A stretch of DNA of 64,000 nucleotides from Keratinibaculum paraultunense (GTDB lineage: Bacteria > Bacillota > Clostridia > Tissierellales > Tepidimicrobiaceae). The number at the start of each line of letters is the position of its first letter. Position 1 is the stretch's first letter. Shown here one piece after another: positions 1-64,000 of the stretch. The DNA lies in NCBI RefSeq assembly GCF_016767175.1, contig NZ_CP068564.1, forward strand, positions 248,001 to 312,000, given 5' to 3'. The translations under genes and the position numbers were made by a program. A model generated the notes under the pieces. It did not search any database. It worked only from the letters and a program-made list of their open reading frames with translations, and was not told the origin of the DNA.

Positions 1-2
1 AT

Positions 3-881
3 GAAGCAAAAGAATATCATTGTAAAAATTGTGGTGCAGTGTTAATTACAGATGCTGATACTATGGCAACTACCTGTAGTTTTTGTGGTGCTGGGGTGGT
101 TTTGGCTGATAAATTGTCTGGGAATATGGCGCCTTCCAAGGTAATTCCATTTACTATAAGTAAAGAGGAAGCTATAAAAGCTTTTAGGAAATGGTGCCGA
201 AATGGTAAACTTACTCCAAAGGGATTTATGACTGCTGATAGAATAAAAAATATTACAGGTATGTATGTACCTTTTTGGTTGTATGATTTAAATTCTAGAG
301 TACAGGTAAATGCCCTTTGCACTAAAGTTAGAACCTATGTTAGAGGAGATTATGTATATACAGAAACTAGATATTATGATGTATATAGAGATATAAATTT
401 AGATTATTTAAAAGTTCCAGTAGATGCATCAGAAAAAATGAATGATGAGCTTATGGATAAATTAGAACCCTATAACTATCAAGAATTAAAGGATTTTAAA
501 ACTCCTTATTTAGCAGGATATATTGCAGAAAAATACAATTATGATGAAGAAGAGCTTTTACCTAGAGCTAAAACTAAAATAGAAAACTATATAAATTCAT
601 ATATAAATTCTACTATTACAGGTTATTCTTCCGTTAGATACAAGGATAAAAGGATTGATACTAGGAATACCCATGCTTATTATACTCTTCTCCCGGTTTG
701 GATGCTTTATTATGATTATAATAAATCAGAGCATATTTTTGCTATGAATGGGCAGACAGGAAAAGTAGTAGGAAAACCTCCTATTAGCTTTGGAAAAGTT
801 GTAGCTTGGTTTGGGGGAGTAGCTGGAGCTACATTTATAGTTCTTAAGATAATTGCTTTAATGCTGGGAGGTGGGCTCTAG
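3..881 (+). CDS. YdjG-like zinc-ribbon membrane protein (5' end cut by window)
   Basis: The reading frame is open from base 3, so the gene starts outside the window; the GTG at 39 is only an internal codon. Two CxxC pairs (CKNC just before position 39 and CSFC about 20 residues later) form a zinc ribbon at the visible N-terminus. A long charged middle domain follows, and the last ~25 residues are a glycine-rich hydrophobic segment likely to be a membrane anchor. The next genes encode a TPM-domain protein and an SPFH protein with a C-terminal zinc ribbon. That is the gene order of Bacillus subtilis ydjG-ydjH-ydjI behind pspA, so a role in envelope stress is inferred. The molecular function is unknown. 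Confidence 0.7.
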   Translation, partial: EAKEYHCKNCGAVLITDADTMATTCSFCGAGVVLADKLSGNMAPSKVIPFTISKEEAIKAFRKWCRNGKLTPKGFMTADRIKNITGMYVPFWLYDLNSRVQVNALCTKVRTYVRGDYVYTETRYYDVYRDINLDYLKVPVDASEKMNDELMDKLEPYNYQELKDFKTPYLAGYIAEKYNYDEEELLPRAKTKIENYINSYINSTITGYSSVRYKDKRIDTRNTHAYYTLLPVWMLYYDYNKSEHIFAMNGQTGKVVGKPPISFGKVVAWFGGVAGATFIVLKIIALMLGGGL

Positions 882-1687
882 TGAAGAGAAGATTTAGAGG
901 TTATATTTTTATTATATTATTTATCATATTTATAAATTTAAGTGTTTCAATGGTATTAGCTAGTTCTAAAGTAAATAAAAGAGTATATGATTTTGCTAAT
1001 CTATTAAATGTAGATGAAATAGAAAAATTAGAGGAATTATCACAAAAATATAGTGCTAAAAGGGATACGGATTTTATCATATTAACTACATATGATACTG
1101 ATGGAAAAGATATAGTAGAATATACTGAAGACTTTTATGATGATAATGCTTTAGGTTATGACAAACCTTGTGGGAATGCAGTTATATTAACTATAGATAT
1201 GAATAATAGAGGTATATATTTAGCTGGTTTTTATAAAGGGGAAGAATATCTAGATGATTATAGGCTGGATCTGATTCGAGATAATATAGCTTTGGATTTA
1301 TCTAATGGAGATTTTTATAAGGCTTTTGAGAAATTTATAAAAACTTCTTATAAATACATGGGGATCAAACCAGGAGTTGATCCAGATAATATATTGTTTA
1401 AGACAAGTTTTCAAGTTGTTATGTCTTTAATAATTGCTGGAATAGTGGTAGGGTCTATGGCATATAATTCCGCTGGTAGATCAACAGTTTATGAAGGAAC
1501 CTACAGGGATTTTAGTACTTCTAAAATTATAAATAGAAGGGACATCTATTTGAGAACATCTGTTACTAAACATAAAAGAGTATCTAATAATAACAATAAT
1601 AGAGGTGGTAGCAGTGGAATTAGTAGAGGTGGTGGAGGAATAACTAAAGGAGGACATTCTCATAGTGGTAGTAAAGGCAATTTTTAG
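881..1687 (+). CDS. TPM-domain membrane protein (YdjH/YgcG-like)
   Basis: The GTG start at 881 overlaps the upstream stop by one base, indicating translational coupling. The 268-residue product has a signal peptide or anchor (about residues 7-27) and a TPM domain (about 30-165, starting VYDFANLLN). A second hydrophobic segment lies near residues 178-196. The low-complexity tail is rich in Gly, Ser and His (runs such as RGGSSGISRGGGG), as in YgcG/YdjH proteins. TPM domains have been linked to phosphatase-like or membrane-protein maturation roles, but the substrate here is unknown. It is the middle gene of a ydjGHI-like cluster. Confidence 0.75.
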   Translation: MKRRFRGYIFIILFIIFINLSVSMVLASSKVNKRVYDFANLLNVDEIEKLEELSQKYSAKRDTDFIILTTYDTDGKDIVEYTEDFYDDNALGYDKPCGNAVILTIDMNNRGIYLAGFYKGEEYLDDYRLDLIRDNIALDLSNGDFYKAFEKFIKTSYKYMGIKPGVDPDNILFKTSFQVVMSLIIAGIVVGSMAYNSAGRSTVYEGTYRDFSTSKIINRRDIYLRTSVTKHKRVSNNNNNRGGSSGISRGGGGITKGGHSHSGSKGNF

Positions 1688-1716
1688 ATAAATATCTAGG
1701 AAAGGGATGATGGTGT

Positions 1717-2664
1717 ATGATATTTAAAGGGCAGTTTGCTAATGTAGTAGAATGGGAAGAGTTTAGAGATGATATGATATTTTGGAAATGGACTAATAAG
1801 GAGATAAAAAAAGGAAGCAGGTTAATTATACGTCCAGGGCAAGATGCTATATTTTTATATAATGGTAAAATTGAAGGGATATTTAAGGATGAAGGAGATT
1901 ATGATATAGAATCAGAAATTATTCCATTTTTATCAACATTAAAGGGATTTAAATTTGGCTTTAATACAGGGATAAGAGCAGAGGTATTATTTGTAAATAC
2001 TAAAGAATTTACTGTAAAATGGGGTACTAAAAATGCAATAAACATACCTACTCCCCATCTACCAGGAGGGCTTCCAGTTCGAGCTAATGGTACTTTTAAT
2101 TTTAAAGTTGACGATTATATAGCATTAATTGACAAGATTGCAGGAGTTAGGGATTTTTACTTGGTGGAAGATGTAAAATTAAGAATTACTTCCATATTAG
2201 ACCAGCTACTTATGAAATGGATTAGCATGGAAGGAAAAGATATATTTAATCTTCAAGCTAATGCTTATGAAATAGCTAAGGGTATAAAGGAAGATTTAGA
2301 CATGGAAGTGTTGAATAGTGGTATAACTATTACAGGTTTTAATATAATGAGTTTTAATTATCCAGAGGAAATTCAACAGATGATTAATAAAGTGGCTTCT
2401 TATAATATGGTGGGGGATTTAGGTAAATATCAGCAGGTTTCAATGACTGATGGTATATCTTCAGGAAAAGTAAAGGGCGGTGGTACTGCCTCTGATGTAG
2501 CAGGTATGGTAATGGGGATGAATGTAGCTAAAGAAATGATGAAAAATGTAGAAAAAGATAAATCCGATGAAAGCAATGAGACTAAGCCAAATTTCTGTCC
2601 AAATTGTGGTGAGAAAACAGGAGAAGGTAAATTTTGTTCTAATTGTGGGCAAAAGCTAATATAA
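1717..2664 (+). CDS. SPFH-domain protein with C-terminal zinc ribbon (YdjI-like)
   Basis: The 315-residue protein has an SPFH/band-7-like region over roughly residues 20-245 (virion-core-protein-like family). A linker with Gly and Met residues follows, and then a zinc ribbon near the C-terminus with cysteine pairs CPNC and CSNC. The ATG at 1717 follows an AAAGGGA ribosome binding site. YdjI proteins work with PspA and a zinc-ribbon partner at the membrane; the same architecture and order are seen here. It is the last gene of its operon, and the 23-bp hairpin at 2679-2728 lies directly downstream. Confidence 0.75.
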   Translation: MIFKGQFANVVEWEEFRDDMIFWKWTNKEIKKGSRLIIRPGQDAIFLYNGKIEGIFKDEGDYDIESEIIPFLSTLKGFKFGFNTGIRAEVLFVNTKEFTVKWGTKNAINIPTPHLPGGLPVRANGTFNFKVDDYIALIDKIAGVRDFYLVEDVKLRITSILDQLLMKWISMEGKDIFNLQANAYEIAKGIKEDLDMEVLNSGITITGFNIMSFNYPEEIQQMINKVASYNMVGDLGKYQQVSMTDGISSGKVKGGGTASDVAGMVMGMNVAKEMMKNVEKDKSDESNETKPNFCPNCGEKTGEGKFCSNCGQKLI

Positions 2665-2678
2665 AAATATTATTACAA

Positions 2679-2728
2679 AAAGCACGTATCCCAGTGGAAT
2701 CCGAAGATTCCACTGGGATACGTGCTTT
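2679..2728 (-). terminator. Perfect 23-bp hairpin terminator with UUCG tetraloop
   Basis: Positions 2679-2701 and 2706-2728 are perfect reverse complements separated by four bases. Read on the minus strand the loop is TTCG closed by a C-G pair, the very stable cUUCGg tetraloop, and the stem runs into TTTTTG. This makes it an intrinsic terminator for the minus-strand unit at 2733-2856. It can also stop the plus-strand ydjI-like operon. Confidence 0.85.
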
Positions 2729-2732
2729 GCTC

Positions 2733-2807
2733 CTATGGTTTAGTCAACCTCTTTAGTACGCACGATGCTGTTGTTTGCATTAAGTAGATCAGTACTTGTA
2801 ATTTCAT
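2733..2807 (-). CDS. 24-residue small ORF with its own promoter and terminator
   Basis: ATG at 2807 is preceded by GGAGGTGATAGC, an excellent ribosome binding site. The peptide starts MKLQVLIYLM, continues QTTASCVLKR and ends LTKP. It is hydrophobic at the start and basic at the end, with one Cys. The stop codon lies 4 bases before the terminator stem begins. The ribosome binding site sits in a small hairpin: TATCAC and GTGATA (2811-2826) pair and present GGAG in the loop. I do not recognise a family. It could be a leader or small membrane peptide, or the RNA itself may be functional with incidental coding. Confidence 0.5.
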   Translation of the reverse strand: MKLQVLIYLMQTTASCVLKRLTKP

Positions 2808-2861
2808 GCTATCACCTCCGTGATAACAGAATTACATTTCCTGTCTACCTTTTGCAACTAT

Positions 2862-2890
2862 AGTATAACATATATATCATAGAATGTCAA
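2862..2890 (-). promoter_or_regulatory. Near-consensus sigma-A promoter of the small transcription unit
   Basis: On the minus strand TTGACA (2885-2890) is separated by exactly 17 bases from TATACT (2862-2867). The predicted start is near 2855, giving a leader of about 48 nt before the 24-codon ORF. The promoter lies between the end of the iron ABC ATPase gene and the small ORF, so this unit is transcribed independently. Confidence 0.8.
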
Positions 2891-2908
2891 GTGTTTTTTC
2901 ATAAAAAA

Positions 2909-3889
2909 TTATAAATTTTTTATACTATATTCTTTAGGAGGTTCTATTTTGGTTTTATATAACATTTCTAAGTCTACTTTATCACCTATTTGAAATTTTG
3001 TATTTTCTTTTCCACTTAAATTAACTTCAATATATTTGTCTTTTTTTGAAACTATATATTCAGTAAATTGTCCCATGAAAATTTTATCTGTTATAGTGTA
3101 TTTACCTTGAGGATTTATATTCATACGAATATCTTCTGGTCTAACAAGAAAATTTTCGCCATTAATATTCACTATATTGGATTTTCCTATAAATGAAGCA
3201 ACGTAATTATTTGAAGGAGAAAAATATACTTCCATAGGGGAACCAATTTGTACAACTTTACCCTTGTCCATAACTACTATTTTATCTGAAAGACTTAAAG
3301 CTTCACTTTGATCATGGGTTACAAATATCATTGTAATATTTAATTTTTTTTGTAATTCTTTTAACTCTTTTCTCATTTTTATTCTGAGAGAAGCGTCTAA
3401 ATTGCTTAATGGCTCATCTAAAAGCAATATTTTTGGATTAGTAGCCATGGAACGAGCCAATGCAACTCTTTGCTGTTGACCACCACTTAAATGTCCTATT
3501 TTGTATTGTTCATAGCCTGTTAATCCAACTATATCTATATATTCTTGAGCGATTTCTAAAGCTTTTTTCTTATTTTCTTTCCTATAAAATCGTATTCCAT
3601 AACTTACGTTTTCTATTACATTCATATGAGGAAATAATGCATAAGATTGAAATACTGTGGATACAGGACGTTTTTCAGGAGGTAGTTCTAATATATTTAT
3701 TCCTTCTAATAGGATTTTACCGCTATCTGCTTTTAAAAATCCACCAATTAGGTTTAATGTAGTGGTTTTACCACAGCCAGAAGGACCTAGAATGGTAACA
3801 AACTCTCCCTCATTTACATCTATATTAACATTTTTTATTCCATTTTCTTCATCAAATAATTTAGTTAAATTTATTAATTTGAGGAACAT
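2909..3889 (-). CDS. ABC transporter ATPase, ferric iron/spermidine class
   Basis: The 326-residue ATPase has Walker A GPSGCGKTT (about residues 35-43), signature LSGGQQQR and Walker B LLLDEP followed by the D-loop. The H-loop is in the sentence TMIFVTHDQSEAL. A C-terminal TOBE-like regulatory domain starts around residue 245 (FLVRPEDIRM). It is the last of three co-oriented genes; only 3 bases separate it from the permease. It powers import through the permease at 3893-5554. Iron(III) is the most likely substrate by family resemblance; phosphonate or thiamine importers look similar. Confidence 0.85.
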   Translation of the reverse strand: MFLKLINLTKLFDEENGIKNVNIDVNEGEFVTILGPSGCGKTTTLNLIGGFLKADSGKILLEGINILELPPEKRPVSTVFQSYALFPHMNVIENVSYGIRFYRKENKKKALEIAQEYIDIVGLTGYEQYKIGHLSGGQQQRVALARSMATNPKILLLDEPLSNLDASLRIKMRKELKELQKKLNITMIFVTHDQSEALSLSDKIVVMDKGKVVQIGSPMEVYFSPSNNYVASFIGKSNIVNINGENFLVRPEDIRMNINPQGKYTITDKIFMGQFTEYIVSKKDKYIEVNLSGKENTKFQIGDKVDLEMLYKTKIEPPKEYSIKNL

Positions 3890-3892
3890 AGT

Positions 3893-5554
3893 CTATACCT
3901 CCTTTTTATCGAGTAGTTTCATAGTGATTAAATTTACACTAATTGTGATTAAAACTAATATACTAGCCATTACAGCAGCTTGTCCATATCCGCCTCTTTG
4001 GATATCTTTAAACATTACAACACTGGCAACTACATTTTTTGGGGAAACTAGAAATATAATAGCTCCTACACTAGTCATGCAAGCGGTGAATGTATTTATA
4101 AAGCTAGTTAAAAATACTGGTTTTAGTAGTGGCAGTATAATATTTATGATAGTTTGTACTTTGGATGTTCCTAAATCTTTAGCAGCATCTTCTATTCTAG
4201 TATCTATGTTAGCAAATGCTGCATTAGCAGCCTTATTAGCTACTGATATATGTCTAAAAGTAGAATTTAATATTACAATAGCGGTAGTACCAGTAAGAAG
4301 TAAAGGTTTGTTGTTAAATCCAACTATATATCCTAATCCAAAGAATATGCCTGGTATAATATATGGTAGAGAAGATATAAATTCCATATATTTCATACCT
4401 TTTATATTTCTTCTATGAGTATAATAAGATAATAAAATTCCTAATATTGAAGATACTATTCCTGCAATTATGGCAAACACTATAGAACGAATAAACGTTG
4501 TTAGATATAAAGATTTTACTTTTTTAATATGATCTAGTGTAAATGTTAAACGGCCTGAAGCATTATTAGATATAGATAATAAAAATATGCTTCCATATTT
4601 TAATATGATTATTAAGAAAAAAATTGTAGTTATTAAGCCTAAGATTATATTTAAGCCTGAAGGAAGCTCAAAATGATATTCTGAATTATCAAGTACCTTA
4701 TTCCCATTAGATTTATTATTAATGTTTTTCATATTTTTTCTATAAAACAAGAAAGCTAAAATAGCTGGAGGAATTAAAAGTACTGACATAGCAGCAGCTT
4801 TTCCTAAATCGGCACTAGCAAATATAGTTTTATAAGTCTCTGTAGCTAACATTTTAAATTTCCCACCAATAATAATAGGAGTTCCAAAGTCTGCTAAATT
4901 CATGGTAAAGTTTAAAAACAATACTGCTAATATTGTAGGAGATAGTGCTGGTAAAATTATATTTTTTAAAGTATCACTAGGACTTGCTCCTAAATCTCTA
5001 GAAGCAAGTAATTGCATCATATCAATAGAATTTAAAGCTGTGATTATCATTATAGTAGATAGTGGAATTTTCCCTAAAGTTTGAAGTAATATAATTCCTT
5101 GCCATCCATAAGGATTGACACTTAAACCTAATAGATTATGAGTAATTAATCCTCGTCGACCAAATAGTGCAATTAAAGCTAAAGAGGAAACAAAAGGAGG
5201 TGATATCATAGATATCATTAAGGCTTTTAGTATAATATTTTGAAATTTTCTTTTTTGATTAAAAGTGTATAAAGCTATACATAATGAGAAAATTGCAGCT
5301 AATATAGAAGATATACTGACTACAAACAAACTGTTTTTAATCAATTTTAAATTATTTTGAGTAAATAAATTTTTATAGTTTTCTAATGTAAAAGTACCTC
5401 TATAGAAGAAACTAGTAGATATTACCATAACTATAGGATATAAAATGAATAAAAGTAAACTAATAATAAGCGTCCATAGAATTAATAGGTCTAATATAGA
5501 GTCAAAGGAAAGAGTAAATTTTACCCTTTCCTTAATTCCAATTTTATTTATCAC
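3893..5554 (-). CDS. Fused ABC permease (FbpB-like, two permease domains)
   Basis: The 553-residue integral membrane protein has about 12 hydrophobic segments. Two binding-protein-dependent permease EAA loops are visible: one around ASRDLGASPSDTL in the first half and one around AAKDLGTSKVQTI in the second. This duplicated single-chain layout is typical of FbpB/AfuB iron(III) permeases. Its start overlaps the end of the binding-protein gene by 11 bases, so the two are translationally coupled. Confidence 0.85.
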   Translation of the reverse strand: MINKIGIKERVKFTLSFDSILDLLILWTLIISLLLFILYPIVMVISTSFFYRGTFTLENYKNLFTQNNLKLIKNSLFVVSISSILAAIFSLCIALYTFNQKRKFQNIILKALMISMISPPFVSSLALIALFGRRGLITHNLLGLSVNPYGWQGIILLQTLGKIPLSTIMIITALNSIDMMQLLASRDLGASPSDTLKNIILPALSPTILAVLFLNFTMNLADFGTPIIIGGKFKMLATETYKTIFASADLGKAAAMSVLLIPPAILAFLFYRKNMKNINNKSNGNKVLDNSEYHFELPSGLNIILGLITTIFFLIIILKYGSIFLLSISNNASGRLTFTLDHIKKVKSLYLTTFIRSIVFAIIAGIVSSILGILLSYYTHRRNIKGMKYMEFISSLPYIIPGIFFGLGYIVGFNNKPLLLTGTTAIVILNSTFRHISVANKAANAAFANIDTRIEDAAKDLGTSKVQTIINIILPLLKPVFLTSFINTFTACMTSVGAIIFLVSPKNVVASVVMFKDIQRGGYGQAAVMASILVLITISVNLITMKLLDKKEV

Positions 5555-6608
5555 CGACTATTTCCTTCCACTTTTTTAAAATTGCTTCTCGTTCGCTACC
5601 CATTAATTCTAGGTCAAAGTCGATTAGTTTACTTTTATCCAATTCCTTCATTAACTCAGGAACTTCTACATCATCTCTGGCCATTATTCTAGCATCAGCT
5701 TCTCTTAGTATTTCTTGCCCATGTTTGGATAAATACCAATCTACAAACACTTTAGCTGCTTCAAGATTTTTAGTATTTTTAAATATAGCGATTGGTGCTG
5801 GTGTCCATGGAATCAAATCTTCTGGATATATAACTGATGTGGGACTTGTTTCTCCAACAGCATAGGTTCCACCAGTTATAGCTACTATGCCTATAGCAAA
5901 TTCTCCAGCAGCTACTTTCTCTAGAGGTTCACCTCCGCCTTGAGCAAAGAAATCTATATTTTTACTAAGTCTTTCAAAATAGTCCCAAGCCTTTTCTTCT
6001 CCCCAAGCTTGTATAAGACCACTAACTATAGCATAATTAGTTCCGGAAATTGCAGGGTCAGCCATGATTACTTCACCTTTATATTTAGGATCAGCTAAAT
6101 CTTCCCAAGTTTTAGGAGGTTCTAAACCTTTTTCTTCTAATATATCGTTGTTGACTATCCAACCTGCAGGTACTAGTGCCAGTCCTGAAAAATACCCATC
6201 TTTATCACAGTATTGAGGATTGATAGCCGATAGTTCAGGTGACTTATATGGTTCTAGATAGCCTAAATCTCGAGCGTTTAAATAACTGTCAACTCCACCA
6301 CCAAACCAAATATCTGCTTCAGTTTTTCCATCTTCAGCTTGAAGTTTAGCAAGAGCAGATCCTGTAGACATACTTAAAAAATCTACTTTGATGCCAGTTT
6401 CTTCAGTAAATTTTTCAAAAGTAGTATCGGCTCCACCATAAGCTACCAATACACTTAAAGTAGTTCCTTCAAAAGGTTTATCGTTAGTTTTTTTTGAAAC
6501 TTCTGTAGATGTAGTATTATTTTTTTGTGAAATATCATTTTTTTCACAAGCTACAAGTCCAAAAGAAAGGATAAAAATCATAAACAATGCAAATATTCGT
6601 TTTTCCAT
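5544..6608 (-). CDS. ABC substrate-binding lipoprotein, iron(III)-type
   Basis: The 354-residue protein carries a lipoprotein signal with lipobox LVAC (Cys21). The mature part resembles class-2 periplasmic binding proteins of the FbpA/AfuA type (TLSVLVAYGG near the start, IWFGGGVDS, and VDWYLSKHGQEIL near the end). It is the first gene of the three-gene importer operon and is anchored to the outer face of the membrane. The ligand is inferred as ferric iron or a chelate; the sequence alone does not fix it. Confidence 0.8.
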   Translation of the reverse strand: MEKRIFALFMIFILSFGLVACEKNDISQKNNTTSTEVSKKTNDKPFEGTTLSVLVAYGGADTTFEKFTEETGIKVDFLSMSTGSALAKLQAEDGKTEADIWFGGGVDSYLNARDLGYLEPYKSPELSAINPQYCDKDGYFSGLALVPAGWIVNNDILEEKGLEPPKTWEDLADPKYKGEVIMADPAISGTNYAIVSGLIQAWGEEKAWDYFERLSKNIDFFAQGGGEPLEKVAAGEFAIGIVAITGGTYAVGETSPTSVIYPEDLIPWTPAPIAIFKNTKNLEAAKVFVDWYLSKHGQEILREADARIMARDDVEVPELMKELDKSKLIDFDLELMGSEREAILKKWKEIVGDK

Positions 6609-6630
6609 ATTTTATCACTCCTCAATTTTT

Positions 6631-6654
6631 ATGATTATACAATATTTTAATCAT
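6631..6654. promoter_or_regulatory. Candidate operator over the importer promoter
   Basis: ATGATTA (6631-6637) and TAATCAT (6648-6654) form a perfect 7-bp inverted repeat spaced by 10 bases. On the minus strand it overlaps a TATAAT -10 element (6634-6639) in front of the binding-protein gene, a position where a repressor such as Fur or another metal regulator could act. No good -35 element is visible. AT-rich DNA produces such repeats by chance. Confidence 0.3.
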
Positions 6655-6801
6655 CAAAAGATAGGTTAGCATTGATAAGATATTGAGTCAAATAAATTAA
6701 TTTTATGGAACAAAGAGCTATTATAGATAAATTTTATAAGAAAAATAAAAGCTTTGGTTATGACAAGATTAAGATAAAGATTTTATAACAAAGAAATTTG
6801 A

Positions 6802-6829
6802 TTGATTTAAAAAATCAATCTGATATAAT
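6802..6829 (+). promoter_or_regulatory. Promoter of the arginase gene
   Basis: TTGATT (6802-6807), a 16-base spacer and TATAAT (6824-6829) form a good vegetative promoter in the 337-base gap between the importer and arginase. A short inverted repeat (ATTGATT/AATCAAT) straddles the -35 region and spacer and may be an operator. The predicted leader is about 110 nt; I see no recognisable riboswitch in it. Confidence 0.55.
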
Positions 6830-6945
6830 GAAATAAGGCAAATATTATCAATATTGCAAATAATAACAAAAATATCGACAATTTTTTTATTATAAATTTG
6901 TATTTTATTTTTTATATTTATGAATAAATTAAAGGGGGTAATAAA

Positions 6946-7845
6946 ATGGATATTACATTAATTGGAGTTCCAATAATGTATGGTTCTGACAGAGATGGGG
7001 TACAATATGGCCCAGACAAGCTAAGGGGAAAAGGTATTATAAGTTTAATAACTCAAAATGACAAAAGATTATATGATTTTGGAAATCTATTTGTGCCATA
7101 TATACCTCCTTCTGACAAATTTGTTTCTCATAAAAAAATTAAATATTTGGATGCTATAGTAAACACAAATAATAATTTAGCTCATTTAGTTTATAGTTCC
7201 TTAACTTCTAAATCTTTTCCATTTATATTGGGTGGAGATCATTCCATTGGATTGGGAAGTATATCAGGTGCTAGTAGGTATTTTAATGATTTGGCAGTAA
7301 TATGGATAGATGCTCATGGTGATATTAATACCCATGAAACATCACCTTCAGGCAATGCTCATGGTATGCCATTAGCAGCAGCGATGGGGATAGGGGAAGA
7401 TTCTATGGTAAATGTATACTATAAAGGAGCAAAGGTTAATCCAGATAATGTATATATTGTTGGAGCTCGTGATTTAGACGAAGGTGAAATAGAATTAGCA
7501 AAGATACTAAATCTTAATCTTTATACTATGAATAAAGTAAAAGAATTGGGCATTGAAAATGTAGCAGAAGAAATTTTAAACAAGATTATTACCTCTAACG
7601 TAAAAGGAGTACATCTAAGTTATGATATAGATGTACTAGATAAATCTATAGTGCCAGGAACTGGTACTCCTGTTGAAAATGGGTTTACCTTAGAAGAAGG
7701 TAAACGAGTATTGGAATGTTTTTTAAATACTGGTTTAATAAAATCAATGGATTTTGTAGAATTTAATCCTTTTCTTGATGAAAACGATATCACACTTAAT
7801 ACATGTATTCATTTAATAGATTGGATTTTCAAAGTAATTAAATAA
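6946..7845 (+). CDS. rocF: Arginase (ureohydrolase family)
   Basis: The 299-residue product carries the three manganese-binding motifs of ureohydrolases: GGDHS (about residues 96-100), DAHGD (about 122-126) and SYDIDVLD (about 225-232). Hydrolysis of L-arginine to ornithine and urea is the most likely reaction. The sentences NTHETSPSGNAHGMPLA and PGTGTPVENGFT are typical of RocF-type arginase rather than agmatinase. A GGGGG-type ribosome binding site precedes the ATG. It stands alone between the iron importer and the YjiH gene. Specificity versus formimidoglutamase is inferred. Confidence 0.8.
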   Translation: MDITLIGVPIMYGSDRDGVQYGPDKLRGKGIISLITQNDKRLYDFGNLFVPYIPPSDKFVSHKKIKYLDAIVNTNNNLAHLVYSSLTSKSFPFILGGDHSIGLGSISGASRYFNDLAVIWIDAHGDINTHETSPSGNAHGMPLAAAMGIGEDSMVNVYYKGAKVNPDNVYIVGARDLDEGEIELAKILNLNLYTMNKVKELGIENVAEEILNKIITSNVKGVHLSYDIDVLDKSIVPGTGTPVENGFTLEEGKRVLECFLNTGLIKSMDFVEFNPFLDENDITLNTCIHLIDWIFKVIK

Positions 7846-7920
7846 TAATTTTTATTAATATTAGATGATATCATTTATTTGATAGGTTTTTAAATATGTA
7901 AGTATATATAAGAAAATATT

Positions 7921-7957
7921 AAAGCAGAAATCTTTTAATAATTAGGATTTCTGCTTT
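7921..7957. terminator. Bidirectional terminator between arginase and yjiH-like gene
   Basis: AAAGCAGAAATC (7921-7932) pairs perfectly with GATTTCTGCTTT (7946-7957) around a 13-base loop. The genes on both sides converge on this point. Confidence 0.7.
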
Positions 7958-8010
7958 AATAATATAAATTATTATATTTAATTAATTATAATTAATTAAA
8001 TATAAGGATA

Positions 8011-9372
8011 TTAAAATAGTATATGAGCAGCTATAGATATTATAGGTAATGTTATTAAAGTCCTTTCAATAAATATTATGAATAATTCTCCTAAGGATAC
8101 AGGAATTCTAGAACCTAATATAACAGCTCCTACTTCAGATAAATAAACTAATTGAGTTACGGAAACTGTAGCTACTACAAATCGTGTCATTTCACTAGGA
8201 ATAGCAGATCCTATAACTGAAGGTAAAAACATATCTGCAAATCCTACTACCATAGTTCTAGAAGCTTCAACTGCATAAGGGATTTTAAATAATTTTAAAA
8301 TTGGAATAAAGGGCATCCCTAACCAATCAAATATTGGAGTAGATTCTGCAATAATAAGAGCTATAGTACCAAAAGCCATTATTACAGGTAATACTCCTAG
8401 CCACATATCTAAAACGGTCTGAAAGCCATTAATAATAAATTCTTTTATATTACTGCTTTCTTCTGCTCTTTTTACTGCTAAATAAGTACCCCATTGAAAA
8501 CTTGTAAGTCCTTCTGGAATATCTTCTCCTATATCCATCTTTTTACCAGTATAGTACGTATCTTCTTTTTTAGACAAAGGTGGAATCCTAGGCATTATAA
8601 TAGCTGCAATTATTCCAGAAATAAGTACTGTCAAATAATAAGGACCAAATAGATGAGTTAGATCAACTGCTTCTAAAACTACTAAGCAAAATGTAATAGA
8701 TACAACTGAAAAAGTAGTAGCTATAACAGCAGCTTCCCTTGTAGTATAATATCCTTCTTCATACTGTTTATTAGTCAATGCTACACCAATAGTGCCGTCT
8801 CCTACAAAGGATGCAATACAATCAATGGATGAGCGACCTGGTAACTTAAATACTGGTCTCATTATAGGAGTAAGTAATGCTCCTACAAATTCTAATAGTC
8901 CAAAATCTGTTAAGAAAGGTAATAAAAATCCTGCAAATAGGAAAATAGAAAATAATCCTAATATTAAATCATGAAGTATTAATCCACCAGTATCTCCAGA
9001 CCAAATCCATTCTGGACCTATTTCTAAATATACTAGAATAGCCAGTATTAATCCAACAATTCTAGTTCCAAGCCAAAAATTAGATACAGAAAATGTGGAC
9101 TTCAAATATTCGTTATTTTCTATAAAATTAGGTTTGAATAGTTTATAAATTAAAGTCATAATACTGGAAAAAGCTATAACCAATAAAACAATTGTAGGTA
9201 AGACAGGTTTTAATAATTCTGTTAGCTTTCCAGCTAACAAAGCAACTACGATGGTTGTTTCTCCTTCATATTTAAAGGGAAACATTAATAAAACAATTCC
9301 AATAAGCGAAGGTAGAATAAACTTTAAATAATCAGTAACTGAAAAATTCTTTTCTTCATATGGATTACCCAT
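8011..9372 (-). CDS. YjiH family membrane protein (nucleoside-recognition/Gate domain)
   Basis: The 453-residue polytopic membrane protein has about 10 hydrophobic segments and the hallmark of the YjiH/Gate family. The conserved stretch GRSSIDCIASFVGDGTIGVA lies near the middle, and VVGFADMFLPSVI is in the second half. Family members are thought to be transporters, often placed beside amino acid or peptide catabolic genes as here (arginase). The substrate is unknown. The minus-strand ribosome binding site (GGGGGAGGT) fits the ATG at 9372. Confidence 0.75.
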   Translation of the reverse strand: MGNPYEEKNFSVTDYLKFILPSLIGIVLLMFPFKYEGETTIVVALLAGKLTELLKPVLPTIVLLVIAFSSIMTLIYKLFKPNFIENNEYLKSTFSVSNFWLGTRIVGLILAILVYLEIGPEWIWSGDTGGLILHDLILGLFSIFLFAGFLLPFLTDFGLLEFVGALLTPIMRPVFKLPGRSSIDCIASFVGDGTIGVALTNKQYEEGYYTTREAAVIATTFSVVSITFCLVVLEAVDLTHLFGPYYLTVLISGIIAAIIMPRIPPLSKKEDTYYTGKKMDIGEDIPEGLTSFQWGTYLAVKRAEESSNIKEFIINGFQTVLDMWLGVLPVIMAFGTIALIIAESTPIFDWLGMPFIPILKLFKIPYAVEASRTMVVGFADMFLPSVIGSAIPSEMTRFVVATVSVTQLVYLSEVGAVILGSRIPVSLGELFIIFIERTLITLPIISIAAHILF

Positions 9373-9668
9373 TTAGTACCTCCCCCTTGTTTGTTTTTAC
9401 TATATTTTAATCCATTCCTCCTTTCTTTTAAATTTATTAGAGATTTATTAAAATTATAAAATAAAACTTAACAAATGTCAAAATTGTTTTAATTTTCAAT
9501 ACAAATTTTGTGAGATGAACATATGATTTTATAGTATGTTATATTTTAATTTTATCTATTTATGTTTTTTTATTTGTGTAACTAAAATGTAATAATTAAA
9601 TTATTATATTGACATATTTAAATGGTATAATTAAAAAGAGTAAATTGTATATTGAATGGAGGATAAGA

Positions 9669-11261
9669 ATGAATAAGAAAAACATATTAAATATGGCGAT
9701 TATGTCATTTATAATTATTTTATTCAATAGTACTTTTTCTTTTGCAATGGTTTCTGATATAGAAAGTCATTGGGCTAAAAAAGAAATTGCTTATTTAATT
9801 GAAAGAGGTGATGTACAAGGTTATAATGATGGTACTTTTAAACCTAATAAAAATATAACTAGAGCTGAATTTTTTAAAATGACAAATAATGTGTATGGAT
9901 TTAAAGAAGTTAGCGAAGTATCTTTTAAAGATGTAAAAAAAGATGATTGGTATTTTGAAGAGGTAGGAAAGGCTATAGCTGCAGGATATATTGGCGGCTA
10001 TGAAGACGGTACTATAAGACCTAATAAGCCGATAACTAGGGAAGAAGCAGCAAAAATTATAGTTATAGCTTCTGAGCTTAAAGAAAAAATAGAAGATATA
10101 GATTTAAATTTTGTAGATAGTCATGAAATAGGAAGTTGGGCTAAGAATTATGTGAAAACAATGAAATCTCAAGGATATATGAAAGGCTATGAAGATGGAA
10201 CTTTTAGACCTAAGAGGCAAATAACTAGAGGAGAAACTGCTAAAATATTTGCAGATATCATAAAAAATGCGAATGACAATCAAACAGGAGATTTAGATAT
10301 TAATGATACTTTAGAAATTGCAAATGAAGAAGATATGATTAAACCTGTAGAACCAATAAAAATAATTTCTAAACATGAAGAATTTATAAAATTAGCAAAT
10401 GAATTGCCTAATCCTAATGATATAAAAGAGATAGTAGCTACAGATAAAATAAAAGTAGAAAATTTACGTAAATTATATAATAGTTTAACTCAAGAGGATA
10501 TAGAAAAAATATCAAAAAATATAATACATAAATTTGAAGAAGTAGAGGCTAAAATCGAGTCGTTAAAGACTCCAATAAAATTGAAATCTCAAGTAAGTAT
10601 GGAGCAAGCTCAAGTTTGGGCTATTAGAAAGGGTGCACATAAAAGATTTATAGATATAGCTCCATATTATTGGGAATATGGAAGACTTACAGGGATAAAT
10701 CCGGAGATATTGTATGCACAAGCAGCAAAAGAGACTAATTTTGGAAGATATACAGGGCAAGTTAAGCCAGAGATGAATAATTGGGCTGGTATTAAAATAG
10801 CAGATTCTATAGGAGATAATACTTATGATCATGAAATATTTTCTACCCCAGAGGATGGTGTAAGAGCACATTTTAATCATATTGGATTATATTGTGGGAT
10901 AGATCCTATAGGGGATCCTCATTCTAGATGGTATAAGACAAAAACTGCATCATGGGCAGGAAACATTCAATATGTAGAGGATTTAGGAGAACGTTGGGCA
11001 CCACATCCAGACTATGGAATATCCATAATGAGAGATTATGTATCAAATATATATAAAACTTCTTTTTCTTCAATTGAGGATTTAAACATAGCATTGGAAT
11101 TTAGTCAAAAATTTGACGAATTAGAAGAATATGATGAGAGCATTATAGATGAAGTAATAAAGCAATATAATTTTCTTACAGAAAATCAAAAAGCTTTAAT
11201 ACCTTACAATATTAATGAAAAAATAGATGAAATAAATAAAGTTAATATAAGTAAGAAATAA
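9669..11261 (+). CDS. S-layer-anchored glucosaminidase-type autolysin
   Basis: I chose ATG 9669 because GGAGGA lies just upstream and the sequence then begins with a clean signal peptide (residues 1-26); a longer frame back to 9609 lacks these. Three SLH repeats occupy roughly residues 27-200, each with the form (G)Y.DGTF.P...ITR.E. A charged linker follows. The C-terminal part (about 325-460) is a glucosaminidase domain (GINPEILYAQAAKETNFGRY, probable catalytic Glu355). It should bind pyruvylated wall polymer and cleave N-acetylglucosaminyl bonds in peptidoglycan. A strong terminator follows. Confidence 0.8.
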   Translation: MNKKNILNMAIMSFIIILFNSTFSFAMVSDIESHWAKKEIAYLIERGDVQGYNDGTFKPNKNITRAEFFKMTNNVYGFKEVSEVSFKDVKKDDWYFEEVGKAIAAGYIGGYEDGTIRPNKPITREEAAKIIVIASELKEKIEDIDLNFVDSHEIGSWAKNYVKTMKSQGYMKGYEDGTFRPKRQITRGETAKIFADIIKNANDNQTGDLDINDTLEIANEEDMIKPVEPIKIISKHEEFIKLANELPNPNDIKEIVATDKIKVENLRKLYNSLTQEDIEKISKNIIHKFEEVEAKIESLKTPIKLKSQVSMEQAQVWAIRKGAHKRFIDIAPYYWEYGRLTGINPEILYAQAAKETNFGRYTGQVKPEMNNWAGIKIADSIGDNTYDHEIFSTPEDGVRAHFNHIGLYCGIDPIGDPHSRWYKTKTASWAGNIQYVEDLGERWAPHPDYGISIMRDYVSNIYKTSFSSIEDLNIALEFSQKFDELEEYDESIIDEVIKQYNFLTENQKALIPYNINEKIDEINKVNISKK

Positions 11262-11277
11262 TTTTTTATTTTACTTA

Positions 11278-11345
11278 CCCCTTGCTATATTGAGCACTAA
11301 GGAAAATTACATATATTTTGGCTCGGTATGGCAAGGGGCTTTTTA
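11278..11345 (+). terminator. Intrinsic terminator after the SLH autolysin
   Basis: CCCCTTGCTATATTGAGC (11278-11295) pairs with 11321-11338 over 18 bp with three G-U wobbles in the RNA, then a CTTTTTA tract. The loop is about 25 bases. The convergent RemA-like gene ends just downstream. Confidence 0.75.
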
Positions 11346-11350
11346 TAAAC

Positions 11351-11734
11351 TTAGTCATCTTCTATAGAATCTAAGTCATGGGTTAATATTTCTTCAATTT
11401 TTGATTGAATTCTATCTAAATCTAAACCAGCTTCATCTAATATGCTTTTTCTTAACATAGGTCCAATTTGTTCAATATCATCTAATAGGTCTTGTAAAAG
11501 TTCTAAAGCTGCAGTAGCTTCCAATACATCTCTAGGAGTTTCAGACATATTGGCTAAAATAGAAGTTTCTGTTCTAGAAGCTATAATAGGTTCATCAAGA
11601 CCTTCTACATAGACTAAAGTACGTCTTCCAGGTCCCCTATTATCTTCAATAGGAACTAGAGCTACAATTTTATCTGATCTTACAAATTTGCCATAACCTA
11701 GTGGGACGATAGTATTTCCACGAATTTCCAACAT
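11351..11734 (-). CDS. RemA-like DUF370 regulator with acidic C-terminal extension
   Basis: The first ~70 residues match the DUF370/RemA pattern: GYGKFVRSDKIVALVP, then GRRTLVYVEGLDEPIIAS. RemA is a DNA-binding activator of matrix and osmoprotection genes in Bacillus. The protein is 127 residues long, about 40-50 residues longer than ordinary RemA. The extra C-terminal part is a predicted helix rich in Asp, Glu and Leu ending DLDSIEDD. It is divergent from the D-serine dehydratase gene, and the shared ~85-bp promoter region might be controlled by it (inference). Confidence 0.65.
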   Translation of the reverse strand: MLEIRGNTIVPLGYGKFVRSDKIVALVPIEDNRGPGRRTLVYVEGLDEPIIASRTETSILANMSETPRDVLEATAALELLQDLLDDIEQIGPMLRKSILDEAGLDLDRIQSKIEEILTHDLDSIEDD

Positions 11735-11820
11735 ACCCCACCCCCTCGTTTTTTATTGATATATGTTTACTAATATTATATCATAGACATAATATGATGT
11801 ATTATACGGAGGTGTAAAAA

Positions 11821-13092
11821 ATGAATGTGACATTTACTCAAAAAGATAAAAATTCCATACTGGAAGATATAAAATCATTAAAAGAGACTGTATGGATAAA
11901 TGAAAATTATAGTAAATTTAAAGATGTTAAAAAAGATTTGCCTTTATCCTATGAAGATGTATTAGAAGCAGAAAAAAGACTAACTAGATTTCAACCATTT
12001 ATTAAAAGAGCTTTCCCTGAAACTAAAGATGGTGTTATTGAATCTCCTATAATGAAAATTGATAATATGAAAGAACGGATGGAAAAAGATTTTGGGAAAG
12101 AGATTAAAGGAACACTTCTATTAAAAAGGGATGATCTACTTCCTATAGCTGGTTCCATAAAAGCAAGAGGTGGAATATATGAAGTATTAAAACATGCAGA
12201 AACATTGGCTATAAATAATAATTTATTATCTATTGATGACGATTATTCTGTATTAGCAGAGGATAAATTTAAAGAATTTTTTTCTAACTATACGATACAA
12301 GTAGGTAGTACAGGCAATTTAGGGCTTAGTATTGGAATAATTAGTGCAAAGCTGGGCTTTAAAGTAAAAGTTCATATGTCTCAGGATGCAAAAAAGTGGA
12401 AAAAAGATCTTCTTAGAAGTAAAGGTGTTGAAGTGGTGGAATATACATCTGATTATTCAAAAGCAGTAGAAGAAGGAAGAAAAGAATCAGAAAATGATCC
12501 TAATAGCTATTTTGTAGATGATGAAAATTCCAAAAACTTGTTTTTAGGATATGCTGTGGGAGGAATAAGGTTAAAGAAACAATTAGATAATATGGGTATA
12601 GTGGTAGACAAAGCACATCCTTTATTTGTATATTTACCTTGTGGTGTAGGAGGAGGTCCTGGAGGGATAACTTACGGTTTAAAACTTGTATATGAAGATA
12701 ATGTCCATTGTTTATTTGCGGAACCTACTCATTCTCCAGCTATGCTATTAGGGTTAATTACAGGATTACATGATAAGGTATCTGTAGAGGATTTTGGATT
12801 AGACAATAAGACTGATGCAGACGGATTAGCAGTAGGTCGCCCTTCTTCTTTTGTAGGGAAAATGATGGAAAGACTTTTGATGGGGATATATACTATAGAT
12901 GATAGTAGATTATATAAATTTTTAAAAGCTTTATACGAAGAAGAAGATATATTTCTAGAACCGTCAGCATTAGCAGGATTTCTAGGACCTATATTATTTG
13001 CAAACGAAGATAATGCTACTCATATATGTTGGGCTACAGGAGGAAGTTTAGTTCCTGAATATGTAAGAAAAGAATATTTAAAGAGAGTATAA
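11821..13092 (+). CDS. dsdA: D-serine ammonia-lyase (D-serine dehydratase)
   Basis: The 423-residue fold-type II PLP enzyme deaminates D-serine to pyruvate and ammonia. The Schiff-base lysine is Lys114 in GSIKARGG. The phosphate-binding loop is the GSTGNLGLS stretch, and the glycine-rich CGVGGGPGG segment is typical of DsdA. Length and sequence match the family throughout. AGGAGGTG upstream gives a clear start. It heads a run of genes acting on D-residues and unusual peptides (isoaspartyl dipeptidase, exporter, amidohydrolase). Confidence 0.9.
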
Positions 13093-13120
13093 TAAATGTA
13101 TGTATAAAAGGGGGATATTG

Positions 13121-14293
13121 ATGCTAACATTGATAAAAGGTGGAGAAGTTTATGCACCAAGTTATATGGGCAAGAAGGATATATTATTAGTTGGGAATAA
13201 GATTGGATATATAAAGGATGAAATATGTGTTCCAAAGGATTTTGTAGATATAAATATTATAGATGCTAAAGACAAATATGTGGTTCCAGGATTTATAGAT
13301 TCTCATGTTCATATATGCGGTGGTGGTGGAGAAGGAGGTTTTAAAACTAGGACTCCAGAAATACAATTAACTGATATTACTCTTGGAGGAGTTACTACGG
13401 TGATAGGGGTTTTAGGTACAGATGGAACTACTAGAACTATGAGTAATTTAATAGCTAAAGCTAGAGGACTTGAAGAAGAAGGTATTACTACATATGTATA
13501 TACTGGTTCTTATCAAGTACCTATAAGAACTATTACAGGGAGTATACAGGATGATATTATATTGATAGATAAAATAATTGGTGTAGGAGAAGTAGCTCTT
13601 TCTGATCATCGTTCTAGTCAACCAACGGTAGAGGATATAATGAAAATAGCAGCAGAAGCTAGAGTTGGCGGAATATTATCAGATAAGGCAGGAGTAATTA
13701 ATATTCATATGGGAGATGGGGAAAGGCAATTGGATTTTTTAGAGGAAATAGTTGAAACTACTGAGATACCTATAACTCAATTTTTACCAACTCATATGGG
13801 TAGAAATACTAAATTATTTATAAAATCTATTGAATATGCTAAAAAAGGAGGATTTATTGATTTTACTACAAGCTCAAGTAGTGAAGAGAAAAAATCAAGG
13901 GATACAAAACCTAGCAGAGCTTTAAAGATATTGTTAGAGGAGGGAGTATCCCCTAAAAACATAACTTTTTCATCAGATGGGCAGGGAAGTTTGCCTAAAT
14001 TTGATAATGAAAGAAATTTTATAGGTTTAGGCGTAGGAAAGGTAACCTCTTTGTATGAAGAGGTAAGAGATGCTATACTTGATGAAGGGGTTTCTATGGA
14101 CAAGGCTTTAATGACTATAACCTCTAATCCTGCTAATATATTAAAACTTTATAGGAAAGGGTATATAAAGGAAGGCATGGATAGTGATGTAGTACTTATT
14201 GATAAAGATACATTGGAAATAGATACTGTCATAGCTATGGGAAGAGTCATGATATTAGAGGGAGAAATTATAGTTAAAGGTACTTTTGAGTAA
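13121..14293 (+). CDS. iadA: Isoaspartyl dipeptidase (beta-aspartyl peptidase)
   Basis: The start is ATG 13121, 6 bases after AAGGGGGAT; an upstream in-frame ATG at 13100 would place that ribosome binding site inside the gene. The 390-residue amidohydrolase has the metal-binding HVH (His62, His64) in GFIDSHVHICGGGGEGGF, the catalytic TTHMGR-like sentence (here PTHMGRN) and SSDGQGSLP near the end. It cleaves beta-aspartyl dipeptides that arise when Asn or Asp residues isomerise in old proteins. It sits 28 bases after dsdA, in one operon. Confidence 0.88.
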   Translation: MLTLIKGGEVYAPSYMGKKDILLVGNKIGYIKDEICVPKDFVDINIIDAKDKYVVPGFIDSHVHICGGGGEGGFKTRTPEIQLTDITLGGVTTVIGVLGTDGTTRTMSNLIAKARGLEEEGITTYVYTGSYQVPIRTITGSIQDDIILIDKIIGVGEVALSDHRSSQPTVEDIMKIAAEARVGGILSDKAGVINIHMGDGERQLDFLEEIVETTEIPITQFLPTHMGRNTKLFIKSIEYAKKGGFIDFTTSSSSEEKKSRDTKPSRALKILLEEGVSPKNITFSSDGQGSLPKFDNERNFIGLGVGKVTSLYEEVRDAILDEGVSMDKALMTITSNPANILKLYRKGYIKEGMDSDVVLIDKDTLEIDTVIAMGRVMILEGEIIVKGTFE

Positions 14294-14356
14294 ATAGATG
14301 CTTCTTTGATGTAATGTATGAATAAATATAAAAATGTATATAGGAAGTGATATGCT

Positions 14357-15718
14357 ATGAATAGAGAAGTTAAACTTACAGAAGGTAGTATATCAAGATC
14401 TATGATAAAATTAGCTTTACCAATTATAGCTAATTCATTTGTTCAAATGGCTTACAATTTTATGGATATGATTTGGTTAGGAAGAGTAGGAACTAAAGCT
14501 GTTGCAGCAGCTGGTACAGCAGGATTTTTCACATGGATTGGAGCTGCTATTTTATTAATTCCGAAAGTAGGGGCAGAAGTAGGGGTTGCTCAATCTTATG
14601 GGAAAAATGATATGAAAAAGGTGAAAAACTATATATCTAATACATTACAGCTAAGTATAATATTAGCTTTAGTTTATTCCCTATTTCTTATATATTTTAG
14701 GGAAAACCTTATAGGATTTTTTGGTTTGGATGATGTAGAAGTTGTACAGATGGCTATAGATTATCTAGCAATTGTTGCTATTGGAATGGTGTTTTTCTTC
14801 ATAAATCCAGTTTTTGCAGGAATATTTAATGGTTTTGGCAATAGTTTAACGCCTTTTATAATAAATTCCATTGGATTAGGTTTAAACATAGTTCTAGATC
14901 CTATAATGATATTTGGATTAGGACCTTTTCCTGAAATGGGAATTAAAGGTGCAGCATTAGCCACTATAATATCCCAATTTATAGCTACAATAATATTTGT
15001 GAAAGTATGTAAAGATAAACCAAATATATTTTCTAATTTAAAAATGTTTAGTATACCTGATGTTCAATTTGTTAAAAGAATTTTTAAATTGGGATTACCT
15101 GTGTCTTTACAAGAATTTTTCTTTTCTATTATAGCTTTATTAATAGCTAAGATATTAGCTAAATGGGGTCCAACTCCTATAGCAGTACAGAATGTAGGTT
15201 CTCAAATAGAAGCTATATCTTGGATGACGGCAGGGGGATTTTCAACAGCCTTAAGTGCCTTTGTAGGACAAAATTATGGAGCAAAAAAAATAGGCAGAGT
15301 AAAAGAAGGCTATAAAAAAACTATGATTATGGTAGGAGTAGTAGGAATATTTGCTACTTGTTTACTTATATTTGGTGCAACACCAATATTTAGCTTATTT
15401 ATACCTGAAGATGCAGAAGCCATAAAAGAGGGAACTATATATTTGAGGATTTTAGGAGTTTCTCAATTCTTTATGTGTATAGAAATAGCAACAGCAGGAG
15501 CATTTTATGGATTAGGGAAAAGCATACCTCCTGCTATTGTAGGAATTCTATGTAATCTATTTCGGATTCCTTGTTCTTTAATTTTATCCAACTATACATC
15601 GTTGGGATTAAAGGGTATATGGTGGAGTATTAGTATAAGTAGTATTCTTAAAGGCGTAATACTTACTATATGGTTTGTAATTGTGGTTAAAAGGGATCCA
15701 GAATTAAATGATTCATAA
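14357..15718 (+). CDS. MATE family efflux transporter
   Basis: The 453-residue membrane protein has 12 predicted helices in two MatE halves (first opening MIKLALPIIANSFVQ; second opening IFKLGLPVSLQEFFF). It exchanges Na+ or H+ for an exported compound; the substrate is unknown. It lies between iadA and the M20 amidohydrolase in the same orientation with short gaps, so it may export or import a peptide-derived compound of the same pathway (inference). It is one of three MATE proteins in this window. Confidence 0.85.
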   Translation: MNREVKLTEGSISRSMIKLALPIIANSFVQMAYNFMDMIWLGRVGTKAVAAAGTAGFFTWIGAAILLIPKVGAEVGVAQSYGKNDMKKVKNYISNTLQLSIILALVYSLFLIYFRENLIGFFGLDDVEVVQMAIDYLAIVAIGMVFFFINPVFAGIFNGFGNSLTPFIINSIGLGLNIVLDPIMIFGLGPFPEMGIKGAALATIISQFIATIIFVKVCKDKPNIFSNLKMFSIPDVQFVKRIFKLGLPVSLQEFFFSIIALLIAKILAKWGPTPIAVQNVGSQIEAISWMTAGGFSTALSAFVGQNYGAKKIGRVKEGYKKTMIMVGVVGIFATCLLIFGATPIFSLFIPEDAEAIKEGTIYLRILGVSQFFMCIEIATAGAFYGLGKSIPPAIVGILCNLFRIPCSLILSNYTSLGLKGIWWSISISSILKGVILTIWFVIVVKRDPELNDS

Positions 15719-15739
15719 TTTTAAATCTGAGGTGATAAC

Positions 15740-17047
15740 ATGGGAAAGGAATATTTAAAGGAAAAGGTCTGTAATTATATTGATGAAAAACAAAAAGAAA
15801 TAATTCATATTGGGGAAACTATATTTGATAATCCAGAACTAGGCTTTAAAGAAATAAAAACAGCACAATTAATAAAAAAGACTTTTATGAGAATGAATAT
15901 TGCATATGAGGATAATATTGCAATAACTGGTATAAAAGCAACAGTAAAAGGGAAGAAGCAAGGTCCCAAAGTAGCAATTATTGGAGAACTAGATGCAGTG
16001 AAGACTCCTGAACATCCAAGGGCAGATAAACTTACAGGTGCAGCTCATTCATGTGGACATAATGCCCAATTGGCTTCAATGATAGGGGCAGCATATGGTT
16101 TAGTATCAACTAATATTATAGACGAATTAGCAGGACAAGTTTGTTTTATAGCTGCACCCGCAGAAGAATTTGTTGAATTAGAATATAGAAAAAAACTAAA
16201 AGAAGAAGGGAAAATCCAATTTTTTAGCGGGAAACAAGAGTTAATAAGGATAGGAGTTTTTGATGATATTGATATAGCTATGATGGTTCATTCCCATGCA
16301 AATACAAAAGAAAGAAAAGTATTTTTAAATGGTAGTAGTACTGGATTTATTGCAAAAGAAATTAGATATATAGGGAAAGCAGCTCACGCAGGAGGTAATC
16401 CTTATGATGGAGTAAATGCACTAAATGCAGCTATAGTAGCAATTACTGCTATAAATGCACAAAGAGAAACTTTTCGAGATGAAGATGGAATTAGAGTCCA
16501 TCCTATAATTACTAAAGGTGGAGATCTTGTAAATGTAGTTCCATCAGATGTTCGTTTAGAAACTTATGTTAGAGGGAAAAATTCTTCTTCTATCCTAAAA
16601 GCAAACGGAAAAGTTGATAGATCATTTAAAGCAGGGGCTTATGCTATTGGAGCAAAGGTAAAGATACTGGATATACCAGGATATTTGCCTTTATTTCAAG
16701 ATACAAATCTTTCAAATATATTTGAGCAAAATGTATCTAATTTGGTTGAATACGAAAATATTATAAAAGGAGTAGATATGATAGGTTCTACAGATATTGG
16801 TGATCTTAGTCATATTATTCCTGTTATTCAACCTACTATGGGAGGATATGAGGGCTCTGCTCATGGTGCTGATTTTAAAATATATGATCCTTATATGGCT
16901 TATATAATTCCAGCAAAGGCAATGGCAATGACTGTTATTGATTTATTATATGAAGATGGGAAAATAGGGAAAGATATTATAAAAAATTTTAAACCAAAAT
17001 TGACCAAACAAGAATATTTGAGATTATTAAATAATATAGGGGTGTAA
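15740..17047 (+). CDS. M20 family amidohydrolase/aminoacylase
   Basis: The 435-residue protein has the M20D layout. The metal site begins near GAAHSCGHNAQLA, with the catalytic Glu in APAEEFVE. The lid/dimer domain contains KAAHAGGNPYDGVNAL, and a C-terminal metal-site histidine lies near SAHGADF. Relatives hydrolyse N-acyl amino acids, aminobenzoyl-glutamate or dipeptides. It follows the MATE gene by 21 bases with a GAGGTGA ribosome binding site. A role in trimming peptides or acylated amino acids is inferred. Confidence 0.8.
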   Translation: MGKEYLKEKVCNYIDEKQKEIIHIGETIFDNPELGFKEIKTAQLIKKTFMRMNIAYEDNIAITGIKATVKGKKQGPKVAIIGELDAVKTPEHPRADKLTGAAHSCGHNAQLASMIGAAYGLVSTNIIDELAGQVCFIAAPAEEFVELEYRKKLKEEGKIQFFSGKQELIRIGVFDDIDIAMMVHSHANTKERKVFLNGSSTGFIAKEIRYIGKAAHAGGNPYDGVNALNAAIVAITAINAQRETFRDEDGIRVHPIITKGGDLVNVVPSDVRLETYVRGKNSSSILKANGKVDRSFKAGAYAIGAKVKILDIPGYLPLFQDTNLSNIFEQNVSNLVEYENIIKGVDMIGSTDIGDLSHIIPVIQPTMGGYEGSAHGADFKIYDPYMAYIIPAKAMAMTVIDLLYEDGKIGKDIIKNFKPKLTKQEYLRLLNNIGV

Positions 17048-17120
17048 AATTTGTAATATGTTTTAGAAATGTATTTTTATTTACAGTTATTAAATTTGCA
17101 TATATTTAAAATTGATTATT

Positions 17121-17147
17121 AATAGGGGTAAAATATTTACCCCTATT
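17121..17147. terminator. Bidirectional terminator between M20 and racemase genes
   Basis: AATAGGGGTAAA (17121-17132) and TTTACCCCTATT (17136-17147) form a perfect 12-bp stem with a 3-base loop, followed by TTATTG on the plus strand. The right arm includes the TAG stop of the minus-strand racemase gene. Confidence 0.75.
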
Positions 17148-17826
17148 TTATTGCTAGGTCAATACAACATTTTGCCAATATAGTCAGTGGATCAAAATAT
17201 TGTTTGCTCGTTTTTATTTTTTCAAATAGAAATGATAACTCTGTACATCCTACAATTATTGGTATTTCTTTATTTGTCATATACTTATTAATTAATGATT
17301 CAAATTCTTTTAAAGTTACATTAAAATTTGAAGATTTTATTCCATATATCCATTTCATGATGATCTTTTTATCTTTGTCATTAGGAGTTAATATATTTAA
17401 ACCAGAAGAATTAAAGGCTTTATCATATATTTTTGCTTGGTAGGTTCCTTCTGTAGCCAGGAGTAAATAATCTTTATTTCCTGAATTATTTGCTTTAAGA
17501 AAGTTTACTGTTTCGTATATCATATTTAATATTTTTACTTTAGTATATTTCACTATATCATCATAAAAATAATGAGCTGTATTGCATGGTATTGCAATAT
17601 AATCTACACCCATTGATTCTAGCCTTATAGCTGATCTTATTAATTCGATTCTTGGATCTTTTCCTTTTCCTAATATATATTCTGTTCTGTCAGGGATATT
17701 TGTGTTATTGTCTATGATGATATGTAAATGATCTTGATCTTTTTCTGCAGGAGTTAATTCTATAATTTTTTTAAAGAATTCACAAGTAGCAAGAGGTCCC
17801 ATACCGCCTAATATTCCTAAAATCAT
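17143..17826 (-). CDS. Aspartate/glutamate racemase family protein
   Basis: The 227-residue cofactor-independent racemase has both catalytic cysteines in context: Cys81 in AIPCNTAH and Cys194 in VGCTELS. The N-terminal GILGGMGPLAT is typical of the aspartate racemase (RacD/RacX) branch rather than MurI. It would interconvert L- and D-aspartate, or other acidic or basic amino acids. It converges with the dsdA-iadA-MATE-M20 run, and the DmpA-type peptidase lies 30 bases upstream on the same strand. Confidence 0.85.
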   Translation of the reverse strand: MILGILGGMGPLATCEFFKKIIELTPAEKDQDHLHIIIDNNTNIPDRTEYILGKGKDPRIELIRSAIRLESMGVDYIAIPCNTAHYFYDDIVKYTKVKILNMIYETVNFLKANNSGNKDYLLLATEGTYQAKIYDKAFNSSGLNILTPNDKDKKIIMKWIYGIKSSNFNVTLKEFESLINKYMTNKEIPIIVGCTELSFLFEKIKTSKQYFDPLTILAKCCIDLAIK

Positions 17827-17856
17827 ATTTATAACCTCTTTTCAAAATATAATGTT

Positions 17857-18906
17857 TTAGCAATTTGTCAAAGAATTAATGTCAAAAATATCCAATAAAG
17901 AGTATATAGTATTTCCATCTACTCCAGTAGTAGTATTGGAACACATTAAGGAGTTTAGTATGGCTTCTTCAGTTGCTTCTGATGTGGCTCTAAATATTAC
18001 ATTTATTTTAGATTCATCTAAAATTTTCATATTTAAAATATTTTCATTGGGATTATGTTCAAATATATTTGCTGTGGAAAAACCAATAGCTATTTCTCCA
18101 CTACCATGACCAATAAATCCACCTGTTCTAGCAATTCCTGGATTTACCCTTTTTATAATTCTTTTTAATTGTCTAGATGAGAGGGGAATGTCTGTAGCTA
18201 CTATTAGAATAATGGAGCCTTCATTTTTTGTTTTTTTCTCTTTTATTTTAGATGCTATTTTTTCTCCTACGAAGTTTCCGTTTATTATTAAATCATTTAT
18301 TTTCCCAAAATTAGATAATACTAATACTCCTACAGTATAATTTTTATCATCTATATTCACTATACGGGAAGAAGTACCAATTCCCCCTTTTAATCCATAG
18401 CAAACCATTCCAGTACCTGCTCCTACATTTCCTTCTTTAAATTCTACAGATGCATTTTCTATGGCTTCAAATACATGATGTTCTTTAACATGGAGCCCTC
18501 TAATATCATTTAAGTAACTATCATTGCATTCACATATTATAGGATTTAGAGATTTTATATCTTTATCAACAGAAAGCATATATTTGACCAAAGCTTCATG
18601 TGCAGTACCCACAGACAGAGTATTAGTGAGAATAATAGGAGTTTCTATATTTCCCAATTCTTCAATTTGAATAAGTCCTGTACTTTTACCAAATCCATTT
18701 ATTACATGACAAGCTCCTATGACTTTTTCTTTAAACATATTTCTTTCGTGAGGAATAATTGCAGTGACTCCTGTTTTTATATTTTCTTTATCTAAAGTGG
18801 AATGACCTACCTTAACACCAGGAACGTCAGTAATTGAATTATAATTTCCCGTTTTCATATTTCCAATGGATATTCCAAAATCTCTGACTCTTTTTTGATT
18901 CTTCAT
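17857..18906 (-). CDS. P1 family peptidase (DmpA/BapA-type)
   Basis: I chose ATG 18906 because AAAGAGGCG lies 8-10 bases upstream; a longer frame to 18930 lacks a site. The 349-residue protein starts with the family signature (NSITDVPGVKVGHSTL) and ends with the N-terminal-nucleophile region. The sentence ATDIPLSSRQLKRI contains the likely autoprocessing Ser. DmpA/BapA enzymes are aminopeptidases acting on D-amino-acid or beta-amino-acid peptides. It probably shares an operon with the racemase downstream, and fits the D-residue theme of this region. Confidence 0.82.
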   Translation of the reverse strand: MKNQKRVRDFGISIGNMKTGNYNSITDVPGVKVGHSTLDKENIKTGVTAIIPHERNMFKEKVIGACHVINGFGKSTGLIQIEELGNIETPIILTNTLSVGTAHEALVKYMLSVDKDIKSLNPIICECNDSYLNDIRGLHVKEHHVFEAIENASVEFKEGNVGAGTGMVCYGLKGGIGTSSRIVNIDDKNYTVGVLVLSNFGKINDLIINGNFVGEKIASKIKEKKTKNEGSIILIVATDIPLSSRQLKRIIKRVNPGIARTGGFIGHGSGEIAIGFSTANIFEHNPNENILNMKILDESKINVIFRATSEATEEAILNSLMCSNTTTGVDGNTIYSLLDIFDINSLTNC

Positions 18907-19102
18907 GATATTTCGCCTCTTTTCTTTCAATAGAAATAAGCTATAAAATAAGTATAAATTTTTTATTTCATGATTATTTATTATGTGTAATGTAACTTTA
19001 GTATAACAAATAAATAGATAAAATTCAATAAATTATAACACTAATAAATGGTATAATAAACATAAAGTTTTAGAATAAATATCAAAGGAGAGGGTATTTA
19101 CA

Positions 19103-19984
19103 ATGGCTACAAAAACTAATCGAAAACGGAACTCAATAGATAAAAAAGAAATAGTAAAGAAACTATTTTTTATAGTATTAGGGAATTCCCTATGTTCCAT
19201 AGCTTTTAATTTATTTTTTATACCTAGCAAACTTTTAAGTGGAGGAGTAGGAGGGTTAGGTATATTAACTCAATACTTGACGGGAATTCCTTCTGGGATT
19301 GTAGTATTTATTTTAAATGTTCCTATATTTATTATAGGTGCAAAAATGTTAGATAGGGAATTTGCTATGTATGGCTTCATATCAATGTTTATATTTTCAT
19401 CTTTATTAACACTAACTCGAAATATAGGGAATTATTTTGTAATAGATGATATATTATTGAGTGCAGTTTTTGGTGGAGTATTCAATGGTGTAGGTATGGG
19501 ACTTATGTTTAGAAATAGGACTTGTCAAGGAGGATTTGATATAATAGCAGTTATTTTGAAGGACAGATATAATATAAATGTTGGCTCAGCATTGATGGCA
19601 TGTAATACTATAATAGTTTCTCTTTCATCTTTATTATTTGGATATAAGCCAGCTATGTATACATTAATATCTATGTATATAGGTTATAAAATATTAGATA
19701 AGGTTCAAACTGGATTTAATGTAAAAAAGAAAATAGTAATAGTTTCTGACAAAGCAGAAGAATTAGCTAAAGCTATCATTCATAAATTAAACAGAGGGGT
19801 AACCTTTTTAGATGGTATAGGAGGCTATACAAAAGAGAACAAGAAGGTTATATATTGTATAGTTACTTCTAGAGAAACAGCTAAATTGAAAAGTATAATG
19901 GATGAAATAGATCCGATGGCTTTTTTTACAGTAAGTGATGTGGTAGAGGTAAGGGGAAGTGGTTTTAAAAATGTAGGAGTTTAA
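19103..19984 (+). CDS. YitT family membrane protein
   Basis: The 293-residue protein has a basic N-terminus and five or six transmembrane helices (about residues 15-205, DUF161, with LLSGGVGGLGILTQYLTG). A C-terminal cytoplasmic DUF2179 domain follows (about 210-290, GVTFLDGIGGYTKENKKVIYCIV). Transport or regulatory function is unproven for the family. AGGAGAGGG precedes ATG 19103. It is divergent from the DmpA-type gene. Confidence 0.82.
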   Translation: MATKTNRKRNSIDKKEIVKKLFFIVLGNSLCSIAFNLFFIPSKLLSGGVGGLGILTQYLTGIPSGIVVFILNVPIFIIGAKMLDREFAMYGFISMFIFSSLLTLTRNIGNYFVIDDILLSAVFGGVFNGVGMGLMFRNRTCQGGFDIIAVILKDRYNINVGSALMACNTIIVSLSSLLFGYKPAMYTLISMYIGYKILDKVQTGFNVKKKIVIVSDKAEELAKAIIHKLNRGVTFLDGIGGYTKENKKVIYCIVTSRETAKLKSIMDEIDPMAFFTVSDVVEVRGSGFKNVGV

Positions 19985-20085
19985 ATCGTAATAAGTTTGT
20001 AACTTATATTTATTAATTTAAGTGTATACTATAAGTATAGACAGAAGATTTTTAAATTATTTTAAATTAAAGGAGGGGGATTTAA

Positions 20086-22161
20086 ATGAAGAGGAGGATA
20101 AGTATTTTATTAACCTTGGTTATGATGGTGAGCTTGATTCCAATTACATCTTTTGCAGAATCAAATTTTGATAAAGAATTAAAAGATGCCATCATAAAAA
20201 GTAAAAAACTATTTAATATTGGAGAAGAATACGATAAGTTTGAACACAATATTAACACCCAAGATGGAGAAACTTATTTTTATCTAAATTGGTCGGATAG
20301 TAAAGGGAAAAATGGAAGTATAGATGTTGGTATAACTTCCGATGGTACAGTAGTTAGCTATGGGAAATGGAAACCAAGTTACCAAGAAAGTAAGCCAAAA
20401 TTACCAAAAATAAGTAAAGAAGAAGGTTTAAAAAAAGCAAAAGAATTTATTAAAAAAATAACACCAGAATTTGCAGACAGTATTAAATATATAGAAAAAC
20501 CAGAGTTATTAAATATATACTCAGATGTATATGATTATTATTTTGTAAGGGTTGAAAAAGATATTCCTTATTATATTAACAATATTTATATTAATGTGGA
20601 TAATACTACAGGGGAAATTAGAAACTATTATGCAAACTGGGATAAAGATATGGTATTTCATGAAGTAAAAGAGCCAATTTCTTTAGATAAAGCACAAGAA
20701 TTATATAAAGAAAAAATAGGATTAAATTTGTTGTATAAATTTAGTTATGCAGGAGATACACCAAAACCTTATTTAGCTTATGGACAATTAAATACAAACC
20801 AATGTATAGATGCAAAAGATGGTAATGTAGTAATTTGGACAGATTATTACCATCTTTATCAAAACGATTGTTGCGGATATGGAGTATCAGAGGAAGAGAA
20901 ATCTTTAAATCCTAGTGAAGAGGAGGCAATACAGAATATTACTGGTATTATATCTCAAGAAGAAGCGGAAAAAATTGGCAGAGATATACTAAAATTGGAT
21001 TCAAAATATAAGATAGGTTATATTTCTCTTTATAAAGATTGGAGAAATGATGATGTTTATTATTGGCAAATAGAATTTATGGAAGAGTCTGAAATGGATT
21101 ATGCAAATATAAGTATAAATGCTAAAACTAAAGAGGTTATATCTTTTTATAAGTCTATTCCTTTTGAAGAAGGGAAAAAACCTAAATATGATGAAAAACA
21201 ATCTTTGGAAATAGCTAAAAATTATATAGAGAAGGTAAATCCAGATAAATTAAAAAATGTTGAATTGAGAATTAGACCTGAAATGGAGAAAATTTCGTCT
21301 CAAAATAGTTATTATTTTGAATTTATTAGAAAGATTGATGATGCTTATGTAGAAGAGGATGGAATTTCTGTACGAGTTGATGCAATTAATGGAGAAATAG
21401 TAGAATATAATCTTAGTTGGTATAATGGAGATTTTCCTTCAAAGAATGATATAATATCTATAGATAAAGCTTACGATATTTTATTTAAAGACATTGGTAT
21501 GGAATTAAAATATGTTACTCCTATGAGATATGATGATAGGAATAATAAAAAAGAAGCTATATTAGTATATGGCTTAAAAGAGGATAAACCAGCAATTATA
21601 GATCCTTATACTGGTGCTATATTAAATTATAATGGAAAACCTTTCAAAGAATTTAAAGCAGTTAGCTATAAAGATATAGATAATAGTTATGCTAAGGATA
21701 AAATAAATATATTAGCACAATATGGTATAAGCTTACCAGGAGAGGAATTTAAACCTAAAGAAAAGATTATTCAAAAGGATTTTTTATATCTGTTGCTGAA
21801 AGCGTATGATCCTTATATCGAATTTTTAGATATATCAATTGATAAATTGTATAATTATTTAATAAATGAAAGTATTGTAAAAGAAGAAGAAAAAAATCCG
21901 AATAAAATAGTAACAAAAGAAGAAGGAATAAAATATATCATTAGAGCACTAAAATATGATAAAATTGCAGATATAACCGAAATATATAAAGATTTATTTA
22001 AAGATACTAAGGATATAGATCCTAAACTAAAAGGATATGCAGCTATAGCTTATGGGCTTAATATAGTTGAAGGAAGTAATGGATATTTAAAACCTAAGGC
22101 AGAATTAAAAAGAGAAGATGCAGCTAATATGATATATAATTATTTATTTAATGGAAATTAA
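20086..22161 (+). CDS. Secreted YcdB/YcdC-repeat protein with C-terminal SLH motifs
   Basis: The 691-residue protein has a clear signal peptide (residues 1-25, cleaving after SFA) and a chain of YcdB/YcdC (PepSY-like) repeats up to about residue 530. Each repeat contains the pattern ...A..I.. plus a G.(I/V)..Y segment. The last ~150 residues resemble SLH modules (YGLNIVEGSNGYLKPKAELK, REDAANMIYNY), suggesting attachment to the cell wall. PepSY-type domains often inhibit or chaperone proteases; the exact role is unknown. AAAGGAGGGGG gives an excellent start. Confidence 0.75.
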   Translation: MKRRISILLTLVMMVSLIPITSFAESNFDKELKDAIIKSKKLFNIGEEYDKFEHNINTQDGETYFYLNWSDSKGKNGSIDVGITSDGTVVSYGKWKPSYQESKPKLPKISKEEGLKKAKEFIKKITPEFADSIKYIEKPELLNIYSDVYDYYFVRVEKDIPYYINNIYINVDNTTGEIRNYYANWDKDMVFHEVKEPISLDKAQELYKEKIGLNLLYKFSYAGDTPKPYLAYGQLNTNQCIDAKDGNVVIWTDYYHLYQNDCCGYGVSEEEKSLNPSEEEAIQNITGIISQEEAEKIGRDILKLDSKYKIGYISLYKDWRNDDVYYWQIEFMEESEMDYANISINAKTKEVISFYKSIPFEEGKKPKYDEKQSLEIAKNYIEKVNPDKLKNVELRIRPEMEKISSQNSYYFEFIRKIDDAYVEEDGISVRVDAINGEIVEYNLSWYNGDFPSKNDIISIDKAYDILFKDIGMELKYVTPMRYDDRNNKKEAILVYGLKEDKPAIIDPYTGAILNYNGKPFKEFKAVSYKDIDNSYAKDKINILAQYGISLPGEEFKPKEKIIQKDFLYLLLKAYDPYIEFLDISIDKLYNYLINESIVKEEEKNPNKIVTKEEGIKYIIRALKYDKIADITEIYKDLFKDTKDIDPKLKGYAAIAYGLNIVEGSNGYLKPKAELKREDAANMIYNYLFNGN

Positions 22162-22170
22162 AACATTTAT

Positions 22171-22208
22171 CAATAATAAGTCAGGGGATATCCCCTGACT
22201 CATTATTG
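22171..22208. terminator. Bidirectional terminator between YcdB-SLH gene and sleB
   Basis: AGTCAGGGGAT and ATCCCCTGACT (22179-22200) form a perfect palindrome, extended by CAATAAT and ATTATTG arms to 22171-22208. The convergent sleB stop codon lies inside the right arm. Confidence 0.75.
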
Positions 22209-22895
22209 ATAAAATACATGCTCTCCAATTTTTGTTACATAGGTTTTATTTTTTACTATCCATGTCCCAGCTGTTTTATTTGGATTGAAAAAATAAGTGG
22301 AATTGCCAACGGGTCTTAAACCATTTATGGCATCCTTTGCAGCATTTATACTTTCTTGAGACGGAGTATTGTAAATCGTACCATTAGCAACAGGACTAAA
22401 TTGAGGAATACTTCCATAGTAATCAAATATTACATTGTAAATGGTATTTGGAAACTCTTTAGAATTAACTCGGTTTAAAATTACATTTCCAATGGCTACT
22501 TTACCTTTATATGATTCTCCACCGGCTTCTGCTTCTATGATTCGGGCTAACCAATAAATATCACCGTCGGTATATTTTTTATTGCTTGTCCCTCCCGTTG
22601 AAGAAGTAGAGAAATTGCTATACAAAGTATTTATAGTTTCTGGTCCTGCAATACCATCAATTCTTATATGATTATCTATTTGAAAGTCGATAACAGTTCT
22701 TTCTGTTATGATTCCATATATTCCATCTATTTTATAATTATAGTAGCCTTTTTGATTTAGTATCCTTTGAAGCTCAATAACATCATCTCCCTTATGACCA
22801 TACATTAGTGTTCTAGAATAACCACTAGCTGATGCTGGTATGGAGATTATTGTAAATATTAAAATTAATAATATAATATGTGTAATTTTTTTCAT
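22203..22895 (-). CDS. sleB: Spore cortex-lytic enzyme SleB-type hydrolase
   Basis: The 230-residue protein has a signal peptide (1-23), a peptidoglycan-binding domain (about 30-95: GDDVIELQRILNQKGYY, then DGIAGPETINTLYS) and a Hydrolase_2/SleB catalytic domain (about 110-230: DIYWLARIIEAEAGGE with the catalytic Glu, then GKVAIGNVILNRV). SleB enzymes are lytic transglycosylases that degrade spore cortex at germination; close relatives act as vegetative wall hydrolases. The upstream leader looks like a c-di-AMP riboswitch, which would suit a wall hydrolase. Confidence 0.85.
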   Translation of the reverse strand: MKKITHIILLILIFTIISIPASASGYSRTLMYGHKGDDVIELQRILNQKGYYNYKIDGIYGIITERTVIDFQIDNHIRIDGIAGPETINTLYSNFSTSSTGGTSNKKYTDGDIYWLARIIEAEAGGESYKGKVAIGNVILNRVNSKEFPNTIYNVIFDYYGSIPQFSPVANGTIYNTPSQESINAAKDAINGLRPVGNSTYFFNPNKTAGTWIVKNKTYVTKIGEHVFYQ

Positions 22896-22927
22896 GTCTA
22901 TAGCACCTCTTCCTAAACTTTAATTTT

Positions 22928-23012
22928 CAAGTTAGCATTTTACAAGGGGTATCCCCTTGTACTGGGTTCCTCGTACCTAGAAATTTAGGATTCAGTCCTT
23001 ATGTCGATTTAC
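22928..23012 (-). promoter_or_regulatory. Structured leader resembling a ydaO/yuaA (c-di-AMP) riboswitch
   Basis: On the minus strand the leader contains CTGAATCC, then AGGTACGAGGAACCC, then a GGGG hairpin (ACAAGGGG/CCCCTTGT, 22942-22960) and finally TGCTAACTTG. The ydaO class is characterised by GAAUCC, GGUACGGAGGAACC, GGGG and GCUAACUC in the same order, and is common upstream of wall hydrolases. The segment between the GGAACC and GCUAAC blocks is only about 28 nt, roughly half of what I remember for the class. It may therefore be a shortened variant or another structured RNA. Confidence 0.45.
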
Positions 23013-23022
23013 AATAAACAAT

Positions 23023-23051
23023 ATTATACAAGAAGCTTTATATTATGTAAA
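23023..23051 (-). promoter_or_regulatory. Promoter of sleB and its leader RNA
   Basis: TTTACA (23046-23051), 17 bases, TATAAT (23023-23028) on the minus strand. Transcription should start near 23016, just before the riboswitch-like segment, giving a leader of about 120 nt. Confidence 0.7.
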
Positions 23052-23165
23052 CATACTTTAGCCAATTACCAAAAGTTACATAAATAATTAATATTATTAA
23101 AGTTGCAATTTCACTTCGCCTATCTAAATAAATAGTGTATAATGTTTATAAGAGGAGGGGTAAAA

Positions 23166-24398
23166 ATGGAATATGATTTTGATAAGGTAATTGATAGGAC
23201 AGGTACTAACTGTTCTAAATGGGATTTACGAAAAGAGGTATTTGGTAGAGATGATGTACTGCCAATGTGGGTTGCTGATACGGATTTTGAAGCGCCAAAA
23301 GAAGTTATAGAAGCTATGGAAGAAAGGTTGAAACACGGTATATATGGCTATACATATAGACCTAAGTCTTTTAACAAATCTATAATAAATTGGATGAAAA
23401 AAAGGCATGGGTGGGATATAGAAGATGAATGGATAACTTTTAGTCCAGGAGTAGTTCCTGCTTTAAGTGTAGCTATAAATACATTTACACATCCAGGAGA
23501 TAGAGTAATAATACAAACTCCAATTTATCCACCTTTTCAATCAATTGTAAAAGAAAATGGTAGAATTATAGTAGATAATGAGCTTATGCTTATTGATGGA
23601 AGATATCAAATGGATATAGAAAAATTGGAGGAGCAAATTAAAATTAGTGATTCCAGTTTTACTAGCAATACTATTAATGAAAATAGAGAATTTGATCAAA
23701 GAATAAAGCTTTTATTATTTTGTAGTCCTCATAATCCAACTGGTAGAGTTTGGACAAAAGAAGAATTATTAAAAATAGGAGAAATTTGCTTGGAAAATGA
23801 TATATTAATTGTTTCTGATGAAATTCATTCAGATATCATATATAAAGGGTATAAGCATATTCCTATTGCATCATTATCTAAAGATTTGGAACAAAATACA
23901 ATCACTTGTATTGCTCCTAGCAAGACTTTTAGCTTAGCAGGGTTGTCCTCATCAGCTGTTATTATACCCAATAAGAAAATAAGAGATTTATTTAATAATA
24001 CTTTAAATAAATTAGCAATTGGTGGAGGAAATATTTTTGGAAATATTGCTTTAGAAGCAGCTTATAGCTATGGTGAAGATTGGCTGGAAGAGCTTTTAAT
24101 ATACCTTGAAGAGAACTTGAATTATCTTATGAAGTATTTTGAAGAAAAAATACCGGAAATTAAGCCGATAAAGCCAGAAGCAACTTATCTTGTTTGGTTA
24201 GATTGCAAAGAATTGGGGCTTGAGGGTAAGGAATTGGTAGATTTCTTTGTAAATGAAGCTAAAGTAGGTGTAAATCCTGGATTTACATTTGGAGAAAATG
24301 GAAGTAGTTTTGTAAGATTAAATATAGGATGTCCTCGTTCTATTCTTGAAGAAGGGTTAAATAGAATAGAAAAGGCTGTAAAAAGATTAAATAAGTAA
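23166..24398 (+). CDS. PatB/MalY-type aminotransferase or cystathionine beta-lyase
   Basis: ATG 23166 is chosen because GAGGAGGGG ends 5-6 bases before it; the ATG at 23142 lies upstream of that site. The 410-residue class I/II PLP enzyme has MWVADTDFEAP, SPGVVPALS, CSPHNPTGRVW, the DEIHSDI aspartate region and the PLP lysine in APSKTFSLAGL. PatB enzymes cleave C-S bonds (cystathionine, cysteine) or act as aminotransferases. It is followed by a cysteine-desulfidase-like gene, so sulfur amino acid breakdown is likely. Confidence 0.85.
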   Translation: MEYDFDKVIDRTGTNCSKWDLRKEVFGRDDVLPMWVADTDFEAPKEVIEAMEERLKHGIYGYTYRPKSFNKSIINWMKKRHGWDIEDEWITFSPGVVPALSVAINTFTHPGDRVIIQTPIYPPFQSIVKENGRIIVDNELMLIDGRYQMDIEKLEEQIKISDSSFTSNTINENREFDQRIKLLLFCSPHNPTGRVWTKEELLKIGEICLENDILIVSDEIHSDIIYKGYKHIPIASLSKDLEQNTITCIAPSKTFSLAGLSSSAVIIPNKKIRDLFNNTLNKLAIGGGNIFGNIALEAAYSYGEDWLEELLIYLEENLNYLMKYFEEKIPEIKPIKPEATYLVWLDCKELGLEGKELVDFFVNEAKVGVNPGFTFGENGSSFVRLNIGCPRSILEEGLNRIEKAVKRLNK

Positions 24399-24441
24399 GC
24401 TAAAGTTAAAAAGATAAATATAAAAGGAGAACTATGAAAAT

Positions 24442-25725
24442 ATGAATAAAAATGATTTTATTTCTTTGCTAAAAGAAGAGATGAAACCAGCTTTAGGAGT
24501 TACAGAGCCAAGTGCTGTAGCATTGGCAAGTGCAAAAGCTTATGAAATTATAGGTGGAGATTTAAATAAAATTAAGTTAACATTAGATTCAGGTTTGTAT
24601 AAAAATTGTTATTCCTGTGCAATACCAGGAACAGATAAGTTTGGTATTGAAATAGCAGCTTTATTAGGAGTATTAGTTGGAAAGCCAGAATTAGAATTAG
24701 AAGTATTAAAAGAAGTTAAAGAAGAAGATGAAATTAAAGCTAAAAAGTTACAAGATGAAGGAAAAGTAGAAGTTAAAATTAAAAAAGGGCATGTAGGAAT
24801 ATATGTAGATTGTATAGTAATAACAGATAGAGGATATGGAAGAGTACTTATACAAGAGAGACATTCTAATATCACATTAATAGAAAAAAACAATGAAGTC
24901 TTATATGAGAAAAAAGGAAATTTAGCAAGAGAAGAGAATAAAGATTTTAGAAATATTAAGCAAAAAAAACTTATAGATTTAGTTAATTTTGTTCAGAATG
25001 TATCTTTTGAAGAGATTAAATTTGTATTAGAAGCTATAAAGATGAATAAAGAATTAGCACAATATGGGAAACAAGGTTCTGGTATGAAAACAGGTGTTAC
25101 TTTGTTTAATTTAGTTAAAGATGGAATTTTGGCAAATGATATTATACATTATGCTCAAATATTAACTGGATATGCTATGGATGCTAGATTAGGCGGTATT
25201 CCTAAACCTGCTATGAGCATAAGCGGTAGTGGATCCCATGGCATAATAGCTACTATGCCTATTGTAGCTGTTGCTGAAAAAAAGCAAATAGATGATGAAA
25301 AACTTGCTAGATCCATAGCTTTAAGTTTTTTAATAACTATTTATATAAAGGAATATTCAGGTAGACTGTCTGCATTTTGTGGATGTGCAATAGCAGGAGG
25401 TATAGGGGCTAGTTCAGGTATAGTTTATTTATTAGATGGGAATTTAAGTCAAATAACTTATGCGATAAATAATATAGCAGGAAATATTACAGGAATGATA
25501 TGTGATGGAGGAAATTATGGATGTGCTCTAAAAGCTATTACTGCTGCTAATGTAGCTGTGACATCTGCTATTTTTGCACTTAATAATATAGCTATACCTG
25601 AAAACTATGGAATAGTTGGTAGTACTCCAGAAGAAACAATTAAAAACATAGGCAAAATAGCATCGCCAGGCATGTTGGAAACTGAAAATGTTATATTGGA
25701 TATTATGTTAAATAAAAATGTATAA
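24442..25725 (+). CDS. L-cysteine desulfidase/serine dehydratase-alpha family (UPF0597, YhaM/CyuA-like)
   Basis: The 427-residue protein begins with the family sentence (LKPALGVTEP-type: EEMKPALGVTEPSAVALAS). Conserved cysteines expected to hold an Fe-S cluster appear in CAIPGT, FCGCAIAGG and MICDGGNYGC. Family members release sulfide or ammonia from cysteine or serine. The ribosome binding site is AAAGGAGA about 12 bases upstream; a nearer ATG at 24434 closes after three codons. It follows the PatB-like gene by 43 bases, in the same operon. Confidence 0.82.
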   Translation: MNKNDFISLLKEEMKPALGVTEPSAVALASAKAYEIIGGDLNKIKLTLDSGLYKNCYSCAIPGTDKFGIEIAALLGVLVGKPELELEVLKEVKEEDEIKAKKLQDEGKVEVKIKKGHVGIYVDCIVITDRGYGRVLIQERHSNITLIEKNNEVLYEKKGNLAREENKDFRNIKQKKLIDLVNFVQNVSFEEIKFVLEAIKMNKELAQYGKQGSGMKTGVTLFNLVKDGILANDIIHYAQILTGYAMDARLGGIPKPAMSISGSGSHGIIATMPIVAVAEKKQIDDEKLARSIALSFLITIYIKEYSGRLSAFCGCAIAGGIGASSGIVYLLDGNLSQITYAINNIAGNITGMICDGGNYGCALKAITAANVAVTSAIFALNNIAIPENYGIVGSTPEETIKNIGKIASPGMLETENVILDIMLNKNV

Positions 25726-25763
25726 TTATTTTATTTTTTAAATAAAAAGAAGGGAGAATTTTA

Positions 25764-26624
25764 ATGAAAACAAATAAAGAAAAACTTGTTATGCAATCGG
25801 TTTATGGTAAAGTTCATAGTCCTACAGCAGGAGGTAATTATTATGCTATTACTTCAAAAGGTAAGGGGTTAATACTTCCAAGTGTTGGAGGTATCACTTA
25901 CAATTTTAAAATTGGAGATCCATGTATGGATTTAGTGGGAGATCATATAGAACCAGGAGTAAGTATAAAAAATGAAAAAAGAGAAGAAAACAACGCTTTA
26001 ATGTTATTATCATGTGTTGGAAATGAAGCTATAGTTACTTCTGGAGATGCCAAAGGTGCAAAAGGATATGTAACTGGAAAGCATGGTGGTATTGAACATG
26101 TTATTATTTATTTCCCACAAGACGATTTAGAAAAAATGACGGTAGATGATAATATCCTTGTTAAAGCGTGGGGTCAAGGTTTAGCTATAGAGGGGCATGA
26201 TGATATAGTTTGCATGAATTTAGATCCAGAATTATTTGATAAGATTGAATTTGTAGAAACTGAAGATGGTAAAATAGAGGTACCAGTGGTTACAGAAGTC
26301 CCAGCTTATTTAATGGGGTCAGGCATAGGTGCCTCAACGGGCTTTTCTGGAGATTATGATATTATGACAGGGGATATTGAAGCTAATAAACAATTTGGTA
26401 TAGATAAATTAAAATTTGGTGATTTAGTACTTCTAAAAGATTGTGATAATACATATGGTAGACAGTATTTAGAAGGAGCTGTAACTTTAGGAGTTGTAGT
26501 GCATAGTAATTGTGTTTTATCTGGACATGGACCTGGGATAACTACTTTGCTAAGTTGTAAGACAGACAAAATAAAAGGTATAATTGATGAAAATGCAAAT
26601 ATTGCAAATTATTTGGGAGTTTAA
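25764..26624 (+). CDS. DUF4438 domain protein
   Basis: The 286-residue protein matches the DUF4438 family along its length (PTAGGNYYAITSKGKGLILP, GDHIEPGVS, CVGNEAIVTSGDAKGAKGYVTGKHGG, HSNCVLSGHGPGITTLL). Function is unknown; the family is often found in amino acid catabolic clusters of anaerobes. It lies 38 bases after the desulfidase-like gene with AAGGGAGA ahead of ATG, so it is probably co-transcribed with patB and the desulfidase. Confidence 0.75.
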   Translation: MKTNKEKLVMQSVYGKVHSPTAGGNYYAITSKGKGLILPSVGGITYNFKIGDPCMDLVGDHIEPGVSIKNEKREENNALMLLSCVGNEAIVTSGDAKGAKGYVTGKHGGIEHVIIYFPQDDLEKMTVDDNILVKAWGQGLAIEGHDDIVCMNLDPELFDKIEFVETEDGKIEVPVVTEVPAYLMGSGIGASTGFSGDYDIMTGDIEANKQFGIDKLKFGDLVLLKDCDNTYGRQYLEGAVTLGVVVHSNCVLSGHGPGITTLLSCKTDKIKGIIDENANIANYLGV

Positions 26625-26704
26625 TAGTCTGTATGTAAGTAAATTAGGTATATAAAGAAAGTTATATATTTAAAATTTAATTGTATTATGCGAGGTGTTT
26701 ATAA

Positions 26705-27211
26705 ATGAGTTTTGATTATAAATTAAACTTAATAGACGTTTTAAATAGTTTGGAACAAAGAGGAGCTTTTTTAACTGTAAAAGATAATGAAGATAGAGTA
26801 AATACCATGACTATAGGTTGGGGAAATATAGGATACGAATGGGGTAGACCTGTATTTATTGTATTGGTAAGGGAAAGTAGATATACTCATGAATTATTAG
26901 AAAATGCTGATGATTTTACCGTATCTATTCCATTAGATGATAAAATGAATAAAGCTTTAGGATTTTGTGGAAGTAAATCTGGTAGGGATTATGATAAGTT
27001 TAAGGAATGCGGCTTAAATCTACTGGATGGTAAGAAAGTCAATTCTCCTGTTATAGGAGATTGCCAGATGATTTATGAATGTAAAATAATTTATAAACAT
27101 GATATGGATTTACAACTTTTAGATGAAGTGATAAGGAATAAATGGTACAGTTCAGAAAGCAAACATACTATATACTATGGAGAGATAGTTAATTGTTATC
27201 AAAATAATTAA
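26705..27211 (+). CDS. Flavin reductase-like FMN-binding split-barrel protein
   Basis: The 168-residue protein has the flavoreductase core: VNTMTIGWGNIGYEWGRPVF, VRESRYTHELL, FTVSIPLDDKMNKALGFCGSKSGRDYDKF. These proteins bind FMN and reduce flavins or small substrates. It is the last gene before the long terminator at 27226. The 80-base gap upstream with a GCGAGGTG ribosome binding site still fits operon membership. Confidence 0.8.
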   Translation: MSFDYKLNLIDVLNSLEQRGAFLTVKDNEDRVNTMTIGWGNIGYEWGRPVFIVLVRESRYTHELLENADDFTVSIPLDDKMNKALGFCGSKSGRDYDKFKECGLNLLDGKKVNSPVIGDCQMIYECKIIYKHDMDLQLLDEVIRNKWYSSESKHTIYYGEIVNCYQNN

Positions 27212-27225
27212 GCATGTAAGTATAT

Positions 27226-27269
27226 AAGAGGGACAGATCTTTTTGCATGCAAAAAGATCTGTCCCTCTT
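27226..27269. terminator. 44-nt perfect palindrome, intrinsic terminator
   Basis: The 22-base arms (AAGAGGGACAGATCTTTTTG then CA, and its complement) are perfectly complementary through the centre at GCATGC, and are followed by GCATTTTT. This ends the patB-to-flavin-reductase operon and insulates it from the sugar-operon promoter 30 bases further on. Confidence 0.8.
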
Positions 27270-27298
27270 GCATTTTTAAAACCTTTTCACAAAAGGAC

Positions 27299-27353
27299 TT
27301 TACAAATAATAAAAAATAGTATATGCTTTATATAAAGCATGCAAGCGTTTGCA
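27299..27353 (+). promoter_or_regulatory. Promoter with palindromic operator and CcpA-type cre site
   Basis: TTTACA (27299-27304), 17 bases, TATGCT (27322-27327) form a plausible promoter. A perfect 18-nt palindrome, ATGCTTTATATAAAGCAT (27323-27340), covers the -10. It is followed directly by ATGCAAGCGTTTGCA (27339-27353), which fits the catabolite-responsive cre consensus WTGNAANCGNWNNCW at all positions. The LacI regulator encoded at 28070 could bind either site. This is the control region of a carbohydrate operon. Confidence 0.6.
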
Positions 27354-27390
27354 CAAAAATATTAGATCAATTTGATACAAGGAGGCAAAC

Positions 27391-28047
27391 ATGAAGACAT
27401 ATGAACTAAAAAATGGAACAAAAGCTTTTAAGTATGGTTATCCCATAGAAACTGGTGCTATTATTTCAGGAGGTCAAAGGCAGAGGGTTGCTCTTGGGAG
27501 AGCCATAGTAAGAAAGCCTCAAGTATTTCTTATGGATGAACCATTATCCAACTTAGATGCTAAACTTAGAGAGCATATGAGGGTAGAATTAGTAAGGCTC
27601 CATAAAACATTAGGTAGTACTACTGTTTATGTAACACATGATCAAACAGAGGCAATGACAATGGCAACAAAGATTGTATTGATGAATGATGGTAAGATTC
27701 AACAAGCAGGTAAACCAGAGGAACTTTATAATAAACCAGCTAATATATTTGTAGCTGAATTTATAGGTTCTCCAACCATGAATATAATTGAAGGCAGTAT
27801 GATTGATAGTAAATTTGTATCAAAAGATGGTATTATAAAGGTTAAGCCTTCAGAAGAAGATGGTAAATTATTAAAATCCTTTGAAGGAAAAGAAAAAATA
27901 TTATATGCTAGGTTAGAAAATGGATATGAATTGACTATATCTGTACCAGGCCATTATGAGTATAATGAAGGGGAAAAGCATTCTTTTGGATATGATATTA
28001 GTGCACTACATTTCTTTAATAGTAAAAATGGGGAGAGAATAAACTAA
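27391..28047 (+). pseudogene. Chimeric, truncated MsmK/UgpC-type sugar ABC ATPase
   Basis: The frame opens with an excellent AAGGAGG site and ATG. Residues 1-25 ([20 protein letters not shown]...) resemble no ABC ATPase. From residue 27 it becomes [14 protein letters not shown], then Walker B FLMDEP and the H-loop [10 protein letters not shown]. Walker A and the whole first half are absent, and the C-terminal regulatory domain also looks shortened. The product has 218 residues against about 365 for MsmK/UgpC. It cannot bind ATP normally. It looks like an in-frame deletion joining the first gene of a lost sugar operon to the ATPase gene. Confidence 0.75.
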
Positions 28048-28069
28048 AAATAAATAGAAAAGAGGTGAG

Positions 28070-29092
28070 ATGTTGGATAAGAAAAAACAAGTTACGGCTA
28101 ATGATGTAGCTAAAATGGCAGGGGTTTCACCATCTACTGTATCAAGGGTAATATCTAATAATCCAAGGATAAGTGAACCAACTAGGAGAAAAGTATTAAA
28201 GTGTATGGAGGAATTAGGATATTATCCCAATGCTAATGCTAGATCATTGGCTATAAAAAAGACAGGAACAGTTGGAATAATAATACCTACTACATCGGAA
28301 GATTATTTTTCCAATCCTTTTTTTGCTGAATCATTGAGAGGTATTATAAGAGGGGCATCTAAATCTGGTTATGATCTTTTATTGTCTACAAACACAGAAA
28401 AAGGAGAGGAACTTAAAATAACTAAAAAATTTGTCAGAGGTTCTAAGGTAGATGGAATAATATTGATGACTAGTAAGGTAGATGATGAGTGTATAGAATA
28501 TTTAAAGAATATTGATTTCCCCTTTTCTATAATAGGTTCTACGGATGATGAAAAAATTAATCAAGTGGATAATGATAATGCTCTTGCAGCTTATGAATTG
28601 ACCAAACATCTGATTGAAATTGGGAGAAAGCGAATTGCTATGATAGTTGGAGATATGAATTTAGTAGTAAGTAAAAAACGTATAAAAGGTTATAAAAAGG
28701 CATTGTCAGAAGCTAATATTGATTTTGATGAAAACTTATTATTTAGTGGAAGTTTTGATGAAAAAACTGGTTATGATTATGGAGTGAAAATATCAAAAAT
28801 TAATCCTTTACCTGATGGATTGATAGTTGCAGATGATTTAGTAGCATTTGGGGCTGTAAAAGCCTTTGAAGATTTGGAAATAAATATACCAAAAGATATA
28901 GCAGTGGCAAGCTTCAACAATAGTGTTCTTGCAAAACATTCAAATATTCCCTTAACATCTGTAGATATAAATGCATTTGAATTAGGAAGGGAAGCTATGA
29001 ATTTATTAGTAGATGCTATTGAAGATGAAGTACGAGGGGAAAAAATAACAATACCTTATAATATTTATAAGAGGGAATCTACAAAAGGATAA
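28070..29092 (+). CDS. LacI family transcriptional regulator
   Basis: The 340-residue protein has an N-terminal helix-turn-helix and hinge (VTANDVAKMAGVSPSTVSRV, then YYPNANARSLAIKKTG) and a periplasmic-binding-protein-like effector domain. AGAGGTGAG precedes the start; ATG 28070 and TTG 28073 are both usable. It follows the truncated ATPase by 22 bases and is probably the local regulator of the operon whose control region is at 27299-27353. Its transport genes have been lost, so its present target is unclear. Confidence 0.87.
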   Translation: MLDKKKQVTANDVAKMAGVSPSTVSRVISNNPRISEPTRRKVLKCMEELGYYPNANARSLAIKKTGTVGIIIPTTSEDYFSNPFFAESLRGIIRGASKSGYDLLLSTNTEKGEELKITKKFVRGSKVDGIILMTSKVDDECIEYLKNIDFPFSIIGSTDDEKINQVDNDNALAAYELTKHLIEIGRKRIAMIVGDMNLVVSKKRIKGYKKALSEANIDFDENLLFSGSFDEKTGYDYGVKISKINPLPDGLIVADDLVAFGAVKAFEDLEINIPKDIAVASFNNSVLAKHSNIPLTSVDINAFELGREAMNLLVDAIEDEVRGEKITIPYNIYKRESTKG

Positions 29093-29096
29093 TATA

Positions 29097-29126
29097 TCAT
29101 ATAGTTATCTTTCATATAGTTATCTT
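29097..29126. repeat. Perfect tandem duplication of 15 bp
   Basis: TCATATAGTTATCTT occurs twice back to back in the gap between the LacI gene and the FMN enzyme gene. It could be replication slippage or paired binding sites. No other copy was noticed in the window. Confidence 0.7.
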
Positions 29127-29188
29127 GGACAATCCACTTCTAATTTAGTAAAATATATATAAAGTAAAAATTGAGGGGTGGGATTAAT

Positions 29189-30211
29189 ATGGATATGAAA
29201 GAAATTAGAAAAATTGCAAGGGAAAGAATGAAAGGTTATTGTAGAGTTTGCCCTGTATGTAATGGAGTAGCCTGTGCTGGGGAGGTTCCTGGTATGGGAG
29301 GTTCTTTGACAGGAGCTGCTTTCAAGAGCAATGTAGAAGATTTAAGTAAAGTGAAATTAAAATTAAGAACTATACATGATGCTAAAGATCCTAATATGGA
29401 GTTTCAATTTTTTAATGAAAAGTTAGATTTCCCTATAATGGCAGCTCCTATAACAGGAAGTGCCTTTAATATGGGAGGAGCTTTGACAGAAAAAGAGTAT
29501 ATAAATAGTGTAGTAAAAGGGAGCATATCATCAGGAACTATTGCTATGACTGGGGATTCAGCTGATTTAACTTTATATGAAGATGGACTAGAGGCTTTAA
29601 AAACTGTTGGGGGCAAAGGAGTACCTATTATAAAACCTAGAGAAAATCCTCATGTGATTGAAAATGTAAAAAAAGCAGAGGATATTGGCTCAATAGCTGT
29701 AGGAATGGATATTGATGGAGCAGGTTTAGTTACTATGGCCCTTAAAGGACAACCTGTAGGTCCAAAGACTGTAGAGGAATTAAAGGAAATAGTTTCTTCT
29801 ACAAAATTGCCTTTTATTTTAAAAGGAATAATGACTGTGGAGGAAGCACAATTAGCTGTAGAAATTGGAGCAAAAGCTATAGTAGTTTCAAACCATGGAG
29901 GAAGAGTATTAGACCATACTCAATCTACAGCAAAAGCACTATTAGAAATAAAAAGAGTAGTTAAAGGGAAAATAATGATTCTTGTAGATGGAGGAATACG
30001 TTCTGGAGTAGATGTGTTTAAGATGTTGGCTTTAGGAGCCGATGGAGTATTAATAGGTAGACCTATAATTATAGGTGCTTTTGGAGGATATGAAGAAGGG
30101 GTATCATTAGTCCTTGATAATATGAAAAATGAATTGTATCAAGCTATGATATTAACTGGATGTAGAGATTTAAACTCAATTGATGAGACAAAAATTTCCA
30201 TAGAGTGGTAA
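29189..30211 (+). CDS. FMN-dependent alpha-hydroxy-acid oxidase family protein
   Basis: ATG 29189 follows GAGGGGTGGG; a TTG at 29171 would overlap that site. The 340-residue TIM-barrel protein has an N-terminal cysteine cluster (CRVCPVCNGVACAGE) and then the glycolate-oxidase-like fold. Substrate and FMN sentences are KLPFILKGIMTVEEAQLA, VVSNHGGRVLDHTQS and LVDGGIRSGVDVFKML. The Cys-rich start is usual in clostridial members and suggests an Fe-S site or redox partner. The substrate, perhaps lactate or another 2-hydroxy acid, is unproven. Confidence 0.8.
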   Translation: MDMKEIRKIARERMKGYCRVCPVCNGVACAGEVPGMGGSLTGAAFKSNVEDLSKVKLKLRTIHDAKDPNMEFQFFNEKLDFPIMAAPITGSAFNMGGALTEKEYINSVVKGSISSGTIAMTGDSADLTLYEDGLEALKTVGGKGVPIIKPRENPHVIENVKKAEDIGSIAVGMDIDGAGLVTMALKGQPVGPKTVEELKEIVSSTKLPFILKGIMTVEEAQLAVEIGAKAIVVSNHGGRVLDHTQSTAKALLEIKRVVKGKIMILVDGGIRSGVDVFKMLALGADGVLIGRPIIIGAFGGYEEGVSLVLDNMKNELYQAMILTGCRDLNSIDETKISIEW

Positions 30212-30225
30212 TTTATATATAAAAA

Positions 30226-30282
30226 ATTGTCATCGTCCTTAGGTAATAGAAACTTAAGGAATTAGATGGCAATTTTATTTTA
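30226..30282 (+). promoter_or_regulatory. Degenerate CRISPR-leader-like hairpin upstream of cas6
   Basis: The outer arms ATTGTCATC (30226-30234) and GATGGCAAT (30265-30273) and inner arms TCCTTA/TAAGGA form a stem-loop followed by TTTTATTTTA. The run CCTTAGGTAAT and the arrangement TGTC-TCG...CAATTTTATTTT closely match the leader hairpin at 39075-39131 in front of the array. It may be a terminator for the upstream gene, a regulatory site shared with the leader, or a leader remnant. Confidence 0.5.
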
Positions 30283-30293
30283 AAAAGAGGAAT

Positions 30294-30321
30294 TTGCAAT
30301 TTTTTGTAGAAGTAATATATA
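30294..30321 (+). promoter_or_regulatory. Candidate promoter of the cas operon
   Basis: TTGCAA (30294-30299), 16 bases, TATATA (30316-30321), about 29 bases before the cas6 ATG. No other promoter is evident before cas6, and all eight cas genes follow with tiny gaps or overlaps. Confidence 0.45.
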
Positions 30322-30349
30322 AATATTTTTAGCATTTGGGGGTTTGACA

Positions 30350-31087
30350 ATGAAAGAAATAATTACTTTTAATCCTATTGAATCTGATAAGGTGGTGTTG
30401 CCTATACAATATAATCATATGGTTCAAGCTATGATATATAGCTTATTAGATGAGGAACTTGCAGATTTTTTACATGAAGAGGGTTTTCAAAATAAAAATA
30501 GGACATTTAAGATGTTCACTTTTTCTAGAATAAATGGGAGATATATTTTAAAAAAGGATGATGGGTTAATAATATTTGATGGTCCAATAAAGCTTACTGT
30601 ATCTTCTCATTTCGACGATTTTTCTAACTCTATAGGAAATAGTTTTTTAAAACGTCAAAGGGTACAATTAGGAAATAATTATTTAGAAGTGAAACAATTA
30701 GCAGTGGAAAAGGAAAATGTAAATAGCGAAGAAATAAAGGTTCGAACTTTATCTCCTATATCTACATATAGTACTTTATACAGAAAAGATGGCAAAAAGT
30801 TTACTTATTATTTTAATCCAATGGAAGAAGAATTTTCAGAGACTATAGAAAATAATCTAAAAAATAAGTATAGGGCTTTTTATTCAGAGGAAGCTCCTGA
30901 GGGAGAAATAAATATAAAACCCATAGGAGAACCTAGATTAGCTGTTGTAAAATACAAGGGTTTTGTAATAAAAGGATATACAGGCAAATTTTCCATAACA
31001 GGCCCAATTCCACTACTTCAATTAGGTATAGATACAGGATTAGGCAGTAAAAATAGCCAAGGGTTTGGCTGTGTTAAATTAATATAG
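30350..31087 (+). CDS. cas6: Cas6 pre-crRNA endoribonuclease (type I-B)
   Basis: ATG 30350 sits 7 bases after GGGGGT; a TTG at 30344 is too close. The 245-residue RAMP protein has two ferredoxin-like halves and the C-terminal glycine-rich loop (GLGSKNSQGFGCVKL) that defines Cas6. It cuts repeats in the long precursor RNA, leaving an 8-nt 5' handle, here expected to be AUUGAAAC. It heads an operon of eight cas genes. Confidence 0.9.
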   Translation: MKEIITFNPIESDKVVLPIQYNHMVQAMIYSLLDEELADFLHEEGFQNKNRTFKMFTFSRINGRYILKKDDGLIIFDGPIKLTVSSHFDDFSNSIGNSFLKRQRVQLGNNYLEVKQLAVEKENVNSEEIKVRTLSPISTYSTLYRKDGKKFTYYFNPMEEEFSETIENNLKNKYRAFYSEEAPEGEINIKPIGEPRLAVVKYKGFVIKGYTGKFSITGPIPLLQLGIDTGLGSKNSQGFGCVKLI

Positions 31088-31102
31088 AAATATATTAGGG
31101 AG

Positions 31103-33052
31103 GTGAGAAAGATTATTGAAGGAATAATTCAAATTGGAGATACACTGCTAAAATTTAATGATCCAGTACTAAATTTTATAGAAGAACTAAGACCTACTAG
31201 AAGGAATAAGCAGCTTAATGTATTAAAATTTAATTTTTTACCTGATGAAGGAAAATTAGAAATTGATGTAAAAGAAGAAATGGATGATAATACAGCAGAA
31301 AAATATACTTTTGTAGGTTCAGCTAGTGGCCCAAATTCTCCCCAATGGTATGTATCAAGTACATCTAGCAAGTATCATTTGACAGAAACTTTCTATAATT
31401 TATCTCAAATAAAATTTGGCGAAGAATTAGATGAAAAAATTAATAAGGTTTTTGAAAATTTTTATGTAGATCTTGGAGAGGAACTAAAAACCAAGTACAG
31501 ATATGTTTTAGATCTATATAAATGTAGGATAATAGATGTACCAATGGAACAATTATTTGAAGAAGTAAAAAAAGAAGTTGGAGATGTAAAAGATTTAGGG
31601 AAAAATTTTTCAGATAAATTGTTAGAAATATTTGAAGATTATTTAAAAGAGGAAAAAGGGATAAATCCAAATGAAATAGGTTTATACACTATATTCATAG
31701 ACGGAGTTCCTTTATCAAATTTTAAAGAATACAAGGAAGCTGTAGTAGAATCTAAAAAACCGAAATCTACAGGAAAAAAAGGGGATAAGGGAGTATGCAG
31801 TATTTGTGGTACAGATGAAAATGTATCATCAGATATGGCTAATACAAAAATTAAATATTACACTACCAATCAAGTTATATTTGCAAGTGAATTATCTAGG
31901 AATAATTATCATAAAAATATGCAAATGTGCTTAGATTGTATGTTTAAATATTTAGCAGGGGAAAATTACGTTATAAATAATTTAAAAACAAGACTTGCAG
32001 CGTTTGATTTATACATAATTCCCCAATTTATTTATGGACAACCTCTTACTGAAGAAGATTTGGATATTGCTACCAGTAGAATAATAAATTCCTTTAATAC
32101 AGTAAAATCCTATGAAGGACTTGAGAAGTTAAGGGAAGAAATAAAAGGTTCCATTGATTTAAGAGGTGAAGATAGCTATTTTCTTTTGAATTTTATGTTT
32201 TTTAAAAGTAGCCAAAAGGCAACTAAAATACAGAGGCTTATAAAGGATGTGCAGCCTTCGATTTTTGAAGAAATTAGAATAGCTTCTAATAAATCTAGAG
32301 AGGATTTTCAAAATATATTAGGGAAAAAATTTGGAAGTGCTATAACTTTAGCTACTGTTTATTACATGAATCCCATAAGAATAAGAGAAGGGGAAGCTAC
32401 TCAATATAGGGATGTACTTGAGACTTATGATGCGGTACTAACAGGGAAAAAATTGAACAAAAAACATCTTATAAAAAATTTAATAGAATGTATTAAAATA
32501 ATAAAATTTGATAAGGGATCCTACAATATAAATCCTAGCGAAGAGATACTAGAATTTTATATGATGAGAGCCAATATGTACATTAAATTTTTAGAATATA
32601 TGGGCTGTTTAGAGGAGGGGAGAAGTTTGGATGTATCTCAATTAAAAGTGAAAGATCATATAAAAAACTATATTGAAAAAATGGGCTATAATGAACAAGA
32701 AACAGCAATGTTTTTATTAGGTTATTTAATAGGAGAAATAGGGAATGTTCAATATAGGAAGACAGAAGAAGGGACAAAACCTATACTCAATAAGCTTAAT
32801 TTCAATGGTTTAGATAGGCAAAAAATTATAAGGCTTACAAAAGATGTGTTTGATAAGCTAAATCAAGAAAAGATTAGGCAATACAATGAAGTTACCTTTT
32901 TTGAATTGAAAAGGCTTTTAGATTTAAATATTGATAATTGGAAATTGAACAAAGATGAAAGCTTGTTCTATGTGCTTTCAGGATATTCTTATGCAACTAC
33001 AATACCAATGTTAAGGGAAAAGGAGGATGTTTCAAATGACAGTGACAAATAA
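31103..33052 (+). CDS. cas8b: Cas8b (Csh1/TM1802-type) Cascade large subunit
   Basis: The 649-residue protein has a zinc-finger-like motif with CSIC near residue 232 and CLDC near 276, as in TM1802-type Cas8b. It is the large subunit that recognises the PAM and recruits Cas3. The start is odd. GTG 31103 lies inside the strong GGGAGGTGA ribosome binding site, while an in-frame ATT at 31112 is 8 bases downstream at ideal spacing. Translation may therefore begin at AUU. The 3' end overlaps cas7. Confidence 0.88.
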   Translation: MRKIIEGIIQIGDTLLKFNDPVLNFIEELRPTRRNKQLNVLKFNFLPDEGKLEIDVKEEMDDNTAEKYTFVGSASGPNSPQWYVSSTSSKYHLTETFYNLSQIKFGEELDEKINKVFENFYVDLGEELKTKYRYVLDLYKCRIIDVPMEQLFEEVKKEVGDVKDLGKNFSDKLLEIFEDYLKEEKGINPNEIGLYTIFIDGVPLSNFKEYKEAVVESKKPKSTGKKGDKGVCSICGTDENVSSDMANTKIKYYTTNQVIFASELSRNNYHKNMQMCLDCMFKYLAGENYVINNLKTRLAAFDLYIIPQFIYGQPLTEEDLDIATSRIINSFNTVKSYEGLEKLREEIKGSIDLRGEDSYFLLNFMFFKSSQKATKIQRLIKDVQPSIFEEIRIASNKSREDFQNILGKKFGSAITLATVYYMNPIRIREGEATQYRDVLETYDAVLTGKKLNKKHLIKNLIECIKIIKFDKGSYNINPSEEILEFYMMRANMYIKFLEYMGCLEEGRSLDVSQLKVKDHIKNYIEKMGYNEQETAMFLLGYLIGEIGNVQYRKTEEGTKPILNKLNFNGLDRQKIIRLTKDVFDKLNQEKIRQYNEVTFFELKRLLDLNIDNWKLNKDESLFYVLSGYSYATTIPMLREKEDVSNDSDK

Positions 33053-33917
33053 TGAAATCTTATATATTTATGATGCTAAGTTGACTAATCCTAATGGAGA
33101 TCCAGATGAAGAAAATAGACCACGTATGGATTATGAAAGAGAGATGAATTTAGTATCAGATTTAAGACTTAAAAGATATATAAGGGATTATTTATTACTT
33201 AAAGGTCATGATATATTTGTACGTAGGGTGGATGATAAACCAGTAACAGCTGATAAGAGAATAAAAGATCTAGAGGATTCTTCAAATGAGTGGATATTGG
33301 AAAACTTAACAGATGTGAGAATGTTTGGTGCTACTATGACAGTTAAGGGAGACAATAAAACCTTTATAGGACCTATTCAGTTTAATTGGGGATATTCTCT
33401 AAACAAGGTGGAGCTTTTAGAAGCTAGTATTACTTCTCATTTTTCTACAAGAGAGAGTAGTACTCAAGGTACAATGGGGAAGGATTTTAGAGTAAAATAT
33501 TCTTTAATTGCTTTTTCAGGAATAGTAAGTGGTAATAGAGCTAAGAAAACCATGTTAAAAGATGAAGACTTAATTTTACTTGATGAAGCTATGAAATATG
33601 CTATCCCAAATCTTGCTACAAGGAGTAAAATAGGGCAATATCCAAGATTTTATATGAGAGTAGAATATATAGACAATGAAACTGTGTTAGGTGATTATAG
33701 GGATTTTATAGAACTTAAAGAAGAAGTGCCTAATATTAGAGACATAAATGAATGTTCTTTAATAATAGATGAATTGGTAGAATTATTAGAGAAAAACAAA
33801 GAAAAGATAAATGCTGTACATTATTTTATAGATGAAAATTTAAAACTTACATTAGATGATAATTATGTTAGTTTTGAGGAGGCATTTGGTAAGTTACCAT
33901 TAAAATTGGTAGAATAG
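33036..33917 (+). CDS. cas7: Cas7b (Csh2) Cascade backbone subunit
   Basis: ATG 33036 is preferred because AAAGGAGG ends 9 bases before it; ATG 33027 directly abuts that site. The 293-residue RAMP protein begins with the Csh2/Cst2-like sentence IYDAKLTNPNGDPDEENRPRM and contains the central VRMFGATM. Six or so copies line the crRNA in the interference complex. The start overlaps the end of cas8b by 17 bases and the stop lies 10 bases before the cas5 start, showing tight coupling. Confidence 0.9.
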   Translation: MTVTNNEILYIYDAKLTNPNGDPDEENRPRMDYEREMNLVSDLRLKRYIRDYLLLKGHDIFVRRVDDKPVTADKRIKDLEDSSNEWILENLTDVRMFGATMTVKGDNKTFIGPIQFNWGYSLNKVELLEASITSHFSTRESSTQGTMGKDFRVKYSLIAFSGIVSGNRAKKTMLKDEDLILLDEAMKYAIPNLATRSKIGQYPRFYMRVEYIDNETVLGDYRDFIELKEEVPNIRDINECSLIIDELVELLEKNKEKINAVHYFIDENLKLTLDDNYVSFEEAFGKLPLKLVE

Positions 33918-33927
33918 GGTGATGATT

Positions 33928-34644
33928 ATGACGATGATTATATTTGACCTTTGGGGGAAATTTGCACATTTTAGAAAATTTTATACTAATTCTTCTTCAT
34001 TATCCTATTTAGTGCCACCTAGAACCACTATTGAAGGGATGGTAGCTGCACTACTAGGTCTTGAAAGGGACAGCTATTATGAATTATTAAGTTCTGAAAA
34101 ATTACATATAGCAGTTAGAAAGATTGGAAAGTCAAAGAAAATAATGCAATCCCTTAATTATATAAGAGCTACTGGCCCTAAGGAATTGATAATTCAAAAA
34201 AATCATACACAAATTCCATTTGAATTGCTTACAGGATATGATAATTTACGTTATAGAATTTATTTAACCCATGAAGATGAAAATATATTAAGTGAAATAG
34301 AACAAAGGATAATTAACAATAAACCTGTGTATCCCCTATATTTTGGGAGTGCTCCTTTTAGTTGCTATATAGATTATATAGATAAAATGGAATGGTGTTG
34401 GAATGATAGTAGTGGATATGAAATTGTATCTACAGTTATTAATAATGATAAAATTGAAGAAATAGATATCAAAAATATAGAAGGGGCTTTGATTAAAGAA
34501 AGAATGCCAAGGGATTTTGAAGAAAATAGGATAATTAAAGAAGTAACTACCTATATTTATGAAGAAGAAGGTAAGCCTTTAAGAGTTAAAATTAATGGAA
34601 AATATGCACGGCTTTCTAATGGGGAAAATGTGGTATTTTTATAG
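33928..34644 (+). CDS. cas5: Cas5b Cascade subunit
   Basis: I chose ATG 33928, 5-6 bases after GGGTGAT; GTG 33919 and ATG 33922 overlap that site. The ~238-residue RAMP protein begins IIFDLWGKFAHFRKFYTNSSSLSY, then LVPPRTTIEGMVAALLGLERD, the classic Cas5 N-terminus. It binds the 5' handle of the crRNA next to Cas8b. Confidence 0.88.
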   Translation: MTMIIFDLWGKFAHFRKFYTNSSSLSYLVPPRTTIEGMVAALLGLERDSYYELLSSEKLHIAVRKIGKSKKIMQSLNYIRATGPKELIIQKNHTQIPFELLTGYDNLRYRIYLTHEDENILSEIEQRIINNKPVYPLYFGSAPFSCYIDYIDKMEWCWNDSSGYEIVSTVINNDKIEEIDIKNIEGALIKERMPRDFEENRIIKEVTTYIYEEEGKPLRVKINGKYARLSNGENVVFL

Positions 34645-34656
34645 AAGGTGATATGA

Positions 34657-36969
34657 ATGAATTATTATTCCCATCCAGAAAAAACAATGTTAGAACATTT
34701 AACGGAGGTTAAAGAGCTTTCAATATCTAAAATTCCAAATGAGCTTAAAGAAGCATATGAAATAGTGGCAATATGTCATGATTTTGGGAAATACACTTCC
34801 TATTTTCAAAGGTATTTAAGGCATAATAAAAAATCTAAGTTATCTAATCATAGCTTTATATCTGCTACATTTGGAGGTTATATAGGATTAAAAAGATTTG
34901 GGGAAGGGAATATCCTTCCCTTGATCATATATAATACCATATTGCACCATCATGGTAATTTAAAAAACTTTTCAGTAAATCTTCCTAGTACATTTAAAAA
35001 GGTGTCCAGAACTGATTTTTCTGTAAATGTATTGGAAAAAGTAGAGATAGCTTATGAGCAAATTAATGATATGAAGGGAAATATAAATTTTATAAAACCA
35101 GATATGGAAAAACTGGGTATATTAGAAGAATTTATTAAGTTTACTCAAGAAAAAAATATAATAGAAGAAACACTAAGCAAATTAAAAAAATTAGATCTTT
35201 TATCCATTAGAGGATTAAAATCTGAAAAAAACTATTTTATTCATCAAATATTATATTCTGCATTGATTTCTGCAGATAAAATAAGTGCCTCTAATACTTT
35301 TTTGCCTAAAGAAATGCATGGTGATTATGAAATATTAGATTCTATTAGAGAAGATAAATTTGGCAAACCAACAAAGGCAATAGATAAGATAAGAACTGAT
35401 ATATACACAAAGGTAATAAAAAGCATTGAAGAAAATTATGACAAATCTAAAATATTTTCTATCACAGCTCCTACAGGAACAGGGAAAACTATAACAGGTT
35501 TTTTTGCAGCTTTAAAATTGAAAGAACTATTAGGAGATAATCGAAAAATTATATATTCATTACCTTTTACTTCTATTATAGAGCAAAATTATGATGTGTT
35601 GTTTGATGTATTCAGAGGAATAGAAGATTTCGAACAAAATTATAGTAGTTATATTATTAAACATCATAATTTATCTACTGTTGAATATGAAAGTGAATAC
35701 AGGGATTATACAAAGACAGAAGCAGAATTATTAATAGAAAACTGGTCTAGTGGAGTTGTAGTTACTACATTTGTTCAACTTTTAGAAACTTTAGTTGGAG
35801 CCAGAAATCGTATGCTTAAGAAGTTTAATGCCATAAAGGGTTCTATAATTATATTGGATGAAATACAAGCTATAGATATAAAATATTTTGATTTAGTTGA
35901 TTACATATTGAGAAAAGCATGTGAATACTTAGATATTAGAATAATCATAATGACTGCTACTAAACCACTGATTTTAACCGACGCATTAGAATTATTAGAA
36001 GACAATGAGAAGTATTTTAAAAAATTTGGAAGAACTAAGCTTGTACCGAAAATAGAAAAGGTAACTATAGATGAATTTGTAGATGAGTTTATTAGTAATA
36101 TAGAAGAAAAATCCTACATGATAGTTTGCAATACAATTAGACAATCTTTAGAAATGTATGACAAATTAAAAGATATAGATAGAGATGTATACTATTTATC
36201 TACTAATATCCTTCCTATTCATAGAAGAAATAGAATAAAAGAAATAGAAAAAAGATTAAAAAATAATGATAATATAATTCTTGTTTCAACCCAAGTAGTA
36301 GAAGCGGGAGTAGATTTAGATTTTGATGTTGTTATAAGAGACATAGGCCCTATAGATTCCATTATTCAATGTGCTGGTAGATGTAATAGAAATAGTAGAA
36401 ACAAAATAGGAAATGTATACATATATTTTATGATAGATGATAATGAAAATAATTTTGGGAAATATGTTTATGGGAATACAATAATGGATGTATCTAAAGA
36501 GGTTTTAGAAGGTAAAAAAGAAATATTGGAAGAAGATTATTTTAAATTAATAAATGAATATTTTAATGAAATAAAACAAAACAAATCCCAGAGAGTGTCA
36601 AATGGTTTAATAGATGCTATAGAAAAGTTGGATTTTTCTGAAGGAGAGTATTCCATAGACAAATTTTCACTGATTCAAAATAATCCTGGATATATTGATG
36701 TGTTTTTTATATATGATGATAGGGCAGAAACTGCATATGAAATTTTTTTGAATTTGTCAAACATTAAGGATTTTAATAAAAAAAGAGAACAATATTTGAA
36801 GATTCAAAGGGATATGAAAGATTACACATTATCTATTCCTAAAAAATATTTTAGAAGTTTTGTTGCAGATAGAGGTATGATTTTTCTCCCTAGAGAAGGG
36901 ATAGAGGAGTTTTATGATGATGAAACTGGTTTTAAAAGGGATAAAGAGGATGAATGTATGATATTTTAG
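34657..36969 (+). CDS. cas3: Cas3 helicase-nuclease (HD plus DExD/H)
   Basis: The 770-residue protein has an N-terminal HD nuclease (HPEKTMLEHL, then ICHDFGKYTSYFQ near residue 45, and a later HHHG). A superfamily 2 helicase follows: Walker A APTGTGKT near residue 270, DEIQ near 401, TATKP, and motif VI in QCAGRCNRN near 570. Cas3 is recruited to R-loops made by Cascade and degrades target DNA. All key motifs look intact. AGAAGGTGAT gives the start at 34657. Confidence 0.92.
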   Translation: MNYYSHPEKTMLEHLTEVKELSISKIPNELKEAYEIVAICHDFGKYTSYFQRYLRHNKKSKLSNHSFISATFGGYIGLKRFGEGNILPLIIYNTILHHHGNLKNFSVNLPSTFKKVSRTDFSVNVLEKVEIAYEQINDMKGNINFIKPDMEKLGILEEFIKFTQEKNIIEETLSKLKKLDLLSIRGLKSEKNYFIHQILYSALISADKISASNTFLPKEMHGDYEILDSIREDKFGKPTKAIDKIRTDIYTKVIKSIEENYDKSKIFSITAPTGTGKTITGFFAALKLKELLGDNRKIIYSLPFTSIIEQNYDVLFDVFRGIEDFEQNYSSYIIKHHNLSTVEYESEYRDYTKTEAELLIENWSSGVVVTTFVQLLETLVGARNRMLKKFNAIKGSIIILDEIQAIDIKYFDLVDYILRKACEYLDIRIIIMTATKPLILTDALELLEDNEKYFKKFGRTKLVPKIEKVTIDEFVDEFISNIEEKSYMIVCNTIRQSLEMYDKLKDIDRDVYYLSTNILPIHRRNRIKEIEKRLKNNDNIILVSTQVVEAGVDLDFDVVIRDIGPIDSIIQCAGRCNRNSRNKIGNVYIYFMIDDNENNFGKYVYGNTIMDVSKEVLEGKKEILEEDYFKLINEYFNEIKQNKSQRVSNGLIDAIEKLDFSEGEYSIDKFSLIQNNPGYIDVFFIYDDRAETAYEIFLNLSNIKDFNKKREQYLKIQRDMKDYTLSIPKKYFRSFVADRGMIFLPREGIEEFYDDETGFKRDKEDECMIF

Positions 36970-36979
36970 AGGTGATATA

Positions 36980-37480
36980 TTGGAGGACTTAAATGTAAAT
37001 GGAACGTTAATATGGTATTACTATATCTGTAAAAGAGAAGTTTGGCTTATGGCTCGAAATATTGTTCCTGATCAAGATAATATAAATATAGATATAGGAC
37101 GTTTTATTCATGAAACTTCTTTCCAAAGAAAAAGAAAAGAAATTTCCATTGGTAATGTTAAAGTAGATTTAATTGATAAAAAAGGTGAATATTTGATGAT
37201 TGGAGAAATAAAAAAGACTTCAAAATTTGTAGAAAGTTCAAGAATGCAATTAGCTTATTATCTATTGGAACTTAAAAGACATGGTTTAAAAGGAAAAGGG
37301 GTACTTACCTTTCCTAAAGAAAGAAAACGTGAGATAATAGAGCTTAATGATGAACTTATAGAAGAGTTAGAAAAGGTAGAAAAAGATATTTTAAGAATAT
37401 GCTATGAGTCTTATCCTCCAAAACCTGTAAAAATAAATATGTGTAAGAATTGTGCATACAATGAATTTTGTTGGTCATAA
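36980..37480 (+). CDS. cas4: Cas4 exonuclease (adaptation)
   Basis: The 166-residue RecB-like nuclease starts at TTG 36980, 5-6 bases after AGAGGTGA. Cys residues in YICKREVW and three in CKNCAYNEFC would hold the 4Fe-4S cluster. The nuclease core runs through GRFIHETSF, VDLIDKKGEY and GEIKKT. Cas4 trims pre-spacers and helps select the PAM. It lies 10 bases after cas3 and 17 bases before cas1. Confidence 0.9.
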   Translation: MEDLNVNGTLIWYYYICKREVWLMARNIVPDQDNINIDIGRFIHETSFQRKRKEISIGNVKVDLIDKKGEYLMIGEIKKTSKFVESSRMQLAYYLLELKRHGLKGKGVLTFPKERKREIIELNDELIEELEKVEKDILRICYESYPPKPVKINMCKNCAYNEFCWS

Positions 37481-37497
37481 AAAGGAGTGATAAGATT

Positions 37498-38490
37498 ATG
37501 AAAAAAACTTTATATATTTTTAATGATGGAGAAATAAAAAGAAAGGACAATACTATTTATTTTGAAACGGATAAAAACAAAAGATATATTCCCATAGAAG
37601 ATATAAGCGATATTTTTGTATTTGGTGAATTAACTTTAAATAAAAGTTTTTTAACATATATATCTCAAAAAGAGATACTTATGCATTTTTTCAACTATTA
37701 CGGTTATTATTCAGGAACTTACTATCCAAGAGAACATTTAAATTCTGGGTATATGATACTTATGCAAGCAGAGCATTATTTAGATGAAAATAAAAGGATG
37801 ATTATTGCTAGTAAATTTGTAGATGGAAGTAGTCAAAATATGCTCAATGTAATTAGATACTACAAAAATAGAGGGAAAGATCTAGAGGATATTGAAAATG
37901 CAATAGTATCCTTACAAGAGAAAATACCAGATTGTGAGGATACTAATCATCTAATGGCTATTGAAGGAAACATGAGGGATATGTATTATAAGGCTTTTGA
38001 TGAAATAATAGATGATGAAGATTTTACATTTGAAAAAAGAACTAGAAGGCCACCAAAAAATGAGTTGAATGCATTAATAAGTTTTGGAAATTCCTTACTA
38101 TATGTTTTGGTTCTAAGTGAAATATATAAAACCCATATAGATCCTAGAATAGGCTATTTACATACAACAAATTTTAGAAGATTTACATTAAATTTAGATG
38201 TGGCAGAAATTTTCAAACCTATTATTATAGATAGAATTATTTTTACTTTAATAAGAAAAAATATGATAACAAAAGATGATTTTGAACCTGATATGGGCGG
38301 TATATTATTAAAGGAAAAAGGGAAAAAGACTTTTGTGGAGCAATTTGATAAAAAACTGGTTTCCACTATAAAACATAAAGAATTAGGTAGAAATGTATCC
38401 TATAGACGATTAATAAGAATGGAATTATATAAGTTAGAAAAGCATTTAATCGGAGAAGAAAAGTATGAACCTTATATATCAAGATGGTAA
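37498..38490 (+). CDS. cas1: Cas1 integrase
   Basis: ATG 37498 lies 10 bases after AAAGGAGTG; the open frame extends back to 37468 into cas4 but without a site. The 330-residue protein is a full-length Cas1 (ISDIFVFGELTLNKSFLTYIS, EGNMRDMYYKAF with a metal-binding Glu, GYLHTTNFRRFTLNLDVAEIFKP with His and the second Glu). With Cas2 it inserts new spacers at the leader end. All metal ligands are visible. Confidence 0.93.
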   Translation: MKKTLYIFNDGEIKRKDNTIYFETDKNKRYIPIEDISDIFVFGELTLNKSFLTYISQKEILMHFFNYYGYYSGTYYPREHLNSGYMILMQAEHYLDENKRMIIASKFVDGSSQNMLNVIRYYKNRGKDLEDIENAIVSLQEKIPDCEDTNHLMAIEGNMRDMYYKAFDEIIDDEDFTFEKRTRRPPKNELNALISFGNSLLYVLVLSEIYKTHIDPRIGYLHTTNFRRFTLNLDVAEIFKPIIIDRIIFTLIRKNMITKDDFEPDMGGILLKEKGKKTFVEQFDKKLVSTIKHKELGRNVSYRRLIRMELYKLEKHLIGEEKYEPYISRW

Positions 38491-38502
38491 TGGGTGATAT
38501 AT

Positions 38503-38766
38503 GTGTTTGTTATTTTAGTTTATGATATAGAAGTAAAAAGAGTTGCAAAAGTTTTAAAGACTTGCAGAAAATATTTATATTGGGTTCAAAACTCAGTATT
38601 TGAAGGGGAAATATCTGAAGCTAATTTGACAAAATTAAAACTTGAATTAAAATCAATAATAGATGAAGAAAAGGATTCTGTAATAATATATTCTTTTAGA
38701 ACTACTAAATATTCAAATGCGGAAATAATGGGTATAAAAAAAGGTGGAGAGGATAACTTCTTATAA
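38503..38766 (+). CDS. cas2: Cas2 (adaptation)
   Basis: GTG 38503 (giving MFVILVYDIEVKRVAKVLK, 87 residues) is at good spacing from GGGTGA. GTG 38494 would add three residues but overlaps that site. The ferredoxin-like Cas2 fold and the conserved Asp in VYDI are present, with CRKYLYWVQNSVFEGE typical of type I-B. It is the last cas gene and ends 485 bases before the first repeat. Confidence 0.9.
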   Translation: MFVILVYDIEVKRVAKVLKTCRKYLYWVQNSVFEGEISEANLTKLKLELKSIIDEEKDSVIIYSFRTTKYSNAEIMGIKKGGEDNFL

Positions 38767-39251
38767 TATTTAGTTTACCTGTATAAATATACGATTTTGT
38801 CGTCGATCTAAAATAAATTCAGCCACTATATCATATAGCATGGAAATCCTTGAAAATACCATATTAGCAAGTTTTTAAATAAAAAATTTTTAATGTATTA
38901 AAATATAAAAGAATATATATATTTTAAATTATATCTTGTCATAATGGTGTATTAACAATTTATAAAGCTTATTACATGAAGGTATTTACTAGGACATATC
39001 AGGTTTATATGGAATATAGGCAAATATAATTAATATACTAAGAAAAGATATTGAAATGAATAAATATAAATTTGTGTCGTCGACCTTAGGTAATGCAAAA
39101 ACCCCTGGAGATCGACGACATTTTATTTTTTGGAACAAATGTGTAAATTCCAATAGGTTTGCAGGAAAAGAAAGATAAATGTATTGTGAAAATCACAAAT
39201 TTTTTGATTTGACAAAAAATGAAAAATGTAGTAATATCAATATGTAGGATG
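38767..39251 (+). promoter_or_regulatory. CRISPR leader
   Basis: This AT-rich non-coding stretch between cas2 and the array holds an inverted repeat TGTCGTCGA (39075-39083)/TCGACGACA (39112-39120) around CCTTAGGTAATGCAAAAACC, then a T-rich run. A half-copy, TGTCGTCGATCT, lies at 38798-38809 just after cas2. No ORF of note is present. The last ~45 bases carry the array promoter. The hairpin is the likely docking element for the adaptation machinery, though it could also terminate the cas transcript. Confidence 0.75.
39209..39237 (+). promoter_or_regulatory. Pre-crRNA promoter
   Basis: TTGACA (39209-39214), exactly 17 bases, TAATAT (39232-39237). The predicted start (about 39244) is only some 8 bases before the first repeat, so nearly the whole transcript is repeat-spacer RNA. 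Confidence 0.75.
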
Positions 39252-42200
39252 GTTTATAGTCTACCTATAAGGAATTGAAACCTCGGATTGAAGTAGCTTT
39301 TCTACTTCGTCTTGAGTGGTTTATAGTCTACCTATAAGGAATTGAAACCTTTTGCCATTTTGCCCATTTTGCTACTTTTTCTGGTACGTTTATAGTCTAC
39401 CTATAAGGAATTGAAACATTGGTTATCTAGAATTTTTAATACTATAGCTGATTTGTTTATAGTCTACCTATAAGGAATTGAAACAAAAAATACTGAAAAA
39501 AACAATACACGCATACCTGAAGTTTATAGTCTACCTATAAGGAATTGAAACGATGTTACAGCAGAAATTCAATTTGGGGAGGGAATATAGTTTATAGTCT
39601 ACCTATAAGGAATTGAAACTATAGTCTAAAATCATTGCTATAATAAGTATTTGTAGTGTTTATAGTCTACCTATAAGGAATTGAAACAAAACAAAAAACG
39701 TGTTTTTAAAATCTCCACCTTGACACGTTTATAGTCTACCTATAAGGAATTGAAACCCGCCTGGCTGGGTACCAGTCAACCATGTTTCAGGACACAGTTT
39801 ATAGTCTACCTATAAGGAATTGAAACATGGATCATTGTCTGGGTCATCCACACTGTAATCAATGTTTATAGTCTACCTATAAGGAATTGAAACTGAATGT
39901 GTGGAAATGATAGAGAATTGGAGGAAGTCAGGTTTATAGTCTACCTATAAGGAATTGAAACATGGAGGAATATCAAATATACCTATAGGTGATGAAGAGT
40001 TTATAGTCTACCTATAAGGAATTGAAACATGAAATACACAGAGAAGTTAGGTTTAAAGAAACCCGGTTTATAGTCTACCTATAAGGAATTGAAACATATT
40101 GACATTTTTTGCTGCACTAATGGTTATTTCTCCAGTTTATAGTCTACCTATAAGGAATTGAAACTTAGCTCTTAAAATATATTTAAGTGTATCAAACATG
40201 GTTTATAGTCTACCTATAAGGAATTGAAACGCTGGAGATATAAAGCTGGTATCAAAGCAAACCATAGAGTTTATAGTCTACCTATAAGGAATTGAAACAA
40301 AGGAGTAAACCTTGATAGTGTAGTAATGGCTAAGGTGTTTATAGTCTACCTATAAGGAATTGAAACTAGCTGACAGAAAAATTAGTCCTGATGAAAATAT
40401 TGGTTTATAGTCTACCTATAAGGAATTGAAACCAGGATTCATGAGAAGAAGTTGGTATACAACTCCTACGTTTATAGTCTACCTATAAGGAATTGAAACC
40501 CACTGCAACACTGGCACCTAACATACAGATAAGCTGTTTATAGTCTACCTATAAGGAATTGAAACTCTACCCCGGACAGAAGTTGGTGATACCAGCATGA
40601 TGGAATGTTTATAGTCTACCTATAAGGAATTGAAACCTACATGGCCAATTGGTGCAATTCCGTAGCCTTTCCCCTGTTTATAGTCTACCTATAAGGAATT
40701 GAAACATGACGTACGTTGTATCTTCTAAGCCCCATCTTGTGCGTTTATAGTCTACCTATAAGGAATTGAAACCGGCTTTGGACCAGAGCGAATGGCCGGA
40801 AGGCGTGACAGGTTTATAGTCTACCTATAAGGAATTGAAACACATGGGAGAAGACAGTGTGCCCACATTGATAACCTCGTTTATAGTCTACCTATAAGGA
40901 ATTGAAACAACCTCACTACATTGCCATTTTTGATAATCAGGTCATGTTTATAGTCTACCTATAAGGAATTGAAACTAATTATTCTTAAAATACCAGCTTA
41001 ATCCCCCACTGTTTATAGTCTACCTATAAGGAATTGAAACATTCATTTTTCAGTAATTTTTTTATATTTGTTTTGGAGTTTATAGTCTACCTATAAGGAA
41101 TTGAAACATATACCATCTACAGAAAAAGCGTCACGTGCCATAAGGTTTATAGTCTACCTATAAGGAATTGAAACTTGATTGCTATATCCAGCCGGTAGAC
41201 AGCGTAGAAAAGTTTATAGTCTACCTATAAGGAATTGAAACTAGGGAGATGTCCAGAATGTGGTCATGATGTAATTGAAGTTTATAGTCTACCTATAAGG
41301 AATTGAAACATGGTCATGACTTTACTTTGTCTATAAGTTATTCCTGCGTTTATAGTCTACCTATAAGGAATTGAAACCTATAATGTATAAGTGGTAGATC
41401 TAGAATCAAAGTTTATAGTCTACCTATAAGGAATTGAAACTTGACGCAATCAATACAGTAAAAAATACTAGGTCATGGGTTTATAGTCTACCTATAAGGA
41501 ATTGAAACTGTAGAATATTCCATCTTCATCTTCTCCACCTATAGTTTATAGTCTACCTATAAGGAATTGAAACTGGGAATTGGCAGAAGATGTGTATTTC
41601 TCACCTTTTGTAGGTTTATAGTCTACCTATAAGGAATTGAAACTCAATAATTGATATGAATGAAAACGGGGTAAATGTTGGGTTTATAGTCTACCTATAA
41701 GGAATTGAAACACTTGTGCCATATTTAATTCCTTTACCGCCGCTTCTAGTTTATAGTCTACCTATAAGGAATTGAAACACTTTCATACCTTTTTTAAAGT
41801 TAATGTCTCTAGCTTTGTTTATAGTCTACCTATAAGGAATTGAAACGCACATAAAAACGCAAGAAAAGGTAAGACATGGTATAAGTTTATAGTCTACCTA
41901 TAAGGAATTGAAACCCTATTTTTTTGACGAAATTAACTTTACAATTCAATGAGTTTATAGTCTACCTATAAGGAATTGAAACAAGTTCTTGTATTATCTT
42001 TTGAGATAGTCATACTATCACGTTTATAGTCTACCTATAAGGAATTGAAACCAACATCCTTTCTATCCTTCTCAAACATTCTCTTATTGTTTATAGTCTA
42101 CCTATAAGGAATTGAAACATGCTGATGTGTTTGTATCAATTCATACTAATGCGTTTGTTTATAGTCTACCTATAAGGAATTGAAACTTTTTACATAAATG

Positions 42201-45200
42201 GCTGTAGGTTAGTAATTGCAATGGTTTATAGTCTACCTATAAGGAATTGAAACAAAAAAGAAAATGATGATACAAAATTTGCTTTGGCGGAAGTTTATAG
42301 TCTACCTATAAGGAATTGAAACACCATATCCAAAAACCTCTGCCAACCCATATCTAGGTTTATAGTCTACCTATAAGGAATTGAAACTCGGGCGTGTGGG
42401 TCGGCTGCAGGGTTCGCTTATTTGGTTTATAGTCTACCTATAAGGAATTGAAACGTAGGTTCATTCTCGAAAACTCAGCTACAAAGCACGTTTATAGTCT
42501 ACCTATAAGGAATTGAAACCTAACGGACCTATGCTTGCAATGGTAGGAGATAACCCTGTTTATAGTCTACCTATAAGGAATTGAAACCAGGAGAAAAAGT
42601 AGAAAATTATTTTATATCCACATCATGTTTATAGTCTACCTATAAGGAATTGAAACTGGTAAAACCAATACTTTCCAGTTCTCAAACTTTTAAAGTTTAT
42701 AGTCTACCTATAAGGAATTGAAACCTACTGAAACCATTAATATAACGCAAGCTGCTAATACGTTTATAGTCTACCTATAAGGAATTGAAACCAGATACAG
42801 GCTTGAGAGTCATGCATGGTTCATCTAGTTTATAGTCTACCTATAAGGAATTGAAACTTGGCTTTGCTGAGTTAATTACATCTATATCTATGGTGTTTAT
42901 AGTCTACCTATAAGGAATTGAAACGGTCTAGGTACTGTTTAAGATGACGTATTTCTGATTCGTTTATAGTCTACCTATAAGGAATTGAAACAACAATAGC
43001 AAATAAGCGAACCCCGCACTCGACCTACGTTTATAGTCTACCTATAAGGAATTGAAACGAGACACATAAGGCAGAAAGTGTGTATGAAGGTGCAGTTTAT
43101 AGTCTACCTATAAGGAATTGAAACTCTACACGAACACCATAAATTTTTTGCGCCGTTGGAGTAGTTTATAGTCTACCTATAAGGAATTGAAACCCGAGGT
43201 ACCTAGATATGCACCAATGTAGATTTTTCCGTTTATAGTCTACCTATAAGGAATTGAAACCAACATGAGACTTTTCTAAATTTTCAATGGTTCCAGGTTT
43301 ATAGTCTACCTATAAGGAATTGAAACTTTACATCGCCAAATTGTCCCATCCACCAGCCTCTAGTTTATAGTCTACCTATAAGGAATTGAAACGCACCATT
43401 TGATGAATTGAATATCCTTCAACAGAATTGTTTATAGTCTACCTATAAGGAATTGAAACAAGCTATAGGAAAAATATACACAATGATAACTGGAAGGTTT
43501 ATAGTCTACCTATAAGGAATTGAAACATCCTCCTCGCCAATAATTGGTACCTTGAGCATTTCTCGTTTATAGTCTACCTATAAGGAATTGAAACACATTT
43601 GCCCCGGTTGTGGGTGTTCAATTGAAGGAAGTTTATAGTCTACCTATAAGGAATTGAAACTAATATACCAAATATTGTATTCTGGAATGTAGACAGTTTA
43701 TAGTCTACCTATAAGGAATTGAAACAAAATCTTTCACTCATTATAAACCCTCCCTTTATAATTTGTTTATAGTCTACCTATAAGGAATTGAAACGAGTTA
43801 AAAAAAGAACTAAAAGAGAAGTATACAGAAAGTTTATAGTCTACCTATAAGGAATTGAAACTAAAAAAATAAGGTAGTTTTTGCTAGAGATTTTGTTGGT
43901 TTATAGTCTACCTATAAGGAATTGAAACGATTAAGAACACCATCAGAAATATCATATTCAAAAAGTTTATAGTCTACCTATAAGGAATTGAAACAAACTG
44001 CCTCCTCTAATTCTGTTAATTCGATAAATCTGTTTATAGTCTACCTATAAGGAATTGAAACTATATTACACATTACCACTTAGTAGTGAATTATTTGAAG
44101 TTTATAGTCTACCTATAAGGAATTGAAACGAGAAAATACCATATACACCGGATAGTTGTTTCATTAGTTTATAGTCTACCTATAAGGAATTGAAACCGAT
44201 TGGGCAAATAAAAGAATTGACGCCCCAGAAAAAGTTTATAGTCTACCTATAAGGAATTGAAACTTGCAACGGTAATTGAAAGGGCAGCAGATGTTTCACT
44301 GTTTATAGTCTACCTATAAGGAATTGAAACATAATAGGGAATTTAAATAAGTAGCCGGAAGTATGGAGGTTATAGTCTACCTATAAGGAATTGAAACATC
44401 CTTCCGCTGCCATAGATCTTATCTGCCCTATAGGTTTATAGTCTACCTATAAGGAATTGAAACGGGAAGACTGGCGTACAACATAAAGCAGGCGGTTGGA
44501 GTTTATAGTCTACCTATAAGGAATTGAAACTTTCTGTAGCCTTCAATGTATCACCCCCTTCCTCTCCCGTTTATAGTCTACCTATAAGGAATTGAAACTT
44601 TCGACTTGACAATATATCACAAATATCGCAAACTTGTTTATAGTCTACCTATAAGGAATTGAAACGCATATCTATTTCACTCATAAGCATAGATACCATC
44701 AATGGTTTATAGTCTACCTATAAGGAATTGAAACATTTTAGTCCCGCCTCTAGGTTGGTATTCTCTATTATCGTTTATAGTCTACCTATAAGGAATTGAA
44801 ACAAAGTATTTTCTGAAAGCGAAAAAATCTATATCACCGTTTATAGTCTACCTATAAGGAATTGAAACTTTTTAGCTTTTTTAATGTTTAAAAGTTCTAA
44901 TCCTGTTTATAGTCTACCTATAAGGAATTGAAACTTATACCAATGCAACCAGATTAATAACTAAAAACAGAGTTTATAGTCTACCTATAAGGAATTGAAA
45001 CATTCTCCTTCTATGAAAATGACAACAACCGGGAAGAAGTTTATAGTCTACCTATAAGGAATTGAAACAATAAAAAGGAGGTGTGTTAAATTGGTTGAAA
45101 GACATGTTTATAGTCTACCTATAAGGAATTGAAACTACACTAGATGAAGTGCCAAAATTGTTCAACTTAAAAGTTTATAGTCTACCTATAAGGAATTGAA

Positions 45201-46333
45201 ACAGGAAAATTGGCTCATATCCTACCAATGAGAATGAGTTTATAGTCTACCTATAAGGAATTGAAACTTTCCCATAGACAATATATTCCGTAAAATAAAA
45301 AAGAGTTTATAGTCTACCTATAAGGAATTGAAACTTGTACAATCTTACTTCCTCTATTTCCTCATCTGTGTTTATAGTCTACCTATAAGGAATTGAAACG
45401 TGAATGAATATCATGGAGTGAGGTTAGAAAACCTGTTTATAGTCTACCTATAAGGAATTGAAACTAGATAATAGGAATGAATTGTCTATTGAAGATATTG
45501 GTTTATAGTCTACCTATAAGGAATTGAAACCTTCCACTATATACATTACCATTGTTATCTACAGCAAGTTTATAGTCTACCTATAAGGAATTGAAACATT
45601 ATATGTGCTAATATGATAGTAAGCAGAAATGTAAGTTTATAGTCTACCTATAAGGAATTGAAACTGGCAGACTTGGCTAGTATATTAGGCTTGGAAGTGG
45701 GGTTTATAGTCTACCTATAAGGAATTGAAACACTTACCATTTCATGTAGTTTTAATTTAGTATCTTTGTTTATAGTCTACCTATAAGGAATTGAAACTGT
45801 ATTTGAAGTTGATGAAATTATAGAAATAGAAGAAATGTTTATAGTCTACCTATAAGGAATTGAAACAAGGTATCAGATGGAGGGTTTGAATGGAGAAATG
45901 CTAGTTTATAGTCTACCTATAAGGAATTGAAACTATTTGGATTTTTGAATTGAATTTTACTTTCTTTTAGTTTATAGTCTACCTATAAGGAATTGAAACT
46001 AGTGTATGGGAAAATTACGGAAAGTGTAGAATCTGTTTATAGTCTACCTATAAGGAATTGAAACACATGAATATAGAGGAATTAAAATTAAGTGATGTTG
46101 TGTTTATAGTCTACCTATAAGGAATTGAAACGATCATGACAATGCAAACCGTGAAAGCATAGTTATCTGTTTATAGTCTACCTATAAGGAATTGAAACTA
46201 GGAAGGTGATAAAGTGAAGAAGTCTTATTATGCAGTGTTTATAGTCTACCTATAAGGAATTGAAACCTCCAGTTAGTAAATCTTTAGCATCTCCCATTTT
46301 TTGGTTTATAGTCTACCTATAAGGAATTGAAAC

Positions 46334-46778
46334 ATATTAGGCCTAAGTATCAAAGGGAATTTATTTATAAGTTTATAGTCTACCTATAAGGAATTGAAAC
46401 TACTACTACAGAGGCCCCAAATGGCTCTAATTTGACTGAGTTTATAGTCTACCTATAAGGAATTGAAACCTACAAAAATAGTAGTAAAAGAGGATGGAGA
46501 GATTATTGTTTATAGTCTACCTATAAGGAATTGAAACAGCTAACTGGCTTGTTGTTGTTCATGTTTTGAACATCTGTTTATAGTCTACCTATAAGGAATT
46601 GAAACTAGAAGGAATATCAGCAGGATCCTAGTAACAGGTGTGGGTTTATAGTCTACCTATAAGGAATTGAAACTGGAATAATTCCTCTTTCGATACCTCG
46701 TCCAAGGTGGGTTTATAGTCTACCTATAAGGAATTGAAACCTCTAGCTTCCATATCTTCTATTATTTCTATATAAGTT
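46334..46778 (+). repeat. Duplicated spacer block, copy 1
   Basis: Seven spacers in the order A-B-C-D-F-G-H. A begins ATATTAGGCC, B TACTACTACA, C CTACAAAAAT, D AGCTAACTGG, F TAGAAGGAAT, G TGGAATAATT and H CTCTAGCTTC. All except B recur in copy 2. Confidence 0.9.
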
Positions 46779-47982
46779 GTTTATAGTCTACCTATAAGGA
46801 ATTGAAACCAGGAACATAGGCAATTTCTCAAAGTTTCCGTTATTTCGTTTATAGTCTACCTATAAGGAATTGAAACTCCTAGCCTTCTATTCCTGTTCCT
46901 ACTTCTAGCACTGGTTTATAGTCTACCTATAAGGAATTGAAACTCCTGTTCTATTCTATCAAGCCTTTTACCATGTTCCTTGTTTATAGTCTACCTATAA
47001 GGAATTGAAACCTAATAGTATAGGAGGTGGCAGGATGGTAATAAAAATGTTTATAGTCTACCTATAAGGAATTGAAACTCTAGATTGCAGCCTGCTCTTT
47101 TTTCTAGTTCTTCATAGTTTATAGTCTACCTATAAGGAATTGAAACACAAATATAATAGCTAAAGCTGTAGGCGTATCAATGTTTATAGTCTACCTATAA
47201 GGAATTGAAACCTAATACATGCATTTTATAGTTTGGATTAATTTTGCTGTTTATAGTCTACCTATAAGGAATTGAAACAAAATATGGAAGTACGTGTTAC
47301 AAAATCATTAGCAAAGTTTATAGTCTACCTATAAGGAATTGAAACTCATAGCTGGGGCTTTGCAAAGTGATACGCTCCAATAGTTTATAGTCTACCTATA
47401 AGGAATTGAAACAGTGGAACTCTATCTACTTTAAAATTAAATCTTCCTCCGTTTATAGTCTACCTATAAGGAATTGAAACACTGTAATTAAACCAAATAT
47501 TAATGACAGGGTGGCGTTTATAGTCTACCTATAAGGAATTGAAACGAAGCAAAAGAAACACTAGACAAAGTAAAAGAAGCTTGTTTATAGTCTACCTATA
47601 AGGAATTGAAACTCAAACATTTGAGAAAGGTCAAGAAACAAAGAAACGTTTATAGTCTACCTATAAGGAATTGAAACTCCCTAACTTCTTGTAAGTCTCT
47701 CCAAAACTATCTCCGTTTATAGTCTACCTATAAGGAATTGAAACAGTGCTTTTGGAAGTGGATTTTTGAAAGCTAGTGCTGTTTATAGTCTACCTATAAG
47801 GAATTGAAACCACCTCCTTGTGTTTCCATTTTGAAACCTCTCAATTAGTTTATAGTCTACCTATAAGGAATTGAAACCAAAAACGGGGAATAAGTTAATT
47901 TATAGTAAGTATAGGTTTATAGTCTACCTATAAGGAATTGAAACTAGGTCTTCCTATTTCGTCCCTCAACGCTTGCAATTTA

Positions 47983-48411
47983 GTTGATAGTCTACCTATA
48001 AGGAATTGAAACAACTACCTCTTGGACAATAAATTTAGGTCTAAGTCTAAGTTGATAGTCTACCTATAAGGAATTGAAACTGGCAAAAAGGTGAGACGAC
48101 TAAAATTAATACTCCGTTGATAGTCTACCTATAAGGAATTGAAACACGATGCCATGAAAGATAGCCAAGATGGAAAGGTTAGGTTGATAGTCTACCTATA
48201 AGGAATTGAAACATTCTTGGTTGCCGAATTTAAAGGCAGGGTGCTTTTTGTTGATAGTCTACCTATAAGGAATTGAAACCAAAAAATCCAGGTTCAGTAG
48301 GGTGATCTATAAATTTGTTGATAGTCTACCTATAAGGAATTGAAACTATAAAAACAAAAGAACTTCCTCCATTTATTGAAGGTTGATAGTCTACCTATAA
48401 GGAATTGAAAC
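47983..48411 (+). repeat. Run of seven variant repeats (T4 to G)
   Basis: Repeats starting at 47983, 48051, 48116, 48183, 48250, 48317 and 48382 all begin GTTGATAG instead of GTTTATAG, with the rest unchanged. Repeats on both sides are standard. Confidence 0.92.
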
Positions 48412-48855
48412 ATATTAGGCCTAAGTATCAAAGGGAATTTATTTATAAGTTTATAGTCTACCTATAAGGAATTGAAACCTACAAAAATAGTAGTAAAAGA
48501 GGATGGAGAGATTATTGTTTATAGTCTACCTATAAGGAATTGAAACAGCTAACTGGCTTGTTGTTGTTCATGTTTTGAACATCTGTTTATAGTCTACCTA
48601 TAAGGAATTGAAACAAAATAAACCACCTATGGATAAGTGGAAGTACTTCAAAGTTTATAGTCTACCTATAAGGAATTGAAACTAGAAGGAATATCAGCAG
48701 GATCCTAGTAACAGGTGTGGGTTTATAGTCTACCTATAAGGAATTGAAACTGGAATAATTCCTCTTTCGATACCTCGTCCAAGGTGGGTTTATAGTCTAC
48801 CTATAAGGAATTGAAACCTCTAGCTTCCATATCTTCTATTATTTCTATATAAGTT
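48412..48855 (+). repeat. Duplicated spacer block, copy 2
   Basis: Spacers A-C-D-E-F-G-H, identical by eye to copy 1 for the six shared ones. B is missing, and E (begins AAAATAAACC, 48615-48652) is present only here. The block starts immediately after the last variant repeat. Confidence 0.9.
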
Positions 48856-49656
48856 GTTTATAGTCTACCTATAAGGAATTGAAACCATCACTCATTTTAC
48901 TGCTCCTTTCTTATTACACAGTTTATAGTCTACCTATAAGGAATTGAAACACCCAACTTTCAATGTTGTCTACTCTACTTTGCAAAGAGTTTATAGTCTA
49001 CCTATAAGGAATTGAAACAAAGTTTTCATATAGTTCTCACCACCTTGGAAGGTTCTGGGTTTATAGTCTACCTATAAGGAATTGAAACGGAAATCATTGT
49101 ATATTTCTTCGTTATGTCGGTACTCGTTTATAGTCTACCTATAAGGAATTGAAACGAAGTTTTTAAAAAACTAGGTGTAAGTGAAAAACATAGTTTATAG
49201 TCTACCTATAAGGAATTGAAACACTTATAAAAGCTAAGTTAAGAGGGAGAGGAACAACAACGTTTATAGTCTACCTATAAGGAATTGAAACTAAAAGCAG
49301 GACCTTTTTTAATCAGACCTCCATACAAGTTTATAGTCTACCTATAAGGAATTGAAACTTTTGAAAAAGGAAATAGTACAAGCAGTATTAAATAGGTTTA
49401 TAGTCTACCTATAAGGAATTGAAACTCAGAACGAATGTTCTGGGCGGTAGAACGTATGAACGTTTATAGTCTACCTATAAGGAATTGAAACGTGGGTAGG
49501 TCGTTCTACTGTTTTTTACATTAGGTTTTAGTTTATAGTCTACCTATAAGGAATTGAAACTATCTTTTTTTATTTATTAGACCTTTTTCTTTATAGTTTA
49601 TAGTCTACCTATAAGGAACTGAAACCCTAACAAGATATAGTATGGAGGTGGGAGTT

Positions 49657-50022
49657 ATGAGTTTCTGGGAGAAGTTTAAAGAAGATTTTAACAAACAAGT
49701 AGAAAATGAAATGGAAAAATCGGAGCAAAGAAAAAAACAAAAGAAAATAGAAAAGCAAGAATATAAAAATAGAATAAAAGAAATGAAAAAAGAAAACAAA
49801 TACAAAAAGAAACAAATGGATATAGAAGGGATAGCTTATTGTCCTAAATGTAAAAGCACTTCTATTCAGTATATAGAGAGAAGAAAAAGATTAAGCTTAG
49901 GTAGGGCAGTAGTAGGTACAGCATTGTTCAGTCCTTTAGGTGGGGCAGTTGGAGCAGTAACAAGCAAAAAATACAAAGGTTTTATAAAATGCTTGAATTG
50001 TGGGCATAAATGGAAAATGTAA
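49657..50022 (+). CDS. Small coiled-coil zinc-ribbon protein lodged in the end of the array
   Basis: ATG 49657 follows GGAGGTGGGAG; an earlier ATG at 49642 lies ahead of that site. The 121-residue protein has a highly charged, probably coiled-coil N-terminal half (Lys/Glu-rich, about 8-60). A zinc ribbon made of CPKC and a distant CLNC (about residues 63-119) follows, split by a Gly/Ala-rich hydrophobic segment (GRAVVGTALFSPLGGAVGAV). Similar small zinc-ribbon proteins occur in phages and mobile DNA. It lies 31 bases after the last array repeat, has its own terminator, and an orphan CRISPR repeat follows. Function is unknown. Confidence 0.7.
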   Translation: MSFWEKFKEDFNKQVENEMEKSEQRKKQKKIEKQEYKNRIKEMKKENKYKKKQMDIEGIAYCPKCKSTSIQYIERRKRLSLGRAVVGTALFSPLGGAVGAVTSKKYKGFIKCLNCGHKWKM

Positions 50023-50036
50023 GTTAAAATAAACTA

Positions 50037-50067
50037 AGCACTTACTATTTAGTAGATGCTTTTTTTA
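50037..50067 (+). terminator. Terminator of the zinc-ribbon gene
   Basis: AGCA..TACTA and TAGTA..TGCT (50037-50060) form a two-part stem followed by a run of T residues. It lies inside the 465-base insert between the last two CRISPR repeats. Confidence 0.7.
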
Positions 50068-50090
50068 TGCCTAAAAAGGTGGTAAGTAAA

Positions 50091-50120
50091 GTTTATAGTC
50101 TACTTATAAGGAATTGAAAC
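50091..50120 (+). repeat. Orphan CRISPR repeat
   Basis: A 30-bp copy of the array repeat with one change (TACC to TACT at repeat position 14), in the same orientation, 466 bases beyond the last array repeat. It abuts the broken end of a transposase remnant. Confidence 0.92.
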
Positions 50121-50346
50121 TTAAATTTCTTTTTCTTCTTCATAAGTCCATTTATTTGTAGGTTTATTATATGAATTTTTCTTATTCTGATTGTCTAATC
50201 CATTGATATATAGTAGTTCTAGGTATATTTAGCTTCCTTAAAAGACTTGTAGATGTATTATCTGTTGGTGGCTCCAGCTTTTTTAACACAGATGCCTTAA
50301 ATTCTTTGGAATAGGTTCTTTTCTTATTATTTTTAGAAATAATCAT
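50121..50346 (-). pseudogene. Transposase OrfA-like helix-turn-helix remnant
   Basis: On the minus strand, ATG 50346 after AAGGAG opens a 54-codon frame containing KKRTYSKEFKASVLKKLE and LLRKLNIPRTTIYQWIRQSE, the N-terminal helix-turn-helix of IS3-like transposases. It stops at 50182. The adjacent frame continues (NKKNSYNKPTNKWTYEEEKE) up to the orphan CRISPR repeat, where homology ends. It is frameshifted and truncated, clearly dead. Confidence 0.6.
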
Positions 50347-50404
50347 TCTCCTTAGGTTATTATCGTAATTTCATTATACATTATTTTTCTATACGACAAC
50401 CATC

Positions 50405-50482
50405 CTAACATATAGGGTCTTCTATTATTTCATGGGATATATAGTCTAAGTTTTTGTTTAATAATTTAATTAAAGCATCCAT
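50405..50482 (-). pseudogene. N-terminal scrap of an ISL3-like transposase
   Basis: ATG 50482 after GAGGGAC encodes 25 codons (MDALIKLLNKNLDYISHEII then EDPIC) and stops. This resembles the start of ISL3-family transposases, but the rest is absent. A second decayed element next to the array end, assigned with limited confidence because the fragment is so short. Confidence 0.4.
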
Positions 50483-50739
50483 TTTGTGTCCCTCAAAATA
50501 TATATTAAGAATATGGAGATATTATACTAAAAATTATATGCTAAATTAATTAACTTTGGGAAGAATCAGTTTTCGTTTGACATAAACAACAATTTTTATT
50601 CAATTTGAAATGGTGTTTTCTTTTAGCTTAATATAATGATTCATCTCTTAAATTGACAAATAGCAAAAATTATTATAACCTGATACATGATTAATAAATA
50701 TTTATTTTTTAAACTTTAGAATATAATTAGGAGGTAATT
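50483..50739. other. AT-rich intergenic stretch before the MtnX-like gene
   Basis: No ORF, clear repeat or strong hairpin seen. TTGACA motifs occur at two places (near 50578 and 50655), the second followed by TATAAC at a short 15-base spacing; one of them probably drives the gene at 50740. Confidence 0.4.
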
Positions 50740-51432
50740 ATGAATATAATAAATGATTTAAGCAATGCAATTGTTTTATGTGATTTTGATGGGACAATAA
50801 CTACTTTTGATACTAATGTTAGATTATTTGATAAATATGGGGAAGAGAATTATATAAATAAAATTAGAAAGAAGTATTATAATGAGGAAATTGATTTAAA
50901 AACTCTATGCAAATTGGAATTCAAAAGTATAAGTATGATGGAAAAGGATTATTTAAATTATATTCTTACAGAAGTACAATTACAAAAAGGATTTAGAACA
51001 TTTTATAACAATTTACAGAAATACAATATTCCATTTGCAATAGTAAGTGGGGGATTTATAAATGGTATAAAACCTTTTATGAAAAAACATGGTTTTGAAA
51101 ACATACCTATATATGCTAATAAGTTAATTTTCAATGATGGAAATATTGAGGTAGAATTTTATGATGAAAAGCATCTAATTTATGCAATTCATAAAGAAGA
51201 TTATATAGATTGTAAGGTGGAAATTTTAAACAGATATAGGGAAAAATATAGGAAGATAATTTTTATTGGGGATGGTTCTACAGACAAGAATGTAGCAAAA
51301 GAAGCAGATATATTATTTGCTAAGGATTATTTAGAAGAATATTGTATTGAAAATGAAATAGATTATATAGGTTGGAAAGATTTTTATGATATTAATGAGT
51401 ACTTTTTTGAGAATAGGGAAAAAGCATTATAG
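50740..51432 (+). CDS. MtnX-like HAD-IB phosphatase
   Basis: The 230-residue HAD hydrolase has motif I DFDGT (LCDFDGTITTFDTN), motif II VSGG (AIVSGGFINGIKPF) and motif III with GDGSTDKNVA. This set and length fit the MtnX branch (2-hydroxy-3-keto-5-methylthiopentenyl-1-phosphate phosphatase) of HAD-IB enzymes. No other methionine-salvage gene is nearby, so the true substrate may differ. TTAGGAGGTAATT gives a clear start. Confidence 0.75.
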   Translation: MNIINDLSNAIVLCDFDGTITTFDTNVRLFDKYGEENYINKIRKKYYNEEIDLKTLCKLEFKSISMMEKDYLNYILTEVQLQKGFRTFYNNLQKYNIPFAIVSGGFINGIKPFMKKHGFENIPIYANKLIFNDGNIEVEFYDEKHLIYAIHKEDYIDCKVEILNRYREKYRKIIFIGDGSTDKNVAKEADILFAKDYLEEYCIENEIDYIGWKDFYDINEYFFENREKAL

Positions 51433-51469
51433 GTTAGTAGAATTAAGAATATACTTGAAATAAAAAACT

Positions 51470-51514
51470 AAATTGACTTATGGTATTTTTTGATAAAATA
51501 TCATAAGTCAATTT
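51470..51514. terminator. Bidirectional terminator
   Basis: AAATTGACTTATG (51470-51482) pairs with CATAAGTCAATTT (51502-51514), and the stem is extended inward by about 7 more pairs including one G-U. It separates the converging MtnX-like gene and the small membrane protein, whose stop codon lies in the right arm. Confidence 0.75.
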
Positions 51515-51753
51515 AAGGAACTTTCAATTCCAAATCCTATAAGTCCACCTAATACTATTAACATAAGTATAATTATCATAAGCACCCTATCATATTGCTT
51601 ATTCCTTATATTTATTAGAAGGGCTTTTATACATATAAAGTAGATACTTCCAACTATGATTATAGTATAACTAAGAAGACCATATTTTTGTATATACCAT
51701 TTTATTATATTAGCAATAAGATCTAAATTAGGTGCTAATGAATCTAAATTCAA
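51508..51753 (-). CDS. Small two-helix membrane protein
   Basis: The 81-residue product has two hydrophobic segments (SYTIIIVGSIYFICIKALLI and LMIIILMLIVLGGLIGF) separated by a basic loop (NIRNKQYDR). It follows brnQ by 39 bases on the same strand with TTAGGAGG ahead of ATG, so it is probably co-transcribed. I do not recognise a family; an accessory membrane role is a guess. Confidence 0.6.
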   Translation of the reverse strand: MNLDSLAPNLDLIANIIKWYIQKYGLLSYTIIIVGSIYFICIKALLINIRNKQYDRVLMIIILMLIVLGGLIGFGIESSLN

Positions 51754-51792
51754 TTTATTAACCTCCTAATGTGGTAGAGCAGAAAACTCCAT

Positions 51793-53091
51793 TTATGCTG
51801 TGAAAGCCTTTTCTTTTAATTGACTAATTAGGTGTGTTAATAATATTCCTAAAATAGCAGGGAATAACCAACCAAGACCACTATCGGCTAAAGGAAGATT
51901 TTGTACAAAATCCCCTACAACAGATGTATTTACACCCATAGCGGATAATCCATCTATTAAACTTACACAAAAGGTTCCAATGGTAGCACCAATATAGATC
52001 TTCTTATTTTCAATTAAATTATCAAAAACATTTATAATTACCAATACTATAGCTATTGGATATACTATTTTTAAAATAGGGTCTGCAAAAGTTACAATGT
52101 TTTCTACACCAATATTAGAAATAACTATACTTATTAGAGTGGATATTATTACAATTGTTTTGTAACTTATTTTATCATTGCTTAAGTCATTGAAGAATTG
52201 ACCTACAGTAGCAGTAAGTCCAATAGATGTAGTTATACATGCTGAATAAACACAAAGACTTAATATTATTTCACCAAAACTACCCATTAAAATATTTATT
52301 ATATTGGTTGTTAAGGATACTTTTTCCATTCCTTGTGTGAAAACAGAACTACCTGTAGCTCCTAAATATAATAAACCTCCATATACAATGCCTAATCCAA
52401 CACCAGCAATAAGGCCTGTTTGTGCAACGGTTTTGAATTGTTCTTTTTTACTTATTATACCTTTGTTTTTAATATCATCGGCTATTATGCTGCCAAATAC
52501 TACTGCTGCAAGCAAGTCCATGGTTTGATATCCATTTTCAAAGCCTATAGAGAAAGGTTTAGCTATTTGAGTATTTACAGGCATTCCAATTGGAGTTAAA
52601 ATTCCTTTAATTATTATAGCTGATATCATGGTTAAAAGTATAGGTGTTAAAAATTTACCAATGACATCTATAATGTCAGAAGATTTGATCGTGAATAATA
52701 GAGTTAAACCAAAAAATATGACAGAACCTAATATTGGATGAACTGATGGGAACAAAGGTTTTATTCCTAGTTCAAATGCAGTTGCCCCTGTTCTAGGTAT
52801 TGCTAATAGTGGACCTATTAATATAATTATTAAAGTACTAAAAAATGTAGCAAATTTAGGTCCTACTTTATTCAACAAACTTTGAATAGACCCTCCTGAA
52901 ACAGTTACAGCTAGTACTCCAAGTATAGGTAGGCCTATACCAGTTAAAGAAAATCCCAACAGAGCAGCTTTCCATTTTTCTCCTGCTATTAAACCAATAG
53001 AAGGTGGAAATATCAAGTTTCCTGCACCAAAGAACATAGCAAATAGCGCAAGTCCTATAATTAGGATTTCTTTGAAGCTAATTTTTTTCAT
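51793..53091 (-). CDS. brnQ: Branched-chain amino acid transporter BrnQ
   Basis: The 432-residue protein has 12 predicted helices and the BrnQ signature AMFFGAGNLIFPPSIG near the N-terminus, then IPRTGATAFELGIKP. It is a Na+-coupled importer of leucine, isoleucine and valine. The small membrane protein follows in the same operon. A TATAAT -10 and an inverted repeat lie upstream. Confidence 0.9.
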   Translation of the reverse strand: MKKISFKEILIIGLALFAMFFGAGNLIFPPSIGLIAGEKWKAALLGFSLTGIGLPILGVLAVTVSGGSIQSLLNKVGPKFATFFSTLIIILIGPLLAIPRTGATAFELGIKPLFPSVHPILGSVIFFGLTLLFTIKSSDIIDVIGKFLTPILLTMISAIIIKGILTPIGMPVNTQIAKPFSIGFENGYQTMDLLAAVVFGSIIADDIKNKGIISKKEQFKTVAQTGLIAGVGLGIVYGGLLYLGATGSSVFTQGMEKVSLTTNIINILMGSFGEIILSLCVYSACITTSIGLTATVGQFFNDLSNDKISYKTIVIISTLISIVISNIGVENIVTFADPILKIVYPIAIVLVIINVFDNLIENKKIYIGATIGTFCVSLIDGLSAMGVNTSVVGDFVQNLPLADSGLGWLFPAILGILLTHLISQLKEKAFTA

Positions 53092-53136
53092 TTGCTATTT
53101 TCCCCCTTTAAAATAATCCATTTATTTATATTTTCT

Positions 53137-53164
53137 ATTATAACAGAATTTATCACAAAATTCT
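53137..53164 (-). promoter_or_regulatory. Candidate brnQ promoter and operator
   Basis: On the minus strand TATAAT (53137-53142) is preceded by the perfect inverted repeat AGAATTT-6-AAATTCT (53145-53164) where the spacer and -35 would be. The AATTTT...AAATT core is loosely like a CodY box, which would suit a branched-chain amino acid importer, but the match is weak. Confidence 0.35.
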
Positions 53165-53330
53165 AATATATATTTATCTTCAGACATTTGTGAAATAATT
53201 ATCAAACCTTTAAACTATTTGAAATATATAATGCTAATTATTATCTTATACTAGGGTTTAATATAGGATAAAGGATAAGGTTATATTTACTAGAGATTAA
53301 ATGTATAATATAATTTTCAAAAAATTATCA

Positions 53331-53369
53331 TTGAAAACTACATATATCTGTTATATAATATATATAACA
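53331..53369 (+). promoter_or_regulatory. Promoter and palindromic operator of the ytrA-like operon
   Basis: TTGAAA (53331-53336), 17 bases, TATAAT (53354-53359). A perfect inverted repeat TGTTATATA-ATA-TATATAACA (53349-53369) covers the -10, the expected arrangement for autorepression by the GntR regulator encoded 20 bases downstream. Confidence 0.65.
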
Positions 53370-53388
53370 AGTAGAAAGGGAGATTATC

Positions 53389-53790
53389 ATGTTTATAAAA
53401 ATAGATTTTGAATCGGATATGCCCATATATGAACAATTGAGGCGACAGATAATAAAAGGGATTGCTAAAGGTGATTTGGAAAAAGGAGAACAATTGCCTT
53501 CAGTCAGACAACTAGCAGAGGATATTGGAATAAATCTTCATACAGTAAACAAAACATACAATATATTAAAAGAAGAAGGATATTTAGCAATAGATAGAAG
53601 AAAAGGGGCAATGGTAAAGGATATTATGCCTATGGTAGATGAAGAGTATATTAATAACCTTTATTCTGAATTGGAATATATAATAGCTAATTCTTACTGT
53701 AGGGGAATATCAAAGGAAGAGTTTTTAAAGCTTTGTGAAGATATTTATGATAGATTGGAAAATAAACAAGGGGGGGAAAAATATGACTGA
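53389..53790 (+). CDS. GntR family regulator, YtrA subfamily
   Basis: The 133-residue protein has an N-terminal winged helix (PIYEQLRRQIIKGIAKGDLE, LPSVRQLAEDIGINLHTVNKTYNILKEEGYL) and a short C-terminal helical tail. This is the compact YtrA type that controls a linked ABC transporter. It heads a five-gene operon with membrane proteins, an ATPase and a permease, and overlaps the next gene by 8 bases. Confidence 0.88.
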   Translation: MFIKIDFESDMPIYEQLRRQIIKGIAKGDLEKGEQLPSVRQLAEDIGINLHTVNKTYNILKEEGYLAIDRRKGAMVKDIMPMVDEEYINNLYSELEYIIANSYCRGISKEEFLKLCEDIYDRLENKQGGEKYD

Positions 53791-54901
53791 AAGAGTATAT
53801 TTAATGATAATATATACTTCGACACTTTTAATACTACTTATACTTCAAATGCTTATGCCTAAATTAATTAGGAAAAATATATTGTTTGGAGTTTCAATAC
53901 CAACGAATAAACTAGAGGATAAAGATATCAAGCTTATGTACAAAGGTTATAAAAAGGATAATTTAATCATAGGAGTACCAATGCTAATAATAGTTTCCTA
54001 TTTGCTCTATATTTTCATAAATTCTAAACTACAAGTGATATTAATGTTTTCGTATATAGGAGTATTGTTTATCATCTACTTAAGATATAATTCTAAGGCT
54101 AAAAATTTAAAGAGAGCAAAGGGTTGGGATAAACTCGGTAGGAAAATAGTAGTGGTAGATATGAAATACAGCAGGGATAAATCTAAGGTAGGGAATATAT
54201 CCCCTCTTTGGTTTTTAATCCCCTTAATCATTACCCTATTCAATTTCATACTAGCTTTTACTGTATATCCTTCTTTACCAAATAAGCTCCCTACTCATTG
54301 GAATTTTCAAGGGGAAATTACCACCTATAGTAATAAATCCTATGGTGTAGTACTTTTGCTACCAATAGTTCAACTGGGAATGGTAGGTATGTTCTATCTT
54401 ATCTACTGGATGATAAAGAAGACAAAACAACAGATAGACCCAAATAATCCAGAAGAATCTTTAAAGAAAAGTATTATATTTAAAAAAGCTTGGTCTATAT
54501 ATCTTTTAATTCTTCTAATGTTGATTACAATAGAATTTAGCGTATTGAGTTTACTTACCTATGGAATAATATTTGAAACCACTAGAACGGTAGATGTTTT
54601 AAACTGGATTATACTAATATTTTCAATTGCAGGTGGATTTGTATTGAGTATTAAATTAGGCCAAGGAGGAGAAAAATTAAAACTAAAAGAAGAAGATAAG
54701 GAAGAAATAATCTATAGAAAAGATGACGATGAAATGTGGAAGCTTGGCAATACCATATATTATAATCCAGAGGATTCATCTGTATTTGTAGAAAAGCGCT
54801 TTGGAATAGGTTGGACAGTCAATGCTGGAAGGCCATTGGGACTGTTTCTCTTAATACTTCCCATTATCATGATAATTTTGACCTTTATATTTATTAGGTA
54901 G
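53783..54901 (+). CDS. DUF1648/DUF5808 membrane protein
   Basis: ATG 53783 follows a run GGGGGGG and overlaps the gntR stop; a longer frame back to 53735 lies inside gntR and lacks a site. The 372-residue protein has about 8 hydrophobic segments, the DUF1648 signature LPTHWNFQGE in the middle and a C-terminal part (WKLGNTIYYNPEDSSVFVEKR) typical of DUF5808. Such proteins are constant partners of YtrA-type regulators; the function is not established. Confidence 0.75.
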   Translation: MTERVYLMIIYTSTLLILLILQMLMPKLIRKNILFGVSIPTNKLEDKDIKLMYKGYKKDNLIIGVPMLIIVSYLLYIFINSKLQVILMFSYIGVLFIIYLRYNSKAKNLKRAKGWDKLGRKIVVVDMKYSRDKSKVGNISPLWFLIPLIITLFNFILAFTVYPSLPNKLPTHWNFQGEITTYSNKSYGVVLLLPIVQLGMVGMFYLIYWMIKKTKQQIDPNNPEESLKKSIIFKKAWSIYLLILLMLITIEFSVLSLLTYGIIFETTRTVDVLNWIILIFSIAGGFVLSIKLGQGGEKLKLKEEDKEEIIYRKDDDEMWKLGNTIYYNPEDSSVFVEKRFGIGWTVNAGRPLGLFLLILPIIMIILTFIFIR

Positions 54902-54921
54902 TAAAAAGAAGGAGGGGTAGC

Positions 54922-55260
54922 ATGTTTTTGTTTTGTATACTCATGTTGTTAGTAGGTGGATATTTTATCACAATGGGAATATACTATTTAACTGCCAAAA
55001 CCCCAAGGATTGCTAATCTATATGCAAATACTAGGAGATTGACAGAAGCAGATATAATAGACAAAGAAGCTTATAATAATATTTGTGGGAAGATATTTAT
55101 CCTATGGGGAGTTTTGAACTCCTTAATAGGAATAGTTTCTAATTTTATGGGAGATTATTTTATTTTTGTGATTATATTAACACCCATTACCAATATAATT
55201 ATGATGGGTATGTATAATATAAAAGCTACTAGATATATAAGGAGGGAAAGGGATTGCTAA
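54922..55260 (+). CDS. Small DUF3784-like membrane protein
   Basis: The 112-residue product has three hydrophobic helices with a conserved-looking charged stretch between the first and second (NTRRLTEADIIDKEAYN). It lies 20 bases after the DUF1648 gene with GGAGGGGT ahead of ATG, and overlaps the start of the ATPase gene. Assignment to DUF3784 rests on size, topology and context. Confidence 0.55.
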   Translation: MFLFCILMLLVGGYFITMGIYYLTAKTPRIANLYANTRRLTEADIIDKEAYNNICGKIFILWGVLNSLIGIVSNFMGDYFIFVIILTPITNIIMMGMYNIKATRYIRRERDC

Positions 55261-55976
55261 AATTGCAAAATTTATCTAAAACCTATAGCAAAGGAACAGT
55301 TAAAGCAGTTGATAATGTAAACTTAGATATTGAACCTGGTGAGATATTTGGATTCTTGGGACCAAATGGAGCAGGAAAGACAACTACAATAAAGATGATA
55401 GTTGGATTATTAAAACCTGATAGTGGGAAGGTGTTTATCAATGAAATAGATGTTTGGGAAAACCCTATTGAAGCTAAAAGTCAGATATCCTATGTTCCAG
55501 ATAGTCCAGAGATATATGATAAACTAAAGGGAATAGAATATCTCAATTTTATAGCAGATATGTATGAAATACCTAAGGATATAAGGCAAGAAAGAATGGA
55601 AAAATACTTAGAAATCTTTAATCTTAAAAATGCAGTAGGGGATATAATAGGGAGTTATTCTCACGGTATGAAGCAAAAATTAGTTCTTATCTCTGCATTG
55701 CTTCATGAGCCTAATCTATTTATACTAGATGAACCTATGGTAGGATTAGATCCTAAATCCTCCTTTCAGCTAAAGGAAATTATGAGAGAAAGATGTGATG
55801 AAGGAAAGACTGTATTCTTCTCTACCCATGTATTAGAAGTAGCGGAAAAATTATGCGATAGAATAGCCATCATAAATAAAGGAAGAATAATAGCTTTAGG
55901 CACTATGGATGAACTACGTAGTCATGCAGAAGAAAGGGAATCTTTAGAAAAAATATTCTTGGAGCTGACAGAATGA
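55254..55976 (+). CDS. ABC exporter ATPase
   Basis: The 240-residue ATPase starts at TTG 55254 after AGGAGGGAAAGGGA. It has Walker A GPNGAGKTT, a Q-loop, signature SYSHGMKQK, Walker B LFILDEP and H-loop FFSTHV. It belongs to the ABC-2/CcmA-type exporters. It energises the permease at 55973 and overlaps both neighbours by a few bases. The exported compound is unknown. Confidence 0.88.
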   Translation: MLKLQNLSKTYSKGTVKAVDNVNLDIEPGEIFGFLGPNGAGKTTTIKMIVGLLKPDSGKVFINEIDVWENPIEAKSQISYVPDSPEIYDKLKGIEYLNFIADMYEIPKDIRQERMEKYLEIFNLKNAVGDIIGSYSHGMKQKLVLISALLHEPNLFILDEPMVGLDPKSSFQLKEIMRERCDEGKTVFFSTHVLEVAEKLCDRIAIINKGRIIALGTMDELRSHAEERESLEKIFLELTE

Positions 55977-57646
55977 TGAAAAAAATAATTTCTTTGATTA
56001 AAACAGATTTAAATATTACCTATGGACTTTCGGCTTTACAATACAAGTTTAATAATAAAAGGGATAGATTACAGACCATCCTGATAGCTATTGCTCTACT
56101 ATCCCTTATACCTACTTATATTATGATAGTATCTGGACTTGTTAAGATATATGAAGCTTATATAGGTATAGGTCAAAAAACCATGTTTCTTTTAAATGGC
56201 TTCATATATGCTCAATTGATAGTATTATTATTTGGATTTTTATATGTCATGTCGAAATATTATTTTTCCAATGATTTAAATGTATTGGTTCCTCTACCTT
56301 TAAGGCCAAAGGATATTGTTGGGGCTAAGTTTGTTACATTGATGGTAAACGAATATTTGACATCTTTACCCATCATATTGCCTTTTATAATAATATATGG
56401 AACAAGGGGAAAAGAAGGCCTACTCTACTGGATATATTCATTTATACTGATAATATTTCTTCCGATAATACCTTTAGCATTGGCTTCTATAATAGTAATG
56501 CTATTTATGAAATACACCAATATAAAGGGAAGAAAGGATTTATTGAGAGTGGTAGGATATATTATCCTATTAATAGCTCTGCTAGGCTTCCAGTTCAAAA
56601 TTCAATCAATTGCTCAACAATCCGTACTTAAAGGAGAAGACTTCTTTTTAGAAATGGCCCAGAATTCCAATATATTAGTGAGAAAACTAGGATTAGTATT
56701 TCCTCCTAGCATGTGGGCAGCTCTATCCTTGGGTAATTATTCTAGTATCGGGGGAGTATTTAATTTATTACTATTTGTAGGAACTTCTGTAATAGTATTT
56801 TGGATTATGATTCAATTAAGCGAAAAATTATTCTTTGAAGGATTGATTGGCGGATTAGAAGTAGCTACCGCTGGCAAACATAAAGAAGTTAAAACCGAGG
56901 ATTTGAGCAAAAGCTCTCCACCATTTTTATCCATAGGATTAAAGGAAATAAAAATTCTTCTAAGAACTCCTGTATATTTACTAAATTCCGTACTAGGGGT
57001 ATTAATACTTCCTTTGGTAATGGTCATATCCACTACTATGAATGGCAAGGAGGTTTTAGGTGAATTAAGTATGTTAACAGAAGGCAATTCACATATAGTC
57101 AGTCTAGTAGGAATTGGAATCATCACCATGTTTGGAGTGATGAACTGTGTAGGATGTACTACTTTCTCTAGGGAAGGGAAAAGTTTTTGGATTCAAAGGG
57201 TAATGCCCATAAAGGCAAGGGATCAGATTTTTGGAAGGATACTATCCTCCTTATTTGTTCAAATCATAGGAATTATATCTTTACTTGCCAGTCTAGCATT
57301 TATAATCAATATTGATTTTGAAAATATATTTTGGATTACCACTTTAGGCTTACTTGGCAGTGTAGCTATGACGGAATTAGGGATGGTTATAGACATATTT
57401 AGACCATTATTAGATTGGGATAATCCTCAAAAGGCTATGAAACAAAATCTAAATGTATTGATTGCCATGGGAATAGGCGCTCTTTACCTGGGGGGAGTGG
57501 GATTTTTAGTATATAAATTGTTTAAAACAGGGGTTAATATACTTGCTATATATGGTATTATGGGATTAATATATATAATCTCTTCCTATGGATTGTATAT
57601 TTTGTTGAAGAATTTGATTATAAGACAATTTAGTATACTGGAATGA
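55973..57646 (+). CDS. ABC-2 type exporter permease
   Basis: The 557-residue membrane protein has about 12 hydrophobic segments and two similar halves, matching the large bacterial ABC exporter permeases paired with CcmA-type ATPases. A soluble loop near residues 285-320 (GLEVATAGKHKEVKTEDLSK) separates the halves. The start overlaps the ATPase stop by 4 bases. It is the last gene of the gntR operon. Confidence 0.8.
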   Translation: MMKKIISLIKTDLNITYGLSALQYKFNNKRDRLQTILIAIALLSLIPTYIMIVSGLVKIYEAYIGIGQKTMFLLNGFIYAQLIVLLFGFLYVMSKYYFSNDLNVLVPLPLRPKDIVGAKFVTLMVNEYLTSLPIILPFIIIYGTRGKEGLLYWIYSFILIIFLPIIPLALASIIVMLFMKYTNIKGRKDLLRVVGYIILLIALLGFQFKIQSIAQQSVLKGEDFFLEMAQNSNILVRKLGLVFPPSMWAALSLGNYSSIGGVFNLLLFVGTSVIVFWIMIQLSEKLFFEGLIGGLEVATAGKHKEVKTEDLSKSSPPFLSIGLKEIKILLRTPVYLLNSVLGVLILPLVMVISTTMNGKEVLGELSMLTEGNSHIVSLVGIGIITMFGVMNCVGCTTFSREGKSFWIQRVMPIKARDQIFGRILSSLFVQIIGIISLLASLAFIINIDFENIFWITTLGLLGSVAMTELGMVIDIFRPLLDWDNPQKAMKQNLNVLIAMGIGALYLGGVGFLVYKLFKTGVNILAIYGIMGLIYIISSYGLYILLKNLIIRQFSILE

Positions 57647-57691
57647 TAAAATAATATTATTCCTATCTATTCTCATAAGGAGGAAATATTA

Positions 57692-58786
57692 ATGACTAAA
57701 GACTTATTATTTGTAATGTACGGAGATGATCCTAAACATATGGTTCAAAAGATTTTAAACCAATTGAATATAGCAAAGGATATACCGAATAAGGATTCAT
57801 TGATAGGGATTAAGCCCAATCTAGTAGTTGCTAAACCGGCGGAATTAGGGGCTACTACTTCTCCAGAATTAGTAGAAGGTGTAATAGAATACCTTAAATC
57901 CAATGGATACGATAATATAATAATACTGGAAGGATCTTGGGTAGGGGATAAGACTTCCTTGGCTTATAAAGTATGTGGGTATGAAAAATTGTCTCAAAAA
58001 TATAATATCCCCTTAGTGGATCTTCAAAAAGATGGATATAGGGATTATCAGGTAGAAGGTGTTACTCTGTCTGTATGCAATAGGGCTATGGATGTGGATT
58101 ATCTAATCAATATGCCTGTATTAAAGGGCCATTGTCAAACCAATATTACTTGTGCATTAAAAAATTTGAAAGGCTGTATACCTAATAAAGAAAAAAGACG
58201 ATTCCATACTATGGGGCTTCATAAACCAATTGCTTATTTAAATAGAATATTGAAACAGGATTTAATAGTTGTTGATGGAATCATAGGGGATTTAAACTTC
58301 GAAGAAGGGGGAAATCCTGTTCAGATGAATAGGGTAATAGTAGGGAAAGATCCAGTATTAATAGATAGCTATGTAGCTCAGCTATTGGGATATGGTGTAG
58401 AGGAGATTCCCTATATAGAAATAGCAGAAGATATAGGAGTAGGTAGTAGTAGACTATTAGATAGCAATATAAAGGAATTAAATAAGGATACTTCTCCTAT
58501 GACCATAACTAAGACTAGACTAGTTGAAGAGCTGGCAAGCTATGTGGAGGAGGACATGGCTTGTTCTGCTTGTTATGGTAGTTTGATCCATGCATTGGAT
58601 AGATTGAAGGATAGGGGATATCTTGATAGTATAGATGAAAAAATACACATAGGACAAGGGTATAAGAACAAAGAAGGTGATGGTTTAGGCATAGGTATAT
58701 GTACTAAAGGATTTGAAAGAAGCCTTTCCGGTTGTCCACCAAAGGCTAAGGATATAGTAGATTTTTTGAAAGAATATTATCTATAA
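57692..58786 (+). CDS. DUF362 domain protein
   Basis: The 364-residue protein carries the DUF362 core (LIGIKPNLVVAKPAELGATTSPELVEGVIEYL; VLKGHCQTNITCALKNLKG). A Cys-rich C-terminal part (CSACYG, GICTKGF, SGCPPKA) could bind an Fe-S cluster. The family is redox-associated in anaerobes, but its reaction is unknown. AAGGAGGAAAT precedes ATG 57692. It is 45 bases after the exporter operon and may be co-transcribed. Confidence 0.78.
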   Translation: MTKDLLFVMYGDDPKHMVQKILNQLNIAKDIPNKDSLIGIKPNLVVAKPAELGATTSPELVEGVIEYLKSNGYDNIIILEGSWVGDKTSLAYKVCGYEKLSQKYNIPLVDLQKDGYRDYQVEGVTLSVCNRAMDVDYLINMPVLKGHCQTNITCALKNLKGCIPNKEKRRFHTMGLHKPIAYLNRILKQDLIVVDGIIGDLNFEEGGNPVQMNRVIVGKDPVLIDSYVAQLLGYGVEEIPYIEIAEDIGVGSSRLLDSNIKELNKDTSPMTITKTRLVEELASYVEEDMACSACYGSLIHALDRLKDRGYLDSIDEKIHIGQGYKNKEGDGLGIGICTKGFERSLSGCPPKAKDIVDFLKEYYL

Positions 58787-58793
58787 AAGGAAA

Positions 58794-58822
58794 GCAGGAT
58801 AGATTTTTCTATCCTGTTAAAT
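58794..58822. terminator. Bidirectional terminator
   Basis: CAGGATAGA (58795-58803) and TCTATCCTG (58808-58816) form a perfect stem with a TTTT loop between the convergent DUF362 and pyrophosphatase genes. Confidence 0.75.
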
Positions 58823-58823
58823 A

Positions 58824-59306
58824 TTACTTATTATAATTTTCCTTTGCTTTTTCTATAGCTCTATGAGCTTCCTCTACATCTGCCCATCCTCTAACATGTA
58901 CTTCTTTTCCCTCTAGCTGTTTATATTCGGAAAAGAAATGTTCAAATTCTTTTTTCATATGGGAACCCATATCTTCAATGGTTTTTATCTCTTCATACCT
59001 GGGATCGCCTAAAGGAACGGCTATTATCTTTTCATCTTTCCCCTTTTCATCCTCCATTAAGAACATGCCTATAACCCTACACCTTATCATACATCCTGGA
59101 AAAGTAGGATTGGCCATTAGCACCATTATGTCTATAGGATCCCCATCTTCCGCTAAAGTATTGGGGATAAATCCATAATCAGCAGGATAGAACATGGGGG
59201 AAAACAATGCTCTATCTAGAACAAACACCTTTCTTTCTTCATCGTATTCGTATTTGTTGCTACTCCCTTTAGGTATTTCTATGAAAGCATCTACTATGAT
59301 ATCCAA
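58824..59306 (-). CDS. ppa: Inorganic pyrophosphatase (family I)
   Basis: TTG 59306 is chosen because AAAGGAGG lies 7 bases upstream and the protein then starts MDIIVDAFIEIPKGSSNKYE, as family I enzymes do. The open frame to 59357 would overlap the MATE gene. The 160-residue enzyme has the active-site sentence AEDGDPIDIMV (D-x-D-P-x-D motif) and FYPADYGFIPNT. It hydrolyses pyrophosphate to phosphate in the cytoplasm. Confidence 0.9.
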   Translation of the reverse strand: MDIIVDAFIEIPKGSSNKYEYDEERKVFVLDRALFSPMFYPADYGFIPNTLAEDGDPIDIMVLMANPTFPGCMIRCRVIGMFLMEDEKGKDEKIIAVPLGDPRYEEIKTIEDMGSHMKKEFEHFFSEYKQLEGKEVHVRGWADVEEAHRAIEKAKENYNK

Positions 59307-59335
59307 ATCATATTCCTCCTTTATAACAAGTATAA

Positions 59336-60709
59336 TTATACCCTTTTCGTTTTCCATTTACCTTCATTATAGTGAATTAAAATAATAATTATTTCTGCTA
59401 CTTCTGCAACAAAAAAACTAAGCCAAACCCATAGGACAGGAAGTTCTAATAATTTGGTGGTGACAAAGAGCATAGGTATTTGAACGGCCCATCTTGATAA
59501 GAAGCTGGATAATAAAAATGGCGTATTGTGGCCTGAACCAGTAAATACAGATCCAAGTCCCATAGCTAAACCTGCTAAAATCAATGAGGGCATCAGCAGC
59601 CTTATCATAGGTATGCCTATTTTTACTACATCTGGGTCCTTGATAAAAACACCCATAATTTGAGAAGGAAACAATATGGAGATAATAGTCAATATCCCCA
59701 TCATTATCATATTGACTACTGAAGCAAATTTAGCAGTATCCCTTGCTCTATCAATATTTTCAGCTCCTAATGCCTGCCCAACAATGGTACTGGCCCCCAT
59801 AACTATTCCTGCAATTGGCATAAAAGCAAAGCTAAACAACCTAGTGCCAATTCCTACTGCTGCTACTGTATTAGTTCCATAGTTGGATACGAATTTCAAA
59901 ATGATCACTCCTGATAAGTTCCTCATAAGCACTTCCATTCCAGTAGGCAATCCTATGGTCAATAGTTTTTTATCGATTTCCCAATCCAATTGGAATAGTC
60001 CTTTAAAATCAATCTTTAGTTTTTCACTACCCTTAAGCAATATATAAAACCCCATACTGAAAGCTATTACCGTGGAAATAACCGTAGCTAATGCTGCTCC
60101 AAATACTCCCAAATTGAGCCCAGGAATAGAGGTCCCAGGAATTTTTTCAAACATGAATATAGGGTCTAAAATAATATTGGCTATAGAAGATACTATCATT
60201 ATCTTCATAGGGGTTTTAGCATCACCCAAACATCTTAACGCAGTATTTACCGAATAAGAAGAAAACATAATAGGCAAGAAAAACATTCTAATATATCCAT
60301 AGTCTAGTGCAGCTTTAAGTACTTCCTTATCCGTAGTAAAAAAAGATAGTAAGGGCTCTAAGATAATAGAAAAGATTAAAGCAGCTATGATAGCTACCAG
60401 TGCTTTGAAAGTCAAAGTCTGCTCTACAACCTTTTTAGTCCTTTCCATATCGTTTTTCCCATAGGATTGAGTAATCAATGAGATGGAGCTTGAACCTATT
60501 ATCTCATTAAGGACACTAACTAACCAAAATATGGTAGAAAAAATAGTAACCCCTGCCACGGCAGAAGGGGAAATCTGGCCTATCCATATCATATCTACTA
60601 TATCGTATATTGCTTGTAATAAAAATCCAAACATAGTTGGAAGGGCAAGCTTTAAAAGGTTTCTCTTTAAATTTCCCGTTATTAACTCATTTTGTTCTGT
60701 ATTGTTCAT
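59336..60709 (-). CDS. MATE family efflux transporter
   Basis: ATG 60709 is chosen; GGGG lies 11 bases upstream, and a TTG at 60727 would precede it. The 457-residue protein has 12 helices in two MatE halves (LLKLALPTMFGFLLQAIYDIVDMIWIG; KLLTIGLPTGMEVLMRNLSG). The exported substrate is unknown. It ends 29 bases before the pyrophosphatase start on the same strand, so the two may be co-transcribed. Confidence 0.87.
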   Translation of the reverse strand: MNNTEQNELITGNLKRNLLKLALPTMFGFLLQAIYDIVDMIWIGQISPSAVAGVTIFSTIFWLVSVLNEIIGSSSISLITQSYGKNDMERTKKVVEQTLTFKALVAIIAALIFSIILEPLLSFFTTDKEVLKAALDYGYIRMFFLPIMFSSYSVNTALRCLGDAKTPMKIMIVSSIANIILDPIFMFEKIPGTSIPGLNLGVFGAALATVISTVIAFSMGFYILLKGSEKLKIDFKGLFQLDWEIDKKLLTIGLPTGMEVLMRNLSGVIILKFVSNYGTNTVAAVGIGTRLFSFAFMPIAGIVMGASTIVGQALGAENIDRARDTAKFASVVNMIMMGILTIISILFPSQIMGVFIKDPDVVKIGIPMIRLLMPSLILAGLAMGLGSVFTGSGHNTPFLLSSFLSRWAVQIPMLFVTTKLLELPVLWVWLSFFVAEVAEIIIILIHYNEGKWKTKRV

Positions 60710-60942
60710 ATGTATCAGCCCCTTCAATTCCTAGTATACAAGTAAATCAATATTTCTAAATATCATATCTATATATTATTATATTCTTTATTATATATCA
60801 ATCAAGATAAGGTGAAAAGATTAAAAAATACAACTATAGCAAATATTTCACAAAGAAAATATAATAATTGATTTTTAACTAAAAATATTCTCTAAATCCT
60901 GTTATAATTAGAATGAGAAACAATATAAACAGGAGGGATGGC

Positions 60943-61740
60943 ATGAAAGTATATATTAGTGCTGATATAGAGGGGGTTACAGGGGTTACCCATTGGGATG
61001 AGACGGAGAAAACTAGAGCAGATCATAAGGAATTCGCTCATCAGGTGACCTTAGAAGTAAAAGCAGCTTGTGAAGGGACTATCAAGGGAGGAGCAGATGA
61101 AATATGGATAAAAGATGCCCACGACAGTGGAAGAAATATAGATCACAATTTGTTACCTAAAAATACTAAGTTGATCAGGGGATGGAGTGGCCATATATTT
61201 TCCATGGTGCAGGAATTGGATGAAACCTTTGATGCAGCAATATTTGTTGGATACCATTCATCTGGAGGGACTAATACCAATCCATTATCCCATACCATGA
61301 ACACACAGGCTGATTATATAAAGCTAAATGGAGAGATTATAAGCGAATTTTTAATCCACGCCTACATAGCTAGCTATCTCAAAGTACCAGTGGTATTTTT
61401 GTCTGGAGATTTGGGGATTTGTGATGAAGCAAAAAGGATAAATGAACATATTATGACTATACCGGTAAAAGAGGGAATAGGGAATTCAACAATAAATATC
61501 CATCCTCAGTTAGCCATAGATCTTATAAAAAATGGAGTAGAAAAAAGCCTAAAAAGAAACCTATACCTTTGCAATATAGAGTTACCAGAAGAATTCGAAT
61601 TGGAGGTTAGATATAGAGAACATGCTATTGCTTATAGGAGATCTTCCTACCCAAATGTAGAGCAAATAGGGCCTAAAACAATAAGATTTACTTCTAAGGA
61701 TTATATGGAAGTATTAAAAGCTATAGAGTTTTTAGTGTAG
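60943..61740 (+). CDS. dppA: D-aminopeptidase DppA (M55 family)
   Basis: ATG 60943 follows AGGAGGGATGGC. The 265-residue zinc peptidase has the M55 metal-binding Asp and Glu in SADIEGVTG near the start, then IKDAHDSGRN with His, and HSSGGTNTNPLSHT. It removes N-terminal D-amino acids from peptides such as D-Ala-D-Ala, freeing wall-derived residues. It heads an operon with a MATE exporter and a DUF1893 gene (gaps of 15 and 0 bases). A TATAAT lies about 40 bases upstream. Confidence 0.88.
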   Translation: MKVYISADIEGVTGVTHWDETEKTRADHKEFAHQVTLEVKAACEGTIKGGADEIWIKDAHDSGRNIDHNLLPKNTKLIRGWSGHIFSMVQELDETFDAAIFVGYHSSGGTNTNPLSHTMNTQADYIKLNGEIISEFLIHAYIASYLKVPVVFLSGDLGICDEAKRINEHIMTIPVKEGIGNSTINIHPQLAIDLIKNGVEKSLKRNLYLCNIELPEEFELEVRYREHAIAYRRSSYPNVEQIGPKTIRFTSKDYMEVLKAIEFLV

Positions 61741-61755
61741 AGGAAAGCATAATTT

Positions 61756-63129
61756 ATGAGAAGAAATACTAATAATGGCGAGAATAAGATAATAAGAAAA
61801 AAAATACTTTCCATGATATTACCTATAACCTTAGAGAATATATTGCAAATGACTGCAGGAATTGTTTCTATGGCGATGGTAGGAAGGATTAGCCCTTTAG
61901 CAGTGGGGGCTGTAGGCATAAGTAACATTATTTTTAACATAATTTGGGCTATATTTAAGGGGGTGGCTACAGGTACATCTGTATTTGTAGCCCAATCCTA
62001 TGGAGCAAAAAATTATAATAAGCTAAAGAGGATTGTAGAGCAAACCCTACTATCTTCAATTATATTGGTTATTATCTTTCAACAGTTGTTATTCTGGAGT
62101 GCAGGAAGTTTGCTAAAGATATTTGATCCAAGCCCAGAGTTGCTAGCAAATGGTACCCTTTATCTAAGGGTTATTTCCTGGGGGTTACCTTTTATTGCCA
62201 TAGTCCTTATGGTAGCTGGAGTCCTTCAGGGAATGGGAGATGCTAGAACTCCAATGAGAATAGCCTTTATAATGAATATATTTAATATATGCTTTTCCTA
62301 TATATTTATATTTGGCAAACTGGGGATTAAGCCTATGGGATTAAAAGGAGCCGCCTTTGGAATATTGATTGCTCAGCTTGTAGCTGCACTATTAGGATTT
62401 AAATCCCTATTTGGAAAACATGGTGTGTTAAAGGAGATGGGAGGCAACTCTAGCTTTAGCTTTAAGCTAGAGGAGGTAATACCTATATACAGGGTGGGCT
62501 TGCCTACATCTTTCGAAACTATATTTTGGGAGGTAGCAGCGATATTTTTAGCAAAAGCAATACTAACTTATGGTGAAATTGCCTACGCTGCATATCAACT
62601 GGGATTACAAGCAGAAGCCATTTCCTATATGCCAGCAGCTGGATTTGGTGTGGCAGCTACTACTTTTCTAGGCCATGCTATAGGTTCTCAGGATAAAGAG
62701 CAAGGGAAGAAGTACATAAGACAGTTAATCAAATGGACTAGCATACTAACTATATTTACAGGAGGAGTGCTTTTAATCTTCCCATCTCAAATAATGAGAT
62801 TGTTGACCAATGATATCCAGGTAATTGAAATTGGAGCTATGTATCTATTTATTATGGGGATTGTTCAATTGCCTCAAAATATAAATGGAGTATTAAATGG
62901 AGCTTTAAGAGGTGCAGGGTATTCAAAGATACCTATGGTAGTAGCTATATTAGGATTATGGTTAATCAGGGTACCTTTATCCTTATTGGTAGCTTATGTT
63001 TTAAATAAAAGCATTACTTTTATATGGATAGCATTTGGCTTGGACTTAGTGTTTAGATTTATAGTGAGCTTAATAATATTTAAGAGGAAAAATATATATG
63101 AAAGCAAATCATTAATTGGAGTTGATTAG
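61756..63129 (+). CDS. MATE family efflux transporter
   Basis: The 457-residue protein has 12 predicted helices (first half opening ILSMILPITLENILQMTAG; second half IYRVGLPTSFETIFWEVAA). It lies directly between dppA and the DUF1893 gene, with the next ATG starting immediately after its stop. Substrate unknown. Third MATE transporter of the window. Confidence 0.86.
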   Translation: MRRNTNNGENKIIRKKILSMILPITLENILQMTAGIVSMAMVGRISPLAVGAVGISNIIFNIIWAIFKGVATGTSVFVAQSYGAKNYNKLKRIVEQTLLSSIILVIIFQQLLFWSAGSLLKIFDPSPELLANGTLYLRVISWGLPFIAIVLMVAGVLQGMGDARTPMRIAFIMNIFNICFSYIFIFGKLGIKPMGLKGAAFGILIAQLVAALLGFKSLFGKHGVLKEMGGNSSFSFKLEEVIPIYRVGLPTSFETIFWEVAAIFLAKAILTYGEIAYAAYQLGLQAEAISYMPAAGFGVAATTFLGHAIGSQDKEQGKKYIRQLIKWTSILTIFTGGVLLIFPSQIMRLLTNDIQVIEIGAMYLFIMGIVQLPQNINGVLNGALRGAGYSKIPMVVAILGLWLIRVPLSLLVAYVLNKSITFIWIAFGLDLVFRFIVSLIIFKRKNIYESKSLIGVD

Positions 63130-63552
63130 ATGAAGGATATAGAATTAGCTAAAAAGTATTTGGAAGAAGATAATTTAGCTCTAGCAGTAGTTAAAAACGG
63201 GGAATTAATATACAAGAGCCAAGAAAAAGGCATAAAACCCATGTATTTTTTGGCTATTAATGAGAAGGGAATATTAAAAGGAACATCTATTGCAGATAAG
63301 GTAATAGGTAAAGGTGCTGCTATGCTTTGCAGCTATATAGGAGCTAAGGAATTATATGCCCAGCTAATATCGGAAGGTGCTATAAAAGTACTAGAAGAAG
63401 AAAATATAGTATACACATATGACAGGATTTGTCCTTATATAAAAAACAGGGAAAAGTCGGATATGTGCCCTGTAGAAAAGATTGCTACTAATGTAGATGA
63501 TATGGAGACTTTGTTGGGGGAAATAGGTAAGTTATTAAAAGGTAGAGTTTGA
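63130..63552 (+). CDS. DUF1893 protein (deaminase-like fold)
   Basis: The 140-residue protein matches DUF1893/TM1506: LALAVVKNGELIYKSQEKGIKP in the first strand pair, GKGAAMLCSYIGAKELYA in the centre and CPYIKNREKSDMCPVE near the end. The family adopts a cytidine-deaminase-like fold but its reaction is unknown. Its ATG directly follows the MATE stop codon, so it is co-translated with the dppA operon. Confidence 0.75.
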   Translation: MKDIELAKKYLEEDNLALAVVKNGELIYKSQEKGIKPMYFLAINEKGILKGTSIADKVIGKGAAMLCSYIGAKELYAQLISEGAIKVLEEENIVYTYDRICPYIKNREKSDMCPVEKIATNVDDMETLLGEIGKLLKGRV

Positions 63553-63612
63553 GTTTATTAATAGGGGGTAGCAAGTAGTAAACAAGGATAATGGGGAAAC
63601 CGGGGGGATATT

Positions 63613-63756
63613 GTGAAATATTACTATGAAATTATTGAGGGGGAGGAAGATTTACCTTTAAAGGCTATTATACATAGCGTTGATAGATTTCAATTTCATT
63701 GGCATAAGGAATTGGTAAAAACAATTCATGGAATTACAAAAAGAATATTTTGCTAA
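63613..63756 (+). pseudogene. N-terminal fragment of an AraC-type regulator
   Basis: GTG 63613 after GGGGGGAT opens 47 codons whose first ~34 (MKYYYEIIEGEEDLPLKAII, then HSVDRFQFHWHKEL) look like the cupin start of an AraC-family regulator. After HWHKEL the sequence turns into transposase-derived DNA and the frame stops. The rest of the gene is not in the window. Confidence 0.5.
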
Positions 63757-64000
63757 ATGTTTTGGATGTATTAGACTTATCTATAATCAGATGCTAGAAA
63801 ATAAAATTAAGTATTACAAAGAAATAAGGAAAATGCTCAAAAACACTTTTGCACAGTACATAAAATTTTTACAATAACAAGCGAAGGTGAGGTATTTGAA
63901 AATCCTAAATGGTTAAGAAAAGTTTAAAAAAGATTAAAGAAATTACAAAAGTTTTATCAAGGAAAAGGAAAGGTAGTAAAAATATAGAAAAAGGAATACT
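63731..64000 (+). pseudogene. Degraded IS200/IS605-type tnpB
   Basis: Translating from 63731 gives ELQKEYFAKCFGCIRLIYNQ, then MLENKIKYYKEIRKMLKNTF and a stop at 63877. Later frames give ENPKWLRKV, KRLKKLQKF and LSRKRKGSKNIEKGI. All are recognisable segments of the TnpB/OrfB N-terminal half, separated by stops and frameshifts and with a gap after LKNT. The element runs off the window. It appears to have landed in, or replaced part of, the AraC-type gene. Confidence 0.7.

Follow-up and report, generated by a model that had tools for sequence, protein, structure and literature searches.

How does a complete phage gene come to lie between two repeats of a CRISPR array, in the place of a spacer, and does its host have a use for it? 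We were led to this question by the trailer end of an array in Keratinibaculum paraultunense (henceforth G000), which lies in the 64-kb stretch of DNA that was analyzed here (the window, in whose positions all coordinates are given).

The CRISPR locus and its gene-sized last unit

The CRISPR locus in the window is of type I-B, and its operon was delineated by NCBIfam matches as eight genes on the + strand (30344..38766), namely cas6, cas8b, cas7, cas5, cas3, cas4, cas1 and cas2. Cas1, Cas2 and Cas4 are thus all encoded there, and no reverse transcriptase is found among the eight genes. The array adjoins cas2 with its leader, at the low end, and extends on the + strand from 39252 to 50120 as 156 repeats of 30 bp with the consensus GTTTATAGTCTACCTATAAGGAATTGAAAC. 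This direction was derived from leader-like sequence that is alike before all three arrays of the genome and from the altered last repeats; the Rfam model CRISPR-DR2 places the repeat on the - strand. The two further arrays contain 127 and 69 repeats, and the three together account for 352 of the 353 repeat matches in the genome, the one left over being a reverse match that was not located.

The length of spacers is thought to be set by a Cas1-Cas2 ruler along with trimming partners such as Cas4. Every one of the 348 ordinary spacers in the three arrays (154, 126 and 68, respectively) is 33-41 nt long, and a single interval of 465 nt is present among their 349 inter-repeat intervals. With 156 repeats in this array and 348 ordinary spacers set against that one interval in three arrays, the giant interval is not a matter of chance.

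This interval belongs to the last unit of the array, which comprises a repeat, 465 bp and another repeat in the same orientation. The first of these repeats (49596..49625, + strand) is the AACTGAAAC variant, common to a second genome of the genus (G001), and has one mismatch, AATTG to AACTG; the second (50091..50120, + strand) is the last of the array and likewise has one mismatch, CTACC to CTACT. A previous reading of this DNA from its letters alone (the sequence-only reading) had described a gene in a segment bounded by just such a pair of repeats, and this description is borne out. The segment itself (49626..50090, + strand) is identified by alignment with a prophage as DNA from a phage tail region, reaching from just past the promoter of a moron to the start codon of the tape measure gene. 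It contains a GGAGG-type ribosome-binding site, GGAGGTGGG (49644..49652, + strand), which is similar in the prophage; the moron ORF (49657..50022, + strand), coding for a protein of 121 aa with a charged N-terminal helix and a zinc ribbon (CPKC...CLNCG) that has an inserted Gly-rich hydrophobic stretch; and a terminator-like phage hairpin with one C.A mismatch in its stem (50036..50061, + strand). Like an ordinary type I-B spacer, the segment is phage DNA and hence of mobile-element origin, and is present once between two repeats, as the sole content of the interval. Unlike one, it measures 465 nt against 33-41 nt and includes a complete gene; at this length it would be too long for a normal crRNA. 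It is a piece of a tailed-phage genome sitting in spacer position. As far as the literature that we searched reached, an element of this kind, more than ten times too long for its position, has not been described: in openly licensed literature on overlong spacers, genes in arrays and long integration substrates we found no report of a gene-sized spacer, though the wording used by others may differ.

Directly after the last repeat, alignment with G001 reveals the remnant of a transposase-like helix-turn-helix gene on the - strand (50121..50360). In G001 this corresponds to an open frame of 98 aa, which matches CENP-B_N with E 5.9e-6 (above the cut-off) and HTH_Tnp_1 with E 1.2e-4 (just below the cut-off). 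The decayed gene ends right at the last repeat in both genomes and may mark how the trailer formed.

Some further observations concern the ordinary part of the arrays. A block of spacers is present twice, at 46348-46810 and 48426-48887, as identical stretches about 2.08 kb apart; each copy has one spacer that is absent from the other, pointing to internal recombination of the array. At 47983-48411, seven repeats in a row read GTTGATAG and not GTTTATAG. The GTTGATAG variant is the common form at the array end of G001, which suggests that this run came from an exchange of arrays between the G000 and G001 lineages. Spacer R_100, from the minus-strand array of G000 (L046), matches an apparent tRNA gene (recognized by eye) in G009 at 32 of 38 nt, and its source is possibly a phage attachment site or a tRNA-carrying element.

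The second genome, G001, represents another species of the genus, and its contig JAAYFV010000197.1 has exactly 465 bp between two repeats at the same trailer. This unit differs from that of G000 by 1 substitution in 465, which lies outside the ORF, and its first repeat has the same AACTG mismatch; the last repeats differ at 3 of 30 positions and the trailers by 23 substitutions in 231. The arrays of G001 are broken over contigs; 10 repeats could be read in two contigs, the Rfam model matches 15 in this genome, and none of the 7 ordinary spacers thus read matches any of the 348 spacers of G000. With these 7 read, the giant is the only unit known to be common to the arrays of the two genomes, and it closes both arrays, as the result of either inheritance or exchange. 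Comparison of the trailer in a relative, which the sequence-only reading had advised, finds gene and array together in G001, and not the gene in place without the array. The divergence between the two genomes around the locus is a mosaic of 0 to 14%, with the nearby BrnQ gene at 0.2% and the GntR gene at 0%, and the near identity of the giant therefore proves neither recent transfer nor selection. We rejected its conservation as proof of selection on these grounds. In the same neighborhood, two genes of 388 and 112 aa (53735-55260) show dS of about 0.5 between the genomes, against 0-0.08 in the other genes compared, and are probably a replaced segment.

A phage moron and its slot among the tail genes

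Searches of 61 genomes, comprising its own and those of relatives, recovered the closest match outside the genus in a prophage on a contig of Clostridium sp. Cult3 (G011). The two align over 456 bp with 87.5% identity. The homology spans bases 3-458 of the 465, stopping 2 bp short of the first repeat and 7 bp short of the second, and the leftover columns align loosely with the prophage up to the start codon of its tape measure gene. Hence, the interval consists almost entirely of phage DNA, and neither a remnant of an ordinary spacer nor a split spacer is visible in this alignment. The prophage genes are arranged in the order portal, major head, connector, major tail, two small genes, zinc-ribbon gene and tape measure. 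The alignment and these tail-gene neighbors strongly support the earlier suggestion that the gene may be phage-derived, and we regard the origin of the segment from a phage moron as nearly certain. In the 61 genomes the 121-aa protein has five matches: two in arrays (one genus and the same giant unit), two in prophages and one in a chromosomal setting, with none of these CRISPR repeats within the surrounding 3.3 kb. This distribution lends no support to the proposal that the protein is an accessory to the CRISPR system. A homologue combining TM2-like and zinc-ribbon parts in G009 (L004, L008) lies in a chromosomal setting beside a membrane dipeptidase-like gene (recognized by eye), with no phage genes in view.

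A donor closer than 88% was not found in searches of viral contigs, genome contigs, phage records and family genomes. In viral contigs, a protein search gave 7 loci with at best 56% identity, and a degenerate DNA pattern gave 0 matches; genome contigs yielded at least 8 loci, the two best among the matches listed being G001 and G011; phage records returned 1 weak protein match and 0 by DNA; and the DNA of 20 family genomes offered, beyond G000, G001, the G011 prophage and G009, only short matches of about 25-100 bp. No relative of the tape measure protein of the G011 prophage was detected in the G000 genome at E <= 1e-30. Spacer T_9 of G000 and one spacer of G001 match the contig of the G011 prophage (L006, L050) with 8 mismatches each, which hints at past encounters of both hosts with relatives of the donor phage.

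The ORF in the array retains the four zinc-ribbon cysteines and the other residues that are invariant in a 12-member alignment, in which the array copy is included. Compared with the prophage copy, it shows dS of 0.64, dN of 0.064 and dN/dS of 0.10, a ratio that reflects mostly phage evolution. None of the curated zinc-ribbon families of Pfam scored above its cut-off, the best being Zn_ribbon_TFIIS with 19.2 bits against a cut-off of 21; the protein does match phrog_2546, to which no function is assigned, with E 2.8e-19. An AlphaFold2 model reached a mean pLDDT of 72 and a pTM of 0.37, with poor confidence in the Gly-rich part, and a Foldseek search of PDB with this model found nothing at E <= 0.001, its highest-ranking hits being for the most part zinc ribbons from transcription and translation complexes; this structural comparison carries no weight in our reading. 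The charged helix, split zinc ribbon and Gly-rich stretch that had been noticed in the sequence-only reading fit a family of phage proteins.

To define the setting of this family we surveyed the slot that separates the chaperone-like gene from the tape measure gene, using as the former marker the second of the two small G011 genes. We take these two genes to be putative tail-assembly chaperones by their position and the parallel with HK97, PHROGs assigning them no function. Merging by contig and identical slot reduced 35 rows to 21 distinct phages or prophages; L019, L079 and L013, which also have homologues near tail genes, stayed outside the 21, as the marker queries did not pass. The slot is empty in 5 of the 21 (37-61 bp) and occupied in 16, of which 15 hold one main ORF and one (G036, 2383 bp) has the zinc-ribbon gene and others. 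The zinc-ribbon family is found in 8 of the 16 occupied slots, in some with other N-terminal parts; six of these eight are in the alignment, and L082 and L118 were judged by eye. The other occupants are bPH_2 proteins in two slots (both by Pfam), tRNA_anti-like proteins in two (one by Pfam, the other by near-identical sequence), an Ltp-type exclusion lipoprotein in one (L074; Pfam PF07553, E 2.2e-48) and, in the remaining three, membrane-anchored, multi-pass membrane and SHOCT-like proteins, these three by eye only. The slots of L060, L061, L073, L074, L076 and L105 contain unrelated small genes that are mostly membrane-associated. The slot thus houses an optional gene between conserved phage genes, as expected of a moron, with contents of several unrelated kinds. 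A promoter-like pair (TTG in the first box, 17-bp spacing,.A...T, and at least 8 of 12 consensus bases) precedes the gene in 9 of the 16 occupied slots, where 200 shuffles averaged 1.05 and never exceeded 5, and a hairpin with a T run precedes the tape measure gene in 15 of the 16 and also in 2 of the 5 empty slots; the criteria for both were fixed after the slot sequences had been inspected. Judged by these counts, the gene together with its promoter has the behavior of a moron, while the hairpin, seen in empty slots too, could be a feature of the slot itself.

The annotation of HK97 has the same order, with the gp13/14 chaperone, gp15 as "moron product", a putative terminator and the gp16 tape measure. 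The likeness here is one of position and no sequence relationship is claimed: gp15 (189-bp CDS) is a predicted inner membrane protein, whereas the array gene codes for a zinc ribbon with a Gly-rich hydrophobic insert. According to passages of PMC10883804, gp15 and Ltp block DNA injection, and phages escape through changes in the tape measure or swaps of tail genes. Ltp of TP-J34, as described in passages of PMC3952083, acts by blocking the injection of DNA, and a case is made for its being a moron; its gene lies in the lysogeny module, unlike the captured gene with its tail-slot position. The Ltp-type lipoprotein (PF07553) of L074 occupies the same slot in a related phage, but belongs to a protein family other than that of the zinc ribbon. 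Tab (tail assembly blocker) of phage JBD26 is a prophage moron whose effect has been connected with the tape measure protein of the incoming phage (passages of PMC10884400); it has 83 aa, is encoded between terminase genes and is likened to the captured gene by description. The gene order of HK97, the block of injection by gp15 and Ltp with escape via tape measure and tail genes, and the tie of Tab to the tape measure protein together lead us to infer, from slot position and slot mates, that the captured gene is of a putative exclusion type.

Capture, recombination and insertion

We think it very probable that the segment stands in place of a spacer rather than having been inserted into one. 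The explanation that we find best overall, and to which we would give an even chance, is that of a phage moron in spacer position without its promoter, acquired by overlong capture and most likely a passenger. In such an event Cas1-Cas2(-Cas4) would have attached an overlong prespacer by its two ends to either side of a repeat, early in the life of the array, and the giant unit would then have survived at the trailer end because units there are seldom lost. Direct capture by Cas1-Cas2 fits the single clean interval and, taken for itself, falls a little short of an even chance. Passages of PMC5059440 treat the Cas1-Cas2 ruler as a determinant of spacer length and attribute errors of length in type I-F spacers to the PAM-distal cut, and passages of PMC8034620 report that, in vitro, substrates are integrated in unprocessed form by a type II-A Cas1-Cas2 lacking its trimming partner. 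That Cas1-Cas2 might integrate hundreds of bp is an extrapolation from this last result, given there in passages without substrate lengths. Casposons, transposons integrated by Cas1, are a case of long DNA joined by a Cas1 relative at spacer-like target sites (passages of PMC6452270); the 465-bp segment differs from them in having neither casposase nor polymerase and one small ORF.

The sequence-only reading had proposed a recombination that moved a distant repeat, which is not needed. Recombination between two spacers and phage DNA is nevertheless a live option. Here, two ordinary spacers of like orientation, taken from sites about 390 bp apart in one phage, would have recombined with phage DNA so that everything between them was replaced, leaving repeat, phage stretch and repeat. 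Such an event would give exact, repeat-bounded ends without any unusual act of Cas1-Cas2; overlapping spacers show that these arrays took several spacers from one phage region, and the last 39 nt of the segment are of an allowed spacer length and have TTA before them. Yet spacers of 39 nt are uncommon, with 15 of 154 in the array at 39252-50120, a TTA would turn up by chance at one of the nine allowed positions with a probability of about 0.24, homology of about 37 bp would have had to suffice for recombination at both ends, and 0 of 354 ordinary spacers match the segment, the best having 11 mismatches. The PAM itself is provisional: where spacers share an exact overlap of 15-16 nt, the protospacers deduced from them have TTA in front in 3 of 3 cases, but one 14-nt overlap with one mismatch reads TTC and GCA, and the comparison of 354 spacers (348 from G000 and 6 from G001) with the fetched loci gave CTC and GTC at two protospacers with 4 mismatches, and TTA, TTT, ATT and AGA at four weak ones with 8-9 mismatches. 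At the left edge of the segment the PAM cannot be read, since the closest match found is about 88% identical; this nearest phage has ATAAG before the edge. Stretches of the G000 arrays gave no protospacers in phage records and, among plasmids, four records at 60-80% identity that are perhaps other CRISPR arrays. No spacer among the 354 targets the captured gene, the closest showing 11 mismatches in 37-38 nt, where the best hits in each of four control stretches show 9-13. On balance we hold the bridging of two spacers to be possible, if rather doubtful.

The other route that had been suggested, in which a mobile element or gene entered a spacer already present at the trailer end, would have precedents in the family, where the fetched arrays have 195 ordinary spacers and five long intervals (four in G012 and one in G015) that contain transposase genes or runs of N, and it might be linked with the transposase-like remnant just beyond the last repeat. 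However, the readable long intervals of G012 carry IS transposase genes, whereas the 465 bp hold one + strand ORF of at least 60 aa and no transposase, and no remnant of a split spacer is visible around phage homology that comes within 2 and 7 bp of the repeats, making this route highly improbable. We find it scarcely credible that the gene was there first and the repeats arose or moved around it, or that the unit is an error of assembly. The latter notion could draw on its being a single copy in a one-contig assembly, but two genomes with diverged flanks share the same 465 bp and the same repeat mismatch, and the neighbors of the gene in the prophages are tail genes and not this trailer.

Expression, use to the host and significance

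The array segment begins about 3 nt past the -10 box of the prophage promoter, so that the promoter is lost while the ribosome-binding site, ORF and hairpin are kept. The promoter-like site of the G011 prophage reads TTGAAT-17-TATTAT; a general scan of the region gave 5 sites against 2.5 +/- 1.9 in shuffles. On the + strand of the array, the scan found no promoter-like site from 49400 to the ORF, and a criterion of 16-18-bp spacing found none in the 100 bp before the ORF. As for the "own terminator" of the sequence-only reading, the hairpin is present but is phage-derived and weakened by the C.A mismatch: its energy is -10.6 kcal/mol in the array against -14.4 kcal/mol in the prophage, and a strict terminator scan detects the prophage hairpin and misses the array copy. 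Moreover, as 2 of 5 empty-slot phages also carry such a hairpin, a link of the hairpin with the gene need not be assumed. Having lost its promoter, the gene would have to be expressed either from a chance promoter or by read-through of the pre-crRNA over about 10 kb. Any protein would come from such read-through of the roughly 10-kb transcript, from which Cas6, by cutting at both flanking repeats, would release a single-gene mRNA. If the protein is made, its likeliest action would be to exclude phages with related tape measure proteins in the manner of a prophage. Arguing from the missing promoter alone, we consider the giant unit a probable passenger, with little expression, rather than a selected one.

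The converse reading, in which the host keeps the moron because its protein protects against phages and the array serves as the site of its expression, is in our view unlikely. It can call on the complete ORF and ribosome-binding site in the direction of the array, the retained zinc-binding cysteines, the dN/dS of 0.10 on the path to the prophage copy, the presence of the unit in two species with the ORF unchanged, and the superinfection-exclusion genes in the homologous slot of L074 (by family) and of HK97. It has to contend with the lost promoter and weakened hairpin, with a dN/dS that covers mostly phage time, and with an identity between G000 and G001 that is not special in a mosaic region. 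Random 465-bp windows of the prophage contig include the whole captured gene in 0.23% of cases, a figure that only hints at selection, being computed after the fact, and 15% of such windows hold some complete gene in this orientation (by crude gene calls). The bolder proposition that adaptation stores whole genes, with an exclusion gene that was captured, is transcribed from the leader and released by Cas6 as a single-gene mRNA, and is retained through selection, seems to us decidedly unlikely. Were it true, RNA-guided and protein-based immunity would be given by one array, in one locus.

A 465-bp phage gene in the spacer position of two species implies one of two things: a failure of the ruler by a factor of more than ten, with a product that persists, or an exchange of DNA between arrays and phages by recombination via the spacers. 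Ruler failure and spacer-mediated recombination would both be routes by which a host takes up phage genes, and the gene captured here came from a slot that in other phages holds defense genes. The find would gain most in weight with a demonstration of direct capture or of a function. The slot between the chaperone-like and tape measure genes is, for its part, a possible place to look for new exclusion systems.
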